A DNA stretch of 40,401 bases, taken from assembly GCA_937873205.1 (NCBI GenBank), contig CALMVO010000116.1, positions 1 through 40,401 on the forward strand. Reading direction: 5' to 3'. The notes below the pieces were generated by a model. That model saw only the letters and a list, made by a program, of their open reading frames with translations, was not told where the DNA came from and made no database searches. How positions within the stretch are numbered: the stretch's first letter is position 1; every line of letters starts with the position of its first letter. Below, piece after piece: positions 1-40,401 of the stretch. Position numbers and translations under genes: made by a program. The DNA comes from an uncultured Acetobacteraceae bacterium (lineage in GTDB: Bacteria > Pseudomonadota > Alphaproteobacteria > Acetobacterales > Acetobacteraceae).

Positions 1-20
1 GCCGAAGACCTGAATCTGAC
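1..20. repeat. Terminal 20-bp direct repeat, left copy (circular overlap)
   Basis: These 20 bases are identical to 40382-40401. This is the usual signature of a circular contig with its overlap left in place. Collapsing it gives a 40,381-bp circle, and the minus-strand frame at 38207-40401 then continues in frame into 1-156. Confidence 0.9.
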
Positions 21-156
21 CGGTGCCAAGGCTCGCAGGCGTGTTGACGAGGTGGTAGCCGTCCGCGGGCTGCGCGACAGCGTCTGGCGCGGCAAGGATC
101 ACACCGCCAGCAAGCAGCGCCGCGGCAGATGCGAGCAGAGCCGCCCGACAGGCCAC
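1..156 (-). CDS. N-terminal part of secreted tail-fibre/LamG/SGNH protein (continues at 40401)
   Basis: This is the beginning of the protein whose bulk lies at 38207-40401. On the minus strand, reading from 156 down to 1 and across the join, the frame is open and encodes a secretion signal. It starts at GTG 156-154, has a short positive start (MACR), then an Ala/Leu-rich hydrophobic core, and ends at a cleavage-like site AVA-Q followed by PADGYHLV. The GTG overlaps the TAG stop of the upstream HTH gene by one base (TAGTG), so the two genes are probably translationally coupled. The only upstream in-frame stop is TGA at 198-196, so this short stretch contains all possible starts. The internal ATG at 40360 would remove the whole signal and is a less likely start. 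Seen: open frame and signal. Inferred: export. Confidence 0.8.
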   Translation of the reverse strand, partial: MACRAALLASAAALLAGGVILAAPDAVAQPADGYHLVNTPASLGTGQIQVFG

Positions 157-353
157 TATGCAGCGACCTGGTCGGGGTGCCGCGTCGTCGAGGCGTCAAT
201 CCATGCCTGGAATCGGTCCTCCCTGATCAGGTTCTTCCGGCCGATGGTCGTGGTAGCGGGTCCAGCACCAGTCCTAATGAGCTTGCGCATCGTCACAGGA
301 TGAACGCGGGCACGCTCCGCCGCCTCTGAAACGGTCAACAGCGTCTGCTGCAT
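156..353 (-). CDS. Small HTH DNA-binding protein (MerR/AlpA/excisionase-like)
   Basis: A 65-aa protein with a helix-turn-helix of the excisionase/AlpA type: TVSEAAERARVHPVTMRKLI, followed by a wing-like GRKNLIREDRFQAWI. Such proteins act as excision factors or small repressor/activators. The ATG at 353 is chosen because GGAG stands at good spacing before it; a TTG at 365 lies upstream in frame. Its stop codon overlaps the GTG of the secreted LamG/SGNH protein, so the HTH protein heads that minus-strand block. It faces the plus-strand replication block across the 366-874 intergenic region, whose repeats could be its operators (inference). A specific role as excisionase for either plasmid recombinase is possible but not shown. 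Confidence 0.75.
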   Translation of the reverse strand: MQQTLLTVSEAAERARVHPVTMRKLIRTGAGPATTTIGRKNLIREDRFQAWIDASTTRHPDQVAA

Positions 354-471
354 GACGTTCTCCAAGTAGATGCCTGAATGGTCGGTAAGGCCAATGGCCT
401 GACTTATGGCACATCCTGGCGATTTTCGGAAGCACTATGCCGAGCATTACTTTGCTTTCAGACAATCTATT

Positions 472-588
472 CTTGTCTATATCACATGAACGTAAGCGGC
501 GAAGCTCGTTGGAGTTTCCAAGTAATCGACGGCATGTTGAGTGCTCAGCGCGCTTGCGGTGCAGACGGCTTGTCTATATATCGATATA
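472..588. repeat. Direct repeat CTTGTCTATAT with adjoining palindrome, possible operators
   Basis: CTTGTCTATAT occurs at 472-482 and again at 569-579. The second copy runs into the perfect palindrome TATATCGATATA (577-588). AT-rich repeated half-sites upstream of divergent genes are typical of regulator binding sites; the HTH protein at 156-353 is the obvious candidate ligand (inference). Confidence 0.4.
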
Positions 589-809
589 GGCAACTCCGCG
601 TTTGGCACTTCTCGCCGGACGTTATGGAGTGCGGTAGCTATGGGAAGGGCTTAAAAGCTCCAGCCCTGCGGACGCTGTGAAGAAGGTCACTGGGGAGCCA
701 AAGGCTCTACCAGTGCGGTAGCAAAATTACCCCTAGTTGAACAACCGCTTTACGCCCGCATTCGCGGTGCGGACTGCTGTCCATCGTCCACACAATCCAT
801 GACTGATCA

Positions 810-834
810 CCGCCCCGCAATCATGCGGTGGCGG
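810..834 (+). promoter_or_regulatory. Leader hairpin upstream of the plus-strand operon
   Basis: CCGCC-CCGCA-ATCA-TGCGG-T-GGCGG forms a 10-bp GC-rich stem with a 4-nt loop and a single bulged T. A weak T-run follows at 846-849 and the ribosome site of the first gene lies at 861-866. It could be a leader attenuator or transcript-stabilising hairpin; a similar weaker hairpin occurs near 752-768. Confidence 0.4.
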
Positions 835-874
835 CTCCTGTCGTGGCTTTTGCTGCAATCATCAGGAGAAATCG

Positions 875-1105
875 ATGAGCGATCGTATCCGCCTGACTCA
901 ACTTGCGCCCAGGCTCAAGTCAGAATTGGGCGACAAGTGCCCTACCTATCGTGTCCTATACTTCATGATGCTTGATGGCGTTTTTTCGATGCATCAGGAC
1001 ATCAGTCGAGGCGGCTACTACGCCCTCGAAAACGACCTGCCCGCGATTACCGAGGCCGTGCGCCAAGCCGTCAGCGCCAAGCGCCGCCAGAAGATCGCCG
1101 CCTAG
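875..1105 (+). CDS. Small protein, possible DNA-binding protein
   Basis: A 76-aa protein with a clear ribosome site (CAGGAG, 8-9 bases before ATG). The N-terminus (RIRLTQLAPRLKSELG) and the segment HQDISRGGYYALENDLPAI look like a small winged or AlpA-type DNA-binding fold that includes the residues for a replicon-specific regulator, but the match is weak. It ends in a basic tail (SAKRRQKIAA). It is the first gene of the plus-strand chain leading to the primase-helicase, directly after the leader hairpin. It may regulate that operon (inference). No firm family assignment is made. Confidence 0.6.
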   Translation: MSDRIRLTQLAPRLKSELGDKCPTYRVLYFMMLDGVFSMHQDISRGGYYALENDLPAITEAVRQAVSAKRRQKIAA

Positions 1106-1247
1106 ACACGAGACTGCCGGCACCCCGCGTCAACGGGAGCCGGCAGGAACTGGTACACTCGCGAACAGCAGCCCGGCTGATCTAGGCGATCCGCGCCCAG
1201 AAATCCAGCCCCTCGCGATGTGCCCGAACCCCCACCGGAGCCACATC

Positions 1248-1451
1248 ATGACGAACTGCGAACAGCTCGCCCTCCGGCGAGCCATAAATGCTGTTCCCAA
1301 GGCAGACCTGCCCGACCTGGTGCTGACCGTCGTCGGACGTGTCGGCGGCCAGGGCGCGCTGATGGCGGCGATCGCCGAGGCGGCCAATGCTCGATCCGCC
1401 CAGCAGGCCCGACGCCGACACAGCTGCACCCGACGTGGGACGCGGCTATGA
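1248..1451 (+). CDS. Small hypothetical protein
   Basis: A 67-aa protein starting at ATG 1248 with CCGGAG about 8 bases upstream. The middle is helical (VPKADLPDLVLTVVGRVGGQ) with an Ala-rich helix after it and an Arg-rich tail. Its TGA overlaps the next ATG (ATGA at 1448-1451), so it sits in the translationally coupled chain. No family is recognised. The 140 bp between the previous stop (1105) and this start contains nothing notable. Confidence 0.5.
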   Translation: MTNCEQLALRRAINAVPKADLPDLVLTVVGRVGGQGALMAAIAEAANARSAQQARRRHSCTRRGTRL

Positions 1452-1576
1452 TCCGCACCACTGCGCAGAACACCGCGCAATCGCTCGATGAAATGGCCGC
1501 AGAGGGCGATGGTATCGTCCGCATCTGTGGCGTGCTGTTGCATCAGGCTCAAGAGCCACCGGTGACGACCGACTAG
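1448..1576 (+). CDS. Small hypothetical protein (42 aa)
   Basis: A short frame that begins inside the stop of the preceding gene (ATGA). It encodes a soluble peptide with an acidic centre (SLDEMAAEGDGIVRICGVLL). The four-base overlap and matching codon composition support translation, but the size is small and no family is recognised. A 24-bp gap separates it from the next gene. Confidence 0.4.
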   Translation: MIRTTAQNTAQSLDEMAAEGDGIVRICGVLLHQAQEPPVTTD

Positions 1577-1600
1577 AGCAATCGCGAGGCGAGCCTGGTT

Positions 1601-1891
1601 GTGGCCGCCGCAGTCCGGGCGCTCGAGGCCATCGGCGCGGCGCACGGACACCGCGCGCACGGGCAGGTTTGCGCTTCCTGTCATGGCCGCATCGATGCGG
1701 GCGATACCTTCCACATGGTCGTGGTGTTCCCGGCGGTCGACGCGCCCAACAGCGCCCTGGCCATGCCCGTGTGCGGGCAATGCGCCGGCAACCAAGCGGA
1801 TCTAGACCGCAGGGCTGAGGAGATCATCCGAACCTTGAGGCCGCAGCTGCGGCTCTTCTCGATTACCCATCCGGAAGGAGGTCGGGCATGA
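1601..1891 (+). CDS. Small zinc-finger-like protein (two CxxC pairs)
   Basis: A 96-aa protein beginning at GTG 1601. It carries CASC at about residues 24-27 and CGQC at about 58-61, a typical treble-clef or knuckle arrangement for binding one zinc ion. A hydrophobic strand (TFHMVVVFP) lies between them and a helical C-terminus follows. Such small zinc proteins are common in phage and plasmid replication operons, where they may bind nucleic acid or proteins. The stop overlaps the next start (ATGA at 1888-1891). Function is not known. Confidence 0.6.
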   Translation: MAAAVRALEAIGAAHGHRAHGQVCASCHGRIDAGDTFHMVVVFPAVDAPNSALAMPVCGQCAGNQADLDRRAEEIIRTLRPQLRLFSITHPEGGRA

Positions 1892-2277
1892 GCCCCCCTC
1901 TTACCGGCGCCGACCGCGCGAAACTGGTCAAGGTGCTGGCCTTGCTGTCATCCAGCCACGACGGCGAGCGGGCCGCGGCCGGGTTCATGGCATCTAGGAT
2001 GCTGCGGGAGCGGGGGCTCGATTGGGACAGCCTGATCGCGCCGGCAATGCTGGCCTTGCCACGGCAGCCGGACATCGGCCGGGCCTCCCGCCCCCCGACA
2101 TGCCCGGCCTCAAGTTGGTCAGGTGAGATCAGGTTTCTGCTGCGCCATCTCGACCGCCTGAACGGCTGGGAAGTCTCGTTCCTCCGTTCGACGTCGACGC
2201 GGTCGCGGCTGACGGCCAAGCAGGGCGAAGTTCTGGTTCGGCTCTACGACCGGCTGATCGGCGAGGGGCTACGATGA
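1888..2277 (+). CDS. Conserved mobile-element protein with DUF2786-like N-terminus
   Basis: A 129-aa protein. The N-terminal segment KVLALLSSSHDGERAAAGFM resembles a helical domain widely found in small proteins of alphaproteobacterial plasmids and prophages, often next to replication or transfer genes. The C-terminal half contains a basic, helix-rich region (IRFLLRHLDRLNGWEVSFLR, then TAKQGEVLVRLYDRLIGEG) that may mediate DNA or protein contact. It overlaps both neighbours by four bases (ATGA at each end), so it is co-translated with them just upstream of the primase-helicase. Its biochemical role is unknown. Confidence 0.65.
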   Translation: MSPPLTGADRAKLVKVLALLSSSHDGERAAAGFMASRMLRERGLDWDSLIAPAMLALPRQPDIGRASRPPTCPASSWSGEIRFLLRHLDRLNGWEVSFLRSTSTRSRLTAKQGEVLVRLYDRLIGEGLR

Positions 2278-2486
2278 GGCCGCTACCCACCGAGTTCCGG
2301 CGCCGGCAGGCCGTCGTGCAGTCCTGCCTGCGAGCGGTTCCCTGTCAGGACATGCCGCTTGAGGTGTGCGGTGCGCTGTTCGACGCCGGGTTTTTCGTCC
2401 GACTCCGTCCTGCCGAGTTCTCAGCGTTCGCGCTGGCCGTGGCGCATGTCCGTTACATGCAGCGCCAGCGGCAGCAAGACGCGTGA
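2274..2486 (+). CDS. Small hypothetical protein upstream of primase-helicase
   Basis: A 70-aa protein whose ATG overlaps the previous stop and whose TGA overlaps the GTG of the primase-helicase gene (GTGA at 2483-2486). It is rich in Phe, Arg and Ala, with a possible amphipathic helix at the C-terminus (FALAVAHVRYMQRQRQQ). No family is recognised. The tight overlaps on both sides argue that it is real and made in a fixed ratio with the primase-helicase. Confidence 0.6.
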   Translation: MRPLPTEFRRRQAVVQSCLRAVPCQDMPLEVCGALFDAGFFVRLRPAEFSAFALAVAHVRYMQRQRQQDA

Positions 2487-5400
2487 GCGCAGCCGACGCC
2501 CCTGCAGCCCGGCCGTCGCTGGATGATCTGAAGGCGGAGCTCGCCGATCGGGCGGAGGAGCTCGCCCTCGCGCTGATGGGACCGCCGAACAAGGAAACTG
2601 CCCGGCGGTTTGAATGGCGCTGGGGCGGCAAGGGCTCGGCCGCCTTCATCGTCCGGGAAGCCCGCGGCAAGGCGCGCGGGTCGTTCTACTCGCACGAGGC
2701 CGGCGCCGGCGGCTCGCCGCTCGACTTCGTCATGCATGCCCGGGGATGCGGCATCGGCGAGGCCGTGCGGTGGGCGTCGCACTGGCTTGGCCACGATCAA
2801 CCCGGCTACACGCCGCAGCCCGCCAACGATGCCCTCCTGGCCGAGCGGGCGCGCAAGCAGGCCGAGCGGGAGCGGGAGGCCGCCGCCGACCGGTCTGGAC
2901 GGGTCCAGATCGCCCGCAAATTATGGGACGAATCGGTCCCGATCGCCGGGACCGTGGCGGAACGCTACCTGGTCGAGACCCGCCGCATCCCAACGCCACC
3001 GTTGGGCTGGTCGGGCGTGGTGCGCTTCCACCCACGCAGCCGCGCCCTGATCGTCGCGGCCACGCTGGCATCTGGCGAGGTGCAGGCGATTCAACGTGTG
3101 TTTGTCACCCCGGACGGACAGAAGGTTGGCGCCGAGGAGATCGAGCGGCGCCAGCTGCGCGCCGTGAAGATGACGAACGGCGCCACGGAAGGGGCAGTCG
3201 TGCGCCTCCCGGCCAGGACGCTGGGCACCCGACCGAGCGCTCCGCTGCTGCTGGTGGAAGGGCCCGAAACAGGCCTGTCGACCTGGATCAGCACCGGGCA
3301 CGAGTGCTGGATCGTCTGCGGCGGCATCCGGGCCACCGGCGACCATGCCGTGCCGCTCCAGCCCGGCCGGCGCTATGTCCTCTGCCGGGACGACGATCGC
3401 CGGTTCAGCCCGGCCGACAACGCGCTGCGGAAGACGGTAGCGACCTGGCGCACCGCCGGCCACGCCGTCACGATCGCGACGCCTTGGCGCATTCGGCGTT
3501 TCGACAAGAGCGACCTGAATGACACCCTTCAGGCGCAGGGCACGCATGGCGTCCAGGCGCGGATCGAATTGGCGCTGCGGGTGCAGTCCACCGCCATCCG
3601 GCGCGAGCCGATCGAGATGGTGCGCCGGCACCTGGACGAGGTGATCCGCCGCTTCTTCGACGAGGCGGCAGCCTGGGGCGAGGCCGGGGGCGAGGAGGAG
3701 GTCCCGGAATACGCCTTCCCCACCGGCGACGAGAACATCCCCGGCGAGGAGCGGTCCAACGCTCCGCCGCCACCGGCTCACGCGGTCAAGGTGGAAGTCG
3801 GCGGCGGCAAGTCCCGGTCCGCCTATCGGCACGCCGCGGCGATGCTGGCTCGGATGCGGGCCGCTGGCGACAAGCGGGCGATCGCCGTCGCGGTGCCGAC
3901 CCACAAGCTCGGGGACGAGCACGCCGCCATCTTCGAGACGATCGCTGGCCAGCTGCGGCCGCCGGTGCCGGACGGTCCGCTCGGCCCCCTGCACGAGATG
4001 GCCAGCCGCCGGACCGCGCGGGTGTGGCGCGGCATGGAGGCGGTCGATCCCGACCACGAGGATGCGGTCGATCCCACCGTACCGCTGGCCACCAAAACCC
4101 GGATGTGCCGGAACCTGGACGCGGTGAGGGATGCCCGCGAGGCCGGCGCCGACCTGTTCAAGTCGGCCTGCCAGCGGAAGATCGACGGCGAACGGGTGTC
4201 GTGCCCGTTCTTCGGCCAGTGCGGCTACCAGCGGCAGCGCGAGGCCGCGGCCGACGTGTGGATCATCCCGCACGAGCTGCTGTTCCTGCGGAAGCCGTCG
4301 TCGCTGGGTCGCTTGGCCGCCCTGGTGGTGGACGAGAGCTGCTGGGCCGACGGACTGGAAGGCGTCCACGGCAAGCCGAGCGCGATGCCACTGGCGGATC
4401 TGCGGCAGCCGTCGACCATCTTCCGCAAGGGCAGCATCGACAACGCGGCCAGCGACCGACTGCACTTCCTCCGGACCGCCTTGGCCGACGTCCTCGAGGA
4501 GCATTCCGACGGGCCGCTGGTCCGCGAGGTCCTGGAAGACCACAACCTGACCAGCGCCAACGCCGGCGAGGCCTATAGGCTGGAATGGCGGCGCTTCGTG
4601 AACCCCGAGCTGCACCCGCAGATGACGCCGGCGCAGCGCAAGGAGGCTGTCGCCACCGCCAAGGGCAACGCGCAGGTGATGCGGCTGGCCCGGGTGTGGA
4701 AGGGCGTCCAGGCGCTGCTGGCGATGGACGGGCCGGCAAGGTCCGGCTGGCTCGCGCTGGCCTCGGAGCCGGACGACAGGGAGGGCGGCGTCAGGCGGGT
4801 GCTGCACCTCAAGGGCCGACGGGACGTCAAGAAGGGATGGCAGGTGCCGACCCTGCTGCTCGATGCCACCATGAACATCGACCTGGTGCGCCCCTACTGG
4901 CCGCATGTGGAGGTGACGGCGCAACTGCTGGCCGAGGCGCCGCACCAGCACGTCCGCCAGGTAATCGACCGCGCCTTCTCGAAGTCCATGCTCGACCCGA
5001 TCACCCCGGAGATGGCCGACACCGATCCCTACGTCTCCCGGCTACTAAAGGCCGATCCGAAGGCGCCGGAGCGCCGCGGCCGGAACCTGCGGCGGGTCCA
5101 TGCCATCCTGTGTCGCGAGGCCCGCCGCTACGCCCCGGACCGGGTGCTGGTGGTCTGCCAGAAGGCGGTCAAGGAAGCCCTGCCCGACGTCGGCCCGCTG
5201 CCGGTCAACGTCGAGCTGGCCCACCACAACGCGGTGGCGGGGCGCGACGAGTGGGGTCCGCAGCCTGGCAGGCCGGGAGTGAGAGCTCTAATCGTGGTCG
5301 GGCGGACCATGCCGACCATCGGCGCCGTCGAGCGGCTGGCCGAGGCCTTGAGCGGCGCGGCGGTGGAGGAGATCACCGGAGGATGGTTCGACCGCGGCGA

Positions 5401-6319
5401 CGCGACGCGGGAAGGGCTCAATGGTCAGGCCGAGGCGGTTGAGACCGAGCGGCATCCCAACCCGGTGGCCGAGGCGATCCGGTGGCAGGTCTGCGAGGGC
5501 GAGCTCGTCCAGATCATCGGCCGGGGCCGGGGCGTCAACCGCACGGCTGACAACCCGGTCGACGTGCTGGTGCTGACCGACGCGCCGATCCCGGTGCCCG
5601 TGGCCGAGACAATCAACGCCGCCAACCTCGATCCGACTCCCGACGACATGATGGCAGGGGCCGGCGGGGTGGTGTTCCAGAACGCCAAGCACGCCACCAT
5701 GACCTACCCGAGGCTATGGCCGAGTCATGCCGCGCTTCGGCAAGCCATGGTCGGGAGGAGTGTGAGTTCTCTCTATAAGAATAGTATACTTATAGAGGAA
5801 ACTCACACTCCTCGGTCGGGAAACATCCTCGGATCCATGGCGACCTATCAGGTTGCCGGAGCCGGCCAGAAGGCCGCTGAGGTATGGTTCGACGCCACTC
5901 TGACCCCCGACATCGCGGCTTGGCTGGAAGTCCGTCTCGGGCCGCTCGCCTACTGCCGGACAGAGGAGCCACCGAAGCCAGAATCAGCGATCAGGCGCTC
6001 CGCGCATACCTCAATCCGCACTTCTGACAGCAGGGACCTACCGATGCCGCCAACCACAAGGGCGCCATCGTCGCCGCAGCCCCTGTCGCCGTCCGCCCTC
6101 TATCCCGTAGCTGGCGAGTGGTCCTGGATCATGATGCAGCCGATCGTGGACAGCTTCCGTGTCAGTGGCCGCAGCCGGCCCATCACCCGCCACCCCGCCG
6201 GCGTCGCCAGCCGCGACCAGGAACTGTTCGGAGCCCGGCCCTTCGAGGTGGCGGGACCGTATGCCGCCGACGCAGACACGGCGCTCGGCACGGTCCACCC
6301 GGCCAAGGGCGCCGCATGA
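2483..6319 (+). CDS. Toprim primase / SF2-like helicase fusion protein
   Basis: A 1278-aa replication-type protein starting at GTG 2483, which overlaps the preceding stop. Residues 30-100 resemble a primase N-terminal region. A Toprim domain follows, with EGPETGLS at 259 and DDD at 303-305, the acidic residues that hold metal in primases. From about 430 on it looks like a superfamily 2 helicase: P-loop-like GGGKS at 440-444, a DE pair in VVDES at 617-618, and arginine-finger motif QIIGRGRG at 1010-1017. Cysteines 563, 574 and 580 may bind zinc or an Fe-S cluster between motifs I and II. Such fusions prime and unwind plasmid or phage DNA. The last 90 residues are Pro/Ser-rich. An earlier in-frame start would overlap the upstream gene completely and is rejected. 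A palindrome lies inside the gene at 5755-5813. Confidence 0.85.
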   Translation: MSAADAPAARPSLDDLKAELADRAEELALALMGPPNKETARRFEWRWGGKGSAAFIVREARGKARGSFYSHEAGAGGSPLDFVMHARGCGIGEAVRWASHWLGHDQPGYTPQPANDALLAERARKQAEREREAAADRSGRVQIARKLWDESVPIAGTVAERYLVETRRIPTPPLGWSGVVRFHPRSRALIVAATLASGEVQAIQRVFVTPDGQKVGAEEIERRQLRAVKMTNGATEGAVVRLPARTLGTRPSAPLLLVEGPETGLSTWISTGHECWIVCGGIRATGDHAVPLQPGRRYVLCRDDDRRFSPADNALRKTVATWRTAGHAVTIATPWRIRRFDKSDLNDTLQAQGTHGVQARIELALRVQSTAIRREPIEMVRRHLDEVIRRFFDEAAAWGEAGGEEEVPEYAFPTGDENIPGEERSNAPPPPAHAVKVEVGGGKSRSAYRHAAAMLARMRAAGDKRAIAVAVPTHKLGDEHAAIFETIAGQLRPPVPDGPLGPLHEMASRRTARVWRGMEAVDPDHEDAVDPTVPLATKTRMCRNLDAVRDAREAGADLFKSACQRKIDGERVSCPFFGQCGYQRQREAAADVWIIPHELLFLRKPSSLGRLAALVVDESCWADGLEGVHGKPSAMPLADLRQPSTIFRKGSIDNAASDRLHFLRTALADVLEEHSDGPLVREVLEDHNLTSANAGEAYRLEWRRFVNPELHPQMTPAQRKEAVATAKGNAQVMRLARVWKGVQALLAMDGPARSGWLALASEPDDREGGVRRVLHLKGRRDVKKGWQVPTLLLDATMNIDLVRPYWPHVEVTAQLLAEAPHQHVRQVIDRAFSKSMLDPITPEMADTDPYVSRLLKADPKAPERRGRNLRRVHAILCREARRYAPDRVLVVCQKAVKEALPDVGPLPVNVELAHHNAVAGRDEWGPQPGRPGVRALIVVGRTMPTIGAVERLAEALSGAAVEEITGGWFDRGDATREGLNGQAEAVETERHPNPVAEAIRWQVCEGELVQIIGRGRGVNRTADNPVDVLVLTDAPIPVPVAETINAANLDPTPDDMMAGAGGVVFQNAKHATMTYPRLWPSHAALRQAMVGRSVSSLYKNSILIEETHTPRSGNILGSMATYQVAGAGQKAAEVWFDATLTPDIAAWLEVRLGPLAYCRTEEPPKPESAIRRSAHTSIRTSDSRDLPMPPTTRAPSSPQPLSPSALYPVAGEWSWIMMQPIVDSFRVSGRSRPITRHPAGVASRDQELFGARPFEVAGPYAADADTALGTVHPAKGAA
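5749..5821. repeat. Palindromic element inside primase-helicase gene, flanked by 8-bp direct repeat
   Basis: Arms AGGAGTGTGAGTT (5756-5768) and AACTCACACTCCT (5800-5812) are exact reverse complements. Inside them TCTATAAG and CTTATAGA also pair, leaving an AT-rich loop. One more G-C pair extends the outer stem. Outside, GGTCGGGA occurs on both sides (5749-5756 and 5814-5821), like a target duplication. The segment is much more AT-rich than the gene around it but keeps the frame open. Confidence 0.75.
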
Positions 6320-6528
6320 TCCCCTCAGCTTCCCTGCTCTTCGCCGCGATCCCGCAGCCGTGGCTCGACTTGGCCGCGATGGAGAGCGGCCAGGGCAGCG
6401 GCCCCTCGCGCGCGGGGGCGTATTGGTCGCGAAAGCCCACTCGACCGCCTCCGAACCAGCTTCCTCAACCTCGCACACGCGCGCGTATTTCGCGGCAAAC
6501 CCATCCCAGGCACCGACCAGCCGCTTGA
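6316..6528 (+). CDS. Small hypothetical protein downstream of primase-helicase
   Basis: A 70-aa frame whose ATG overlaps the primase-helicase stop (ATGA at 6316-6319). Codon composition is typical for the first 30 residues (MIPSASLLFAAIPQPWLDLA), then drops, and the rest is Arg/Pro-rich. The 3' part overlaps the left copy of a duplicated segment (about 6478-6600), so the original gene end may have been replaced. Possibly a truncated gene. No family recognised. Confidence 0.4.
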   Translation: MIPSASLLFAAIPQPWLDLAAMESGQGSGPSRAGAYWSRKPTRPPPNQLPQPRTRARISRQTHPRHRPAA

Positions 6529-6785
6529 TTTCCGATGATTTTAAATCAAACGCTGCCCGACTGGACCCAACCCCAACCAGACACCTGACCATGCCCATCT
6601 TGGCTGACATAGCCATTACGGGTCAACAATGCTGCCCTAGATAGCACACTTCTGCCTCGCGCGCGCGCGCGTATGGACCCCAGAAACTCCCCACGCGCCT
6701 GCGCTGACCTGTCGCACCTATTTGGGGATGATGGCGCCGCCGTCCCACCAACCCAACCCCAAACGGACACCTGACCCATGCCCAC
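6478..6785 (+). repeat. Diverged tandem duplication of the recombinase leader, period about 186 bp
   Basis: GCGCGTA at 6481-6487 recurs at 6667-6673, and the leader beginning CCCAACCCCAA at 6566 recurs at 6752, both 186 bp apart. The second copy contains the serine-recombinase start (ATG 6778). The first ends in a matching ATGCCCA (6591-6597) that opens only a 16-codon frame. Between them is a 14-bp alternating CG run (6658-6671). The first copy looks like a decayed duplicate of the recombinase promoter and start. Confidence 0.55.
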
Positions 6786-7473
6786 CACGATCGGCTACAT
6801 CCGCGCCAGCGCCGCCGACCCGCCATCGGTGATCGAGGAGCAGCGCAAGCTGCTGGCCTGGAGCCCCTACCGACCGGACCGAATGTTCGCCGACAGGGGC
6901 AACGTGCTGGGCCAGCCGCAGCTGCGGGCCTGCCTGGCCGCGCTCGGCGCTGGCGACGTGCTGGTGGCGACGTCCGGCGACCGTCTGGCCCACTCGGTCG
7001 ACGCGATGCTGGCGATGGAGGATGGCCTGCAACGGCGTGGCGTCGGACTGGTCCTGCTGGCGTTCAACGGGGCGGTGGTCGACTTCCGGACGGAGGAGGC
7101 CAAGCCGGTGCTCAAGCTGATGTGCGAGATTTCGCGCTGGCACTATCGCGGCCTGCGGGAGCGGCAGCACGCGGGGATCGCTCAGGCGAGGCAGGAAGGC
7201 CGCTACAGAGGCCGCAGGGCGGTGATCCCGGCCGAGGACGTGCGGCAGCGCCTACAAGCCGGGGAGCGGCCCTCTGCGGTGGCTCGAGATCTGGGGATCG
7301 CGCGATCGACGGTGTATCGGCTGGCCGGCGATCGGGTTGCGGCCTCCATCACGCCGTCACGAGCACTCGTTCCACCGCCTCCGGCTCCTGGTCGATCACC
7401 ATCAGCAGCGTGCGCGCCGCCCGCTCCGGCCGGCGCCGCCCCTGCTCCCATTCCCGGATGCAGTCTGGGCTGA
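6778..7473 (+). CDS. Serine recombinase (resolvase/invertase family)
   Basis: A 231-aa protein. The N-terminal catalytic domain begins GYIRAS with the nucleophile Ser11. The family motif around GDRLAHS (about 67-73) matches the DRLxRS region that positions catalytic arginines. A long helix and the R/G-rich joint follow, and the DNA-binding HTH is PSAVARDLGIARSTVYRLAG (about 165-184). Resolvases of this type separate plasmid dimers or resolve transposon cointegrates. The C-terminus beyond about 188 is low-complexity Pro/Ala-rich and lies antisense over the HigA-like gene. It may be a read-through artefact of a lost stop. Crossover sites may lie in the duplicated leader region upstream (inference). 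Confidence 0.85.
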   Translation: MPTTIGYIRASAADPPSVIEEQRKLLAWSPYRPDRMFADRGNVLGQPQLRACLAALGAGDVLVATSGDRLAHSVDAMLAMEDGLQRRGVGLVLLAFNGAVVDFRTEEAKPVLKLMCEISRWHYRGLRERQHAGIAQARQEGRYRGRRAVIPAEDVRQRLQAGERPSAVARDLGIARSTVYRLAGDRVAASITPSRALVPPPPAPGRSPSAACAPPAPAGAAPAPIPGCSLG

Positions 7474-7651
7474 ACCCGTAGCGCCCGGCGAAGGCGACCT
7501 GGCTCAGGCCCGTGCGCCCGCGGATCGCCTTCACATCGACGGTGGCAGGCGGCGACCAGAGGCGTGCCGGGGCCCGCGTGCCGGCCAGGATCTCGACGCC
7601 TTCCTCAAGCGAGGCCAGCAGCTCGTCCGACAGGTCAACGTTCTTGGTCAT
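7349..7651 (-). CDS. HigA2-like XRE antitoxin
   Basis: A 100-aa antitoxin. The C-terminal half is a Cro/CI-type HTH (AIRGRTGLSQVAFAGRYGFS, then IREWEQGRRRPERAART). The N-terminal part (LSDELLASLEEGVEILAGT) is the typical toxin-binding region. Its ATG overlaps the toxin stop (ATGA at 7648-7651). Toxin-before-antitoxin order is standard for HigBA systems. The pair should autoregulate from the repeats at 8004-8035. Its 3' end is antisense to the tail of the serine recombinase. Confidence 0.85.
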   Translation of the reverse strand: MTKNVDLSDELLASLEEGVEILAGTRAPARLWSPPATVDVKAIRGRTGLSQVAFAGRYGFSPDCIREWEQGRRRPERAARTLLMVIDQEPEAVERVLVTA

Positions 7652-7992
7652 GCCTTCCTCCTTCGTCCGGTTTGCTCGCGGAGTCTGCCGACGACCGCCA
7701 CCATTGCCCGTTTCTGCTCAGGCGTCGGATTGACCTGCTGACCCTTGCCGTAGATCAGCAGGGCCAAGATCGGCACGTCGTCCGTCAGCACGTAGTAGAT
7801 CACCCGGAAGGCGCCGCGCTTGCCCTGGCCGGCGGCCGCGAACCGCAGCTTGCGGATGCCGCCCATGCCAGGGATCACGGCGCCAGCCTTTGGCTCGGTC
7901 GCCAGCAGCGCAATCAACTCGGCTCGCTCGTCACGCGTCAGCAGCACGTCGGCCGCTCGCGAGAAGACCGAGGTTTCAACCACCGACTGCAT
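7648..7992 (-). CDS. HigB2/RelE-family toxin
   Basis: A 114-aa RelE/ParE-superfamily toxin, a ribosome-dependent mRNA interferase by family. Conserved segments are the DERAELIALLA helix, GMGGIRKLRFAAAGQGKRG, the strand AFRVIYYVLTDD and the C-terminal motif LALLIYGKGQQVNPTPEQK. The ATG at 7992 is preferred because AAAGG precedes it; an ATG at 8034 would run through the operator repeats. It is translationally coupled to the XRE antitoxin downstream. Together they form one of three plasmid addiction modules in this window. Confidence 0.85.
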   Translation of the reverse strand: MQSVVETSVFSRAADVLLTRDERAELIALLATEPKAGAVIPGMGGIRKLRFAAAGQGKRGAFRVIYYVLTDDVPILALLIYGKGQQVNPTPEQKRAMVAVVGRLREQTGRRRKA

Positions 7993-8003
7993 GAGCACCT
8001 TTA

Positions 8004-8035
8004 TATGGCAATGCCGTAGGTATGGCAACGCCATA
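8004..8035. promoter_or_regulatory. Operator repeats upstream of the HigB2/HigA2-like pair
   Basis: TATGGCAAYGCC occurs twice, at 8004-8015 and 8021-8032. The second copy is part of the palindrome TATGGC-AAC-GCCATA (8021-8035). They lie just upstream of the toxin start on the minus strand, where the antitoxin's HTH would bind for autoregulation. Confidence 0.6.
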
Positions 8036-8155
8036 TATGGGGGTAGCGTCGTAGGACTGGATCACGGTTTTGAGCGCTGGCGTATCCGTATCCCATGCCG
8101 CTACCCCCGCCACGTGGGACGTTGACGCTGGGCGGCAGGCGGGTGAGGTCGAGCC

Positions 8156-8470
8156 ATGGTCCATCCTTGGATCCTGCCGCTCTGCCTGATGACGGCCATC
8201 CACTCAGGCCGGTCCCATGCCAGCGACGCCTGCCCGCAGTTCTTTCCCGGTGGCCAGCCGCCGACGCTGGTCAACCCGAAGATCGCCCAGCGCACCACCC
8301 TGCTGTGCAACGACGCTTACGCGGTACTGACCTTCGGCGTCACCCACGGCGCCATCTGGTCGGCCGAGCACCCGACCGCCGCCTCGCTGGGGCAGGCGCA
8401 GGGCATCCGCGGCCAGCAGCATCCGCCGCGCTTTGGGCCCGTCCGCCTGCAGGAGGGCGCCCATGGCTGA
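8156..8470 (+). pseudogene. Truncated secreted DNA/RNA non-specific endonuclease
   Basis: A 104-aa frame with a short signal-like start, then a segment (ACPQFFPGGQPPTLVNPKIA, TTLLCNDAYAVLTFGVTHGA, IWSAEHPTAA) matching the beginning of NucA/EndA-type non-specific endonucleases. The family continues with the catalytic DRGH motif, which does not appear in any frame downstream. The frame instead diverges after GQAQGIRG and stops. The gene is therefore a 5' remnant, joined to a GC-rich 9-bp tandem repeat and then to the AraC pseudogene. It is probably not functional. Confidence 0.65.
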
Positions 8471-8514
8471 GCGGAGCCCTTCGGTAGCTGTGGGCGTGCT
8501 CGGGGGCAGCGCGC

Positions 8515-8557
8515 CAGCGGCGGCAGCGGCGGCAGCGGCGGCAGCGGCGGCAGCGGC
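8515..8557. repeat. Short tandem repeat, 9-bp unit CGGCAGCGG
   Basis: Four exact head-to-tail copies of CGGCAGCGG run from 8521 to 8556, with a partial copy before them. It lies in the dead region between the truncated nuclease and the AraC pseudogene. Polyalanine frames read across it on both strands are products of the repeat and are not called as genes. Confidence 0.85.
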
Positions 8558-8616
8558 GAGGAGGAGAAAGGCCAGCGGCATCGAGCATGTTCCCGAAGAA
8601 AAAGCGACCGTTTCCG

Positions 8617-9311
8617 CTAGGCGTGCGTGAGAGCGCCGTCTTGAACCGTTTTGACCTTCCTCCACTGCGCGGGTGTGCGGCCGGTCACGGCCAGGACGGC
8701 GCGGCTGAGGTGCGCCTGGTCGGAGAAGCCGCAGTCCAGCGCGATCTCCGCGAGTGGGCTTGTCCCGCCCGTGAGCTCGCGCACGGTGCGAACCAGACGT
8801 GTCTCCGCCCGGAAGCGCGCGGGAGTGACCCCGAAGGCCGCGCGGAAGCCCCGGGTCACGGTGGCCGGCGCCAGCCCCATCTGCCGAGCCCAGTCGGTCA
8901 AGCGTAACGACGTGTCCTGGAGTGCGGCGGCCAGGAGGTCGGGCCAGTCCGCCGTCTCAGGGGGTCCGACCTGAAGGGCGTCAGGAACCGGTGCGCCTCG
9001 TGCAGGTCCTGTTGGCCGCGCGCATCAGGTCGTCCGGTGCAGCGATGCCGATCATGGGGGGGGAGGGCCGTCCCGAAGGGCAGCGGGATGTTCAGTACCC
9101 AAGCGTGCGGCGCCCACACCCGGTCGTCGTGCGCCTCGAAAGCGTGGTGGCGTACGACCCATTCGCACTCCGCTCGCCAGCGCCCAGAGTTGCCGCGATC
9201 GAGATAGCCGCCCTGTAGGATTAAGGCGGCATAAGGCGTCGCGTGCCGATGGCGGGGGATATCGCCGAACGAAAGGCGCTGCTCACGCCTCGGCGTCGGC
9301 CGATTGGTCAC
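8617..9311 (-). pseudogene. AraC-family transcriptional regulator broken by frameshifts
   Basis: The N-terminal cupin-like sensor (FGDIPRHRHATPYAALILQG, then CEWVVRHHAFEAHDDRVWAP) reads in one frame from 9311. After the C8 run at 9056-9063 the natural sequence moves to a second frame (IGIAAPDDLMRAA), then back (QDLHEAHRFL), and after CCCCC near 8965-8970 to a third (ETADWPDLLAAALQD). That third frame enters the intact AraC double HTH (TDWARQMGLAPATVTRGFRA to CGFSDQAHLSRAVLAVTGRT). At least three indels are needed to explain this. Either the gene is decaying or the contig has homopolymer errors. The last 94 codons (8617-8901) remain a free-standing HTH frame. Confidence 0.8.
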
Positions 9312-9315
9312 CTTT

Positions 9316-10554
9316 TCAGCCCGCCGGCGTGATCTGGTCCCGCAGGGCGAGCTGGAAGGTCTTCGCCGACCCGCTGCGGCGGGTCGTCACGGCCACGACC
9401 GGAAGACCCTGCTGGCCGAGGAGCCTCCTCAGCTCGAACAGCGTGTCCGGCCCCGCGTGGATCGCGCCGATCCGCTCGATGCGGTCGCCAACCAGCATCC
9501 CCGCCCGGGCTGCCGGGCTGCCTGCGGCGACATCGGCGACTTCCAGGTCGTGGTCGCCCGCGAGCGCCAGCCAGAGGCCGCTTCTGTCGTACTGGTCCGC
9601 CTCGGCCCAATGCGGTCTGCGCACGAGCCACATCATGCGGTGGGCATAGTCGAACGACACGACGAAGTGCCTCAGCACGCCCATGCCGATGCTGCCGGCA
9701 TGATCGCTCCGGGTGAAGGAGCCGCCACGCTGGAGGGAGAGCCGTGTCACCGGCGGAGCGACATCGAGCCCCGCCATGGTGAAGGTCTTCGGACGGCCGA
9801 CGATGCTCCGGATTGGGCCTCCCACGCCGTAGCCGGTCATGGCAGTGACCGTCGGGCCGATCGTCCGGTCGAGCTGATGAGCACGCCAGAACGGCCCGAA
9901 CAGCGTCAGGCCGGAGCGGTCGCCGGTGTCGACCTCGAACGTCCCGGCGATGCCGTTCACCGTCCCGGAGAACACCGGCATGCCCTCATTGTCGTTCGGC
10001 GCCACGACACCCTCGATTGTGACCGGGATGCCGATCGCATTGCGCGGCGGCCGGAAGCTCGAGGCGGCCTCGATGGTCAGCAGGCCCCTGACGGGGTCGA
10101 TCGTGACGACGTCCTGCCGGAACAGCTCGGTGCCGAGGATCCCGTCGAGCCTCCGGAAGCCGACGATGCGGGCCAGTTCGGTCAGGTCGAAGGCGGGCGC
10201 CTCGACCGGTCCGAACGACGCTTTCCCCACGGCGACGGACGCGACCCGCACGTCGGAATAGGAGACCTGGTGTTCGCCAGCGCCGCCGCCGCGATCGTCA
10301 CGGACGTGGGGCAGCGCTAGGCGCTTTACGAGCGCAGGGCTGACGGATGTAACCTCAGCCCCGGTGTCGACCAGGAAGTCGAACGGCCCCTGGCCATCGA
10401 CGTCCGCATGGACGAAGACGCGGTTGTCGACCAGAGAGATCGGCACGGTGTCAGGATCGCGCATGGCTGCACTAGCGGCGGCTGAGTGGATCAGGCAGGA
10501 CGCCAGCACCCCAAGGGCCAAGCCGAGCGATCGTGGAGGTCCAGGCCTGATCAT
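9316..10554 (-). CDS. Secreted retropepsin-like aspartic protease with PDZ domain
   Basis: A 412-aa protein. A signal peptide (residues 1-30, ending SAAASAAM) directs it to the periplasm. Two aspartyl protease halves follow, each with a catalytic DTG: FLVDTGAEVTSVS at about 60-72 and FEVDTGDRSG near 207-216. This makes it a single-chain two-lobe retropepsin-type enzyme. A PDZ domain (LEVADVAAGSPAARAGMLVG, DRIERIGA) occupies roughly 325-400 and probably recognises substrate C-termini. Start ATG 10554 is preferred because GGGGAG stands before it; an upstream in-frame extension to 10659 overlaps the next gene and lacks a signal. It lies between an AraC pseudogene and an LprI-like gene. Its substrate is unknown. 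Confidence 0.8.
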   Translation of the reverse strand: MIRPGPPRSLGLALGVLASCLIHSAAASAAMRDPDTVPISLVDNRVFVHADVDGQGPFDFLVDTGAEVTSVSPALVKRLALPHVRDDRGGGAGEHQVSYSDVRVASVAVGKASFGPVEAPAFDLTELARIVGFRRLDGILGTELFRQDVVTIDPVRGLLTIEAASSFRPPRNAIGIPVTIEGVVAPNDNEGMPVFSGTVNGIAGTFEVDTGDRSGLTLFGPFWRAHQLDRTIGPTVTAMTGYGVGGPIRSIVGRPKTFTMAGLDVAPPVTRLSLQRGGSFTRSDHAGSIGMGVLRHFVVSFDYAHRMMWLVRRPHWAEADQYDRSGLWLALAGDHDLEVADVAAGSPAARAGMLVGDRIERIGAIHAGPDTLFELRRLLGQQGLPVVAVTTRRSGSAKTFQLALRDQITPAG

Positions 10555-10606
10555 GGCGAACTCCCCATTGCGGAGACAAGCATACATCGATCGGCTGGAG
10601 TGTTTG

Positions 10607-11104
10607 CTACCATCGACATTGGCCGGAAACGGCGGTGAGCCTGATCGGCGGCCAACCACGTGAGCCGATGGGGAAGCCGCATGTAGACGCCTCTTCCCGC
10701 GCTAGACCCGTCAGCCGCAGCAGCCAGCCGTTCCGGTCCTTCTCCGTCTGATCGATGTAGCAGGCCGCGGCACCCGGCGGCATGGTCTGGTCCGAAGTTC
10801 CGGCAAGCGGGATGCCGCACCTGGTGCGCAGCGCCGTGTTGAGGGCGATGGCCTCGATCTTCAGCGCCTTCCAGCCCACTCGGCCGTCGGCCTGGCGGAG
10901 CGCGTAGTAGGCCTGCTCGAACACCATCTCCTCGCGGCTCATGTCCGGGTTGTCGCAGATCATCTGGGACAGGCCGTCGACGGGCGATGGGCGGGGACAG
11001 GCGAAGCTGGGGCCGATGCGGCCGGTGTCGGCGAGGCAGGGAACCTGCGTCGAGACCAGGAGCAGGAAGGCCAAGGCTGCGACTGGTCGTGTAGCTGTCG
11101 TCAT
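10607..11104 (-). CDS. Secreted LprI/DUF1311-like protein
   Basis: A 165-aa protein with a signal peptide (ALAFLLLVSTQVPCLA-D). The mature part begins SFACPRPSPVDGLSQMICDN, followed by the aromatic/Arg segment MVFEQAYYALRQ, matching the Cys-containing N-terminal region of LprI/DUF1311 proteins. Later cysteines (RCGIPLAG, ACYID) probably form disulfides. In LprI-type proteins this domain inhibits lysozyme, but that role is only a possibility here. The C-terminus is rather Arg/Trp/Pro-rich and may be altered. It is followed 52 bases downstream by the retropepsin start, so both exported proteins may share a transcript. Confidence 0.7.
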   Translation of the reverse strand: MTTATRPVAALAFLLLVSTQVPCLADTGRIGPSFACPRPSPVDGLSQMICDNPDMSREEMVFEQAYYALRQADGRVGWKALKIEAIALNTALRTRCGIPLAGTSDQTMPPGAAACYIDQTEKDRNGWLLRLTGLAREEASTCGFPIGSRGWPPIRLTAVSGQCRW

Positions 11105-11197
11105 GACCGGATCGTATTCGTCTCTTGCTGAGCGGGCTAGTGCGGTAGAGAGCAGTCGGTGCTATCCAATCATCTCCGACCACTTGATGCTTTGTTC

Positions 11198-11229
11198 CAT
11201 TTTCTGAAAGACGGATAGGGCAGAAAATG
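11198..11229. promoter_or_regulatory. Inverted repeat in the divergent promoter region
   Basis: CATTTTCTG (11198-11206) and CAGAAAATG (11221-11229) are perfect 9-bp inverted repeats with a 14-base spacer. They lie between the minus-strand LprI-like gene and the plus-strand ParB-like gene, 20 bases before the latter's ATG. An operator is more likely than a terminator because no T-run follows. Confidence 0.5.
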
Positions 11230-11249
11230 CTGATAGAGTTCATATAACC

Positions 11250-11696
11250 ATGCTGTTCCCGTTACCACATCCGCCGCTCTGCTTTGAGATCCCGGACGAC
11301 TGGTGGGATGAAGCCGGCATGATTGGTTTCATTCCGAGTGGCAGCTCTTACTTACATGAAGCGAAGCCCCTACTACACATTGAGCTCATTTCCATCACCG
11401 AAGTGGCTCCAATCATCCGTATTCCATCTGTTCAACGGGACTTCCGCGGCTTCAGGCGTGACACCCTGATCTCAGTTTTCATAGGTATAAGGCAGCAGCA
11501 CGTCATGCCACCGGTGGAAGTGATTTTATTTCCTGCGATAAATGTGGAGGGCTATCGAGCCCGGCTTACCGATGGGTTCCACCGGTTCTATGCGTCAATA
11601 GCTGCTGGTTTCACCCAGCTGCCCTGCTCTATCGTGTCGAACTGGCGCGAGCTGCCAATATCACCGTTTAGGGAGAACGCGCCCGACGTGGAGTAA
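11250..11696 (+). CDS. ParB/sulfiredoxin-fold (ParBc-like) protein
   Basis: A 148-aa protein. The segment LTDGFHRFYASIAAGFTQLP matches the DGxHRxxAxxxxGxxxxP core of ParB/Srx-fold nucleases and ParB N-terminal domains. The preceding HVMPPVEVILFPAI fits the substrate-binding strand. No HTH or dimerisation domain follows, so it is not a full partition ParB. It may be a stand-alone Srx-fold nuclease or CTPase-like regulator of the kind common on mobile elements. Base composition is lower in GC than the neighbours, suggesting separate acquisition. No strong ribosome site precedes the ATG. Confidence 0.6.
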   Translation: MLFPLPHPPLCFEIPDDWWDEAGMIGFIPSGSSYLHEAKPLLHIELISITEVAPIIRIPSVQRDFRGFRRDTLISVFIGIRQQHVMPPVEVILFPAINVEGYRARLTDGFHRFYASIAAGFTQLPCSIVSNWRELPISPFRENAPDVE

Positions 11697-12193
11697 GACG
11701 CTCGCCCCCCGCGCCGCTGCGCCGAAGACTGTCTCCAAGCCGTTCGGTTAAGGTCGCGGCTGCGCCGTTCATCGGCAGGGTTGTAATTCCGCCGTCCGGC
11801 CGCCGAGGAGGAATGGCTGCCGCTGTCCCCCGAGGAGGCCATCATGGCACCGGCAATCAATCAGACCGTTTGTCGACGCCGCCCAACTGCATCATGAAGT
11901 GCGGCCCTGCGCCCTTGGTCAGGAAGCGGCGAGCCTCGCGGCAGGTCTCGGCGCGCCAGCAGTTCATCCGTGCGATACACCATTGGCATTCTTGACTGCT
12001 TAAGGAGTTGAAAAATCGCGTGTCGAGCTGGATCACATTGTTAGGCCCCTTGCTACTTGCCTCCAGCTGTCGATGAGCGAGTGGTGGAAAGGGACTTGCA
12101 ATTTTTTTGAGACGGAGCGAGGCTCGGTTCGTTCCGGTATTGCTTCGGACTAGAGTGGAACAAAGAACCACTAGGACCACCGACGGAATACGC
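11697..12193. other. Intergenic stretch, probable gene debris
   Basis: About 500 bp with no confident gene. On the plus strand a frame near 11770-11870 gives RPAAEEEWLPLSPEEAIMAP, which looks like a fragment of a longer protein with stops on both sides. On the minus strand a frame running 12195 to 11857 includes a Cys-rich end (SQECQWCIARMNCWRAETCR). It would be antisense to the start of the lipoprotein gene and has weak support. GC content falls toward 12190, marking the edge of the AT-rich insert. Confidence 0.4.
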
Positions 12194-12760
12194 ATGAGAA
12201 GATCACTCTTAATCTTGATCCTCCTCCTTCTGAGCGCCTGTGGCGGCGGGCGGCTACCTACCGAACCCAAGGTGGGTCCATCGCTGGCAAGAGCGATGTG
12301 CGAAGCTGGCTATAGCTTTGTTGCACTTCAAAAGGCATTGTCAGATCCTGACAACGGTATCGACCTCGGCCAGCGGCCATGCTCCGCGCAGATCACCTTC
12401 CACGTAACAGCAACAAGTAACAATACGAACTCTTTTAACCTTAAACTCGCACTACCTGTCTCGACCGCAAATATTGAAGGTGGCGGCAGCCAGAGCAATA
12501 CGGCTACGACTATTTTCGATAACCAAATGAACATGCAGGTTGAAAACCCAGTTTGTAGCGTGAAAGATTATCTATCCTCACTAACGAAGACGATTAAAGA
12601 CAACAAAGCCAAAGGCCTATCGACTAAAGATATCGTTGAGCTCTACGACGCCTTTGATAGTGGGCGTCGCGTTGCAGGTAATTCAGGTGGTCCCTATAAT
12701 GCTGCGCAAGTGCAAGCGACCAGTATGCTCGCAATCAGGAAGTGTGCTGGCTATAACTAA
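12194..12760 (+). CDS. AT-rich lipoprotein of unknown function
   Basis: A 188-aa lipoprotein. The N-terminus is a lipoprotein signal (MRRSLLILILLLLSAC) with lipobox LSAC, so the mature protein should be anchored at Cys16. The mature part has a strand-rich, Asn/Thr-rich central domain (QITFHVTATSNNTNSFNLKL) and a helical C-terminal half, with four more cysteines. The gene is strikingly AT-rich, with codons unlike the rest of the plasmid, which points to recent transfer from another lineage. The next region (12761-12924) holds no gene. ATG 12194 is chosen because the signal starts there. Confidence 0.7.
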   Translation: MRRSLLILILLLLSACGGGRLPTEPKVGPSLARAMCEAGYSFVALQKALSDPDNGIDLGQRPCSAQITFHVTATSNNTNSFNLKLALPVSTANIEGGGSQSNTATTIFDNQMNMQVENPVCSVKDYLSSLTKTIKDNKAKGLSTKDIVELYDAFDSGRRVAGNSGGPYNAAQVQATSMLAIRKCAGYN

Positions 12761-12924
12761 GCCTACTCATATCTCAACATAGACTAGTTTGATCGCTGAG
12801 CATTAGGTGCCCGCCGCTCTTTTGGAGAGCTAAACATTTGGGTCCGTCGCTACCAGATCTCCACCCTAAAAGCCGTTGGTAATGGGGTGTGCTCAAGCGA
12901 TATATAAGGTGGCTTAAGCACGTT

Positions 12925-13869
12925 CTACACCCCGAGGCTCGGCCCCCTAGTCCGTGCCGGCCGCGCTGCCGCCTCCCTCTGCTGCTGCTGTCGCCGCTCG
13001 GCCTCCTGCCGCTGCCACCCCACTGCGACACGGCGCAGCTCTACCGCCGACATCGCCGTCACGTCCCTGCGCATCCGCCGTTCGGCCGCCGGCGTTGTCT
13101 CGGACCCGCCCATCCCCCGTGGCTGGGCCCGCTGCGAGCCGGCCATGCGCTCGCGCAGCAGCTGCGCGCGGATGGCGTCCAGCTCCCGCTCCTGTTCCCG
13201 CCTTTGTCGGAGACGCTTGGCCATCTGCCGGACCAGCGGCCCGGCCCCGGCCAGCGCCTGCCCCACCCGCTCCCGCAGCAGCGGCACCACCGCCCGCAGC
13301 TGCGCCACCACCTCGCCCTGCTGGCGGACGACGTCACGCAGCCGGCTCGCCAGGCCGGCCACCTGTCCGGCGACGGTCTGCCGCCGCAGGTTCTGGCGCA
13401 GCGTCGTCCTGTCCAACCCCTCCGCCTGCCGCTGCTCCGCTGGCTGTAGTCCCGCCTGCAGCGCCCGCACCGCGCCGTGCCGCACGTCCCGCGCCCGCTC
13501 CAGGAACGCCAGCGCGCTCTCCCGCTCCGGCGCCCGCGCCAGGTTGCGCGCCATGTTCGCCCAGACGTCCGCCTCCCGGATGATCCGCGCGTCGCCCAGC
13601 GGCCGGCGGCCGACGATCTCCTGGCGCTCCGCCCCGTCGGACGTGACCACGTAGGTCGCTTGCCGATGCCGGCTGGCCTGGGTGTAGGCCTTGTAGGCGT
13701 TCACGTGCCGGGTGCCGGCCGGCATCGCCTCGATGTGCTCGCTGCTGGTCAGCCCCTGCGTCGCGTCGATCGACAGCACGTCGCCGTAGCTCAGGAAACT
13801 CGCTCGGGGCAGCTTCACCCTCCGCCAGAGCACCAGCGTTGCTCCAGCATCGCACCGAGAATGAACCAC
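12925..13869 (-). pseudogene. C-terminal fragment of MobF/TraA-type conjugative relaxase-helicase
   Basis: From about 13810 the frame reads FLSYGDVLSIDATQGLTSSE followed by HIEAMPAGTRHVNAYKAYTQ, the region after the helicase motifs in TraA/TrwC-type MobF relaxases. The rest (Arg/Gln-rich, predicted coiled coil) fits the C-terminal tail. The His-triad relaxase domain, the active tyrosines and the RecD-like helicase motifs are all missing. The sequence upstream of WRRVKLPR is unrelated. This is a stump about 300 codons long. It implies an ancestor that carried conjugation functions, now lost. A frame start at 13869 exists but is unlikely to be biologically used. Confidence 0.75.
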
Positions 13870-13929
13870 CAGTGAACCGTTACCGCGGTGCTGGCGGCTC
13901 TCTACAGAAGCCGATGATGGTGGTGGGGG

Positions 13930-14514
13930 TCAGCTCCGCCTTGCCCGTCTCCGCTGCTTCGGCTTCTCTGCCTGGGATACCGTTATCAGCACGTCGATCG
14001 CATCCTCGCCCAGCAGACGCAGCTGAGTCGGCTCCGGTCCATCAGCCTCAGCCTGGCTGCCCAGTGGCACCGGCCAGAAGCACTCAACCTGCCCATCCTC
14101 GCCGCGCAGCGCCAGGAAGACGACCCGTTCGACCTCACCCCCTGGGGTTGCCTCAAGCGCCAGGCGGAAGACCAGCCCCTCGGCCTGCTCCTGGCCCAGC
14201 GCCATGGTCAGCTGCTGCGCCTCGATGATCTGTCGGCGCAGGGTCCGGGTCGTCGGCTCGTCCGCCTGGCCGCGGAAGAAGCGCACCGGCACGTCCTCGA
14301 TCAGGAAGACGAAGTGGTGGCTCTGGTCGAGCACCGTCAGCCAGTTGTAGGTGCCACGCTCGGCCGCCCGCTGCAGACGCTGCTTCCCGAAGGCGTAGGC
14401 CCGGCAGCCGATCGACCAGGTGTCGTCACCGAGTTCTGGCGAGGCCAGCTTGACCGCATCGCGTCTGGCGTGCGCCAGGAGCAGCGCGCAGGTCCGGAGC
14501 CGGTCCTCCGTCAA
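13930..14514 (-). CDS. Hypothetical cytosolic protein, TTG start coupled to a leader ORF
   Basis: A 194-aa protein. It reads as a plausible globular fold (GTYNWLTVLDQSHHFVFLIE, VVFLALRGEDGQVECFWPVP) and ends in a basic tail (KPKQRRRARRS). It starts at TTG 14514, which overlaps the stop of a 26-codon frame at 14511-14591 that has the better ribosome site. Translation probably depends on coupling to that leader. Alternatively a single-base indel has split one gene in two. No family is recognised. It lies just upstream of the relaxase stump and may have belonged to the same transfer locus. Confidence 0.6.
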   Translation of the reverse strand: MTEDRLRTCALLLAHARRDAVKLASPELGDDTWSIGCRAYAFGKQRLQRAAERGTYNWLTVLDQSHHFVFLIEDVPVRFFRGQADEPTTRTLRRQIIEAQQLTMALGQEQAEGLVFRLALEATPGGEVERVVFLALRGEDGQVECFWPVPLGSQAEADGPEPTQLRLLGEDAIDVLITVSQAEKPKQRRRARRS

Positions 14515-14591
14515 GGCAGGATGGATGTTCCAGGGAAGGACCGCAGCAGGTAGCCCGTCAGTCGGTCCTGTCTCGGTGCCTGCTCGTTCAT
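14511..14591 (-). CDS. 26-aa leader ORF upstream of the TTG-start gene
   Basis: It begins at ATG 14591 with GGGGAG at ideal spacing and ends in TGA overlapping the TTG of the following gene (TTGA). The peptide (MNEQAPRQDRLTGYLL at its start) has no known match. It may be a coupling leader or the true N-terminus of the downstream protein separated by a frameshift. Confidence 0.45.
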   Translation of the reverse strand: MNEQAPRQDRLTGYLLRSFPGTSILP

Positions 14592-14629
14592 GCTGTCTCC
14601 CCTCGTGTCAGGGTTTCGCCACCAACGTG

Positions 14630-14674
14630 TCGCACTTACGTCACATCAGGCATCGCACTAACGACACCTCAGGC
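14630..14674. repeat. Pair of 22-bp direct repeats upstream of the leader ORF
   Basis: The two copies, 14630-14651 and 14653-14674, are 23 bp apart and differ at only a few positions. Both start TCGCACT, share ACG and CAC blocks, and end TCAGGC. The exact two-turn spacing just upstream of a minus-strand gene suggests a regulator operator or remnant iterons. The 300-bp stretch to 14890 otherwise shows nothing clear. Confidence 0.6.
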
Positions 14675-14890
14675 AGGGCCGAAGTCTCCAACACACCATT
14701 GCACCTGTGGTGCGCTTGACGTGCGATTCCGTGGCTCGATTTGACCGGCGCCGGCGCCTTTAGCGGCTGCCAATAAGCCTTCGACAGGTCCCCGCAGGCG
14801 TTCGCAGCCGTGCTGACGCCTCAATCACCCGGGACACCATGCCCATCCGCAGATTGCGGGCTGTCAGGAATAAGGTCAGTCTTCCAGGCC

Positions 14891-15793
14891 ATGGTCGGAG
14901 CAGGTAACGGACCCGATGCCCTCGCCGGGCGGCTTGAGCTGGGGAACAAGGGCGTGCTGTGCGACGGCTGGTGGCTGCCGTTGCGGACGCTGGCCTGGCT
15001 TCTCCTCCTGGGCATCATGGTGGAGGCACCAGCCGTATCACTCGGGCTTCTACGCGGCCCTCTGCACCGCAACTCCTCCCTGATGCCCCCGCTGGTCGCT
15101 GGCCTGGTGCTGGTGAGCTGTGGCGGCTACGCGCTCTTGGTGCGCCTGGGCGAGCAGCGTGCACCTCGCGAACTGAGTTTGGCATCCGCGCCGCTGCAAC
15201 TGGTCGCCGGGGCCGCGATGGGTGCCGGCCTCATGGGACTGATCTACGTCGTCTTGCTGGCCGCAGGCCTCTACCAAGTCCATGCCGGTCATGTGCCGGT
15301 CTGGTCCGTACAGATCCTGTATGCCCTCGCGACCGCCTCCCTTGAGGAGCTGCTGTTCCGCGCCGTCGTCCTGCGCCTCCTGGCTCGGGTGTATGGGATG
15401 GGCATGGGGCTGGGCGTCTCGGCCCTGCTGTTCGGCATGGCTCATCTCCTCGCCCCGCAGGCGACGCTTGCCGCGGCACTCTCCATCGCCGTGGAGGCGG
15501 GCCTGCTGTTGGGCGCCTGCCTTCTCCTCACCGGGCGGCTGTGGCTGGCGGTGGGGCTGCATGCGGGCTGGAACTTCACCCAGGGCCCGGTGTTCGGCGC
15601 GGTCGTCTCCGGCCACGTGCGCAGCGACAGCCTGCTGATCAGCCGCCCCACGTCGGGTGCGTCACCCCTGTGGAGCGGAGGTGCGTTCGGACCGGAGGCC
15701 TCGCCCATCGCCGTGGTGGTGGGCCTGCTCGCCTTTGCCATCGTCTTGATGCTGGCGACGCACCGTGTTCCAGCATGGCTCGAACAGCGATGA
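14891..15793 (+). CDS. CPBP-family intramembrane metalloprotease (CAAX-like)
   Basis: A 300-aa membrane protein with about seven to eight hydrophobic segments. The family's catalytic motifs are present: EELLFR at about 152, a His in FGMAHLL near 183, and HAGWNF near 222. These make the metal-binding glutamic-based active site of CPBP (Abi) proteases, which cleave peptides in the membrane and include bacteriocin self-immunity and CAAX-processing members. The start at ATG 14891 is preferred; a GTG at 14810 would add 27 residues without clear support. It ends ten bases before the convergent HigA gene. No bacteriocin gene was seen next to it, so its substrate is unknown. Confidence 0.8.
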   Translation: MVGAGNGPDALAGRLELGNKGVLCDGWWLPLRTLAWLLLLGIMVEAPAVSLGLLRGPLHRNSSLMPPLVAGLVLVSCGGYALLVRLGEQRAPRELSLASAPLQLVAGAAMGAGLMGLIYVVLLAAGLYQVHAGHVPVWSVQILYALATASLEELLFRAVVLRLLARVYGMGMGLGVSALLFGMAHLLAPQATLAAALSIAVEAGLLLGACLLLTGRLWLAVGLHAGWNFTQGPVFGAVVSGHVRSDSLLISRPTSGASPLWSGGAFGPEASPIAVVVGLLAFAIVLMLATHRVPAWLEQR

Positions 15794-15803
15794 CGCCCCA
15801 GCC

Positions 15804-16127
15804 TTACTCCGCCGCCTCGAACACCAGGCGCTCGATCTTGTCGAGCTCGGGCGCCAGGGCGCGCTCCCGGTGCCATAGGTCGTGCTGCTCCTGCAGGCCA
15901 AGCCAGAAGGCGGCCGAGTTGCCGAAGTAGCGGCCCAGGCGCAGCGCCATGTCCGGCGTGATGCCGGAGCGGCCGAGCAGGACGTTGCCCAGCGTCGGTG
16001 CGGTGACGCCCATCGCCCTCGCGGCCTGACGGGACGAGACACGCGCGTGATCCAGGGCGTCGCGGATCTGCAACCCGGGATGCTCGGGCTCGAAGGCCGG
16101 GAGTGGGTTGGCATTGGTGGACGGCAT
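15804..16127 (-). CDS. higA: HigA-family antitoxin (VapI-type XRE)
   Basis: A 107-aa antitoxin with the classic HigA layout: HPGLQIRDALDHARVSSRQA, then AMGVTAPTLGNVLLGRSGIT and the conserved PDMALRLGRYFGNSAAFWLG. The HTH binds the module's own promoter, and the N-terminus contacts the toxin. It is encoded 40 bp downstream of higB in the usual toxin-first order. The C-terminal extension (LAPELDKIERLVFEAAE) is an acidic helix. It ends a few bases from the CPBP protease, transcribed convergently. Confidence 0.88.
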   Translation of the reverse strand: MPSTNANPLPAFEPEHPGLQIRDALDHARVSSRQAARAMGVTAPTLGNVLLGRSGITPDMALRLGRYFGNSAAFWLGLQEQHDLWHRERALAPELDKIERLVFEAAE

Positions 16128-16167
16128 GGCGTGTTCCTCGCGCGTTCCTGTCTGGCGGCCTCACGGC

Positions 16168-16440
16168 CTAGTGGTAGTCCACGAAGTCGATGTCGATCGC
16201 CTGCTGACCGTCCCAGGCGAAGGTGATGCGCCAGTTGGCGGTAACGCGGAGCGAGTAGCGGCCGGCATCGCGACCCGTCAGCTGGTGGAAGTAGGAGCCG
16301 GGGATGTTGGAGTCCTCCGGCTGGGTCAGCTTGTTGAGGTTCCCAAGGACGCGGGCGATGCGCGGCAGGCTGACGGCCGGGAGCTTGGCGTTGTTACCCT
16401 TGTTCCAGTAGGCCGCCAAACCCTTGTGCTTGAACGTCAT
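16168..16440 (-). CDS. higB: HigB-family toxin (plasmid maintenance killer)
   Basis: A 90-aa mRNA interferase of the HigB/RelE family. Recognisable segments: FKHKGLAAYWNKGN at the N-terminus, LNKLTQPEDSNIPGSYFHQL, the GRYSLRVTANWRITFAWDG core, and the terminal AIDIDFVDYH with the C-terminal acidic/His residues typical of this family. Start ATG 16440 fits the family length; the frame extends upstream to 16680, antisense to repA, and is not used. It is divergent from repA and shares the control region with the TATCTTTATA repeats, so module and replication could be regulated from the same stretch. Confidence 0.88.
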   Translation of the reverse strand: MTFKHKGLAAYWNKGNNAKLPAVSLPRIARVLGNLNKLTQPEDSNIPGSYFHQLTGRDAGRYSLRVTANWRITFAWDGQQAIDIDFVDYH

Positions 16441-16461
16441 TGTCACGGATAGTGCGTAACG

Positions 16462-16494
16462 CGTATCTTTATACGTGTAAAGCTTATCTTTATA
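16462..16494. promoter_or_regulatory. Operator repeats between higB and repA
   Basis: TATCTTTATA occurs at 16464-16473 and 16485-16494, exactly 21 bp (two helical turns) apart. The first copy lies in the palindrome CGTAT-CTTT-ATACG (16462-16475). A TTGTCA at 16440-16445 with TATCTT 18 bases later could be a promoter pointing to repA. HigA or RepA are the natural ligands. Confidence 0.6.
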
Positions 16495-16557
16495 AACTAG
16501 AGGGGTGACGAGGTCTGGATCGGATCGTATGCTTCCCAGAACGACAAGGAGGTCGGT

Positions 16558-17469
16558 GTGGCGGACGATGAACCCGTACAGGGCGACTTGCTCCGGCCCC
16601 TGCCTGCCGCCACGGCCCGCGTCATCCGCTTCTCGGCAGAGATCGCCGGCGCTGAGCCGGAACGGCCGGACTACCTGCACAGCGTGCTCTGTCAGGTCGG
16701 ACTACCTCGCTCAGCTACCACAGCGACCAAGTTCAAGCGCACCAACGGTAGCGCCTCCCTGCTGGTCGAGGCGGGCAGCCTGTGGGACGGCTCGGACTGG
16801 ATTGAGCAGCCCCTGCCCTACGGCACACGGCCCCGTCTGGCGCTCGTCTACGTCAGCTCCGAGGCTGTGCGGACCCGCCGCCCAACGGTCGAGCTAGGTA
16901 GCAGCATTCGGGACTTCCTGATCCGACTCGGTATCGACACAGGCGGTCGCGAGTATGCGACCTTCAACCGCCAGATGCGGGCGCTGGCTGCCTGCCGGAT
17001 GACCCTCGGCTTTGGAGCTTCGACGATCGACGCGAAGCCGATCAAGCAGTTCACGGCCTGGACCGACGGCGGGACCGACGCGAAGGCGCTGACGCCCGGC
17101 ACGATCGAGCTCTCACCGGAGTTCTACGCTTCCTTGGCCGAGGCTGCGGTCCCACTCGACGCCAGAGCCCTGAGCGCGCTGCAGAATAGCGCCCTTGCCC
17201 TCGACGTTTACTGCTGGCTGGCCCATCGGCTGCACCGCGTGAAGCGGATGACCGGGGAGCGGCTATCCTGGAAGAACCTCCGGGAGCAGTTCGGGCAGGA
17301 GTATGCCGACCCGAAGAACTTCAAGCGCGAGATGGAGAAGGCTCTGCGGACGGTTCGAGCCGTCTACCAGGAAGCACGAATCGAGCAGGTCGAGGGCGGT
17401 ATGGTGCTGATGCCCTCACCGCCGCCGGTGCCGAAGACGCTCATCCAAGCCCGGAAAGTCGGACGGTAG
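16558..17469 (+). CDS. repA: Plasmid replication initiator RepA (RPA type)
   Basis: A 303-aa initiator of the family annotated as plasmid-encoded RepA. The diagnostic block LPYGTRPRLALVYVSSEAVR is at about 83-102, followed by ELGSSIRDFLIRLGIDTGGR, and the winged-helix C-terminal half contains ALALDVYCWLAHRLHRVKR and LSWKNLREQFGQEY. Such proteins bind iterons and open the origin. The start is GTG 16558, with a near-perfect AAGGAGG seven bases upstream. The origin with six iterons follows immediately after the stop. It is divergent from higBA. Confidence 0.92.
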   Translation: MADDEPVQGDLLRPLPAATARVIRFSAEIAGAEPERPDYLHSVLCQVGLPRSATTATKFKRTNGSASLLVEAGSLWDGSDWIEQPLPYGTRPRLALVYVSSEAVRTRRPTVELGSSIRDFLIRLGIDTGGREYATFNRQMRALAACRMTLGFGASTIDAKPIKQFTAWTDGGTDAKALTPGTIELSPEFYASLAEAAVPLDARALSALQNSALALDVYCWLAHRLHRVKRMTGERLSWKNLREQFGQEYADPKNFKREMEKALRTVRAVYQEARIEQVEGGMVLMPSPPPVPKTLIQARKVGR

Positions 17470-17786
17470 TTCGGGCATTTCCCACCCCCTTCGTGGGACC
17501 ACCCGACATCCCGTTGAAAGCGCTCCCCTTCACTCCTCAACCCTGATCGAGTTCTTGCTGTAGTTGTCCACAAGCCGACAGGCCATCTAGCGGTAGAAGC
17601 TATCGGTAATCCTATCGGTACGTACAGGGTGGGAAACGCCCGAAGCTAAGGGGTGGCGATTGCCCGCGATGCCGGGTGGCGAGTGCCCGTGGATAACCAG
17701 CAGGGTTAGGGGATAACCGGAAGAACTTAAGATCCCTTTCTAGGGGTGGTAAAAGCCCGAGCTAGGTAGGGGTGGGAAATGCCCGC
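17470..17786. other. Replication origin oriV with iterons and DnaA boxes
   Basis: Five direct iterons follow the pattern GGTGG-NNNNN-GCCCG, with starts at 17628, 17652, 17675, 17745 and 17771. One inverted copy lies at 17472-17486, immediately after repA, and is the exact complement of the last iteron. DnaA-box-like sites with one mismatch each are TTGTCCACA (17564-17572) and the complement of TTATCCACG (17688-17696). Three short repeats CTAKCGGTA at 17587, 17600 and 17612 lie before the first iteron, and an AT-richer segment (17721-17740) separates iterons 3 and 4. Together with repA this is the replication origin. The inverted copy near the gene may serve repression or handcuffing. Confidence 0.9.
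17628..17785 (+). repeat. Iteron array (five direct 15-bp copies)
   Basis: Copies: 17628-17642, 17652-17666, 17675-17689, 17745-17759 and 17771-17785. Invariant positions are GGTGG at the left and GCCCG at the right. Spacings are 24, 23, 70 and 26 bp. The sixth copy (17472-17486) is inverted and identical to the fifth. Confidence 0.9.
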
Positions 17787-17912
17787 ATGGCTCGACGACT
17801 TGGCTGACCTTCCACGATGGCATGAGCTCTACTTGGTTTTGGAACGGATCATGAACATGATCCCCGCCATGGACCGCAGTTATCTCGTCACTCCGTCCTG
17901 TCCCGCCGCGAC

Positions 17913-18155
17913 ATGCCGGCGTCGCTCAACGTGCGCGTATTCCTCGAGCCCTGGACCCTGACCGTGCGCTGCACTTGCGGCCGGAAGCGGGTGGCGTCGC
18001 TGCCCGAGCTGGCGACGGTGTGCCTCGGCGATCGGGAGGAGCGCACGCTGGGCAAGCTGCTCCTGCGGCTGACGTGCCAGGACTGCGGCCAGCGCCCGGC
18101 CAGCGTCATCGCCGAGCACGCGCCGTCCAACGAGCGGGAGGAGATGCTGACCTGA
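17913..18155 (+). CDS. Small zinc-ribbon-like protein, intact copy
   Basis: An 80-aa protein with two Cys pairs, CTC near residue 20-22 and CQDC near 55-58, forming a likely zinc ribbon. The segment VASLPELATVCLGDREERTL lies between them. A second, broken copy lies at 21319-21610 on the minus strand. Similarity between the copies continues upstream of this ATG (SRH..., CRRS/SRRD), so the natural start may be earlier or the leader is conserved DNA. It sits directly after the origin. Function is unknown; it may bind DNA or a replication protein. Confidence 0.65.
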   Translation: MPASLNVRVFLEPWTLTVRCTCGRKRVASLPELATVCLGDREERTLGKLLLRLTCQDCGQRPASVIAEHAPSNEREEMLT

Positions 18156-18254
18156 TTGGAGCGGCGCGCGGACGGCGGAGGGACGAGGAAGGCGGTTCGA
18201 AGGCCTTACAGACCAAGGCACCCTTGGTGGGCTACCGGTTCAGGTCGCGTCCCG

Positions 18255-18293
18255 ATGCACGACAGGTGCATTGGTGTATGGAAAGCCTTTTTT
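18255..18293 (+). terminator. Possible weak terminator
   Basis: ATGCAC-GACAG-GTGCAT (18255-18271) is a perfect 6-bp stem. A T6 run follows 16 bases later (18288-18293). The gap is long for an intrinsic terminator, so the call is tentative. Confidence 0.3.
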
Positions 18294-18294
18294 G

Positions 18295-18355
18295 CCGGAA
18301 TGACCCCGGTATGAGGTCGGAAGGAGCCCGGTATGACCCCGGAGTGAGGTCGGAA
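18295..18355. repeat. Tandem 28-bp repeats, period 33 bp
   Basis: Copies at 18295-18322 and 18328-18355 differ at three of 28 positions. The core shared segments are ATGACCCCGG and TGAGGTCGGAA. They lie in the 267-bp gap between the zinc-ribbon gene and the next gene, 68 bases upstream of the latter's ATG. They could be an operator or a second protein-binding locus near the origin. Confidence 0.65.
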
Positions 18356-18422
18356 TAAGAATCTTCGCCGCGGCGATGATGAGGCGGTGTTTTTCGCGCC
18401 GAAGGCCCCGACGATCCCAGGG

Positions 18423-18959
18423 ATGAGAACAAGCCGCCGAAAGCTGGATGCGATGCGGGAGGAGGTCAGGCAGGGGCCTGACCGCTCGCCGCTCTACTGG
18501 TGGATGGTTCGGCACTTCACCGACCTGGTCGAGGAGGGTCGGTCGGGCCGGATGCCCTGGAAGCGCCTATGCGTGCGGCTGCTCGCCGAGGGCATTGTGG
18601 ACGGCTCAGGCAAAGCGCCGACGCCGGCGCGTGCCGCCAAGACTTGGATCGACGCCTGTCGCGAGGTCGAGGCCAGATCCAGACGCATCCGATCGGCTGA
18701 CGAGCGTCAAGCCCCGGCACGATCACGCCCTGATCCGGACTGGCAACCGCGCGCGGTGACACCGAGGACGCCCCAGCCGTCTGCCACGCAGGCCGACAAC
18801 GATAGGCGGGCAAGCCAGGATGACTGGCTGCCCCGACCGATCAACTCGCAGGGGCCGACGACCCTGCCGAGCATGGATCGCCAGCCCGTCTCCGAGGAGG
18901 AGGCGGAGGCCCGTATCGCTAGGCTGAGGCGGACGTTTGCCGAACGAAGTGGTCACTGA
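18423..18959 (+). CDS. Conserved plasmid protein of unknown function
   Basis: A 178-aa protein. The first 80 residues are well ordered (LDAMREEVRQGPDRSPLYWW, MVRHFTDLVEEGRSGRMPWK, then APTPARAAKTWIDACREV). The rest is a hydrophilic, Pro/Arg/Gln-rich tail with a final helix (EEEAEARIARLRRTFAE). The N-terminal module, with GPDRSPLYxWM, is familiar from genes near plasmid replication and transfer loci of alphaproteobacteria, where it may be a DNA-binding or replication accessory protein; the function is not established. The ATG at 18423 is used; a GTG at 18387 with GAGG before it is an alternative. Confidence 0.65.
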   Translation: MRTSRRKLDAMREEVRQGPDRSPLYWWMVRHFTDLVEEGRSGRMPWKRLCVRLLAEGIVDGSGKAPTPARAAKTWIDACREVEARSRRIRSADERQAPARSRPDPDWQPRAVTPRTPQPSATQADNDRRASQDDWLPRPINSQGPTTLPSMDRQPVSEEEAEARIARLRRTFAERSGH

Positions 18960-19133
18960 AGAAGCCCGAACATGGATACGATCAGCCCGCCCGACGTTCG
19001 CCTAAAGCCCGCATCCGCGGCATGTCATCCCACCAGGCCGGATCTGACCTCCGGAGCAAGGTCGAGATGGCCATGCCGCTGAGGCAGCCCGTGGTGTCGG
19101 GCAGAGACTGTGCTGCGTCGTAGCGTAGGCTCC

Positions 19134-20135
19134 CTACCCCGCCCGCCCCTGCCGCTCGGCCAATTTGGCGGCCCCACTGCGGCGTGTGGCCTGCTGGCTG
19201 GTGTAGCGCCCGACCATCTCCGGGGTCTTCCACCCACCAGCCTGCATGATGCTGGCCATACCGATGTCGGCTGCGTCCATGTCCTGCGCTGCGCCGACGC
19301 GGGTGCTGTGCCCGCTGATCTCCGCCACCACCTTCGCAGGCAGCTTGGCCGCAGTCGCCATCGCTTTGAAGATCCGGCCTATGTCGTCGGCTGTCAGGGC
19401 GCCGCCGGTGGCACCGTTCCACCTGGTCGCGCGGAACAGCGGCCCGTCGGTCAAGCTGGCCATAGCCGTCCACTCTTGGACGAGCTGCACCGTGTCGGGT
19501 GCGAGGTAGCGGGCTGAGCCCTCACCGAACTGGTCCGTCTTGCTCTTGCGGATCAGCACGCTCCCGTGCCCGTCCTCATCGAGGTGCAGGTCCTCGAGCT
19601 GCAGCGCCACCAGTTCCGACCGCCTGACCAGCGTGTCATAGGCCACCGCCAGGAGCGCCCGGTTGCGCATGTCTCGCGGCGTCGTGCCGGTGGCACCTAG
19701 CATCCGGTCGAGCAGGCTGCGGTTGATCCCTTTCGCCTGGCGCTGGCGGACCGTAAGTGCCTTGCCCATCCGGCGCAGCGCGAACCTCGCGACCGGATCC
19801 GCACAAGGGTTCGGGACGCCGGCCGCCTTGTGCATGTGCGAGATGGTCGAGACATACCGGCGGATCGTTGCTGGCTTCCTCATCACCGCCATCGCCTCGA
19901 TGAACGCCGCCACCGTGGCCGGCACCGCCGGCAGCGCGTCGAGCCCGGCCGCGGAGCACCAGCCCGAGAACAGGGCGCTGTCGCTGCGGAACGCTTCTTC
20001 CGTCGCAGTCGAGTAAGCGCCGCGCGCCGCCTGCTGATACTCGGCCAGCCTGGCATGCGCCGAACTCGCCTCCGGAACGACCGCGACGGCGGTCGCCGGC
20101 TCGACGGGTGCGCGGATCTTGCGGCGGCTTGTCAT
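19134..20135 (-). CDS. Tyrosine recombinase / phage-type integrase
   Basis: A 333-aa site-specific recombinase. A SAM-like core-binding domain spans about 35-130. The catalytic domain contains Arg172 (RRSELVAL), Lys199 (RKSKTD), His276 and Arg279 (SGHSTRVGAA), Trp302 (GGWKT) and the nucleophile Tyr311 (GRYTS). All catalytic positions are present, so it should be active. It starts 27 bases from the perfect 10-bp inverted repeat at 20162-20187, which could be its core site. On a plasmid such an enzyme usually resolves multimers. The array at 20230-20259 upstream may place it under control of the partition protein. Confidence 0.9.
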   Translation of the reverse strand: MTSRRKIRAPVEPATAVAVVPEASSAHARLAEYQQAARGAYSTATEEAFRSDSALFSGWCSAAGLDALPAVPATVAAFIEAMAVMRKPATIRRYVSTISHMHKAAGVPNPCADPVARFALRRMGKALTVRQRQAKGINRSLLDRMLGATGTTPRDMRNRALLAVAYDTLVRRSELVALQLEDLHLDEDGHGSVLIRKSKTDQFGEGSARYLAPDTVQLVQEWTAMASLTDGPLFRATRWNGATGGALTADDIGRIFKAMATAAKLPAKVVAEISGHSTRVGAAQDMDAADIGMASIMQAGGWKTPEMVGRYTSQQATRRSGAAKLAERQGRAG

Positions 20136-20161
20136 GGCTAGGCAGCTCCTGCGATACCGAA

Positions 20162-20187
20162 TGTCGGATAATAACGTTTATCCGACA
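20162..20187. promoter_or_regulatory. 10-bp perfect inverted repeat beside the tyrosine recombinase
   Basis: TGTCGGATAA (20162-20171) and TTATCCGACA (20178-20187) flank a 6-bp spacer TAACGT. Arms of this size with a 6-8-bp spacer are the form of a tyrosine recombinase core crossover site. It could equally be an operator, since it lies in the promoter region of the recombinase. Confidence 0.65.
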
Positions 20188-20229
20188 CTAGCCTCTCAGT
20201 TGGGCGCATGGAAGCGCATATGTGCGCGT

Positions 20230-20259
20230 CGAAGCATCAGTGCGTTGATGCGTTGAAGC
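20230..20259. repeat. 8-bp-phased TGATGC-like array downstream of the partition operon
   Basis: Units at 20230 (CGAAGC), 20238 (CAGTGC), 20246 (TGATGC) and 20254 (TGAAGC) follow each other at exactly 8 bp. The same motif and phasing occur upstream of parA at 21179-21216. The array lies between the ribbon-helix-helix gene end (20287) and the recombinase promoter. Confidence 0.6.
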
Positions 20260-20286
20260 ACTTGCGCGGTGCGACGCATCCTTGCT

Positions 20287-20562
20287 TTAGCCTCCTTCCC
20301 GATCGAGATAGGCCGACAGCGCCGCCTCGATGATCCCCTGGTGCGTCATCCGCTCGCCAATCGCATCCTCCCGCGCCGCAACGAACCTACGCAGCCGGCG
20401 GTACTGCTCCGCGGTCAGGCGCAGGCTCAGGGTGTGCGCATACGCCTTAGAGGTGGTGGTCGGCGTCTGCGGCCTAGCGGGCTCGACCGGCGCCGGAGCC
20501 GGTGCCTGACCGCCCTTTGGCACCGTGAGATCGTCCAGGCTTCCCTTGGGGCGTGTCGGCAT
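20287..20562 (-). CDS. ParG-like ribbon-helix-helix partition protein
   Basis: A 91-aa protein. The N-terminal 40 residues are flexible and Pro/Thr-rich; the C-terminal part (AHTLSLRLTAEQYRRLRRFV, AAREDAIGERMTHQGIIEAA) is a ribbon-helix-helix DNA-binding domain. This is the standard architecture of ParG/ParB partners in type Ib partition systems: the mobile tail stimulates the ParA ATPase, and the folded part binds the centromere. Its ATG (20562) lies inside the end of parA in another frame, preceded by GAGGA. The 8-bp-phased arrays on both sides of the operon are its likely binding sites. Confidence 0.8.
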   Translation of the reverse strand: MPTRPKGSLDDLTVPKGGQAPAPAPVEPARPQTPTTTSKAYAHTLSLRLTAEQYRRLRRFVAAREDAIGERMTHQGIIEAALSAYLDREGG

Positions 20563-21178
20563 CGGGTCCTCGCAAGATGGATTGCACGTAGCGCCAGAGT
20601 TCGGCGCCCTCCTCGGCCGCTTTGCCGGTGAACTCGACGGCGGCCTGGCCGCTGATCGAGGCGGCGGGGAAGTCCGCCCGGAAGGTGAACTGCGCCGGCG
20701 CGACCCGGCCGAGGGCGGCGAGCTGGCGGAGCGCGCTGGCGAGCAACCGCGTCCGCGGCGGCACCTGGGACAGGACGAACGCCCATCGGGAGTGGCTCGC
20801 CAGGCTGGCCGCGATCGGTGCTGCCGCCAGCAGATCGTCCGGGGTCGGACGCACGGGCACCAGCACCACATCGGCCCAGCCGAGCAGGTCCCGGATGAAG
20901 GCAGGTTGTCCCGGGGGCGTGTCCACGACCAACAGTCCGACGCCAGCTTCAGCCAGCGCTTCGGCCCGCCGCACCGGGTCCAGCTTCACCAACACCGGGG
21001 CCGTGGCCTCGCGGCGTTGATACCAACCGGTCGTGGTGCCCTGGGGGTCCAAATCCGCCATGGCGACCTGCATGCCGGCTGAGGCCGCGGCCGCGACGGC
21101 GAGTTCCCGGGCGATGGTCGACTTGCCGCTGCCCCCCTTTGGGGTGTGCAGGACGAGAGTGTGCATGGGCGCGTCCAT
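20474..21178 (-). CDS. parA: ParA-family partition ATPase (type Ib, ParF-like)
   Basis: A 234-aa deviant-Walker ATPase. KGGSGKST at 14-21 carries the signature lysine; Walker A' is DLDPQG with Asp44; Walker B is LLVVDTPPG near 80-89. It lacks an N-terminal HTH, so it is the short ParF/type Ib form that segregates plasmids over the nucleoid. Start may be Met1 or Met5. The C-terminus beyond about 205 overlaps the ribbon-helix-helix gene and is Gly/Arg-rich. Five phased TGATGC units stand directly before the start and are the expected operator and centromere. Confidence 0.9.
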   Translation of the reverse strand: MDAPMHTLVLHTPKGGSGKSTIARELAVAAAASAGMQVAMADLDPQGTTTGWYQRREATAPVLVKLDPVRRAEALAEAGVGLLVVDTPPGQPAFIRDLLGWADVVLVPVRPTPDDLLAAAPIAASLASHSRWAFVLSQVPPRTRLLASALRQLAALGRVAPAQFTFRADFPAASISGQAAVEFTGKAAEEGAELWRYVQSILRGPDADTPQGKPGRSHGAKGRSGTGSGAGRAR

Positions 21179-21226
21179 TGATGCGTTGATGCAGTGATGC
21201 GTCGAAGCGGTGATGCGCTTGCATCA
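21179..21226. promoter_or_regulatory. 8-bp-phased TGATGC array: probable parS/operator of the partition operon
   Basis: TGATGC at 21179, 21187, 21195 and 21211, with the variant CGAAGC at 21203, all at exactly 8-bp spacing, then an inverted GCATCA at 21221-21226. Regular short arrays like this are bound cooperatively by ribbon-helix-helix proteins. The array touches the parA start, so the same protein probably represses the operon and marks the plasmid for segregation. Confidence 0.75.
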
Positions 21227-21318
21227 CGCAGGGTCTGGAGCGTGCCGGGACTGGCGGCCGGCACCATGCCCGGCCGCGCTGCGGCAGGCCAGTCCCGCCC
21301 TGCGGCTGACCGGCCCGG

Positions 21319-21610
21319 TCAGACCACCATCTCCTGCCGCTCCCCAGACGGCGCATGTTCGGCGACGACGCTGGCCGCACGCTTTGCACGTCAGGCGCTG
21401 CACCAGCTTGCCCAGCGTCCGCTCCTCGCGATCCTGCAGCCCGGTGCGGCCGAGCTCGGGCAGGGAGGCCACGCGCTCCCGGCCGCAGTTGCAGCGGATG
21501 GCCAGGGTCGGGGGCTCGAGGAACGCCCGGACGTCCAGCGAGGCCAGCTTGGAGCGCCGGCAGGGGACAGGGTGGCGGGACGGCAGGTCGCAGGGATCGC
21601 CAGGAATGTC
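21319..21610 (-). pseudogene. Broken second copy of the zinc-ribbon gene (11-bp slippage deletion)
   Basis: On the minus strand the frame reads LASLDVRAFLEPPTLAIRCN, then CGRERVASLPEL and GKLVQRLTCKACG, closely matching the intact gene at 17913. After TGCGGCCAGCG the frame is lost. The expected ending (SVVAEHAPSGERQEMVV and stop at 21321-21319) continues in another frame. In the intact copy this place has GGCCAGCG-CCC-GGCCAGCG; here one unit of 11 bp is missing, as expected for slippage between the two repeats. No good start codon is visible in the frame either. The copy probably marks a duplicated origin-side segment. Confidence 0.7.
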
Positions 21611-21765
21611 GCCGCGGCATCGGGATCAAGTTGTCGACCGCTCCCATGAAAAAGTCATAGCCTATTTTCCGATGCGTGTCCGTGGCCGGCATCGTGCGAC
21701 GTTATGGTCAGGTGTCCCGGGCGACGACGTGTAACCCCGGGCGAGTGCGAGTGGAGCCGGTCCTT

Positions 21766-22119
21766 ATGAAGCCCACGGAGCTGCCCCCGATCCCAATCCC
21801 GACCCGCGTGCGGGAACTGCTGCGGGATTATCCGGACTTGATCGTCCGGCTGGAGAAGCGGCTCGCGAGGGCGCTCGAGCGTCCGACCCATCCGCCGATC
21901 GAGGGCGCGATCTGGGCATTCGAGGATACGCTGGAGGGTTTCGTCGGAGATGCCCAGCAGGACCGCAGACGGGCCGAAGAGGCGGGCGACGAGCACGCCC
22001 TGGCGCAGGCGAACGCCAAGTTCGACGCAGCCGCCAGGGCCGGAACCCGGAACGACGGGCTGCGCGACCTGCGAGAAGTGGAGGACTACTTCGAGCACCA
22101 CAGGGAAGCATTCCGATGA
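21766..22119 (+). CDS. Probable antitoxin/partner of the zeta toxin
   Basis: A 117-aa protein whose stop overlaps the zeta toxin start (ATGA at 22116-22119). It is acidic and helical: VRELLRDYPDLIVRLEKRLA, then PIEGAIWAFEDTLEGFVGDA and LRDLREVEDYFEHHREAFR. Proteins of this make-up commonly stand directly before long zeta-toxin genes in Xanthomonas-type and related genomes and are thought to neutralise or chaperone them. It is not recognisably similar to the short epsilon antitoxin of Gram-positive plasmids. ATG 21766 is preferred over the ATG at 21676 because the upstream codons look non-coding. Confidence 0.7.
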   Translation: MKPTELPPIPIPTRVRELLRDYPDLIVRLEKRLARALERPTHPPIEGAIWAFEDTLEGFVGDAQQDRRRAEEAGDEHALAQANAKFDAAARAGTRNDGLRDLREVEDYFEHHREAFR

Positions 22120-24289
22120 GCGGTGCCCGGGACGTCCTCAGCCCGGAAGAACATGCCCGGATCTTCGAGACCGAGATCCTGCCGCGTTCGGGGCTGGATC
22201 GGCTGGCATCCCATGAGCACCCCAGGGTCGTCTTCCTCGGCGGCCAGCCGGGCGCCGGCAAGGGCGGACTGAACCGGAGCGTCGGCAGGGAACTCGGCGG
22301 TGACGTCATCACCGTCGATACCGACGAACTGCGTAGGTTCCACCCCCTTGCCGGGGAGTTCCGAGAGCAGAACCCGCTCACCTGGTCGGGCCGCACCCAC
22401 CAGGACGCGAAGGCATGGGCGGACGAGCTCGGTGCGCGTGCCATCGAAGGCCACAAGAACGTCATCTTCGACACGACGCTGAGCGACGGAAATCGGGTCT
22501 CGGAGCAGATCAAGGAGCTGTGGGCCAAGGGCTATGAGCCGGAGGTTCGGGTGGTGGCGACCCACAGGCTGGAGAGCGAGGTCGGCGTCGAGAAGCGGTT
22601 CATCGACCAATTCGACGAAGAGGGCTACGGCCAGCACGTTCCCCAGACGGTCCAAGACCATGTCTACGACAAGCTCCCTGGAAACCTCGACACGATCCGA
22701 CAACGGACCGGGGCGCGTATCCTGATCTACGACCGAGACGGGCGGCAGTGGTACGACAGCCACGAGTCTGGCGAGAGCAGAATGCCGGGCCAGGCACTCG
22801 AGGAGGCCCGTAACGCACGCATGCACGATCCGGCGGTGGTGGGCCGGACTCGGCGGGCCTATGATGAGGCGAGGTCGTGGCACGAGAACCTGCCCGAGAG
22901 CGTCGGCGCGAACCCGCATGCGTCCCCGGCCGCGAAGCAGGCGCTGCCGGCCGAGGCCGAGAAGGCGTCGGTACTGAGGGGCTGCGTGAGAACGGCGCCA
23001 AGGTGGAGGCGATTCAGGCATCCCTCGCGCGCGGCGCCGCGAGAGCCGGGCCCCTGGAAGGCGCGGGGCGCGCCGCGGGTGTCGTCGGCGTCGGCCTCAT
23101 GGCCGTCGACGCCTACCAGACCGGTAAGGAGTACGCCGTCCTCGGCGCCAAGGGCAACGCCGCCGGCGCCGACGCGCTGCTGCGCCAATACGAGGGCCGC
23201 ACCGCCGGCGGCATCCTCGGCGGGATCGGGGCCGGGGCCGCCTATGGCGCGCTCGCCGGATCGGAGACCGGTCCGGGCGCGATCGCGACCGGCATCGTGG
23301 GCGGCGTGGTCGGCGCGTTCGCCGGTGAGAAGCTCGCCAACAAGATCACCGAGTACAAGGTCGACCACCAGACCGGATCCGACGGCAGGACCTACAGCTA
23401 TGACGATGGGCAGTGGACCGGCACCGAGCGCCATATCGACTGGAAGGGTAGCTGGCTGCCGCGCCTCGCGAGCAACACGGCGGCGGCGGCGGACGGCCAG
23501 CGCCCGGTGCTGGACTACAAGCGCACCGCGGCGGTGACGGAGCTGGCGCTGGCCCATCCCCGGCAGCAGGACACCCGGAACATCACGCTCGACGGCACCG
23601 AGTGGCACGCCTCGCACGGGACATGGACCAAGCAGGTCTACGACGACAGCGTGTCGATCGACACGCTGGGCGCATTCCCGGTATCGCAGCGCCAGCCGGC
23701 AGACGCGCGCACCGCCACGACGCTCGACCGGCTCACCGCGAACCGGCAGTACAACAACGACCACTACGGCGAGGACGTCGCCAAGGCCTACGTGATGGAC
23801 CACTACGGCAGGGGGTGGAACAGGGTCGGCCCGCTGCCGGACGCGGTGGCCAGCGAGCTGCACCGGCCCAGCGAGACCAACGTCAAGGATCCCGCCACCG
23901 GCCAGTCCTGGACCGTGGACGGCCACGGTGGCTTCTCGCGTAACACCTACGTCCCCACGATGGGCGGCGTCCTCATCGCCGCTCCGGTTCCGGCCGATCC
24001 AGCGGAAACCGCGCGCCTGGACAAGGTCCGGAACGACGCGGTGCGGTCGAACGCCGCGTATGGCGCGCAGGTGATCCACGAGGCGTACAAGGAGACCCAG
24101 AACCAGGGTCGGGCCGAGGCCCAGGATCAGCACGCCGCAGCCGCAAACCTATGGACGAGCGTCAGCCAGCGTCACTTAGCGGCGCAGGAGCAGCAACGGC
24201 GGACGTCGATGCCCGACCAGCAGGCAGGACAGGCACCTGCGGCCCAGATGCCCACGGTCCAGGTTCAAGGTCTTCGGCGGGGCCTGTAG
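22116..24289 (+). CDS. Zeta-toxin kinase with long glycine-zipper C-terminal extension (frameshifted)
   Basis: Residues 1-240 are a zeta toxin: P-loop GGQPGAGKG at 42-50, then VITVDTDELRRFHP, and the lid/effector region RLESEVGVEKRFIDQFDEEG. By family the enzyme phosphorylates UDP-N-acetylglucosamine and blocks wall synthesis. The frame breaks at the G4 run 22978-22981; adding one G joins KASVLR directly to GLRENGAKVEAI in the next frame, giving about 724 aa. The extension has a glycine zipper (GGILGGIGAGAAYGALAG, GAIATGIVGGVVGAFAG) that may insert in membranes, then an acidic/aromatic domain (YNNDHYGEDVAKAYVMDHYG) and a Gln-rich tail. Such large versions resemble secreted or delivered zeta effectors. 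The frameshift could be real or a sequencing error. Confidence 0.8.
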
Positions 24290-24353
24290 CGGATCCGGCG
24301 CAGCTGCAGAGGCCGCAGGCGCAGGGCATCACTCCCATACCCCCAGGCGCCAT

Positions 24354-24839
24354 TCACTGGCCAGCATGGCAAATAGGTACTTGCTGCCCCACTGCCTTTT
24401 GAGGAGCGCCATCGCCGCGCTGATGTTGGGAAGCTGGATCGACGGCGTTATGGCACTGCCTCCGACAGGTCTCAATCCCGGCCACATCACGCATCAGCGA
24501 AAGCATCAGGTCGATCACGTCGTCCCGGCAGTCGAGGTAGGCGGACGCCTCCTCCAGCGCCAGGATCGCTCGGGCCTTGGCGGCCTTGCCCTCGGCGGTG
24601 GTGGCACAAACCATCCTGAGGCGCCCGGGCACGTCGTCCGGATGGAGCGGCCGGTCGCCCCAGGTCGAGACCCTGACGCCCGGCCAGACGTCGTCGCTGT
24701 AGGCCTTCCACGCGAGGTCGGCCGGCGTGGTCAGGGGGCCGCGGTCGCTGGTGGCGTCATACAGGCGCTGCCACTCGGCCTGCATCTCCCGCAGGCGGTC
24801 GCACAGCGCCAGGAGCTCAGCGTCCAGATGCGCGGTCAC
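24354..24839 (-). CDS. Copy 1 of a repeated domain family, cytosolic version
   Basis: A 161-aa protein starting at GTG 24839, which overlaps the previous stop (GTGA). It begins HLDAELLALCDRLREMQAEW, matching HPDATLIGLCDHLVFLEHAW in the 25961 gene, and has ATTAEGKAAKARAI, matching ATTREGMVAKARLI in the 26764 gene. No signal peptide is present, unlike its relatives. The final 30 residues are polar and His/Gln-rich. It is the last gene of a seven-gene overlapping operon. The domain is helical; its biochemical role is unknown. Confidence 0.65.
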   Translation of the reverse strand: MTAHLDAELLALCDRLREMQAEWQRLYDATSDRGPLTTPADLAWKAYSDDVWPGVRVSTWGDRPLHPDDVPGRLRMVCATTAEGKAAKARAILALEEASAYLDCRDDVIDLMLSLMRDVAGIETCRRQCHNAVDPASQHQRGDGAPQKAVGQQVPICHAGQ

Positions 24840-25135
24840 CGGTAGCCGCTCCCGGCGATCGTCGTGCCGGCGGTGACGGCACCCCAACTGGCCAAGCTGC
24901 CGGCGGGCAGGGCAGGGCGGTTGCTGGGCGGCTTCAGGGCTGTGACCAGCTTCTCGCGACCGCGCGGCCGGGCCCACCCGGCACTACCGCCCAGCTCGCG
25001 CAACCAATATCGCGCGCACCCGACATGGCTGCGGCCCGTAGCAGCGCCGATCGCGCGCCAGGTGGCGCCGGCCTCCCGCATCGCGCGGATGGTCGCGATT
25101 TGGTCCGGGGTGAAGGGCGGCCGGCGCTGGATCAC
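24836..25135 (-). CDS. Small HTH protein (GcrA/Sigma-like HTH)
   Basis: A 99-aa protein whose first 50 residues form a clear helix-turn-helix: PPFTPDQIATIRAMREAGAT, then WRAIGAATGRSHVGCARYWL. This is a single homeodomain-like HTH as in GcrA-type or transposase-type DNA-binding proteins. The rest is basic and Gly/Pro-rich. It starts at GTG 25135 overlapping the previous stop and ends overlapping the next start. It may regulate the operon (inference). Confidence 0.65.
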   Translation of the reverse strand: MIQRRPPFTPDQIATIRAMREAGATWRAIGAATGRSHVGCARYWLRELGGSAGWARPRGREKLVTALKPPSNRPALPAGSLASWGAVTAGTTIAGSGYR

Positions 25136-25230
25136 GTGGGCTTCTTTGACGGCTTAGGCGTCTTAGGCGGGCCGATTGGCGGCGCCGGTGACGAGCCGTA
25201 GGTTGGGATCGGAACGCGGCGGCGGCTCAT
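25132..25230 (-). CDS. Proline-rich 32-aa peptide
   Basis: A short frame whose ATG overlaps the stop of the 25227 gene (ATGA) and whose TGA overlaps the next GTG. The peptide is basic and Pro-rich (PPIGPPKTPKPSKKPT at its end). Overlaps on both sides and a position in an unbroken chain support translation; the sequence itself gives no function. Confidence 0.5.
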   Translation of the reverse strand: MSRRRVPIPTYGSSPAPPIGPPKTPKPSKKPT

Positions 25231-25961
25231 GCCGCGCCCCGTTCGTCGATCGACCCCTCGACGACCCGCAGGTCTGCACGGGCCACGGCGGGCACCGCCC
25301 GAGACGTCAGCCACCAGTCCCTGTCTGCCAGGGCGTCCATGTCGCACCGCGCGGGATCACGCTGCTCCGCGACCAGGAAGCGGACGTGGTGGTCCAGACA
25401 CCCGCGGTCCAGCGCGGCCAGCTCGCCGGTCAGGCCGGCGACGTCGTCGCGCATCGGCGCGCAGATGACCACGCTCCCGTCGCTCCGGACGTTGAACGCG
25501 AACCCCCGGCTGAGGGCCCGATCGACCCACCAGTGCGCGCGGATGCCTTGCCCCCGGTCCCATAGCTGCTGGCCGTCGCGGAAGTAGCGTGCGCCGAGGT
25601 CGTCGAGGCCGGTTTCCATGTAGCTGGCGAGGAAGTCGGTCGCCCGCTGTATTGCGAGGCCGTAGGGAACGAAGATGTCCGGTTTGCCGTCCCCGTTCTC
25701 GACGGCCGCGAAGAGGTCGCAGCCCGTGGCCAGCAGGACGGCAAGCGCATCGGCGAAGCTGTCGACCGGTGAGGCGATGATCTCGTCGGTCCGATCGACC
25801 TTGAGGACGCACAGCTGGTTGTCCCGCTCCCGAACCTCCTCCGACACCCGGAGGCCCTGCGGGAACAACGTGCCGAGCGCATCCGCCTCGCGCTGCGCCT
25901 GGGCCACCTCGGCCGCCATGGCGGCGGCGGAGGGGCGGTCGATCGTTGGGTGCGGCGCCAT
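25227..25961 (-). CDS. Unknown cytosolic protein of the repeated-domain operon
   Basis: A 244-aa protein starting at ATG 25961, which shares one base with the previous stop (TGATG). Features: a helical start (AAAMAAEVAQAQREADALGT), a mixed central domain (LCVLKVDRTDEIIASPVDSF, LATGCDLFAAVENGDGKPDI) and a C-terminal domain (HWWVDRALSRGFAFNVRSDG, SVVICAPMRDDVAGL). It has no signal peptide or membrane segment and shows no relation to the repeated domain of its neighbours. No known family is recognised. Its place between exported paralogues suggests a shared function. Confidence 0.65.
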   Translation of the reverse strand: MAPHPTIDRPSAAAMAAEVAQAQREADALGTLFPQGLRVSEEVRERDNQLCVLKVDRTDEIIASPVDSFADALAVLLATGCDLFAAVENGDGKPDIFVPYGLAIQRATDFLASYMETGLDDLGARYFRDGQQLWDRGQGIRAHWWVDRALSRGFAFNVRSDGSVVICAPMRDDVAGLTGELAALDRGCLDHHVRFLVAEQRDPARCDMDALADRDWWLTSRAVPAVARADLRVVEGSIDERGAA

Positions 25962-26767
25962 CACACCAACTCCCCGCCGACCAGGTCGCGCACCAGCAGC
26001 CACGCCAGCTGCCCGTTCTTGTAGGCCTCCGGATCGCCGTTGCGCTTGATCTCCGGCGAGTAGGCGAACAGCACCTGCGCTCGCATCCGGTGCCCATCGA
26101 GCGTCCGGGCATGGAGGCCACGCATCCGCTCAAGGATCGCCTCCAACTCGGCTTCGAGGGGTTCGACTGCGCGGTCGGTCGTCTCCTCGGCCGTATGCAT
26201 GCTCGCGTGGTCGGTCGCCGTGCCAGAACCGCACGCGGCGTAGGCGGCCGTGATCTGCCGGCTCGCCTCCAGGAACCGCTCGCCCTCGGCGATCAGGACG
26301 GCGTCCGGATGTGCGACGGTCCCGGTCGCCACCATGGCCGGGACCGGTCCGAGCGCCACCGCATCGCGCAGGGCCATGTCCAGCAGCCGCCCGATGAACC
26401 CGCCGTCGAAGGAGTGCTCCCGACTCCCGTGCGGGTAGAACGGGTTGGCCGCCGCCACGACGCGCATCAGCGCCGCGACCCCGTCGTTCGTCCTGGCCGT
26501 CATCGGCTCGAGGCGGGCGAGCACGACCTCGCGTTCGTCCCATAACGGTTCCACGACGGCGGCCAGCGCCTCGTCGGAGGGATCGGTCACGGCGTCGCCC
26601 TGGGTGCGCCACGCGTGCTCGAGGAACACCAGGTGGTCGCAGAGGCCGATCAGGGTGGCGTCGGGATGCGCCGCAGCCAGGGCCACGGCCGGGACCACGG
26701 CGGCGAGGCCCACCAGCGGGAGGGCGCCGGCGGTGGTCATCAGGTGGCGGCGGGTCGGGCGGTTCAT
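25961..26767 (-). CDS. Tat-like exported protein with two copies of the repeated domain
   Basis: A 268-aa protein. The N-terminus has a twin-arginine-like signal (PTRRHLMTTAGALPLVGLAA) ending near VALAAA. Two domain copies follow: HPDATLIGLCDHLVFLEHAW (from about 33) and HPDAVLIAEGERFLEASRQI (from about 145). The second ends NGQLAWLLVRDLVGGELV, like DERLAWSLAEDLLGVEVV at the end of the 26764 protein. The ATG overlaps the previous stop (ATGA at 26764-26767). The protein is likely periplasmic and folded before export. The domain is helical and lacks obvious catalytic residues. The function is unknown. Confidence 0.7.
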   Translation of the reverse strand: MNRPTRRHLMTTAGALPLVGLAAVVPAVALAAAHPDATLIGLCDHLVFLEHAWRTQGDAVTDPSDEALAAVVEPLWDEREVVLARLEPMTARTNDGVAALMRVVAAANPFYPHGSREHSFDGGFIGRLLDMALRDAVALGPVPAMVATGTVAHPDAVLIAEGERFLEASRQITAAYAACGSGTATDHASMHTAEETTDRAVEPLEAELEAILERMRGLHARTLDGHRMRAQVLFAYSPEIKRNGDPEAYKNGQLAWLLVRDLVGGELV

Positions 26768-27276
26768 TGCACCACCTCCACGCCGAGCAGATCCTCGGCC
26801 AGCGACCATGCCAGGCGCTCGTCGGGGTCCATCGCGTCGAACTCCATCACGCCGTAGCTGCTATGGTGCAAGCGCATCTCGCGGCGGATCAGCCTCGCCT
26901 TGGCGACCATGCCCTCGCGCGTGGTGGCCGACAGCTCCAGCGCCCGGTCGATCAGTTCTTCCAGCCGATCGTCGATCGGTTCCAACGCGTCTGCGACGGC
27001 CTGGGCTTCCGCAGCAACGGCGGTGGTCCATTTGTTGGGCTCGTTCGAGACTGCCCACCAGCGCGCCTCCAGCGGCTTGCGTCGCTCTATGAGGGTGACG
27101 GCTTCCCGCTCGATGGTGAGCAGGGCGGCGTCCCCGACCACCGATGCCGGCAGCACCTCGACGGCCTGGGCACCCGGCATGACGATCGCCACCCCGGCGA
27201 TGCCGGCCAGCGCCGCCATGCTCGCATTGCCCATCATGGCGCGGCGCGTGGTAGTCCTTCTTTCAGTCTCGGACAT
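26764..27276 (-). CDS. Tat-like exported protein, single copy of the repeated domain
   Basis: A 170-aa protein. A twin-arginine-like leader (TTTRRAMMGNASMAALAGIA, ending PGAQA) precedes one domain: VGDAALLTIEREAVTLIERR, then EPIDDRLEELIDRALELSAT, ATTREGMVAKARLI-like core and DERLAWSLAEDLLGVEVVQ. ATG 27276 is used because the leader begins there; the frame extends upstream without support. It is the first gene of the overlapping chain, 173 bp after the 27450 gene. Its close partner is the two-domain protein directly downstream. Confidence 0.7.
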   Translation of the reverse strand: MSETERRTTTRRAMMGNASMAALAGIAGVAIVMPGAQAVEVLPASVVGDAALLTIEREAVTLIERRKPLEARWWAVSNEPNKWTTAVAAEAQAVADALEPIDDRLEELIDRALELSATTREGMVAKARLIRREMRLHHSSYGVMEFDAMDPDERLAWSLAEDLLGVEVVQ

Positions 27277-27449
27277 CTGATCGCAACCTCGTCTCGGGAT
27301 CAGGCGCGGGGGACGTTCCAGCGTTCCCCGCACCGACCTTGCCCGTTCTCCACGGACTCTCCCGGCAGACCGCCCGGGCGCGGATGGCTCACGTCGGCCC
27401 AGGTCCCGCGCAGGGCGGTAGCCGTGGACCGGGCGAGCAACTTCGTTTG

Positions 27450-27644
27450 TCAGCCTTTCCGCTGGTGCCGGCCGCGCTGCACGTCGGCGTCGCGCGCCAG
27501 GAGCGCGGCTGTCTCGGCGTCGCCAGCACGCCCCCAGGCTGCCGCGGCGTCGCGCAGGAACCGCTCACGGCTGGCCAGGGCGGCGGGTGTGTAGGCCGGC
27601 GCCCGGATGGCGCAGGGCAGGGGCGGGATGGCGACGTCTCGCAT
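27450..27644 (-). CDS. Small hypothetical protein
   Basis: A 64-aa protein directly after the 27646 gene with a one-base gap. It is helical and Ala/Arg-rich (ASRERFLRDAAAAWGRAGDA, ETAALLARDADVQRGRH). No family is recognised. Position suggests co-translation with the 130-aa protein before it. Confidence 0.5.
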   Translation of the reverse strand: MRDVAIPPLPCAIRAPAYTPAALASRERFLRDAAAAWGRAGDAETAALLARDADVQRGRHQRKG

Positions 27645-27645
27645 G

Positions 27646-28038
27646 TCAGCTCGCCAGTGCCAGCAGCGCGGCCTCGGCAGCGACCAGGGCCTTCTGCGCC
27701 CGGATCAGTCGCCCGCGCATGCGGTTCATCGAACCGAACACGGCTGAGCGACGGCGGCGGACGTATTCGTCGCTGTAGAGCGCTCGGTCGTGCCGATCCT
27801 TGCGGCCCATGCGGTTGACCTCGCCGATCGCGGCCCGGGCGTCGGCGTAGGCTTCGGTGGCCCATTCGATGTCAAAGCGGGCGTTCTGCAGGACCTGGAC
27901 CGCTTGGGCGCGGGCGAACTCGGCGGGATTGCGACGGACGGCGACGAAGGCCGGGCCGAGGCAGGACATCGGGCGCAGCAGGGGGATGCTGCGGAGGGGG
28001 TGGACGGCGGCCTCGGGGTGACGGGTCTGGTAGGACAT
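27646..28038 (-). CDS. Hypothetical helical protein
   Basis: A 130-aa protein with a long helical stretch (AEFARAQAVQVLQNARFDIE, WATEAYADARAAIGEVNRMG) and a C-terminal Ala-rich helix (IRAQKALVAAEAALLALAS). It may form a coiled coil. ATG 28038 faces the XRE gene divergently, and the palindrome at 28070-28088 lies between them, so the XRE protein may repress it. It probably heads the minus-strand operon that runs to 24354. Confidence 0.6.
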   Translation of the reverse strand: MSYQTRHPEAAVHPLRSIPLLRPMSCLGPAFVAVRRNPAEFARAQAVQVLQNARFDIEWATEAYADARAAIGEVNRMGRKDRHDRALYSDEYVRRRRSAVFGSMNRMRGRLIRAQKALVAAEAALLALAS

Positions 28039-28069
28039 GGTTGAAAGCCTCTTGCTCTATGTCGCTCAA

Positions 28070-28088
28070 GTGGTATTATTCATACCAC
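28070..28088. promoter_or_regulatory. Palindromic operator between divergent genes
   Basis: GTGGTA-TTATTCA-TACCAC is a perfect 6-bp inverted repeat with a 7-base spacer. A further half site (AATACCATGTGG) lies at about 28114-28125. Both are between the 28038 gene (minus) and the XRE regulator (plus). Confidence 0.6.
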
Positions 28089-28133
28089 AAGCGGCGCCCA
28101 GAGCAATATGGAAAATACCATGTGGACAATAAA

Positions 28134-28376
28134 ATGTCGGACCTGACTGGTCGACAGATGAGGGCAGCTAGGGCGCTGCTAGGTTGGTCGGCGCAAGACT
28201 TGGCGGACCGGTCGAGGGTGGGAATCAGCACTATTCGGCGGACCGAACTGGTCGACGGTGCTGTGCGGATGATCGCCGGCAACATTGATGCCGTGCTGCG
28301 TGCGTTCGATGCTGCCGGAGTAGAGTTCACGAACGGCGGCCAACCTGGCGTCAGGATGAAGGCAACTAGGTCTTGA
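28134..28376 (+). CDS. Small XRE-family repressor
   Basis: An 80-aa Cro/CI-type regulator: TGRQMRAARALLGWSAQDLA, then DRSRVGISTIRRTELVDGAV. The HTH fills most of the protein, followed by IDAVLRAFDAAGVEFTNGG, the standard end of short XRE regulators. ATG 28134 is chosen over an upstream in-frame ATG at 28041 that would run through the operator. It is divergent from the 28038 operon and 4 bases overlap the next frame. Confidence 0.8.
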   Translation: MSDLTGRQMRAARALLGWSAQDLADRSRVGISTIRRTELVDGAVRMIAGNIDAVLRAFDAAGVEFTNGGQPGVRMKATRS

Positions 28377-28714
28377 TTACCTCTCCTTTTGCTCAGATCG
28401 TCATAATTTGGATGAGCCGACTCTTTGCTTTAGCGGCTTTATCAGCTGGCATCAGGGCAGTGATCTTGTCTCGAAAAGCAGCCTCGATTCCGACTTGGAA
28501 TGAGCGTGCTGAAGCGTCAGGAGATGCGGACTTTCAGAACCACATGAGGCTATCTCATGTTACATTAGTTATAGAGGAAGGCGGGAAACTAAATAGAGCC
28601 GCAACATTCTGGACAGCAATATCAGTTACGACAGGTAGCTTAGGCAGTTTAATCAGCAGCCTTTCACGGACCAAGCTCGGCAATCGCTGCTGCGGATCGC
28701 GCGGGCGAAGATGA
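28373..28714 (+). CDS. Small membrane protein, TTG start
   Basis: A 113-aa frame that begins at TTG 28373 overlapping the XRE stop (TTGA). It has one clear N-terminal hydrophobic segment (IVIIWMSRLFALAALSAGI) and a second weaker one (FWTAISVTTGSLGSLISSL). The gene is less GC-rich than its surroundings. The overlap suggests co-translation with the XRE protein, but the TTG start lowers confidence. No family is recognised. Confidence 0.45.
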   Translation: MITSPFAQIVIIWMSRLFALAALSAGIRAVILSRKAASIPTWNERAEASGDADFQNHMRLSHVTLVIEEGGKLNRAATFWTAISVTTGSLGSLISSLSRTKLGNRCCGSRGRR

Positions 28715-28747
28715 CGACGAGAATGAAGGCATCCGGCGCAGGGACCG

Positions 28748-30043
28748 ATGAGTAAGCGCACCATCCTCTGGCTGCTGGCCTCCGCATTCGTCGCCTGCTC
28801 AGGACATGTCGCCATGCCCTCCACATTCACGGCACGGCTCGATATCACCTGGTCCACGCCGATCACGACGGACATGACTGCCCAGGGCACGCTGGGCAGG
28901 AGCCAGGGCCTCGTGCTCGTGGCGGGCGCCCTCCGACCCGACGGAACACCCGTCTTCCTGGGCCAGCTGCATGGTCCTCAGGATGTCCGGTCCGTGTTGC
29001 TCCTCGACGCCGAGAAGACCAAGCCGGGGGGTGCGGTCCCGCTTCCGTTGCCGATGCCCGACCCACCGGGGCCGCAGTTCACCGGCACATGGCTGTTCAG
29101 GAAGCAACGGCCCAACCGCAACCCGGGCGTCTCGACCCTGACCACCGACGAGGCCGGCAACGTCTGGCTGGGCGGATCCACCAATCACTACATGGGGGTC
29201 GCCTCCGACAGCCACAGCGATGCTTATCTCGCGAAGCTGGACGCAGCGGGAAGGTTGGTGTGGGGACAGGCTTATGGCCAGGGACGGACCCTGGTCGCCA
29301 GGGGTATCGCACCGACCGCCGATGGCGGGGCCGTCGTCGTCGGCCCGGACCTTCTGGGATCGTGGGCGGCCAGGATCGCCGCCGACGGAAAGATGTTGGC
29401 GGGGCACACCTTCGGCACCGGAGATGACACGGCGGTCGCCCCGCTGGGCGGCGGTCGGTTCCTCATCGCAGGGTTCGCGAGCCGCGGGGAGGCGGCCACC
29501 CATCAGGACGACGTCGCGATCTGGCTGCTGGATGCTGCCGGTGAGCTGCGGGGCCCGACGGTGGTGCGTCAGGCGATCAGTCGAGACGTGCTGGGACGCT
29601 ATGGGCGCCTCACCGCATCCCCCACGACCGGGGGTGCCTACGTGGCGTCGAACTGGGGGGAGGCGACCGCTCCTTAGGCGGTCGAGATCGCGCATGTCGG
29701 TGAGGACGGCGTCCTGCTCTGGCGTCAGGAACTGCTGGATACGGTCAACGGCGAGCGGGACTGGAGCAAGTTCAGAGGCTGCGATCCGGCGCTGGCAACA
29801 CTGACGAACGGTGACGCGCTGGTCGCGTGCGCCATGGGCGGCCAGATCCAGGTCTACCGGCTCGATCGCCAAACGGGTGAGCCCGAGACCGCCCGGCTGC
29901 CGTTGCCGGAATGCCAGCACGACCATCCGGCTGCTCTGTTCCTGCTCGCACGGCGTGATGGGACGGTGCTGCTGGGCGGGTCGAGACGGGGAATAGGCCC
30001 GGGCTGCAGCTGGCTAGGCCAGCTGGTGCTGCACGGCGGATGA
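28748..30043 (+). pseudogene. Beta-propeller-like lipoprotein interrupted by an in-frame amber codon
   Basis: The frame runs 431 codons from ATG 28748 to TGA 30043 with one TAG at 29675-29677. Codon use and protein character are the same on both sides (NWGEATAP before, AVEIAHVGEDGVLLWRQELL after), so this is one gene with a nonsense codon. The N-terminus is a lipoprotein-like signal (MSKRTILWLLASAFVACSG). Blade-like repeats follow: TTDEAGNVWLGGSTNH, AYLAKLDAAGRLVWGQAYGQ, DVAIWLLDAAGELRGP and GTVLLGGSRRG. It resembles SBBP/beta-propeller surface proteins. The stop may be a mutation, a sequencing error, or suppressed. The next gene's ATG overlaps the final TGA. Confidence 0.7.
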
Positions 30044-30264
30044 GGAAGGACGGGCCGCTGCCGGATCCCGACCGGCTGCATATGGCCGGAACTGCGGCTC
30101 ACGCCTACGCCGGCGGCCTTCGCGACGCCGCGGCGATGCTCCAGGTGGACCGCCAGACCATCCGCCTGCACGCCGGCGAGCTCAGCCCGCAGGAGATGCG
30201 GGCCGTGCTGGCGGTGCTGAGCTGGAAGCGGCGGGAGATGCTGGAGCGGGCGGACCGAGCATGA
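30040..30264 (+). CDS. Small hypothetical protein
   Basis: A 74-aa protein whose ATG overlaps the previous TGA (ATGA at 30040-30043) and whose TGA overlaps the next ATG (30261-30264). It contains a possible HTH (YAGGLRDAAAMLQVDRQTIR) and a helical basic end (LAVLSWKRREMLERADRA). No family is recognised. Confidence 0.6.
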   Translation: MRKDGPLPDPDRLHMAGTAAHAYAGGLRDAAAMLQVDRQTIRLHAGELSPQEMRAVLAVLSWKRREMLERADRA

Positions 30265-30807
30265 CCGGACCGCTCATTGTCCAACCCGACGCCGACGAGG
30301 CCGGGACACGCCTGCAGACCCTCTACTGGAAGCAGCTCGTCCAGCTGAAGATCGAGTGCGAGTACATGCGGCGCTACCAGGGCGTCTACCGCTGGTGGAC
30401 AACGCGGATCACGCTTACCCGTGCCGTCGCATCGGTTGGCGCGCTGGGCACCTGGGCCGCGGTCCACGTCTATCCCTGGCTCTGGGGCGGGATCATCCGC
30501 GGCGCAGGTCGGAGACGCCGCGCAGGGTGCCCTACCCATCAACCGGCACTACCAGAGCGCCAGTGCGCTCGTGATCGTGCTGGATGCGCTGTTCATCAAC
30601 GCTCTGGCCGAGTGGGAGGACATCTTCGCTGGAAAAGTGGATCAGGTGGCCCTGGGCAAGGCGCGGCAACGCCTCATGAAGGCGATGCACGATGCCCAGG
30701 CCAAGCACCTGCCGAACGGCCTGCACCGCCGCGACGACCTCTTTAGGCTGGCGGAAAGGGATGTGGCCGCCTATTTCAGAGCGACGTTTGGCACGGAACC
30801 AACCTAA
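30261..30807 (+). pseudogene. SLATT-like two-transmembrane protein with a single-base frameshift
   Basis: The first frame gives TLYWKQLVQLKIECEYMRRY, a hydrophobic helix (VGALGTWAAVHVYPWLWG) and GIIR. After the CC at 30497-30498 the natural sequence moves to the next frame: AAQVGDAAQGALPINRHYQS, ALVIVLDALFINALAEWEDI, and ends RDVAAYFRATFGTEPT. Removing one C restores an unbroken protein of about 181 aa. The layout (charged helix, two hydrophobic segments, long cytosolic helix) is like SLATT-family pore-forming effectors of mobile elements, a tentative assignment. Coupled by overlap to genes on both sides. Confidence 0.6.
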
Positions 30808-30941
30808 TGTCTCACACCACGACCCACGCGAAGGACGGTGCTATCCCCGTCTCGACCATGAACATCCCCATGCCCGCGGGCGCAAAGCCGCCTCCGCCGG
30901 CACCGTCTTCGAGCGCGTCCGCAGCGCCGCCAAAGAAGTAG
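30807..30941 (+). CDS. Pro/Ala-rich 44-aa peptide
   Basis: The ATG shares one base with the TAA of the SLATT-like gene (TAATG). The peptide starts MSHTTTHAKDGAIPVSTMN and ends in a Pro/Ser/Ala-rich tail with KK. It is probably co-translated with the membrane protein. No function can be read from it. Confidence 0.5.
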   Translation: MSHTTTHAKDGAIPVSTMNIPMPAGAKPPPPAPSSSASAAPPKK

Positions 30942-31044
30942 GTTCCCGCTCCACGGCTTGGGCCGCGCCGGGCTTGCAAGACCTCCGCGAGGGGGCCGGC
31001 TCCGACGACTAGGCGATGACAAGCCCGTCGGCGCCGCAAGAAAT

Positions 31045-31067
31045 CCCGCCCTCACCGGCGGGGTTTT
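31045..31067 (+). terminator. Intrinsic terminator closing the plus-strand 28-31 kb genes
   Basis: CCCGCC-CTCACC-GGCGGG is a perfect 6-bp GC stem with a 6-base loop, followed by GTTTT. Read on the minus strand the stem is followed by ATTTCTT, so it could also stop transcription coming from the HNH gene. Confidence 0.75.
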
Positions 31068-31084
31068 GTCGTTCCTGGGAGAAC

Positions 31085-31102
31085 ACTATGATGAGTCATA
31101 GT
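31085..31102. terminator. Second hairpin between convergent transcripts
   Basis: ACTATGA-TGAG-TCATAGT is a perfect 7-bp stem with a 4-base loop, 8 bases beyond the HNH gene stop. It lacks a T-run and may assist the neighbouring terminator. Confidence 0.4.
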
Positions 31103-31109
31103 TCTGGGG

Positions 31110-31928
31110 TCAGAAGACCAGCCGGCCCCCATATTCGTCCGTTGGTAGCGGCTCCTGCCCAAGACCCGCGCGATACTCGTTAAGGCCCGCCAGCCCCCTG
31201 CGCGACAGCGCCGAGATCTGGAAAATCAGCTGCGGGCTGAACTCGACTACGGCATACAGGACGCCCAGGCTGCTGCTCGCGTTGAAGCGGTAGTTGAATT
31301 GGTCCGATAGCGGCTGCTTGGCTCGAAACAGCTCCGCGCCCATGGGCGCAAACTTGAGGATCTCCTGCAGAACCTGGAACGACATCCCGTCGGCGATGCT
31401 GTACCGGCGGGCATAGATCACGCCATCGAACCGCTCGCCGACCTCTCGATAGAACAGCGCCTTTGCCAGCTTGCGGCTAAACCGGTCGAGCACGTCGCAG
31501 GTCAGCGGTCCGAATGACATCCCGCCCCATCCTGCCCGACGCAAGATGTCCCCACGCTTGCCAAGGTTCTCCCGTAGCTGCCGCCGTATCTGGTTGCGTG
31601 ATAGGGGGATCCAGTCCTCCACGATATGCGGCTGGCTGTTCCTGAGCCCCTGCGCCTGCTTCTGGAACTCTGCCTCCTCGAGCTCGGTGCCGCGGCCACT
31701 ATCTCTGATCCGGGCCACGACCGATATGACCTGCTCATCTAGCCGACCTTCTTCATTACAGGGCGCGCAGCAGGAGAATTCATAGGTTTCCGGCCATGCC
31801 CATCCGCGGAAGATAGCGCGTGGCGGGCAGTGATCGGTGGTGGTAGCAGGGGCGCCGCAGTAGATGCACCACGGGTTCTCCGCGAGCACCTGTGCACGAC
31901 TTCGCTGGCGGTTCTTTCCTTCTCCCAC
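31110..31928 (-). CDS. HNH-endonuclease-like protein
   Basis: A protein of about 272 aa. The zinc and catalytic region reads WCIYCGAPATTTDHCPPRAI, then FSCCAPCNEEG: two CxxC pairs around a DHxxP centre, as in HNH/McrA-type nucleases (and some restriction or recombination nucleases). The long C-terminal part is helical with FSPQLIFQISALSRRGLAGL at the end. Start GTG 31928 is 7 bases after the DUF2167 stop; another GTG at 31961 overlaps that gene. It is the last gene of the minus-strand phage-like block. Whether it cuts DNA is untested. Confidence 0.65.
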   Translation of the reverse strand: MGEGKNRQRSRAQVLAENPWCIYCGAPATTTDHCPPRAIFRGWAWPETYEFSCCAPCNEEGRLDEQVISVVARIRDSGRGTELEEAEFQKQAQGLRNSQPHIVEDWIPLSRNQIRRQLRENLGKRGDILRRAGWGGMSFGPLTCDVLDRFSRKLAKALFYREVGERFDGVIYARRYSIADGMSFQVLQEILKFAPMGAELFRAKQPLSDQFNYRFNASSSLGVLYAVVEFSPQLIFQISALSRRGLAGLNEYRAGLGQEPLPTDEYGGRLVF

Positions 31929-31935
31929 TACACGC

Positions 31936-32829
31936 TCACGCTTCCGGTACACCTCCGGCACTTGACGCAGCGGATGTTTTCGTTGGCTTCTTTCTCCGCA
32001 CCTTCCGCCAAAGCCATACGAAGGGCAGTACCGCCAGCCACACAAGCTTCTTGGCAAATACTGCTAAGCCTACTAAGGCGCCCACCTTGACCAGCTTCAC
32101 ACCCAGCACGCCAGCGACGAGGCCAGCGATCCCGTAGGTGGCGGCGTGGTCGGTGCTCGGCACGTAGTCGCCGTATGTCGCGCCTGGTACGAACTGGTGG
32201 GCGTTGGCGACCAGAAGCAATTCGGCCATCGCATCGGCCGGCGCTGCGGTGTTGTCAATGAGAACGATACGCTCGAAACCATAGCGCCCGAGCTTCAATA
32301 CGGCAGCGTTGAAGATGCGGCCGCCACCATCCCTTGTGCCGTTAAAGGACCACAGCACTGCGTGGGTATCACGGTTGTAAGTCGGCGCCTGCTCCCACCC
32401 CAAAACGTGCAGCGCCGGCATCCTGGCGGCGGCTCTTTTCTGGTTTCCAACTTCAGTTGCAGCCTTGATCTGCTGAATCATCTCGTCAGGGTGGACGTTG
32501 GACCAGTCGCCACCATTGATGAAGCCTGACGGTTGATACGAATAGACGACCTCTGCTCCCGTCTTCGTATTGACGGCATCGGCTTCAATCAAAGGATCAT
32601 CATCGGCATCCCCAATAACTCGCATCTGCTGTGCCGATACTCCGGTTACAGCGACAAAATCCGGCATAAGGCCAATCTGCGAATGAGAGGAGTTCAGAGC
32701 TAGACCGTTGACCGGCTGCCAGGGCAACGCCCGTATTTCTGCCAAAGCTTGCTGCGACAGTTCCGCCCGCGCCAGGGTAGGCACCAAACACGTGAGGCAC
32801 CCCGCCGCTAGAACCCTCACCAGCAACAC
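31936..32829 (-). CDS. DUF2167 membrane protein
   Basis: A 297-aa protein: signal peptide (LAAGCLTCLVPTLARA-E), an extracytoplasmic domain typical of DUF2167 (VLGWEQAPTYNRDTHAVLWS, VLKLGRYGFERIVLIDNTAA, VPGATYGDYVPSTDHAATYG), then a C-terminal hydrophobic segment (IAGLVAGVLGVKLVKVGALV, LVWLAVLPFVWLW) and a Lys/Arg-rich tail. Proteins of this family are envelope-anchored with unknown activity. It lies 134 bp after the polyvalent protein and 7 bp before the HNH gene, so co-transcription is likely. Confidence 0.8.
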   Translation of the reverse strand: MLLVRVLAAGCLTCLVPTLARAELSQQALAEIRALPWQPVNGLALNSSHSQIGLMPDFVAVTGVSAQQMRVIGDADDDPLIEADAVNTKTGAEVVYSYQPSGFINGGDWSNVHPDEMIQQIKAATEVGNQKRAAARMPALHVLGWEQAPTYNRDTHAVLWSFNGTRDGGGRIFNAAVLKLGRYGFERIVLIDNTAAPADAMAELLLVANAHQFVPGATYGDYVPSTDHAATYGIAGLVAGVLGVKLVKVGALVGLAVFAKKLVWLAVLPFVWLWRKVRRKKPTKTSAASSAGGVPEA

Positions 32830-32963
32830 ACCACAACCCCTGACACCTGTATATCGGGATCGTAACTATAGCCTGCCGCTGATAGAGGCGAGTCCTTTCT
32901 TACCCATCAATTTGCCCTCTGTGTCGGACCCGCTGCCTGCGTCGCCTGCACTACCGCAAGCCC

Positions 32964-35900
32964 CTACAGCGCCGCCAGCTGGTTCAGCCGCCCCATCGGC
33001 GCATTCGAGCCTAGCCGCGTGCCGGACGGCGCCGGCTGCGTCTTCTGCCCTGACGTGCTGGACTGACCCGCCACAGCCGCCTGCGCCGCCTTCATCACCC
33101 CGATGCGACCGAGCTGCGTCGCCAGCGTCCCGCCGATCGACTTCTCGTTCTTCGGACCGATCCGCGCCAGCAGGACGTTCATCAGCCCAGGATTCAGCAT
33201 CGCCTCGGTCACAAGGTCGTCCACCTTCTCGATGTGCGCGGCCTTCATGCCGTGGACGATGCTGTGCATCGAGCTCGCCAGCGTCTTCGAGATGTAGGCG
33301 CCGGCCGCGGCTCCCTCGACGCCCCCGAGCTTGTAGCCAACGCCACCGCCGATCGCGCCGATGACGTGTTCTCCCAGGTGCCCGACCAAGTTCCCCAACA
33401 GGCTGTGCCCACCGTGCGCCTTGCCGGCCGCTGCCTTGGCCCCGTCAGCCGAGACGCCCATCGTCTGCAGCGCGTCGGCGATGTGCTGGAACGAAGCCAT
33501 TTCATTCGGCGAGAACAGATGTCGGAGCGCGGTGCCGTTGTCCCTGACGAACCGCTGCATGGCGGCGGCCTGGACCTTCCGCTCCCCGTTCGGTCCGGCC
33601 AAGGACTGCGATAGCAGCCGCTTTTGGATGTGCTCCACTACCGCCCGCTTGAGGCCATCCCGGGCGGCCGGATCATTGGCCGTCAGATCCGCCAGGGACT
33701 TCATGTCCCCCGCCCGGTTCGGCGAGGCCAGCACCTGCCCGACGCGGTCCGCAGGCTCCCCACCGCCGAGGAAGAACCGAGCCGCACTGGTCTGGTAGGA
33801 CTTCACCGCCCCGACATGGGCGGCCGAGGCGGCATCCACAGCATCCTGCGCGCCAGCAATGGTCCGGAACTTCGCCGCCAGCCCCGGCACCGCGGACAGC
33901 GCCGGCCCGTATGCCTGCACGAACCGATCATGCGCGCCGCGGTCGACCTCGCCGCCCTTGATGACCTTCGACTGGTAGAGGTGCGACATCACGTCCGACA
34001 CCGCATCGTGCGCCTTGGCCGTGTTCCCGGCACTGGTTAGCATCGCTGCGACCCGCTCCCGACCAGCCGCACTAGGTCGCACCGCCTGCATGGCGACGTC
34101 GCTATCCGACCATCCGGGCTTAAGGGGATGAGCCGCATCGAGCGCCTGGCGCTGAGCCTGGAGGGCGTCGAGCTCGCGGCTGGCACCGGCGGCCGTTGCG
34201 AACCGCTTGCCCACCGCCGGCGCGGCCTTGGTCAAGACATCGAACGCCTCCCGGTGCTGCGCCTGCCACTGCGCGAACTTGGTCGGATCGACCGTCCCGT
34301 CATCCCGGCCGGCCGCGCGCCGGAGGCTGAACGCCACGTACTGGCTCAGATGCTCGGGGTCGATCCCGGCGCGCACCGCCGCCTGTACCCGCTCCGCAGC
34401 CTTGGGACCGCCGGAGAATAGCTGCGCCGGCACCTGGCTGTCGGCGAGCTTGAACCCGCCGCGTCCGCCGAGGCGATCCTCGAGGACGGACCCCACGCCG
34501 GGCGCCCGGGCAAAGGTCTCCTTGTTCTCGCGATAGCCGGCATTGGCGGTCCGCAGCTGCGCAGCGTCGGCGGCCGTGAAGTTAGGCGTTAGCGCGGGGG
34601 CTTCGGCACCAGGGAGAGCGTCGGCCGGGTAGCGGGCTCGGCCGAGGCGGTTGCCGCTGCCTCCGCTTCCGCCTGATGACGCTTGCCATCCCGCACCAGG
34701 GACAGGTTGCCGCTCTGCACCCCGGCCCGCACCATTCCCTGGCCCAACAGGTGCATCCGGAGCAAATGCCCTCGTTTCTGCTCCGCCTGCTCGTCCATAT
34801 CGTGCCCCTGCTTCCGCGAGGATCTGATCCGATCCCAGGTTCTCACCAAACAACCGCGCCTCGGTCGACTGCTCGGCCGCCACGCGCGCATAGTGCCGAA
34901 GCGTCTCGGCCATCTCGCTCGCGCTGGCTCGCCCCGATAGATTGGGACCATAGGCAGCATGTAGCAGCCCCACCGCTTCGGGCGACATCCGCGAGAATGC
35001 GTCGCCCTGCTGTATCACGTCCCCCAGCGGAATGCGCTGGTCCCGCGCCACCCGCAGCGCCGCTAGAGCCTGGCTGACGTGCGGCGCCAGATCGACGCTC
35101 GGGTCCACCTCGCCGCGCTCGATCCCCATGCGCAGCCGGGCCATGTCCGGCGCCGCCTGTTCCAACGCCGACGCCAGAACCCGCGTCTTAGGGTCGCCCG
35201 TCTCGGCCAGGGCATCGGTCAGGCTCCGATCACCATAGGCGCGCGCCACCAGCGCGTTCCGCATCCGCTGCGCGCCGTCGCGGGACAACTGCCCGTCTGC
35301 CGTGGCGAAGGCGCCCTGTTCCTGCGGTGAAACTACCTGGCGCGCGAACGACCTGACCATGTCCCGGTTCGCCGGCTCGGCCACGTCGCCGCCGGCGTGC
35401 TGGTCGAGCAGACCCGGGGTGATCCGCTGCGCATCCGTCCGGGCCACCTCACCAGCGGATGGCGTCAGCACGCTCGACCCGTTCGCCTCACGGGTGAAGG
35501 CGACCCGCTGTTCAGGCGTCATGGCGCTGGTGCGCCGACGGATCAGCACGGGCTGCGGGATGCCGGTGGTGTCGTGCCCCTGCGACGTCAGGAACTGCCG
35601 ATATCCTGCGGCCTGCTGGCCGTTCTGCGCATAGGCCCGGCGGATGGCGATGGTGCGTGCGTTGCCCGACTCCACAACGTTGTCGGGGCCGACGATCGGC
35701 GCCCCGTCCGCGGCCGCGGTGCTGGCCCCCAACCGCTCCGGCTGGAGCCGGTTCGCCATGCTGGTGATCTGGGCTTGGCTTGCCGCCCGATCGCGGTCCC
35801 GCGGTTGGAGCTGCGCCGGATAAGCCGGGTTGGGCGTCACATCGTTCGTGTGCGAGGTCACGAGATCGGGTGCGTTCGCCACCTCGTAGCGCACGCCGAC

Positions 35901-38105
35901 TTGGCCGCCGGACGGGGTGTAAACGGTGGTGCCAACGCCCGGCGTCGCGGTGGCGGTTCCGGTCGCCGGCGCGGCTTTTGAAGCCGGATCGGCCGCGTTC
36001 TCAATCGCTGCCGCCTTGCTGTCCGTCACCCCGTCGAGCAGCTGCCCGATCCGGCGCACCGCCTGCGGGTCGCCGCCCGGACCGCGCTGGTTGGCCTGGA
36101 TCGTCTTCGCGGCAGACTCCAGAGCCTGGAGTTCGCCCAGCGTCTGCACCTGCGGGTAGCTCTGCACCAAGGCATGGAGCCGCGCTTCGTCGGCGCCCAT
36201 CGGGATCGCGCTGGCAGGCATGGTGCTGGTGATCTGAGACGACGCAGCCTTGAGCGGGCCGACGTCCAGGGCCTTCGTGCCCTCGACGGCAAGCTGCTGG
36301 TAGATCGCCTGGGTAGGCGCGAGGTGCGCGGCCTGCGCGTCCTGCAGCTGCTGGCGGAACTGGCTGCCATAGTCCTGCATCGCCGTGGCCGGCCCATCCG
36401 GTCCGACCGGGACCTGGCCGCCTAGCGCCGCCGTCGCATCCTGCGCACCCTGCTGGGCCGCCTGCACCTGCGCGTCAGCCTGCTGGATAGCGGGCGCGCG
36501 AGCTTGATCGACTTGGCCGCGTAGGGTGGCGCCCGCCTGCTCGGGCGTCGCATCGGTGGTCGCCGGGAGCGCCGACACCGCCGCATCCCGCCCAGCTTGC
36601 GCGCCCGCCACGCCAGCTTGTCCGGTCTGATCGATCGTTCCGAGCTGCGCCTGCACGGCAGGCGTTACCGCATCGCTGGAGGCCGCCGCTGGTGCGGTGC
36701 TGTCGATCGCGCCGACGATCGCGCTGTTCTGCTGGTTCGCCCTGTCCTGGAACGGCTGGGGCGCACCTGCGCGTTGGGCCTGCTCGAGCGCCATTTGCCC
36801 GGGATCAGCCGTCACCTGCGCGCTGGTCGGCTGGAACCCCGGCACCGGCGCCGGTGTCGCGAGATGCTGGCCCAAGGCGGCCTGCGCAGCCGGGAGGTCC
36901 GTCGTGTTGGCCTTCAGGGCCTGCGCTGCGGCCGTGGCCTGGCCTTCCGTCACCGGAGCCGAGACCGCAGCACCGGTCGCATCGGTCAGGGGTGCCTGCG
37001 ATCCCCTGCCGACCCCTTGATAGACCGCGCGTCCGAGCTGCATGACCGGGCGCGCGGCCATCAACGCCGCGGTGCCACCAGCGCCGAGGGCGCCACCGAC
37101 AACCGCTCCCGTCTCCGCACCCTTGAGATGATCCCAAAACCCGCCATCCGCGTCGGCTCCGCCCGCAGCCGCACCCACAGCAGCGTTGGTCGCGGCACCC
37201 TTGACGATCGGCGATAGGACCGACGCGCCGCCCGGGAGCCGTGCCAGTGCGTTCTCCACCACACCGCCAACAGCATCGGTGACGGGTGCGGCGATCCCAT
37301 AGAGCTTGTTCAGCCCGGTCGCAGCCCCGAAGGCTTCGGGTAGGCCCGCGACGCTACCGGTCACCAGCCCAGCGGCGCCGAGCATATGCCCTGGGATCGT
37401 GGCGCCGTAGCTCTCGCCAGCATCGCGCGCACGTTCCGCAGCCAGATTGTCGGCATACCGTCCGGCAAGGGTCGGCGCCGCGCTACCGTCTGCGGTGAAG
37501 GGTTGCAGGAGCGCATAGCTGCCGGCCGCCACCTTATCGCCCAGCCCAAAAGTGGCATCTTGAATGGCGGTGTGGATCACGTCCGACAGGTAGCTGGTCT
37601 TAGCAGGCTGGACGTTCGGGTTCGCGGCGGGCGTTGTCGGAGCCGAGGCCGTAACCGGCACCGGGCTCATCCCCAGCGCGGCCGGATCGAGCGTTGATGT
37701 GGCAGGTGATGCGCCCGCCGCACCCACTGGTGTCATGCCGAGGGCGGCCGGGTCAAACGATGGAGCGCCCCCTGTCGACGGTGGTGCATCTAGCGTGAAA
37801 CCAGATGGCAATTTGGCGGCGGCGGCTGCCGCTGGTGCTGCATCGACCGTGAAGCCGGAAGGCAACTGAGGCGAAGGCAGCGCGCCCGGCAGGGCTATCC
37901 GTGACGCAGGGCCACCAGCAGCCGAGGTCGGAACGTCATCTATTGATGGCTGCGGAACGGATTTTCTTTCGAAAGGAAGCGGGGGCGCTGGTGTGGCGAT
38001 CGGCGCATTTTGCCACCAGCTGTCATCCTGAGGAGCGGCAGGCGGGACGGAAACTGCTGCGGGTGCGACGATGGGGGAGGCATCCCACCAGTTTGAGTTA
38101 GGCAT
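32964..38105 (-). CDS. Phage-type large polyvalent / ejection-like protein with ParB-DdrB domain
   Basis: A 1713-aa protein. The N-terminus has imperfect repeats: WWDASP/WWQNAP, LPSGFTVDA/LPSGFTLDA and DPAALGMTP/DPAALGMSP, as in structural or injected phage proteins. A hydrophobic Gly/Ala-rich region spans about 230-350, followed by a long Ala/Gln-rich helix section (about 380-580). At about 790-900, GPDNVVESGNARTIAIRRAY and TPEQRVAFTREANGSSVLTP match the DdrB-like ParB fold of polyvalent proteins. The C-terminal third is helical and ends with a Gly-rich membrane-like patch (GEHVIGAIGGGVGYKLGG). Such proteins enter the recipient with DNA. No capsid or tail-tube genes accompany it here. Confidence 0.75.
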   Translation of the reverse strand: MPNSNWWDASPIVAPAAVSVPPAAPQDDSWWQNAPIATPAPPLPFERKSVPQPSIDDVPTSAAGGPASRIALPGALPSPQLPSGFTVDAAPAAAAAAKLPSGFTLDAPPSTGGAPSFDPAALGMTPVGAAGASPATSTLDPAALGMSPVPVTASAPTTPAANPNVQPAKTSYLSDVIHTAIQDATFGLGDKVAAGSYALLQPFTADGSAAPTLAGRYADNLAAERARDAGESYGATIPGHMLGAAGLVTGSVAGLPEAFGAATGLNKLYGIAAPVTDAVGGVVENALARLPGGASVLSPIVKGAATNAAVGAAAGGADADGGFWDHLKGAETGAVVGGALGAGGTAALMAARPVMQLGRAVYQGVGRGSQAPLTDATGAAVSAPVTEGQATAAAQALKANTTDLPAAQAALGQHLATPAPVPGFQPTSAQVTADPGQMALEQAQRAGAPQPFQDRANQQNSAIVGAIDSTAPAAASSDAVTPAVQAQLGTIDQTGQAGVAGAQAGRDAAVSALPATTDATPEQAGATLRGQVDQARAPAIQQADAQVQAAQQGAQDATAALGGQVPVGPDGPATAMQDYGSQFRQQLQDAQAAHLAPTQAIYQQLAVEGTKALDVGPLKAASSQITSTMPASAIPMGADEARLHALVQSYPQVQTLGELQALESAAKTIQANQRGPGGDPQAVRRIGQLLDGVTDSKAAAIENAADPASKAAPATGTATATPGVGTTVYTPSGGQVGVRYEVANAPDLVTSHTNDVTPNPAYPAQLQPRDRDRAASQAQITSMANRLQPERLGASTAAADGAPIVGPDNVVESGNARTIAIRRAYAQNGQQAAGYRQFLTSQGHDTTGIPQPVLIRRRTSAMTPEQRVAFTREANGSSVLTPSAGEVARTDAQRITPGLLDQHAGGDVAEPANRDMVRSFARQVVSPQEQGAFATADGQLSRDGAQRMRNALVARAYGDRSLTDALAETGDPKTRVLASALEQAAPDMARLRMGIERGEVDPSVDLAPHVSQALAALRVARDQRIPLGDVIQQGDAFSRMSPEAVGLLHAAYGPNLSGRASASEMAETLRHYARVAAEQSTEARLFGENLGSDQILAEAGARYGRAGGAETRAFAPDAPVGPGNGAGRGAERQPVPGAGWQASSGGSGGSGNRLGRARYPADALPGAEAPALTPNFTAADAAQLRTANAGYRENKETFARAPGVGSVLEDRLGGRGGFKLADSQVPAQLFSGGPKAAERVQAAVRAGIDPEHLSQYVAFSLRRAAGRDDGTVDPTKFAQWQAQHREAFDVLTKAAPAVGKRFATAAGASRELDALQAQRQALDAAHPLKPGWSDSDVAMQAVRPSAAGRERVAAMLTSAGNTAKAHDAVSDVMSHLYQSKVIKGGEVDRGAHDRFVQAYGPALSAVPGLAAKFRTIAGAQDAVDAASAAHVGAVKSYQTSAARFFLGGGEPADRVGQVLASPNRAGDMKSLADLTANDPAARDGLKRAVVEHIQKRLLSQSLAGPNGERKVQAAAMQRFVRDNGTALRHLFSPNEMASFQHIADALQTMGVSADGAKAAAGKAHGGHSLLGNLVGHLGEHVIGAIGGGVGYKLGGVEGAAAGAYISKTLASSMHSIVHGMKAAHIEKVDDLVTEAMLNPGLMNVLLARIGPKNEKSIGGTLATQLGRIGVMKAAQAAVAGQSSTSGQKTQPAPSGTRLGSNAPMGRLNQLAAL
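34589..34798 (-). CDS. Candidate overlapping 69-aa gene inside the polyvalent protein
   Basis: In a different minus-strand frame, ATG 34798 to TAA 34589 encodes a coherent helical peptide (MDEQAEQKRGHLLRMHLLGQ, MVRAGVQSGNLSLVRDGKRH). By hand count about 84% of its codons end in G or C, as expected for this plasmid, while the long gene's own frame has roughly 37% over the first 46 codons of the same stretch. GGGG stands before its ATG. It may be a true overprinted gene, or the long frame may contain two compensating indels here. Confidence 0.45.
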   Translation of the reverse strand: MDEQAEQKRGHLLRMHLLGQGMVRAGVQSGNLSLVRDGKRHQAEAEAAATASAEPATRPTLSLVPKPPR

Positions 38106-38206
38106 CAGATCCTCCCTTGCAAGCTATGCGGGTTAGCGCTGAGCCTAACCGGGCTGACAAGCCATCGGTGCTTGCTGCAGTGGTCCGCAAGATCATTGGC
38201 GTGCTG

Positions 38207-40401
38207 CTACGAAGAACTCACGATGCCGCAGGTGCCGGCGGCGTCGGAGCCGCGCGTGACGATGAAGTTCGCGGTCTTGCCGGCGGGCAGCGAGAAGCTC
38301 GCCGTGCCGCCGTTCATGGTGTCGGTGGGGCCGACGTTGGGCTCGGTGCCGGGCATGATGGTGTCGGCCGCGGTGCCGGCGTTCTTCACCGTCGCCAGGA
38401 CCTCGCCCTGCATCTGGCCGCCGCAGGGCAGCAGGGCGAGGGTCGCCGTGCTGCCGGTCAGCAGGATGGTGTTGCCTGCGTCGGTGAGCTTCTGGGTCCC
38501 GCTGGTCGCGCTGATCGTGTCCGGGCTCGCACCGTTGCGGACGTTGCCGAGGTAGGCGATCAGCTCGGCATAGTCCTGGCCGATGAAGGCGTGCCCGCAC
38601 TGCGTCGCATGCGTGGAGTCCCCCTGGAACGTGGGTCCGGTGGTGCTGCCCAGCGTGCAGTTGTTCGTGCTGGTCTGCGCCGACGCTCCGTCCGCACCCC
38701 ATCGCGGGTCGTTCACCGAGTCGAAGTAGGCGTCGAAGTAGCGCAGCGCGAACTGCCGGCGCAGCGGGTTGGTGACGTCCTTGACCGACACGTCGTAGTA
38801 GCCGTTGCTGCCGGCCGAGGAGAACTTCATGCCCAGGATGGTGGTCCAGCCGTGGGCGTGGAATGCCGCCGCGCAGGCGCCGAGCGTGCCGATCGTGCGA
38901 TAGGACGCGGCCGTGACACCGGCCGCGTTGGACAGGCTGGCATCGGGCCACGGGTTGACGTTGGCCTCCGAGGTGCCGTTCTCCTCGAACAGGACATACT
39001 TCGGGCCCGTCACGTTGACGCCAAGGGCGGCGGCTTGCAAGGCGCAGCCCCCCGCCGAGCGCGCCGCCGTGATGGTGTAGCTGCTGGCGCTGTCGCTGCC
39101 GTCCGTGTCGGCAGTCCAGGTCTGGCCCGTCGCGGTGGACAGGACGCCTGCCGCGACGGCCGTGTATTTCATCGAGCCGGGGCTCGCCAACCCATGGCCC
39201 CAGGTGTTGCTCTCGCCGAGGGACAGCAGGTAGGGGCCATCCAGCGTCAGGCCATAGCCAGGTGACGGGTGCGCGCCTTTGTAGGCCGCCAGGCGCTTCC
39301 ACGCGTCATAGTCCTGCGCGATCTGCTGCGCGGTCAGCGTCGTGGTGCTGTAGGACGCGCCGTAGATTGTGCCCTGGAAGCCTGCCGTGGCATCGGTGTC
39401 GCCATAGGTGCCGAGCATGTCACCGCCGAGCTCCCAGTATCCCCCCGAGGTCGTCGGCGCCGAGGAGGAACCAACCTGGTCGAACGGCGTCTGCTGGACC
39501 CCGTCCAGCCACATGCTCCGAAGACCAGTGGTCGGGCTGATCTGCATGACCGCGACGTGGAAGCCGTTGTCGATCGACCCCGTGGTGCCGACCGCAGTGG
39601 GATCACCACTCATGTAGCTGCTCAGGACGGTGTTGGCGTACCCCATCCAGGCGTTGTTGTTGCCGGAGTAGCCCGAGGCGAACCACATGGCGGCGGCGGG
39701 GATGGCGCCATGATAGCCGGTCAGCACCGAGTTGCCGGTCGCGGTGTTGCTCGCCGTCAGGCTGTTCTTCGTGACGACGGCCGATCCGAACGCCACCTCA
39801 ATCGTCTGGATGCCCTGCACGGCAGCGGGCAAGGCCAGGAAGCTCGTGCCGGCCGCGAATTGCAGGCCGCAATCCGACGACCAGGTCGGTGCCGTGACGG
39901 TGCTCGCCCAGTTCGACGGCGCGGCGATGGCGATTGGCAGCGTGTTGCCCTTGCCCGACCGGTCGGCGGTGCTGGTGCCCTGGCACTCCAGCATCAGGTA
40001 GCGGGCCTGCAGGCCGGTGTCAGGGGCGAAGAGGTAGTTGCCGTTGTTGGCCAGCTGAGCCGACAGGCTGCCCGTCTGCGCGACCACGCCAGCCACGGTG
40101 CCGCCATCGGCCACGGTCCCGGCGGTCGAGCCGAACGGGATCTGAGCCGCGGGCACCAGCTTGGAACCGTTCAAGCCGGCAACCCCGGAAGCGGCGCCGA
40201 TCTCGGTCGTCGGGATGCCGCCCAGGTTGCCGAGCGCCGCCGTCGCGCTGGCCACGTCCGACAGGTTGTTGGACTTCTGCAGGGCTCCGGAAATCTGGGT
40301 AGCTTGGGTGCTGGTGACGAGGCCGCTGACCAGCTGAGACGCCAGCTTTCCCGCAATCATGGTCGTTACGTCGATCGAACCGCCGAAGACCTGAATCTGA
40401 C
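38207..40401 (-). CDS. Secreted tail-fibre-like / LamG / SGNH-hydrolase protein (N-terminus continues at 1-156)
   Basis: With its start at 156 across the join this protein has about 776 aa. After the signal peptide there is a tail-fibre-like segment (LQKSNNLSDVASATAALGNL), then a LamG/concanavalin-like domain at about 175-420 (LMLECQGTSTADRSGKGNTL, MWLDGVQQTPFDQVG). An SGNH hydrolase domain follows: LSLGESNTWG near 441 with the nucleophile Ser, FEENGTSEAN in place of block III, and DSTHATQCGHAFIGQDYAEL near 638 with the catalytic Asp/His. A beta-rich C-terminal domain (about 690-776) ends the protein. It should bind and de-esterify a polysaccharide at the cell surface. A classical phage fibre has no signal peptide, which makes the combination unusual. 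Confidence 0.8.
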   Translation of the reverse strand, partial: QIQVFGGSIDVTTMIAGKLASQLVSGLVTSTQATQISGALQKSNNLSDVASATAALGNLGGIPTTEIGAASGVAGLNGSKLVPAAQIPFGSTAGTVADGGTVAGVVAQTGSLSAQLANNGNYLFAPDTGLQARYLMLECQGTSTADRSGKGNTLPIAIAAPSNWASTVTAPTWSSDCGLQFAAGTSFLALPAAVQGIQTIEVAFGSAVVTKNSLTASNTATGNSVLTGYHGAIPAAAMWFASGYSGNNNAWMGYANTVLSSYMSGDPTAVGTTGSIDNGFHVAVMQISPTTGLRSMWLDGVQQTPFDQVGSSSAPTTSGGYWELGGDMLGTYGDTDATAGFQGTIYGASYSTTTLTAQQIAQDYDAWKRLAAYKGAHPSPGYGLTLDGPYLLSLGESNTWGHGLASPGSMKYTAVAAGVLSTATGQTWTADTDGSDSASSYTITAARSAGGCALQAAALGVNVTGPKYVLFEENGTSEANVNPWPDASLSNAAGVTAASYRTIGTLGACAAAFHAHGWTTILGMKFSSAGSNGYYDVSVKDVTNPLRRQFALRYFDAYFDSVNDPRWGADGASAQTSTNNCTLGSTTGPTFQGDSTHATQCGHAFIGQDYAELIAYLGNVRNGASPDTISATSGTQKLTDAGNTILLTGSTATLALLPCGGQMQGEVLATVKNAGTAADTIMPGTEPNVGPTDTMNGGTASFSLPAGKTANFIVTRGSDAAGTCGIVSSS
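40382..40401. repeat. Terminal 20-bp direct repeat, right copy (circular overlap)
   Basis: Identical to positions 1-20; see that entry. The secreted SGNH protein frame passes through it without interruption. Confidence 0.9.

Follow-up and report, generated by a model that had tools for sequence, protein, structure and literature searches.

The window analysed here is the whole 40,401-nucleotide contig CALMVO010000116.1 of an uncultured Acetobacteraceae bacterium, which carries a 20-bp terminal repeat and closes into a circle of 40,381 bp. Five consecutive minus-strand genes lie on this plasmid as the original prediction had described them, and encode an HTH regulator, a fibre-like protein, a very large polyvalent protein, a DUF2167 protein and an HNH-type nuclease. 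Elsewhere the plasmid encodes a RepA_C replication initiator (positions 16,558 to 17,469, plus strand; Pfam 1.3e-17), a ParA-like partition ATPase (20,474 to 21,178, minus strand; Pfam CbiA 6.8e-10), an integrase and a resolvase. Relatives of RepA occur in 900 plasmid records, the best being from Roseomonas mucosa (68.7%), while a RepA-based scan of viral contigs returned none; the replicon is an ordinary RepA plasmid. An assembly artefact was considered and dropped, as the fibre reading frame spans the circle join and both RepA and ParA are present. The predicted absence of capsid, portal, terminase and tube genes was upheld in a scan with Pfam, PHROGs or both that covered 31 of the 47 predicted genes of the circular sequence and two alternative frames, the other 16 genes being at most 174 aa long or lying opposite a scanned frame. 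Replication and partition genes are thus accompanied, among the scanned genes, by no virion or packaging genes, which is not the composition of a phage-plasmid. Similarly, no relaxase or type IV secretion family was found in the scanned proteins. A 1317-aa primase aligns with the C-terminal part of the TraI model at 63.6 bits (cut-off 929.85), and a 314-aa protein resembles, by eye, a relaxase-helicase end.

The fibre-like gene encodes a putatively exported protein of 776 aa and runs on the minus strand, unbroken, through positions 38,207 to 40,401 and on across the join through 1 to 156, the latter segment holding its 5′ end including the signal peptide. The protein begins MACRAALLASAAALLAGGVILAAPDAVA/QPADG and consists of a Sec-type signal, phage-fibre stalk repeats and an unclassified head. 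By heuristic it passes the usual export criteria (n-region charge, hydrophobic core, A-x-A site), a rule that is weak by itself since 99 of 1000 shuffles of the same N-terminus pass too. The original prediction of a signal-bearing fibre with LamG and SGNH domains therefore stands for the heuristic signal and for the frame through the join, and lacks profile support for either domain. Indeed, the protein matched no family in Pfam, PHROGs or NCBIfam, its two pieces gave nothing in Pfam at E ≤ 10, and phmmer against the PDB returned just two matches (E 0.82 and 1.4). Membership of the SGNH hydrolases was not backed by any significant profile match: hhalign against phage SGNH proteins gave a probability of 0.2%, compared with 0.1% for the LamG-like piece used as a control. 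AlphaFold2, run on the head without relatives, failed (pLDDT 33). GES, NGTSE and DSTH blocks can be discerned in the head by eye, in SGNH order. No relatives of the fibre appeared in plasmid and phage records, in the viral-contig scan or in a set of 249 further genomes from the order, and none were found for its head. Immediately upstream, the HTH_17 (excisionase/AlpA-like) regulator spans positions 156 to 353 on the minus strand (65 aa from its ATG; the longest ORF begins with TTG at 365) and matches Pfam PF12728 at 5.7e-11 and phrog_66, excisionase/regulator, at 1.1e-7. Its stop shares one base with the GTG start of the fibre gene, in line with the proposed coupling, and the HTH protein would probably regulate the fibre.

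The polyvalent gene (32,964 to 38,105, minus strand) has a frame unbroken over 1713 codons, an intactness that decay of a relic would not require. Its only recognised Pfam domain is ddrB-ParB at residues 733–859 (PF18763, 1.2e-34, 119.5 bits against a cut-off of 27.6). The protein also matches phrog_5143 (4.9e-66) and, in a phage-like N-terminal stretch at residues 163–365, phrog_5880 of unknown function (1.2e-7). Alignment-based scans of viral and genome contigs yielded its relatives, whereas scans with the single protein confirmed none. The nearest five (L061, L062, L063, L065 and L066) all lie on viral contigs, share 45–52% identity across the ParB region and group with the plasmid protein in a 65-row tree at 100/99 support. 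Over longer spans the identities are 42% over 885 aa for L061, 37% over 830 for L062 and 39% over 754 for L063, and the alignments reach from residue 415 (L061) to 1652 (L063). The N-terminal part matched nothing in phages and plasmids, and the C-terminal part, among 385 genomes of the class, found its own genome and one borderline hit (9.4e-4). P1 DdrB and a protein of Alcaligenes phage Piluca, annotated as epsilon15 gp16-like, also match (34.1% and 37.6%), the similarity covering the ddrB-ParB domain together with about 350 surrounding aa; neither terminal part matched them at E 1e-5. In the passages of Iyer 2017 drawn on here, a processed form of P1 DdrB is incorporated in the head, and DdrB-ParB is described as phage-only among polyvalent proteins, with named exceptions. 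Counting against a pure phage link, the ParB region by itself is found in 604 plasmid records as well; the one such plasmid inspected has no annotated virion gene among its 25 features, most of them hypothetical.

The genomic contexts of these relatives are informative. In L062, the best-annotated of them, the polyvalent gene follows a DNA ejection gene (phrog_598, 3.7e-17) and a transglycosylase/endolysin-type gene, with a head-closure gene (phrog_578, 1.2e-104) farther upstream and an S74 tail fibre directly downstream; this locus is a P22-like tail region. The order recalls the P22-type ejection proteins gp7, gp16 and gp20 as presented in the portion of PMC4992974 used here, although the polyvalent protein is much larger and has a ParB domain; the likeness drawn here is one of gene order. 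Likewise, L061 carries an SU10-type adaptor, a virion structural protein and an SLT protein. Profile-supported tail genes adjoin the polyvalent gene in L061, L062 and L066, the gene layout alone points the same way in L065, and L063 is undecided. For this gene the picture largely agrees with homologues always being embedded in full phage genomes, an outcome that the original prediction had named as speaking against a new system. Its late-gene setting, present in L061, L062 and L066, is absent from the plasmid, where, unlike in P1 and Piluca, no other virion gene was found. Judged by sequence, the plasmid gene is homologous to the DdrB-ParB family and is without that family's usual setting.

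Several observations make the unity of the five-gene block doubtful, namely the intergenic gaps along it (−1, 101, 134 and about 7 bp, the last with the HNH start picked by eye) and the uneven third-position GC of its genes (0.76, 0.89, 0.79, 0.66 and 0.73). A promoter scan found no promoter-like site within it, and its five terminator-like sites compare with 4.2 expected by chance. The DUF2167 gene (31,936 to 32,829, minus strand), with an N-terminal signal by eye, was correctly named (Pfam PF09935, 1.3e-37); it occurs in three plasmid records and, among 100 genomes of the family, in its own and one other, where the DUF2167 protein is the sole match to the block. It is probably separate cargo. 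The nuclease (31,110 to 31,928, minus strand), whose likely GTG start falls by eye about 7 bp past the DUF2167 stop, was supported as HNH by PHROGs (1.1e-8) and not by Pfam, where HNH_5 reached just E 0.23, below the cut-off. Its relatives occur in seven plasmid records with differing neighbours in the two inspected, which suggests plasmid-borne cargo, and together these two genes look like cargo separate from the rest. Furthermore, when 101 ddrB-ParB loci with flanks of up to 10 kb, many of them shorter, were examined, no window protein besides the polyvalent one was matched at E 1e-4. At the DNA level four of five genomes of the genus matched the block, over at most 75 bases apart from its own plasmid and the stalk described below. 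With the gene order absent from these loci and the fibre unmatched in plasmid and phage records, the proposed undescribed five-gene apparatus is not supported, and the evidence favours instead a phage module that was captured or survives as a relic; as a five-gene system, the block amounts to ordinary mobile-element mosaicism.

The fibre stalk provides a connection to the chromosome of the same genome. It shares 68% identity over 63 aa with an exported fibre encoded at a chromosomal locus, C78, and also resembles phage tail fibres. The beta-helix head of the C78 fibre in turn matches a 1114-aa spike, likewise exported, in L062 (24% over 595 aa, 1.7e-17), and a SleB-type lysin at C78 matches L066 (42% over 110 aa). 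Therefore, through the shared stalk and the C78 head, the fibre and polyvalent genes lead to one kind of phage. Because relatives of the fibre head are lacking, the phage descent of the fibre rests on the stalk and this chain through C78, and the proposal that the block derives from phage holds for the polyvalent gene and, by way of the stalk, for the fibre. Both the plasmid and the C78 fibre have signal-type starts by the heuristic, whereas no Sec signal was seen by eye among 30 viral stalk relatives, so a stalk of this kind is not necessarily accompanied by a signal.

Taken together, these comparisons suggest that the RepA plasmid probably harbours a fragment of a short-tailed phage's tail/ejection module, either captured or left behind, beside unrelated cargo. 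The fragment would comprise the ejection-type polyvalent protein together with the exported fibre-like protein, and the cargo DUF2167 and HNH. What the sequences themselves show are the relatives of these two genes and the signal-like start of the fibre. In the parent phage, the polyvalent protein may have been loaded into the head and delivered along with the injected DNA, after which its ParB/sulfiredoxin-type domain would act on the new host's nucleotides or nucleic acid; as the plasmid offers no head as carrier, here it is probably idle, or active only inside the producing cell. Sec would export the fibre, whose head could be an esterase and may bind or trim surface polysaccharide, with potential effects on phage adsorption or the matrix. 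A different origin, in which the replicon is a former phage-plasmid that lost its head and packaging genes, appears unlikely. Phage-plasmids such as the P1 group and Roseomonas mucosa p5 likewise combine plasmid replication with phage genes, p5 comes from the family of RepA's best relatives and has terminase, portal, capsid and an HNH relative, and the integrase, resolvase and excisionase-like HTH would fit. However, the plasmid shows no capsid, portal, terminase, tail tube or other virion gene in the scanned set, RepA relatives occur in 900 plasmid records while none came up in the viral-contig scan, and p5 is another phage type, with tape-measure and tail-tube genes.

Equally improbable, in our estimate, is a plasmid-encoded exported adhesin or esterase that has no link with the neighbouring polyvalent protein. 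It would explain the signal-type starts of the plasmid and chromosomal fibres, and it has a precedent in WceF of Pantoea stewartii, a biofilm enzyme that resembles tailspikes and has a Tat signal (from the part of PMC7949094 used here); the two share a signal-bearing, phage-tailspike-like design. In contrast, WceF belongs to an EPS cluster and is a beta-helix enzyme, whereas for the unclassified plasmid fibre head neither PDB phmmer, Pfam, fold prediction nor hhalign confirmed an enzymatic domain, and the 249 further genomes scanned yielded no homologue. We regard as very unlikely a satellite plasmid whose fibre and ejection protein enter helper virions, the plasmid being injected with its own pilot protein. 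The intact polyvalent frame, its phage-like N-terminal stretch and the plasmid's own replication genes would suit such an element, as would one in another genome (G143), where a ddrB-ParB protein occurs together with a DUF7146/Toprim primase and an integrase and no capsid gene is visible by eye. Yet packaging genes were not found on the plasmid, the fibre carries an export signal and lacks any recognised domain for virion attachment, and its own genome lacks the P22-type head-closure gene (phrog_578) of the one helper type searched. Still less credible is a polyvalent protein of conjugation type that a type IV system would transfer along with the plasmid, for which the TraI-like primase and the 314-aa protein speak; against it stand the phage-only distribution given for DdrB-ParB in the cited part of Iyer 2017 and the lack of relaxase and type IV families.

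The lead worth following is not the five-gene system but putatively exported fibre-like proteins of podoviruses, which recur with Sec-type signals beside ejection genes in three phage lineages and, here, on a plasmid and a chromosome. Assembly of receptor-binding proteins normally takes place in the cytoplasm. We tentatively propose, as a rather speculative possibility, that certain short-tailed phages, as a group, use Sec to export a second fibre-like set (SGNH hydrolases and beta-helix spikes) beside their signal-less virion fibre, that this set acts from infected or lysogenic cells on surface or matrix glycans, and that plasmids and chromosomes capture these genes, here with an ejection protein that could be an effector injected by a helper virion or mating plasmid. 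No description of such proteins was found in the portions of the literature searched. If export is true, phages would dose the cell exterior with surface-modifying enzymes, offering a route to superinfection exclusion or matrix removal. A simple rule assigned a Sec-type signal start to 21 of the 161 genes lying downstream of the polyvalent gene, compared with 4 of the 236 upstream ones and 12 of the 207 remaining; this rule is heuristic, 2–24% of shuffled N-termini passing too, and 15 of the 21 downstream matches come from three lineages (L062, L066 and L080/L093). In L062 and L066, for example, proteins with a Sec signal come after a fibre that has none. The fibre lies downstream of the polyvalent gene in the phages and upstream of it on the plasmid, an arrangement at odds with simple capture of a module.

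All five minus-strand genes that the original prediction had grouped, encoding an HTH_17 protein, a 776-aa fibre-like protein, a 1713-aa polyvalent protein, a DUF2167 protein and an HNH protein, are indeed present on a plasmid. The window is contig C116 of the 155 that make up this 3.73-Mb genome (GCA_937873205.1), and because its ends have 20 bp in common and the fibre frame continues unbroken across the join, we took it to be a closed 40,381-bp replicon. This plasmid encodes RepA_C, a ParA-like ATPase, a tyrosine integrase, a resolvase, a zeta toxin and a DUF7146/Toprim primase. Relatives of its RepA occur in 900 plasmid records (best 68.7%, Roseomonas mucosa), and a RepA scan of viral contigs confirmed none. 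Elsewhere on the replicon (22116-24289), a 470-aa frame with a weak glycine-zipper match overlaps the zeta-toxin kinase frame; these could be two genes or a single gene split by a frame break. Three neighbouring minus-strand genes at 25227-27333 have no family match above cut-off, two of them with Tat-like signals by eye. The 314-aa protein at 12925-13869, also without family matches, resembles by eye the C-terminus of a relaxase-helicase and is possibly a mobilisation remnant.

The further proposal that these genes form an undescribed phage-derived secreted apparatus failed the tests that we made. The HTH_17 gene overlaps the fibre start by 1 base, and gaps of 101 bp, 134 bp and ~7 bp follow between fibre and polyvalent genes, polyvalent gene and DUF2167, and DUF2167 and the likely HNH start (placed by eye). 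Third-position GC is unequal among the five (HTH 0.76, fibre 0.89, polyvalent 0.79, DUF2167 0.66, HNH 0.73), a composition that would suit separate arrivals. Among 100 genomes of the bacterial family, DUF2167 was found in one besides its own genome, and it appeared in three plasmid records; relatives of the HNH protein appeared in seven. Plasmid and genome searches found nothing tying either gene to the fibre or polyvalent gene, and the HNH neighbours differ in both plasmids looked at, phage-plasmid p5 and a repC plasmid. The former, Roseomonas mucosa p5 (NZ_CP147878.1), carries annotated terminase, portal, capsid and tail genes, yet its typing classes it as no more than a non-mobilizable plasmid.

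The polyvalent protein matches ddrB-ParB (Pfam) and phrog_5143, with an N-terminal stretch matching phrog_5880. Its plasmid matches comprise 604 records, 493 of them from Escherichia and many presumably P1-like phage-plasmids; none covers 80% of the query, and among those listed only about one fifth of the protein (residues 735-1091) is covered. The best match lies within a very large polyvalent gene of an Acinetobacter plasmid, and no virion gene is annotated among the 25 features shown for that plasmid, most of which are hypothetical. Among the 35 matches in phage records are P1 DdrB and, from Piluca, an epsilon15 gp16-like protein. Scans with the ddrB-ParB domain alignment yielded 101 loci for comparison: 21 from genome contigs, plus 80 retained out of the 412 from viral contigs. 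Among these, the plasmid protein aligns far beyond the domain with L061, L062/L064, L063, L065 and L066, and more weakly so with L082/L083, L098/L100 and L103. A ParB-region tree of 65 rows likewise clusters the window with L061, L062, L063, L065 and L066 (support 100/99).

The surroundings of these relatives are largely those of phages. In L062 a P22-type head-closure gene (phrog_578) is followed by DNA-ejection, transglycosylase-type, polyvalent, S74 fibre, signal-bearing 1114-aa spike and GH108 lysin genes, with small genes interspersed. In L061 the polyvalent gene is accompanied by those for an SU10-type adaptor, a virion structural protein, an SLT protein and a gp53-like fibre. In L066 a Collar fibre precedes a GDSL-type protein that bears a signal and matches lipase phrog_6102 (5e-18) and, below its cut-off, Pfam Lipase_GDSL_2 (1.2e-6). 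The L065 contig ends within the polyvalent gene. L063 (1-7611 of a 9.3-kb contig) begins within an InPase-bearing relative; a resolvase alone was recognised among the four downstream frames scanned, with no phage gene identified, and this is the sole relative of the five that might be a capsid-less carrier. Within the bacterial family, the ParB region was found in this genome and 4 of 149 others, one only at 3.9e-4. By eye, one match (G010) sits in a seemingly whole prophage and another (G240) in a phage-like row of genes. In a third genome, G143 (4118-13812), a ddrB-ParB/PBECR1 protein adjoins an integrase-like gene and a DUF7146/Toprim primase; no capsid gene was seen by eye across ~40 kb, and this element may be a prophage remnant or satellite-like. 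Among polyvalent proteins, Iyer (2017) classes DdrB-ParB as phage-only, and also mentions exceptions to its phage context.

The plasmid fibre combines a Sec-type start, by a simple signal rule, with phage-fibre stalk repeats. Its head was recognised by none of the domain libraries used and a profile comparison with phage SGNH proteins gave no match, so that the predicted LamG/SGNH identity remains a by-eye label. Searches of the plasmid and phage collections found nothing matching the fibre, and of 250 genomes of the order its own alone gave a match. There, chromosomal contig C78 (5791-12596) encodes a small protein and a fibre, both signal-bearing, together with a SleB-type lysin and a lipoprotein-like protein, flanked by apparent housekeeping genes. 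The C78 fibre, broken by 100 N, joins the plasmid-fibre stalk (68% identity over 63 aa) to a beta-helix head resembling the L062 spike (24% over 595 aa), and the C78 lysin has a match in L066; together these likenesses tie the plasmid fibre to the phages of the polyvalent protein. The C78 locus is likely a prophage fibre/lysis remnant. The fibre and polyvalent genes are quite probably a podovirus tail/ejection piece, captured or left over on an ordinary plasmid, and the fibre is likely exported. What merits pursuit is not a five-gene system but the putative ability of such phages to export fibre-like proteins.

Of 64 distinct loci, 13 were dropped for want of a callable polyvalent frame and 51 were counted. 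Of the 161 genes within 8 kb downstream of the polyvalent gene, 21 passed the signal rule; the corresponding counts were 4 of 236 for upstream genes and 12 of 207 for other genes (Fisher downstream versus upstream 7e-6, uncorrected for relatedness). Shuffled N-termini of seven proteins pass in 2-24%, so single calls are weak. L062, L066, L080 and L093 supply 15 of the 21 passes, some of them small proteins of doubtful kind, and L080 and L093 are one lineage (93% identity between their 603-aa proteins). The L062 S74 and L066 Collar fibres adjacent to the polyvalent gene have no signal. Counting against export, none of 30 viral stalk relatives has a Sec start by eye, though some of their starts are uncertain. 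Literature searches on exported phage fibres, on ejection proteins and phage-plasmids of this bacterial family, and on fibre-bearing satellites found no description of the arrangement in the titles and abstract openings listed. The Hankyphage paper reports phage DGR target proteins to be without signal peptides, and WceF (PMC7949094) is an example of a bacterial enzyme that is tailspike-like and bears a signal. In L080, L093, L095 and L096 the signal-bearing N-terminal parts are conserved and the heads unlike. By eye, related SGNH heads show no such signal in the one Rhizobium and the one Mesorhizobium phage looked at (two of five phage records matched). The ejection genes of L080, L093, L095 and L096 are followed by a series of Sec-signal proteins (SGNH, glycine-rich and spike-like).
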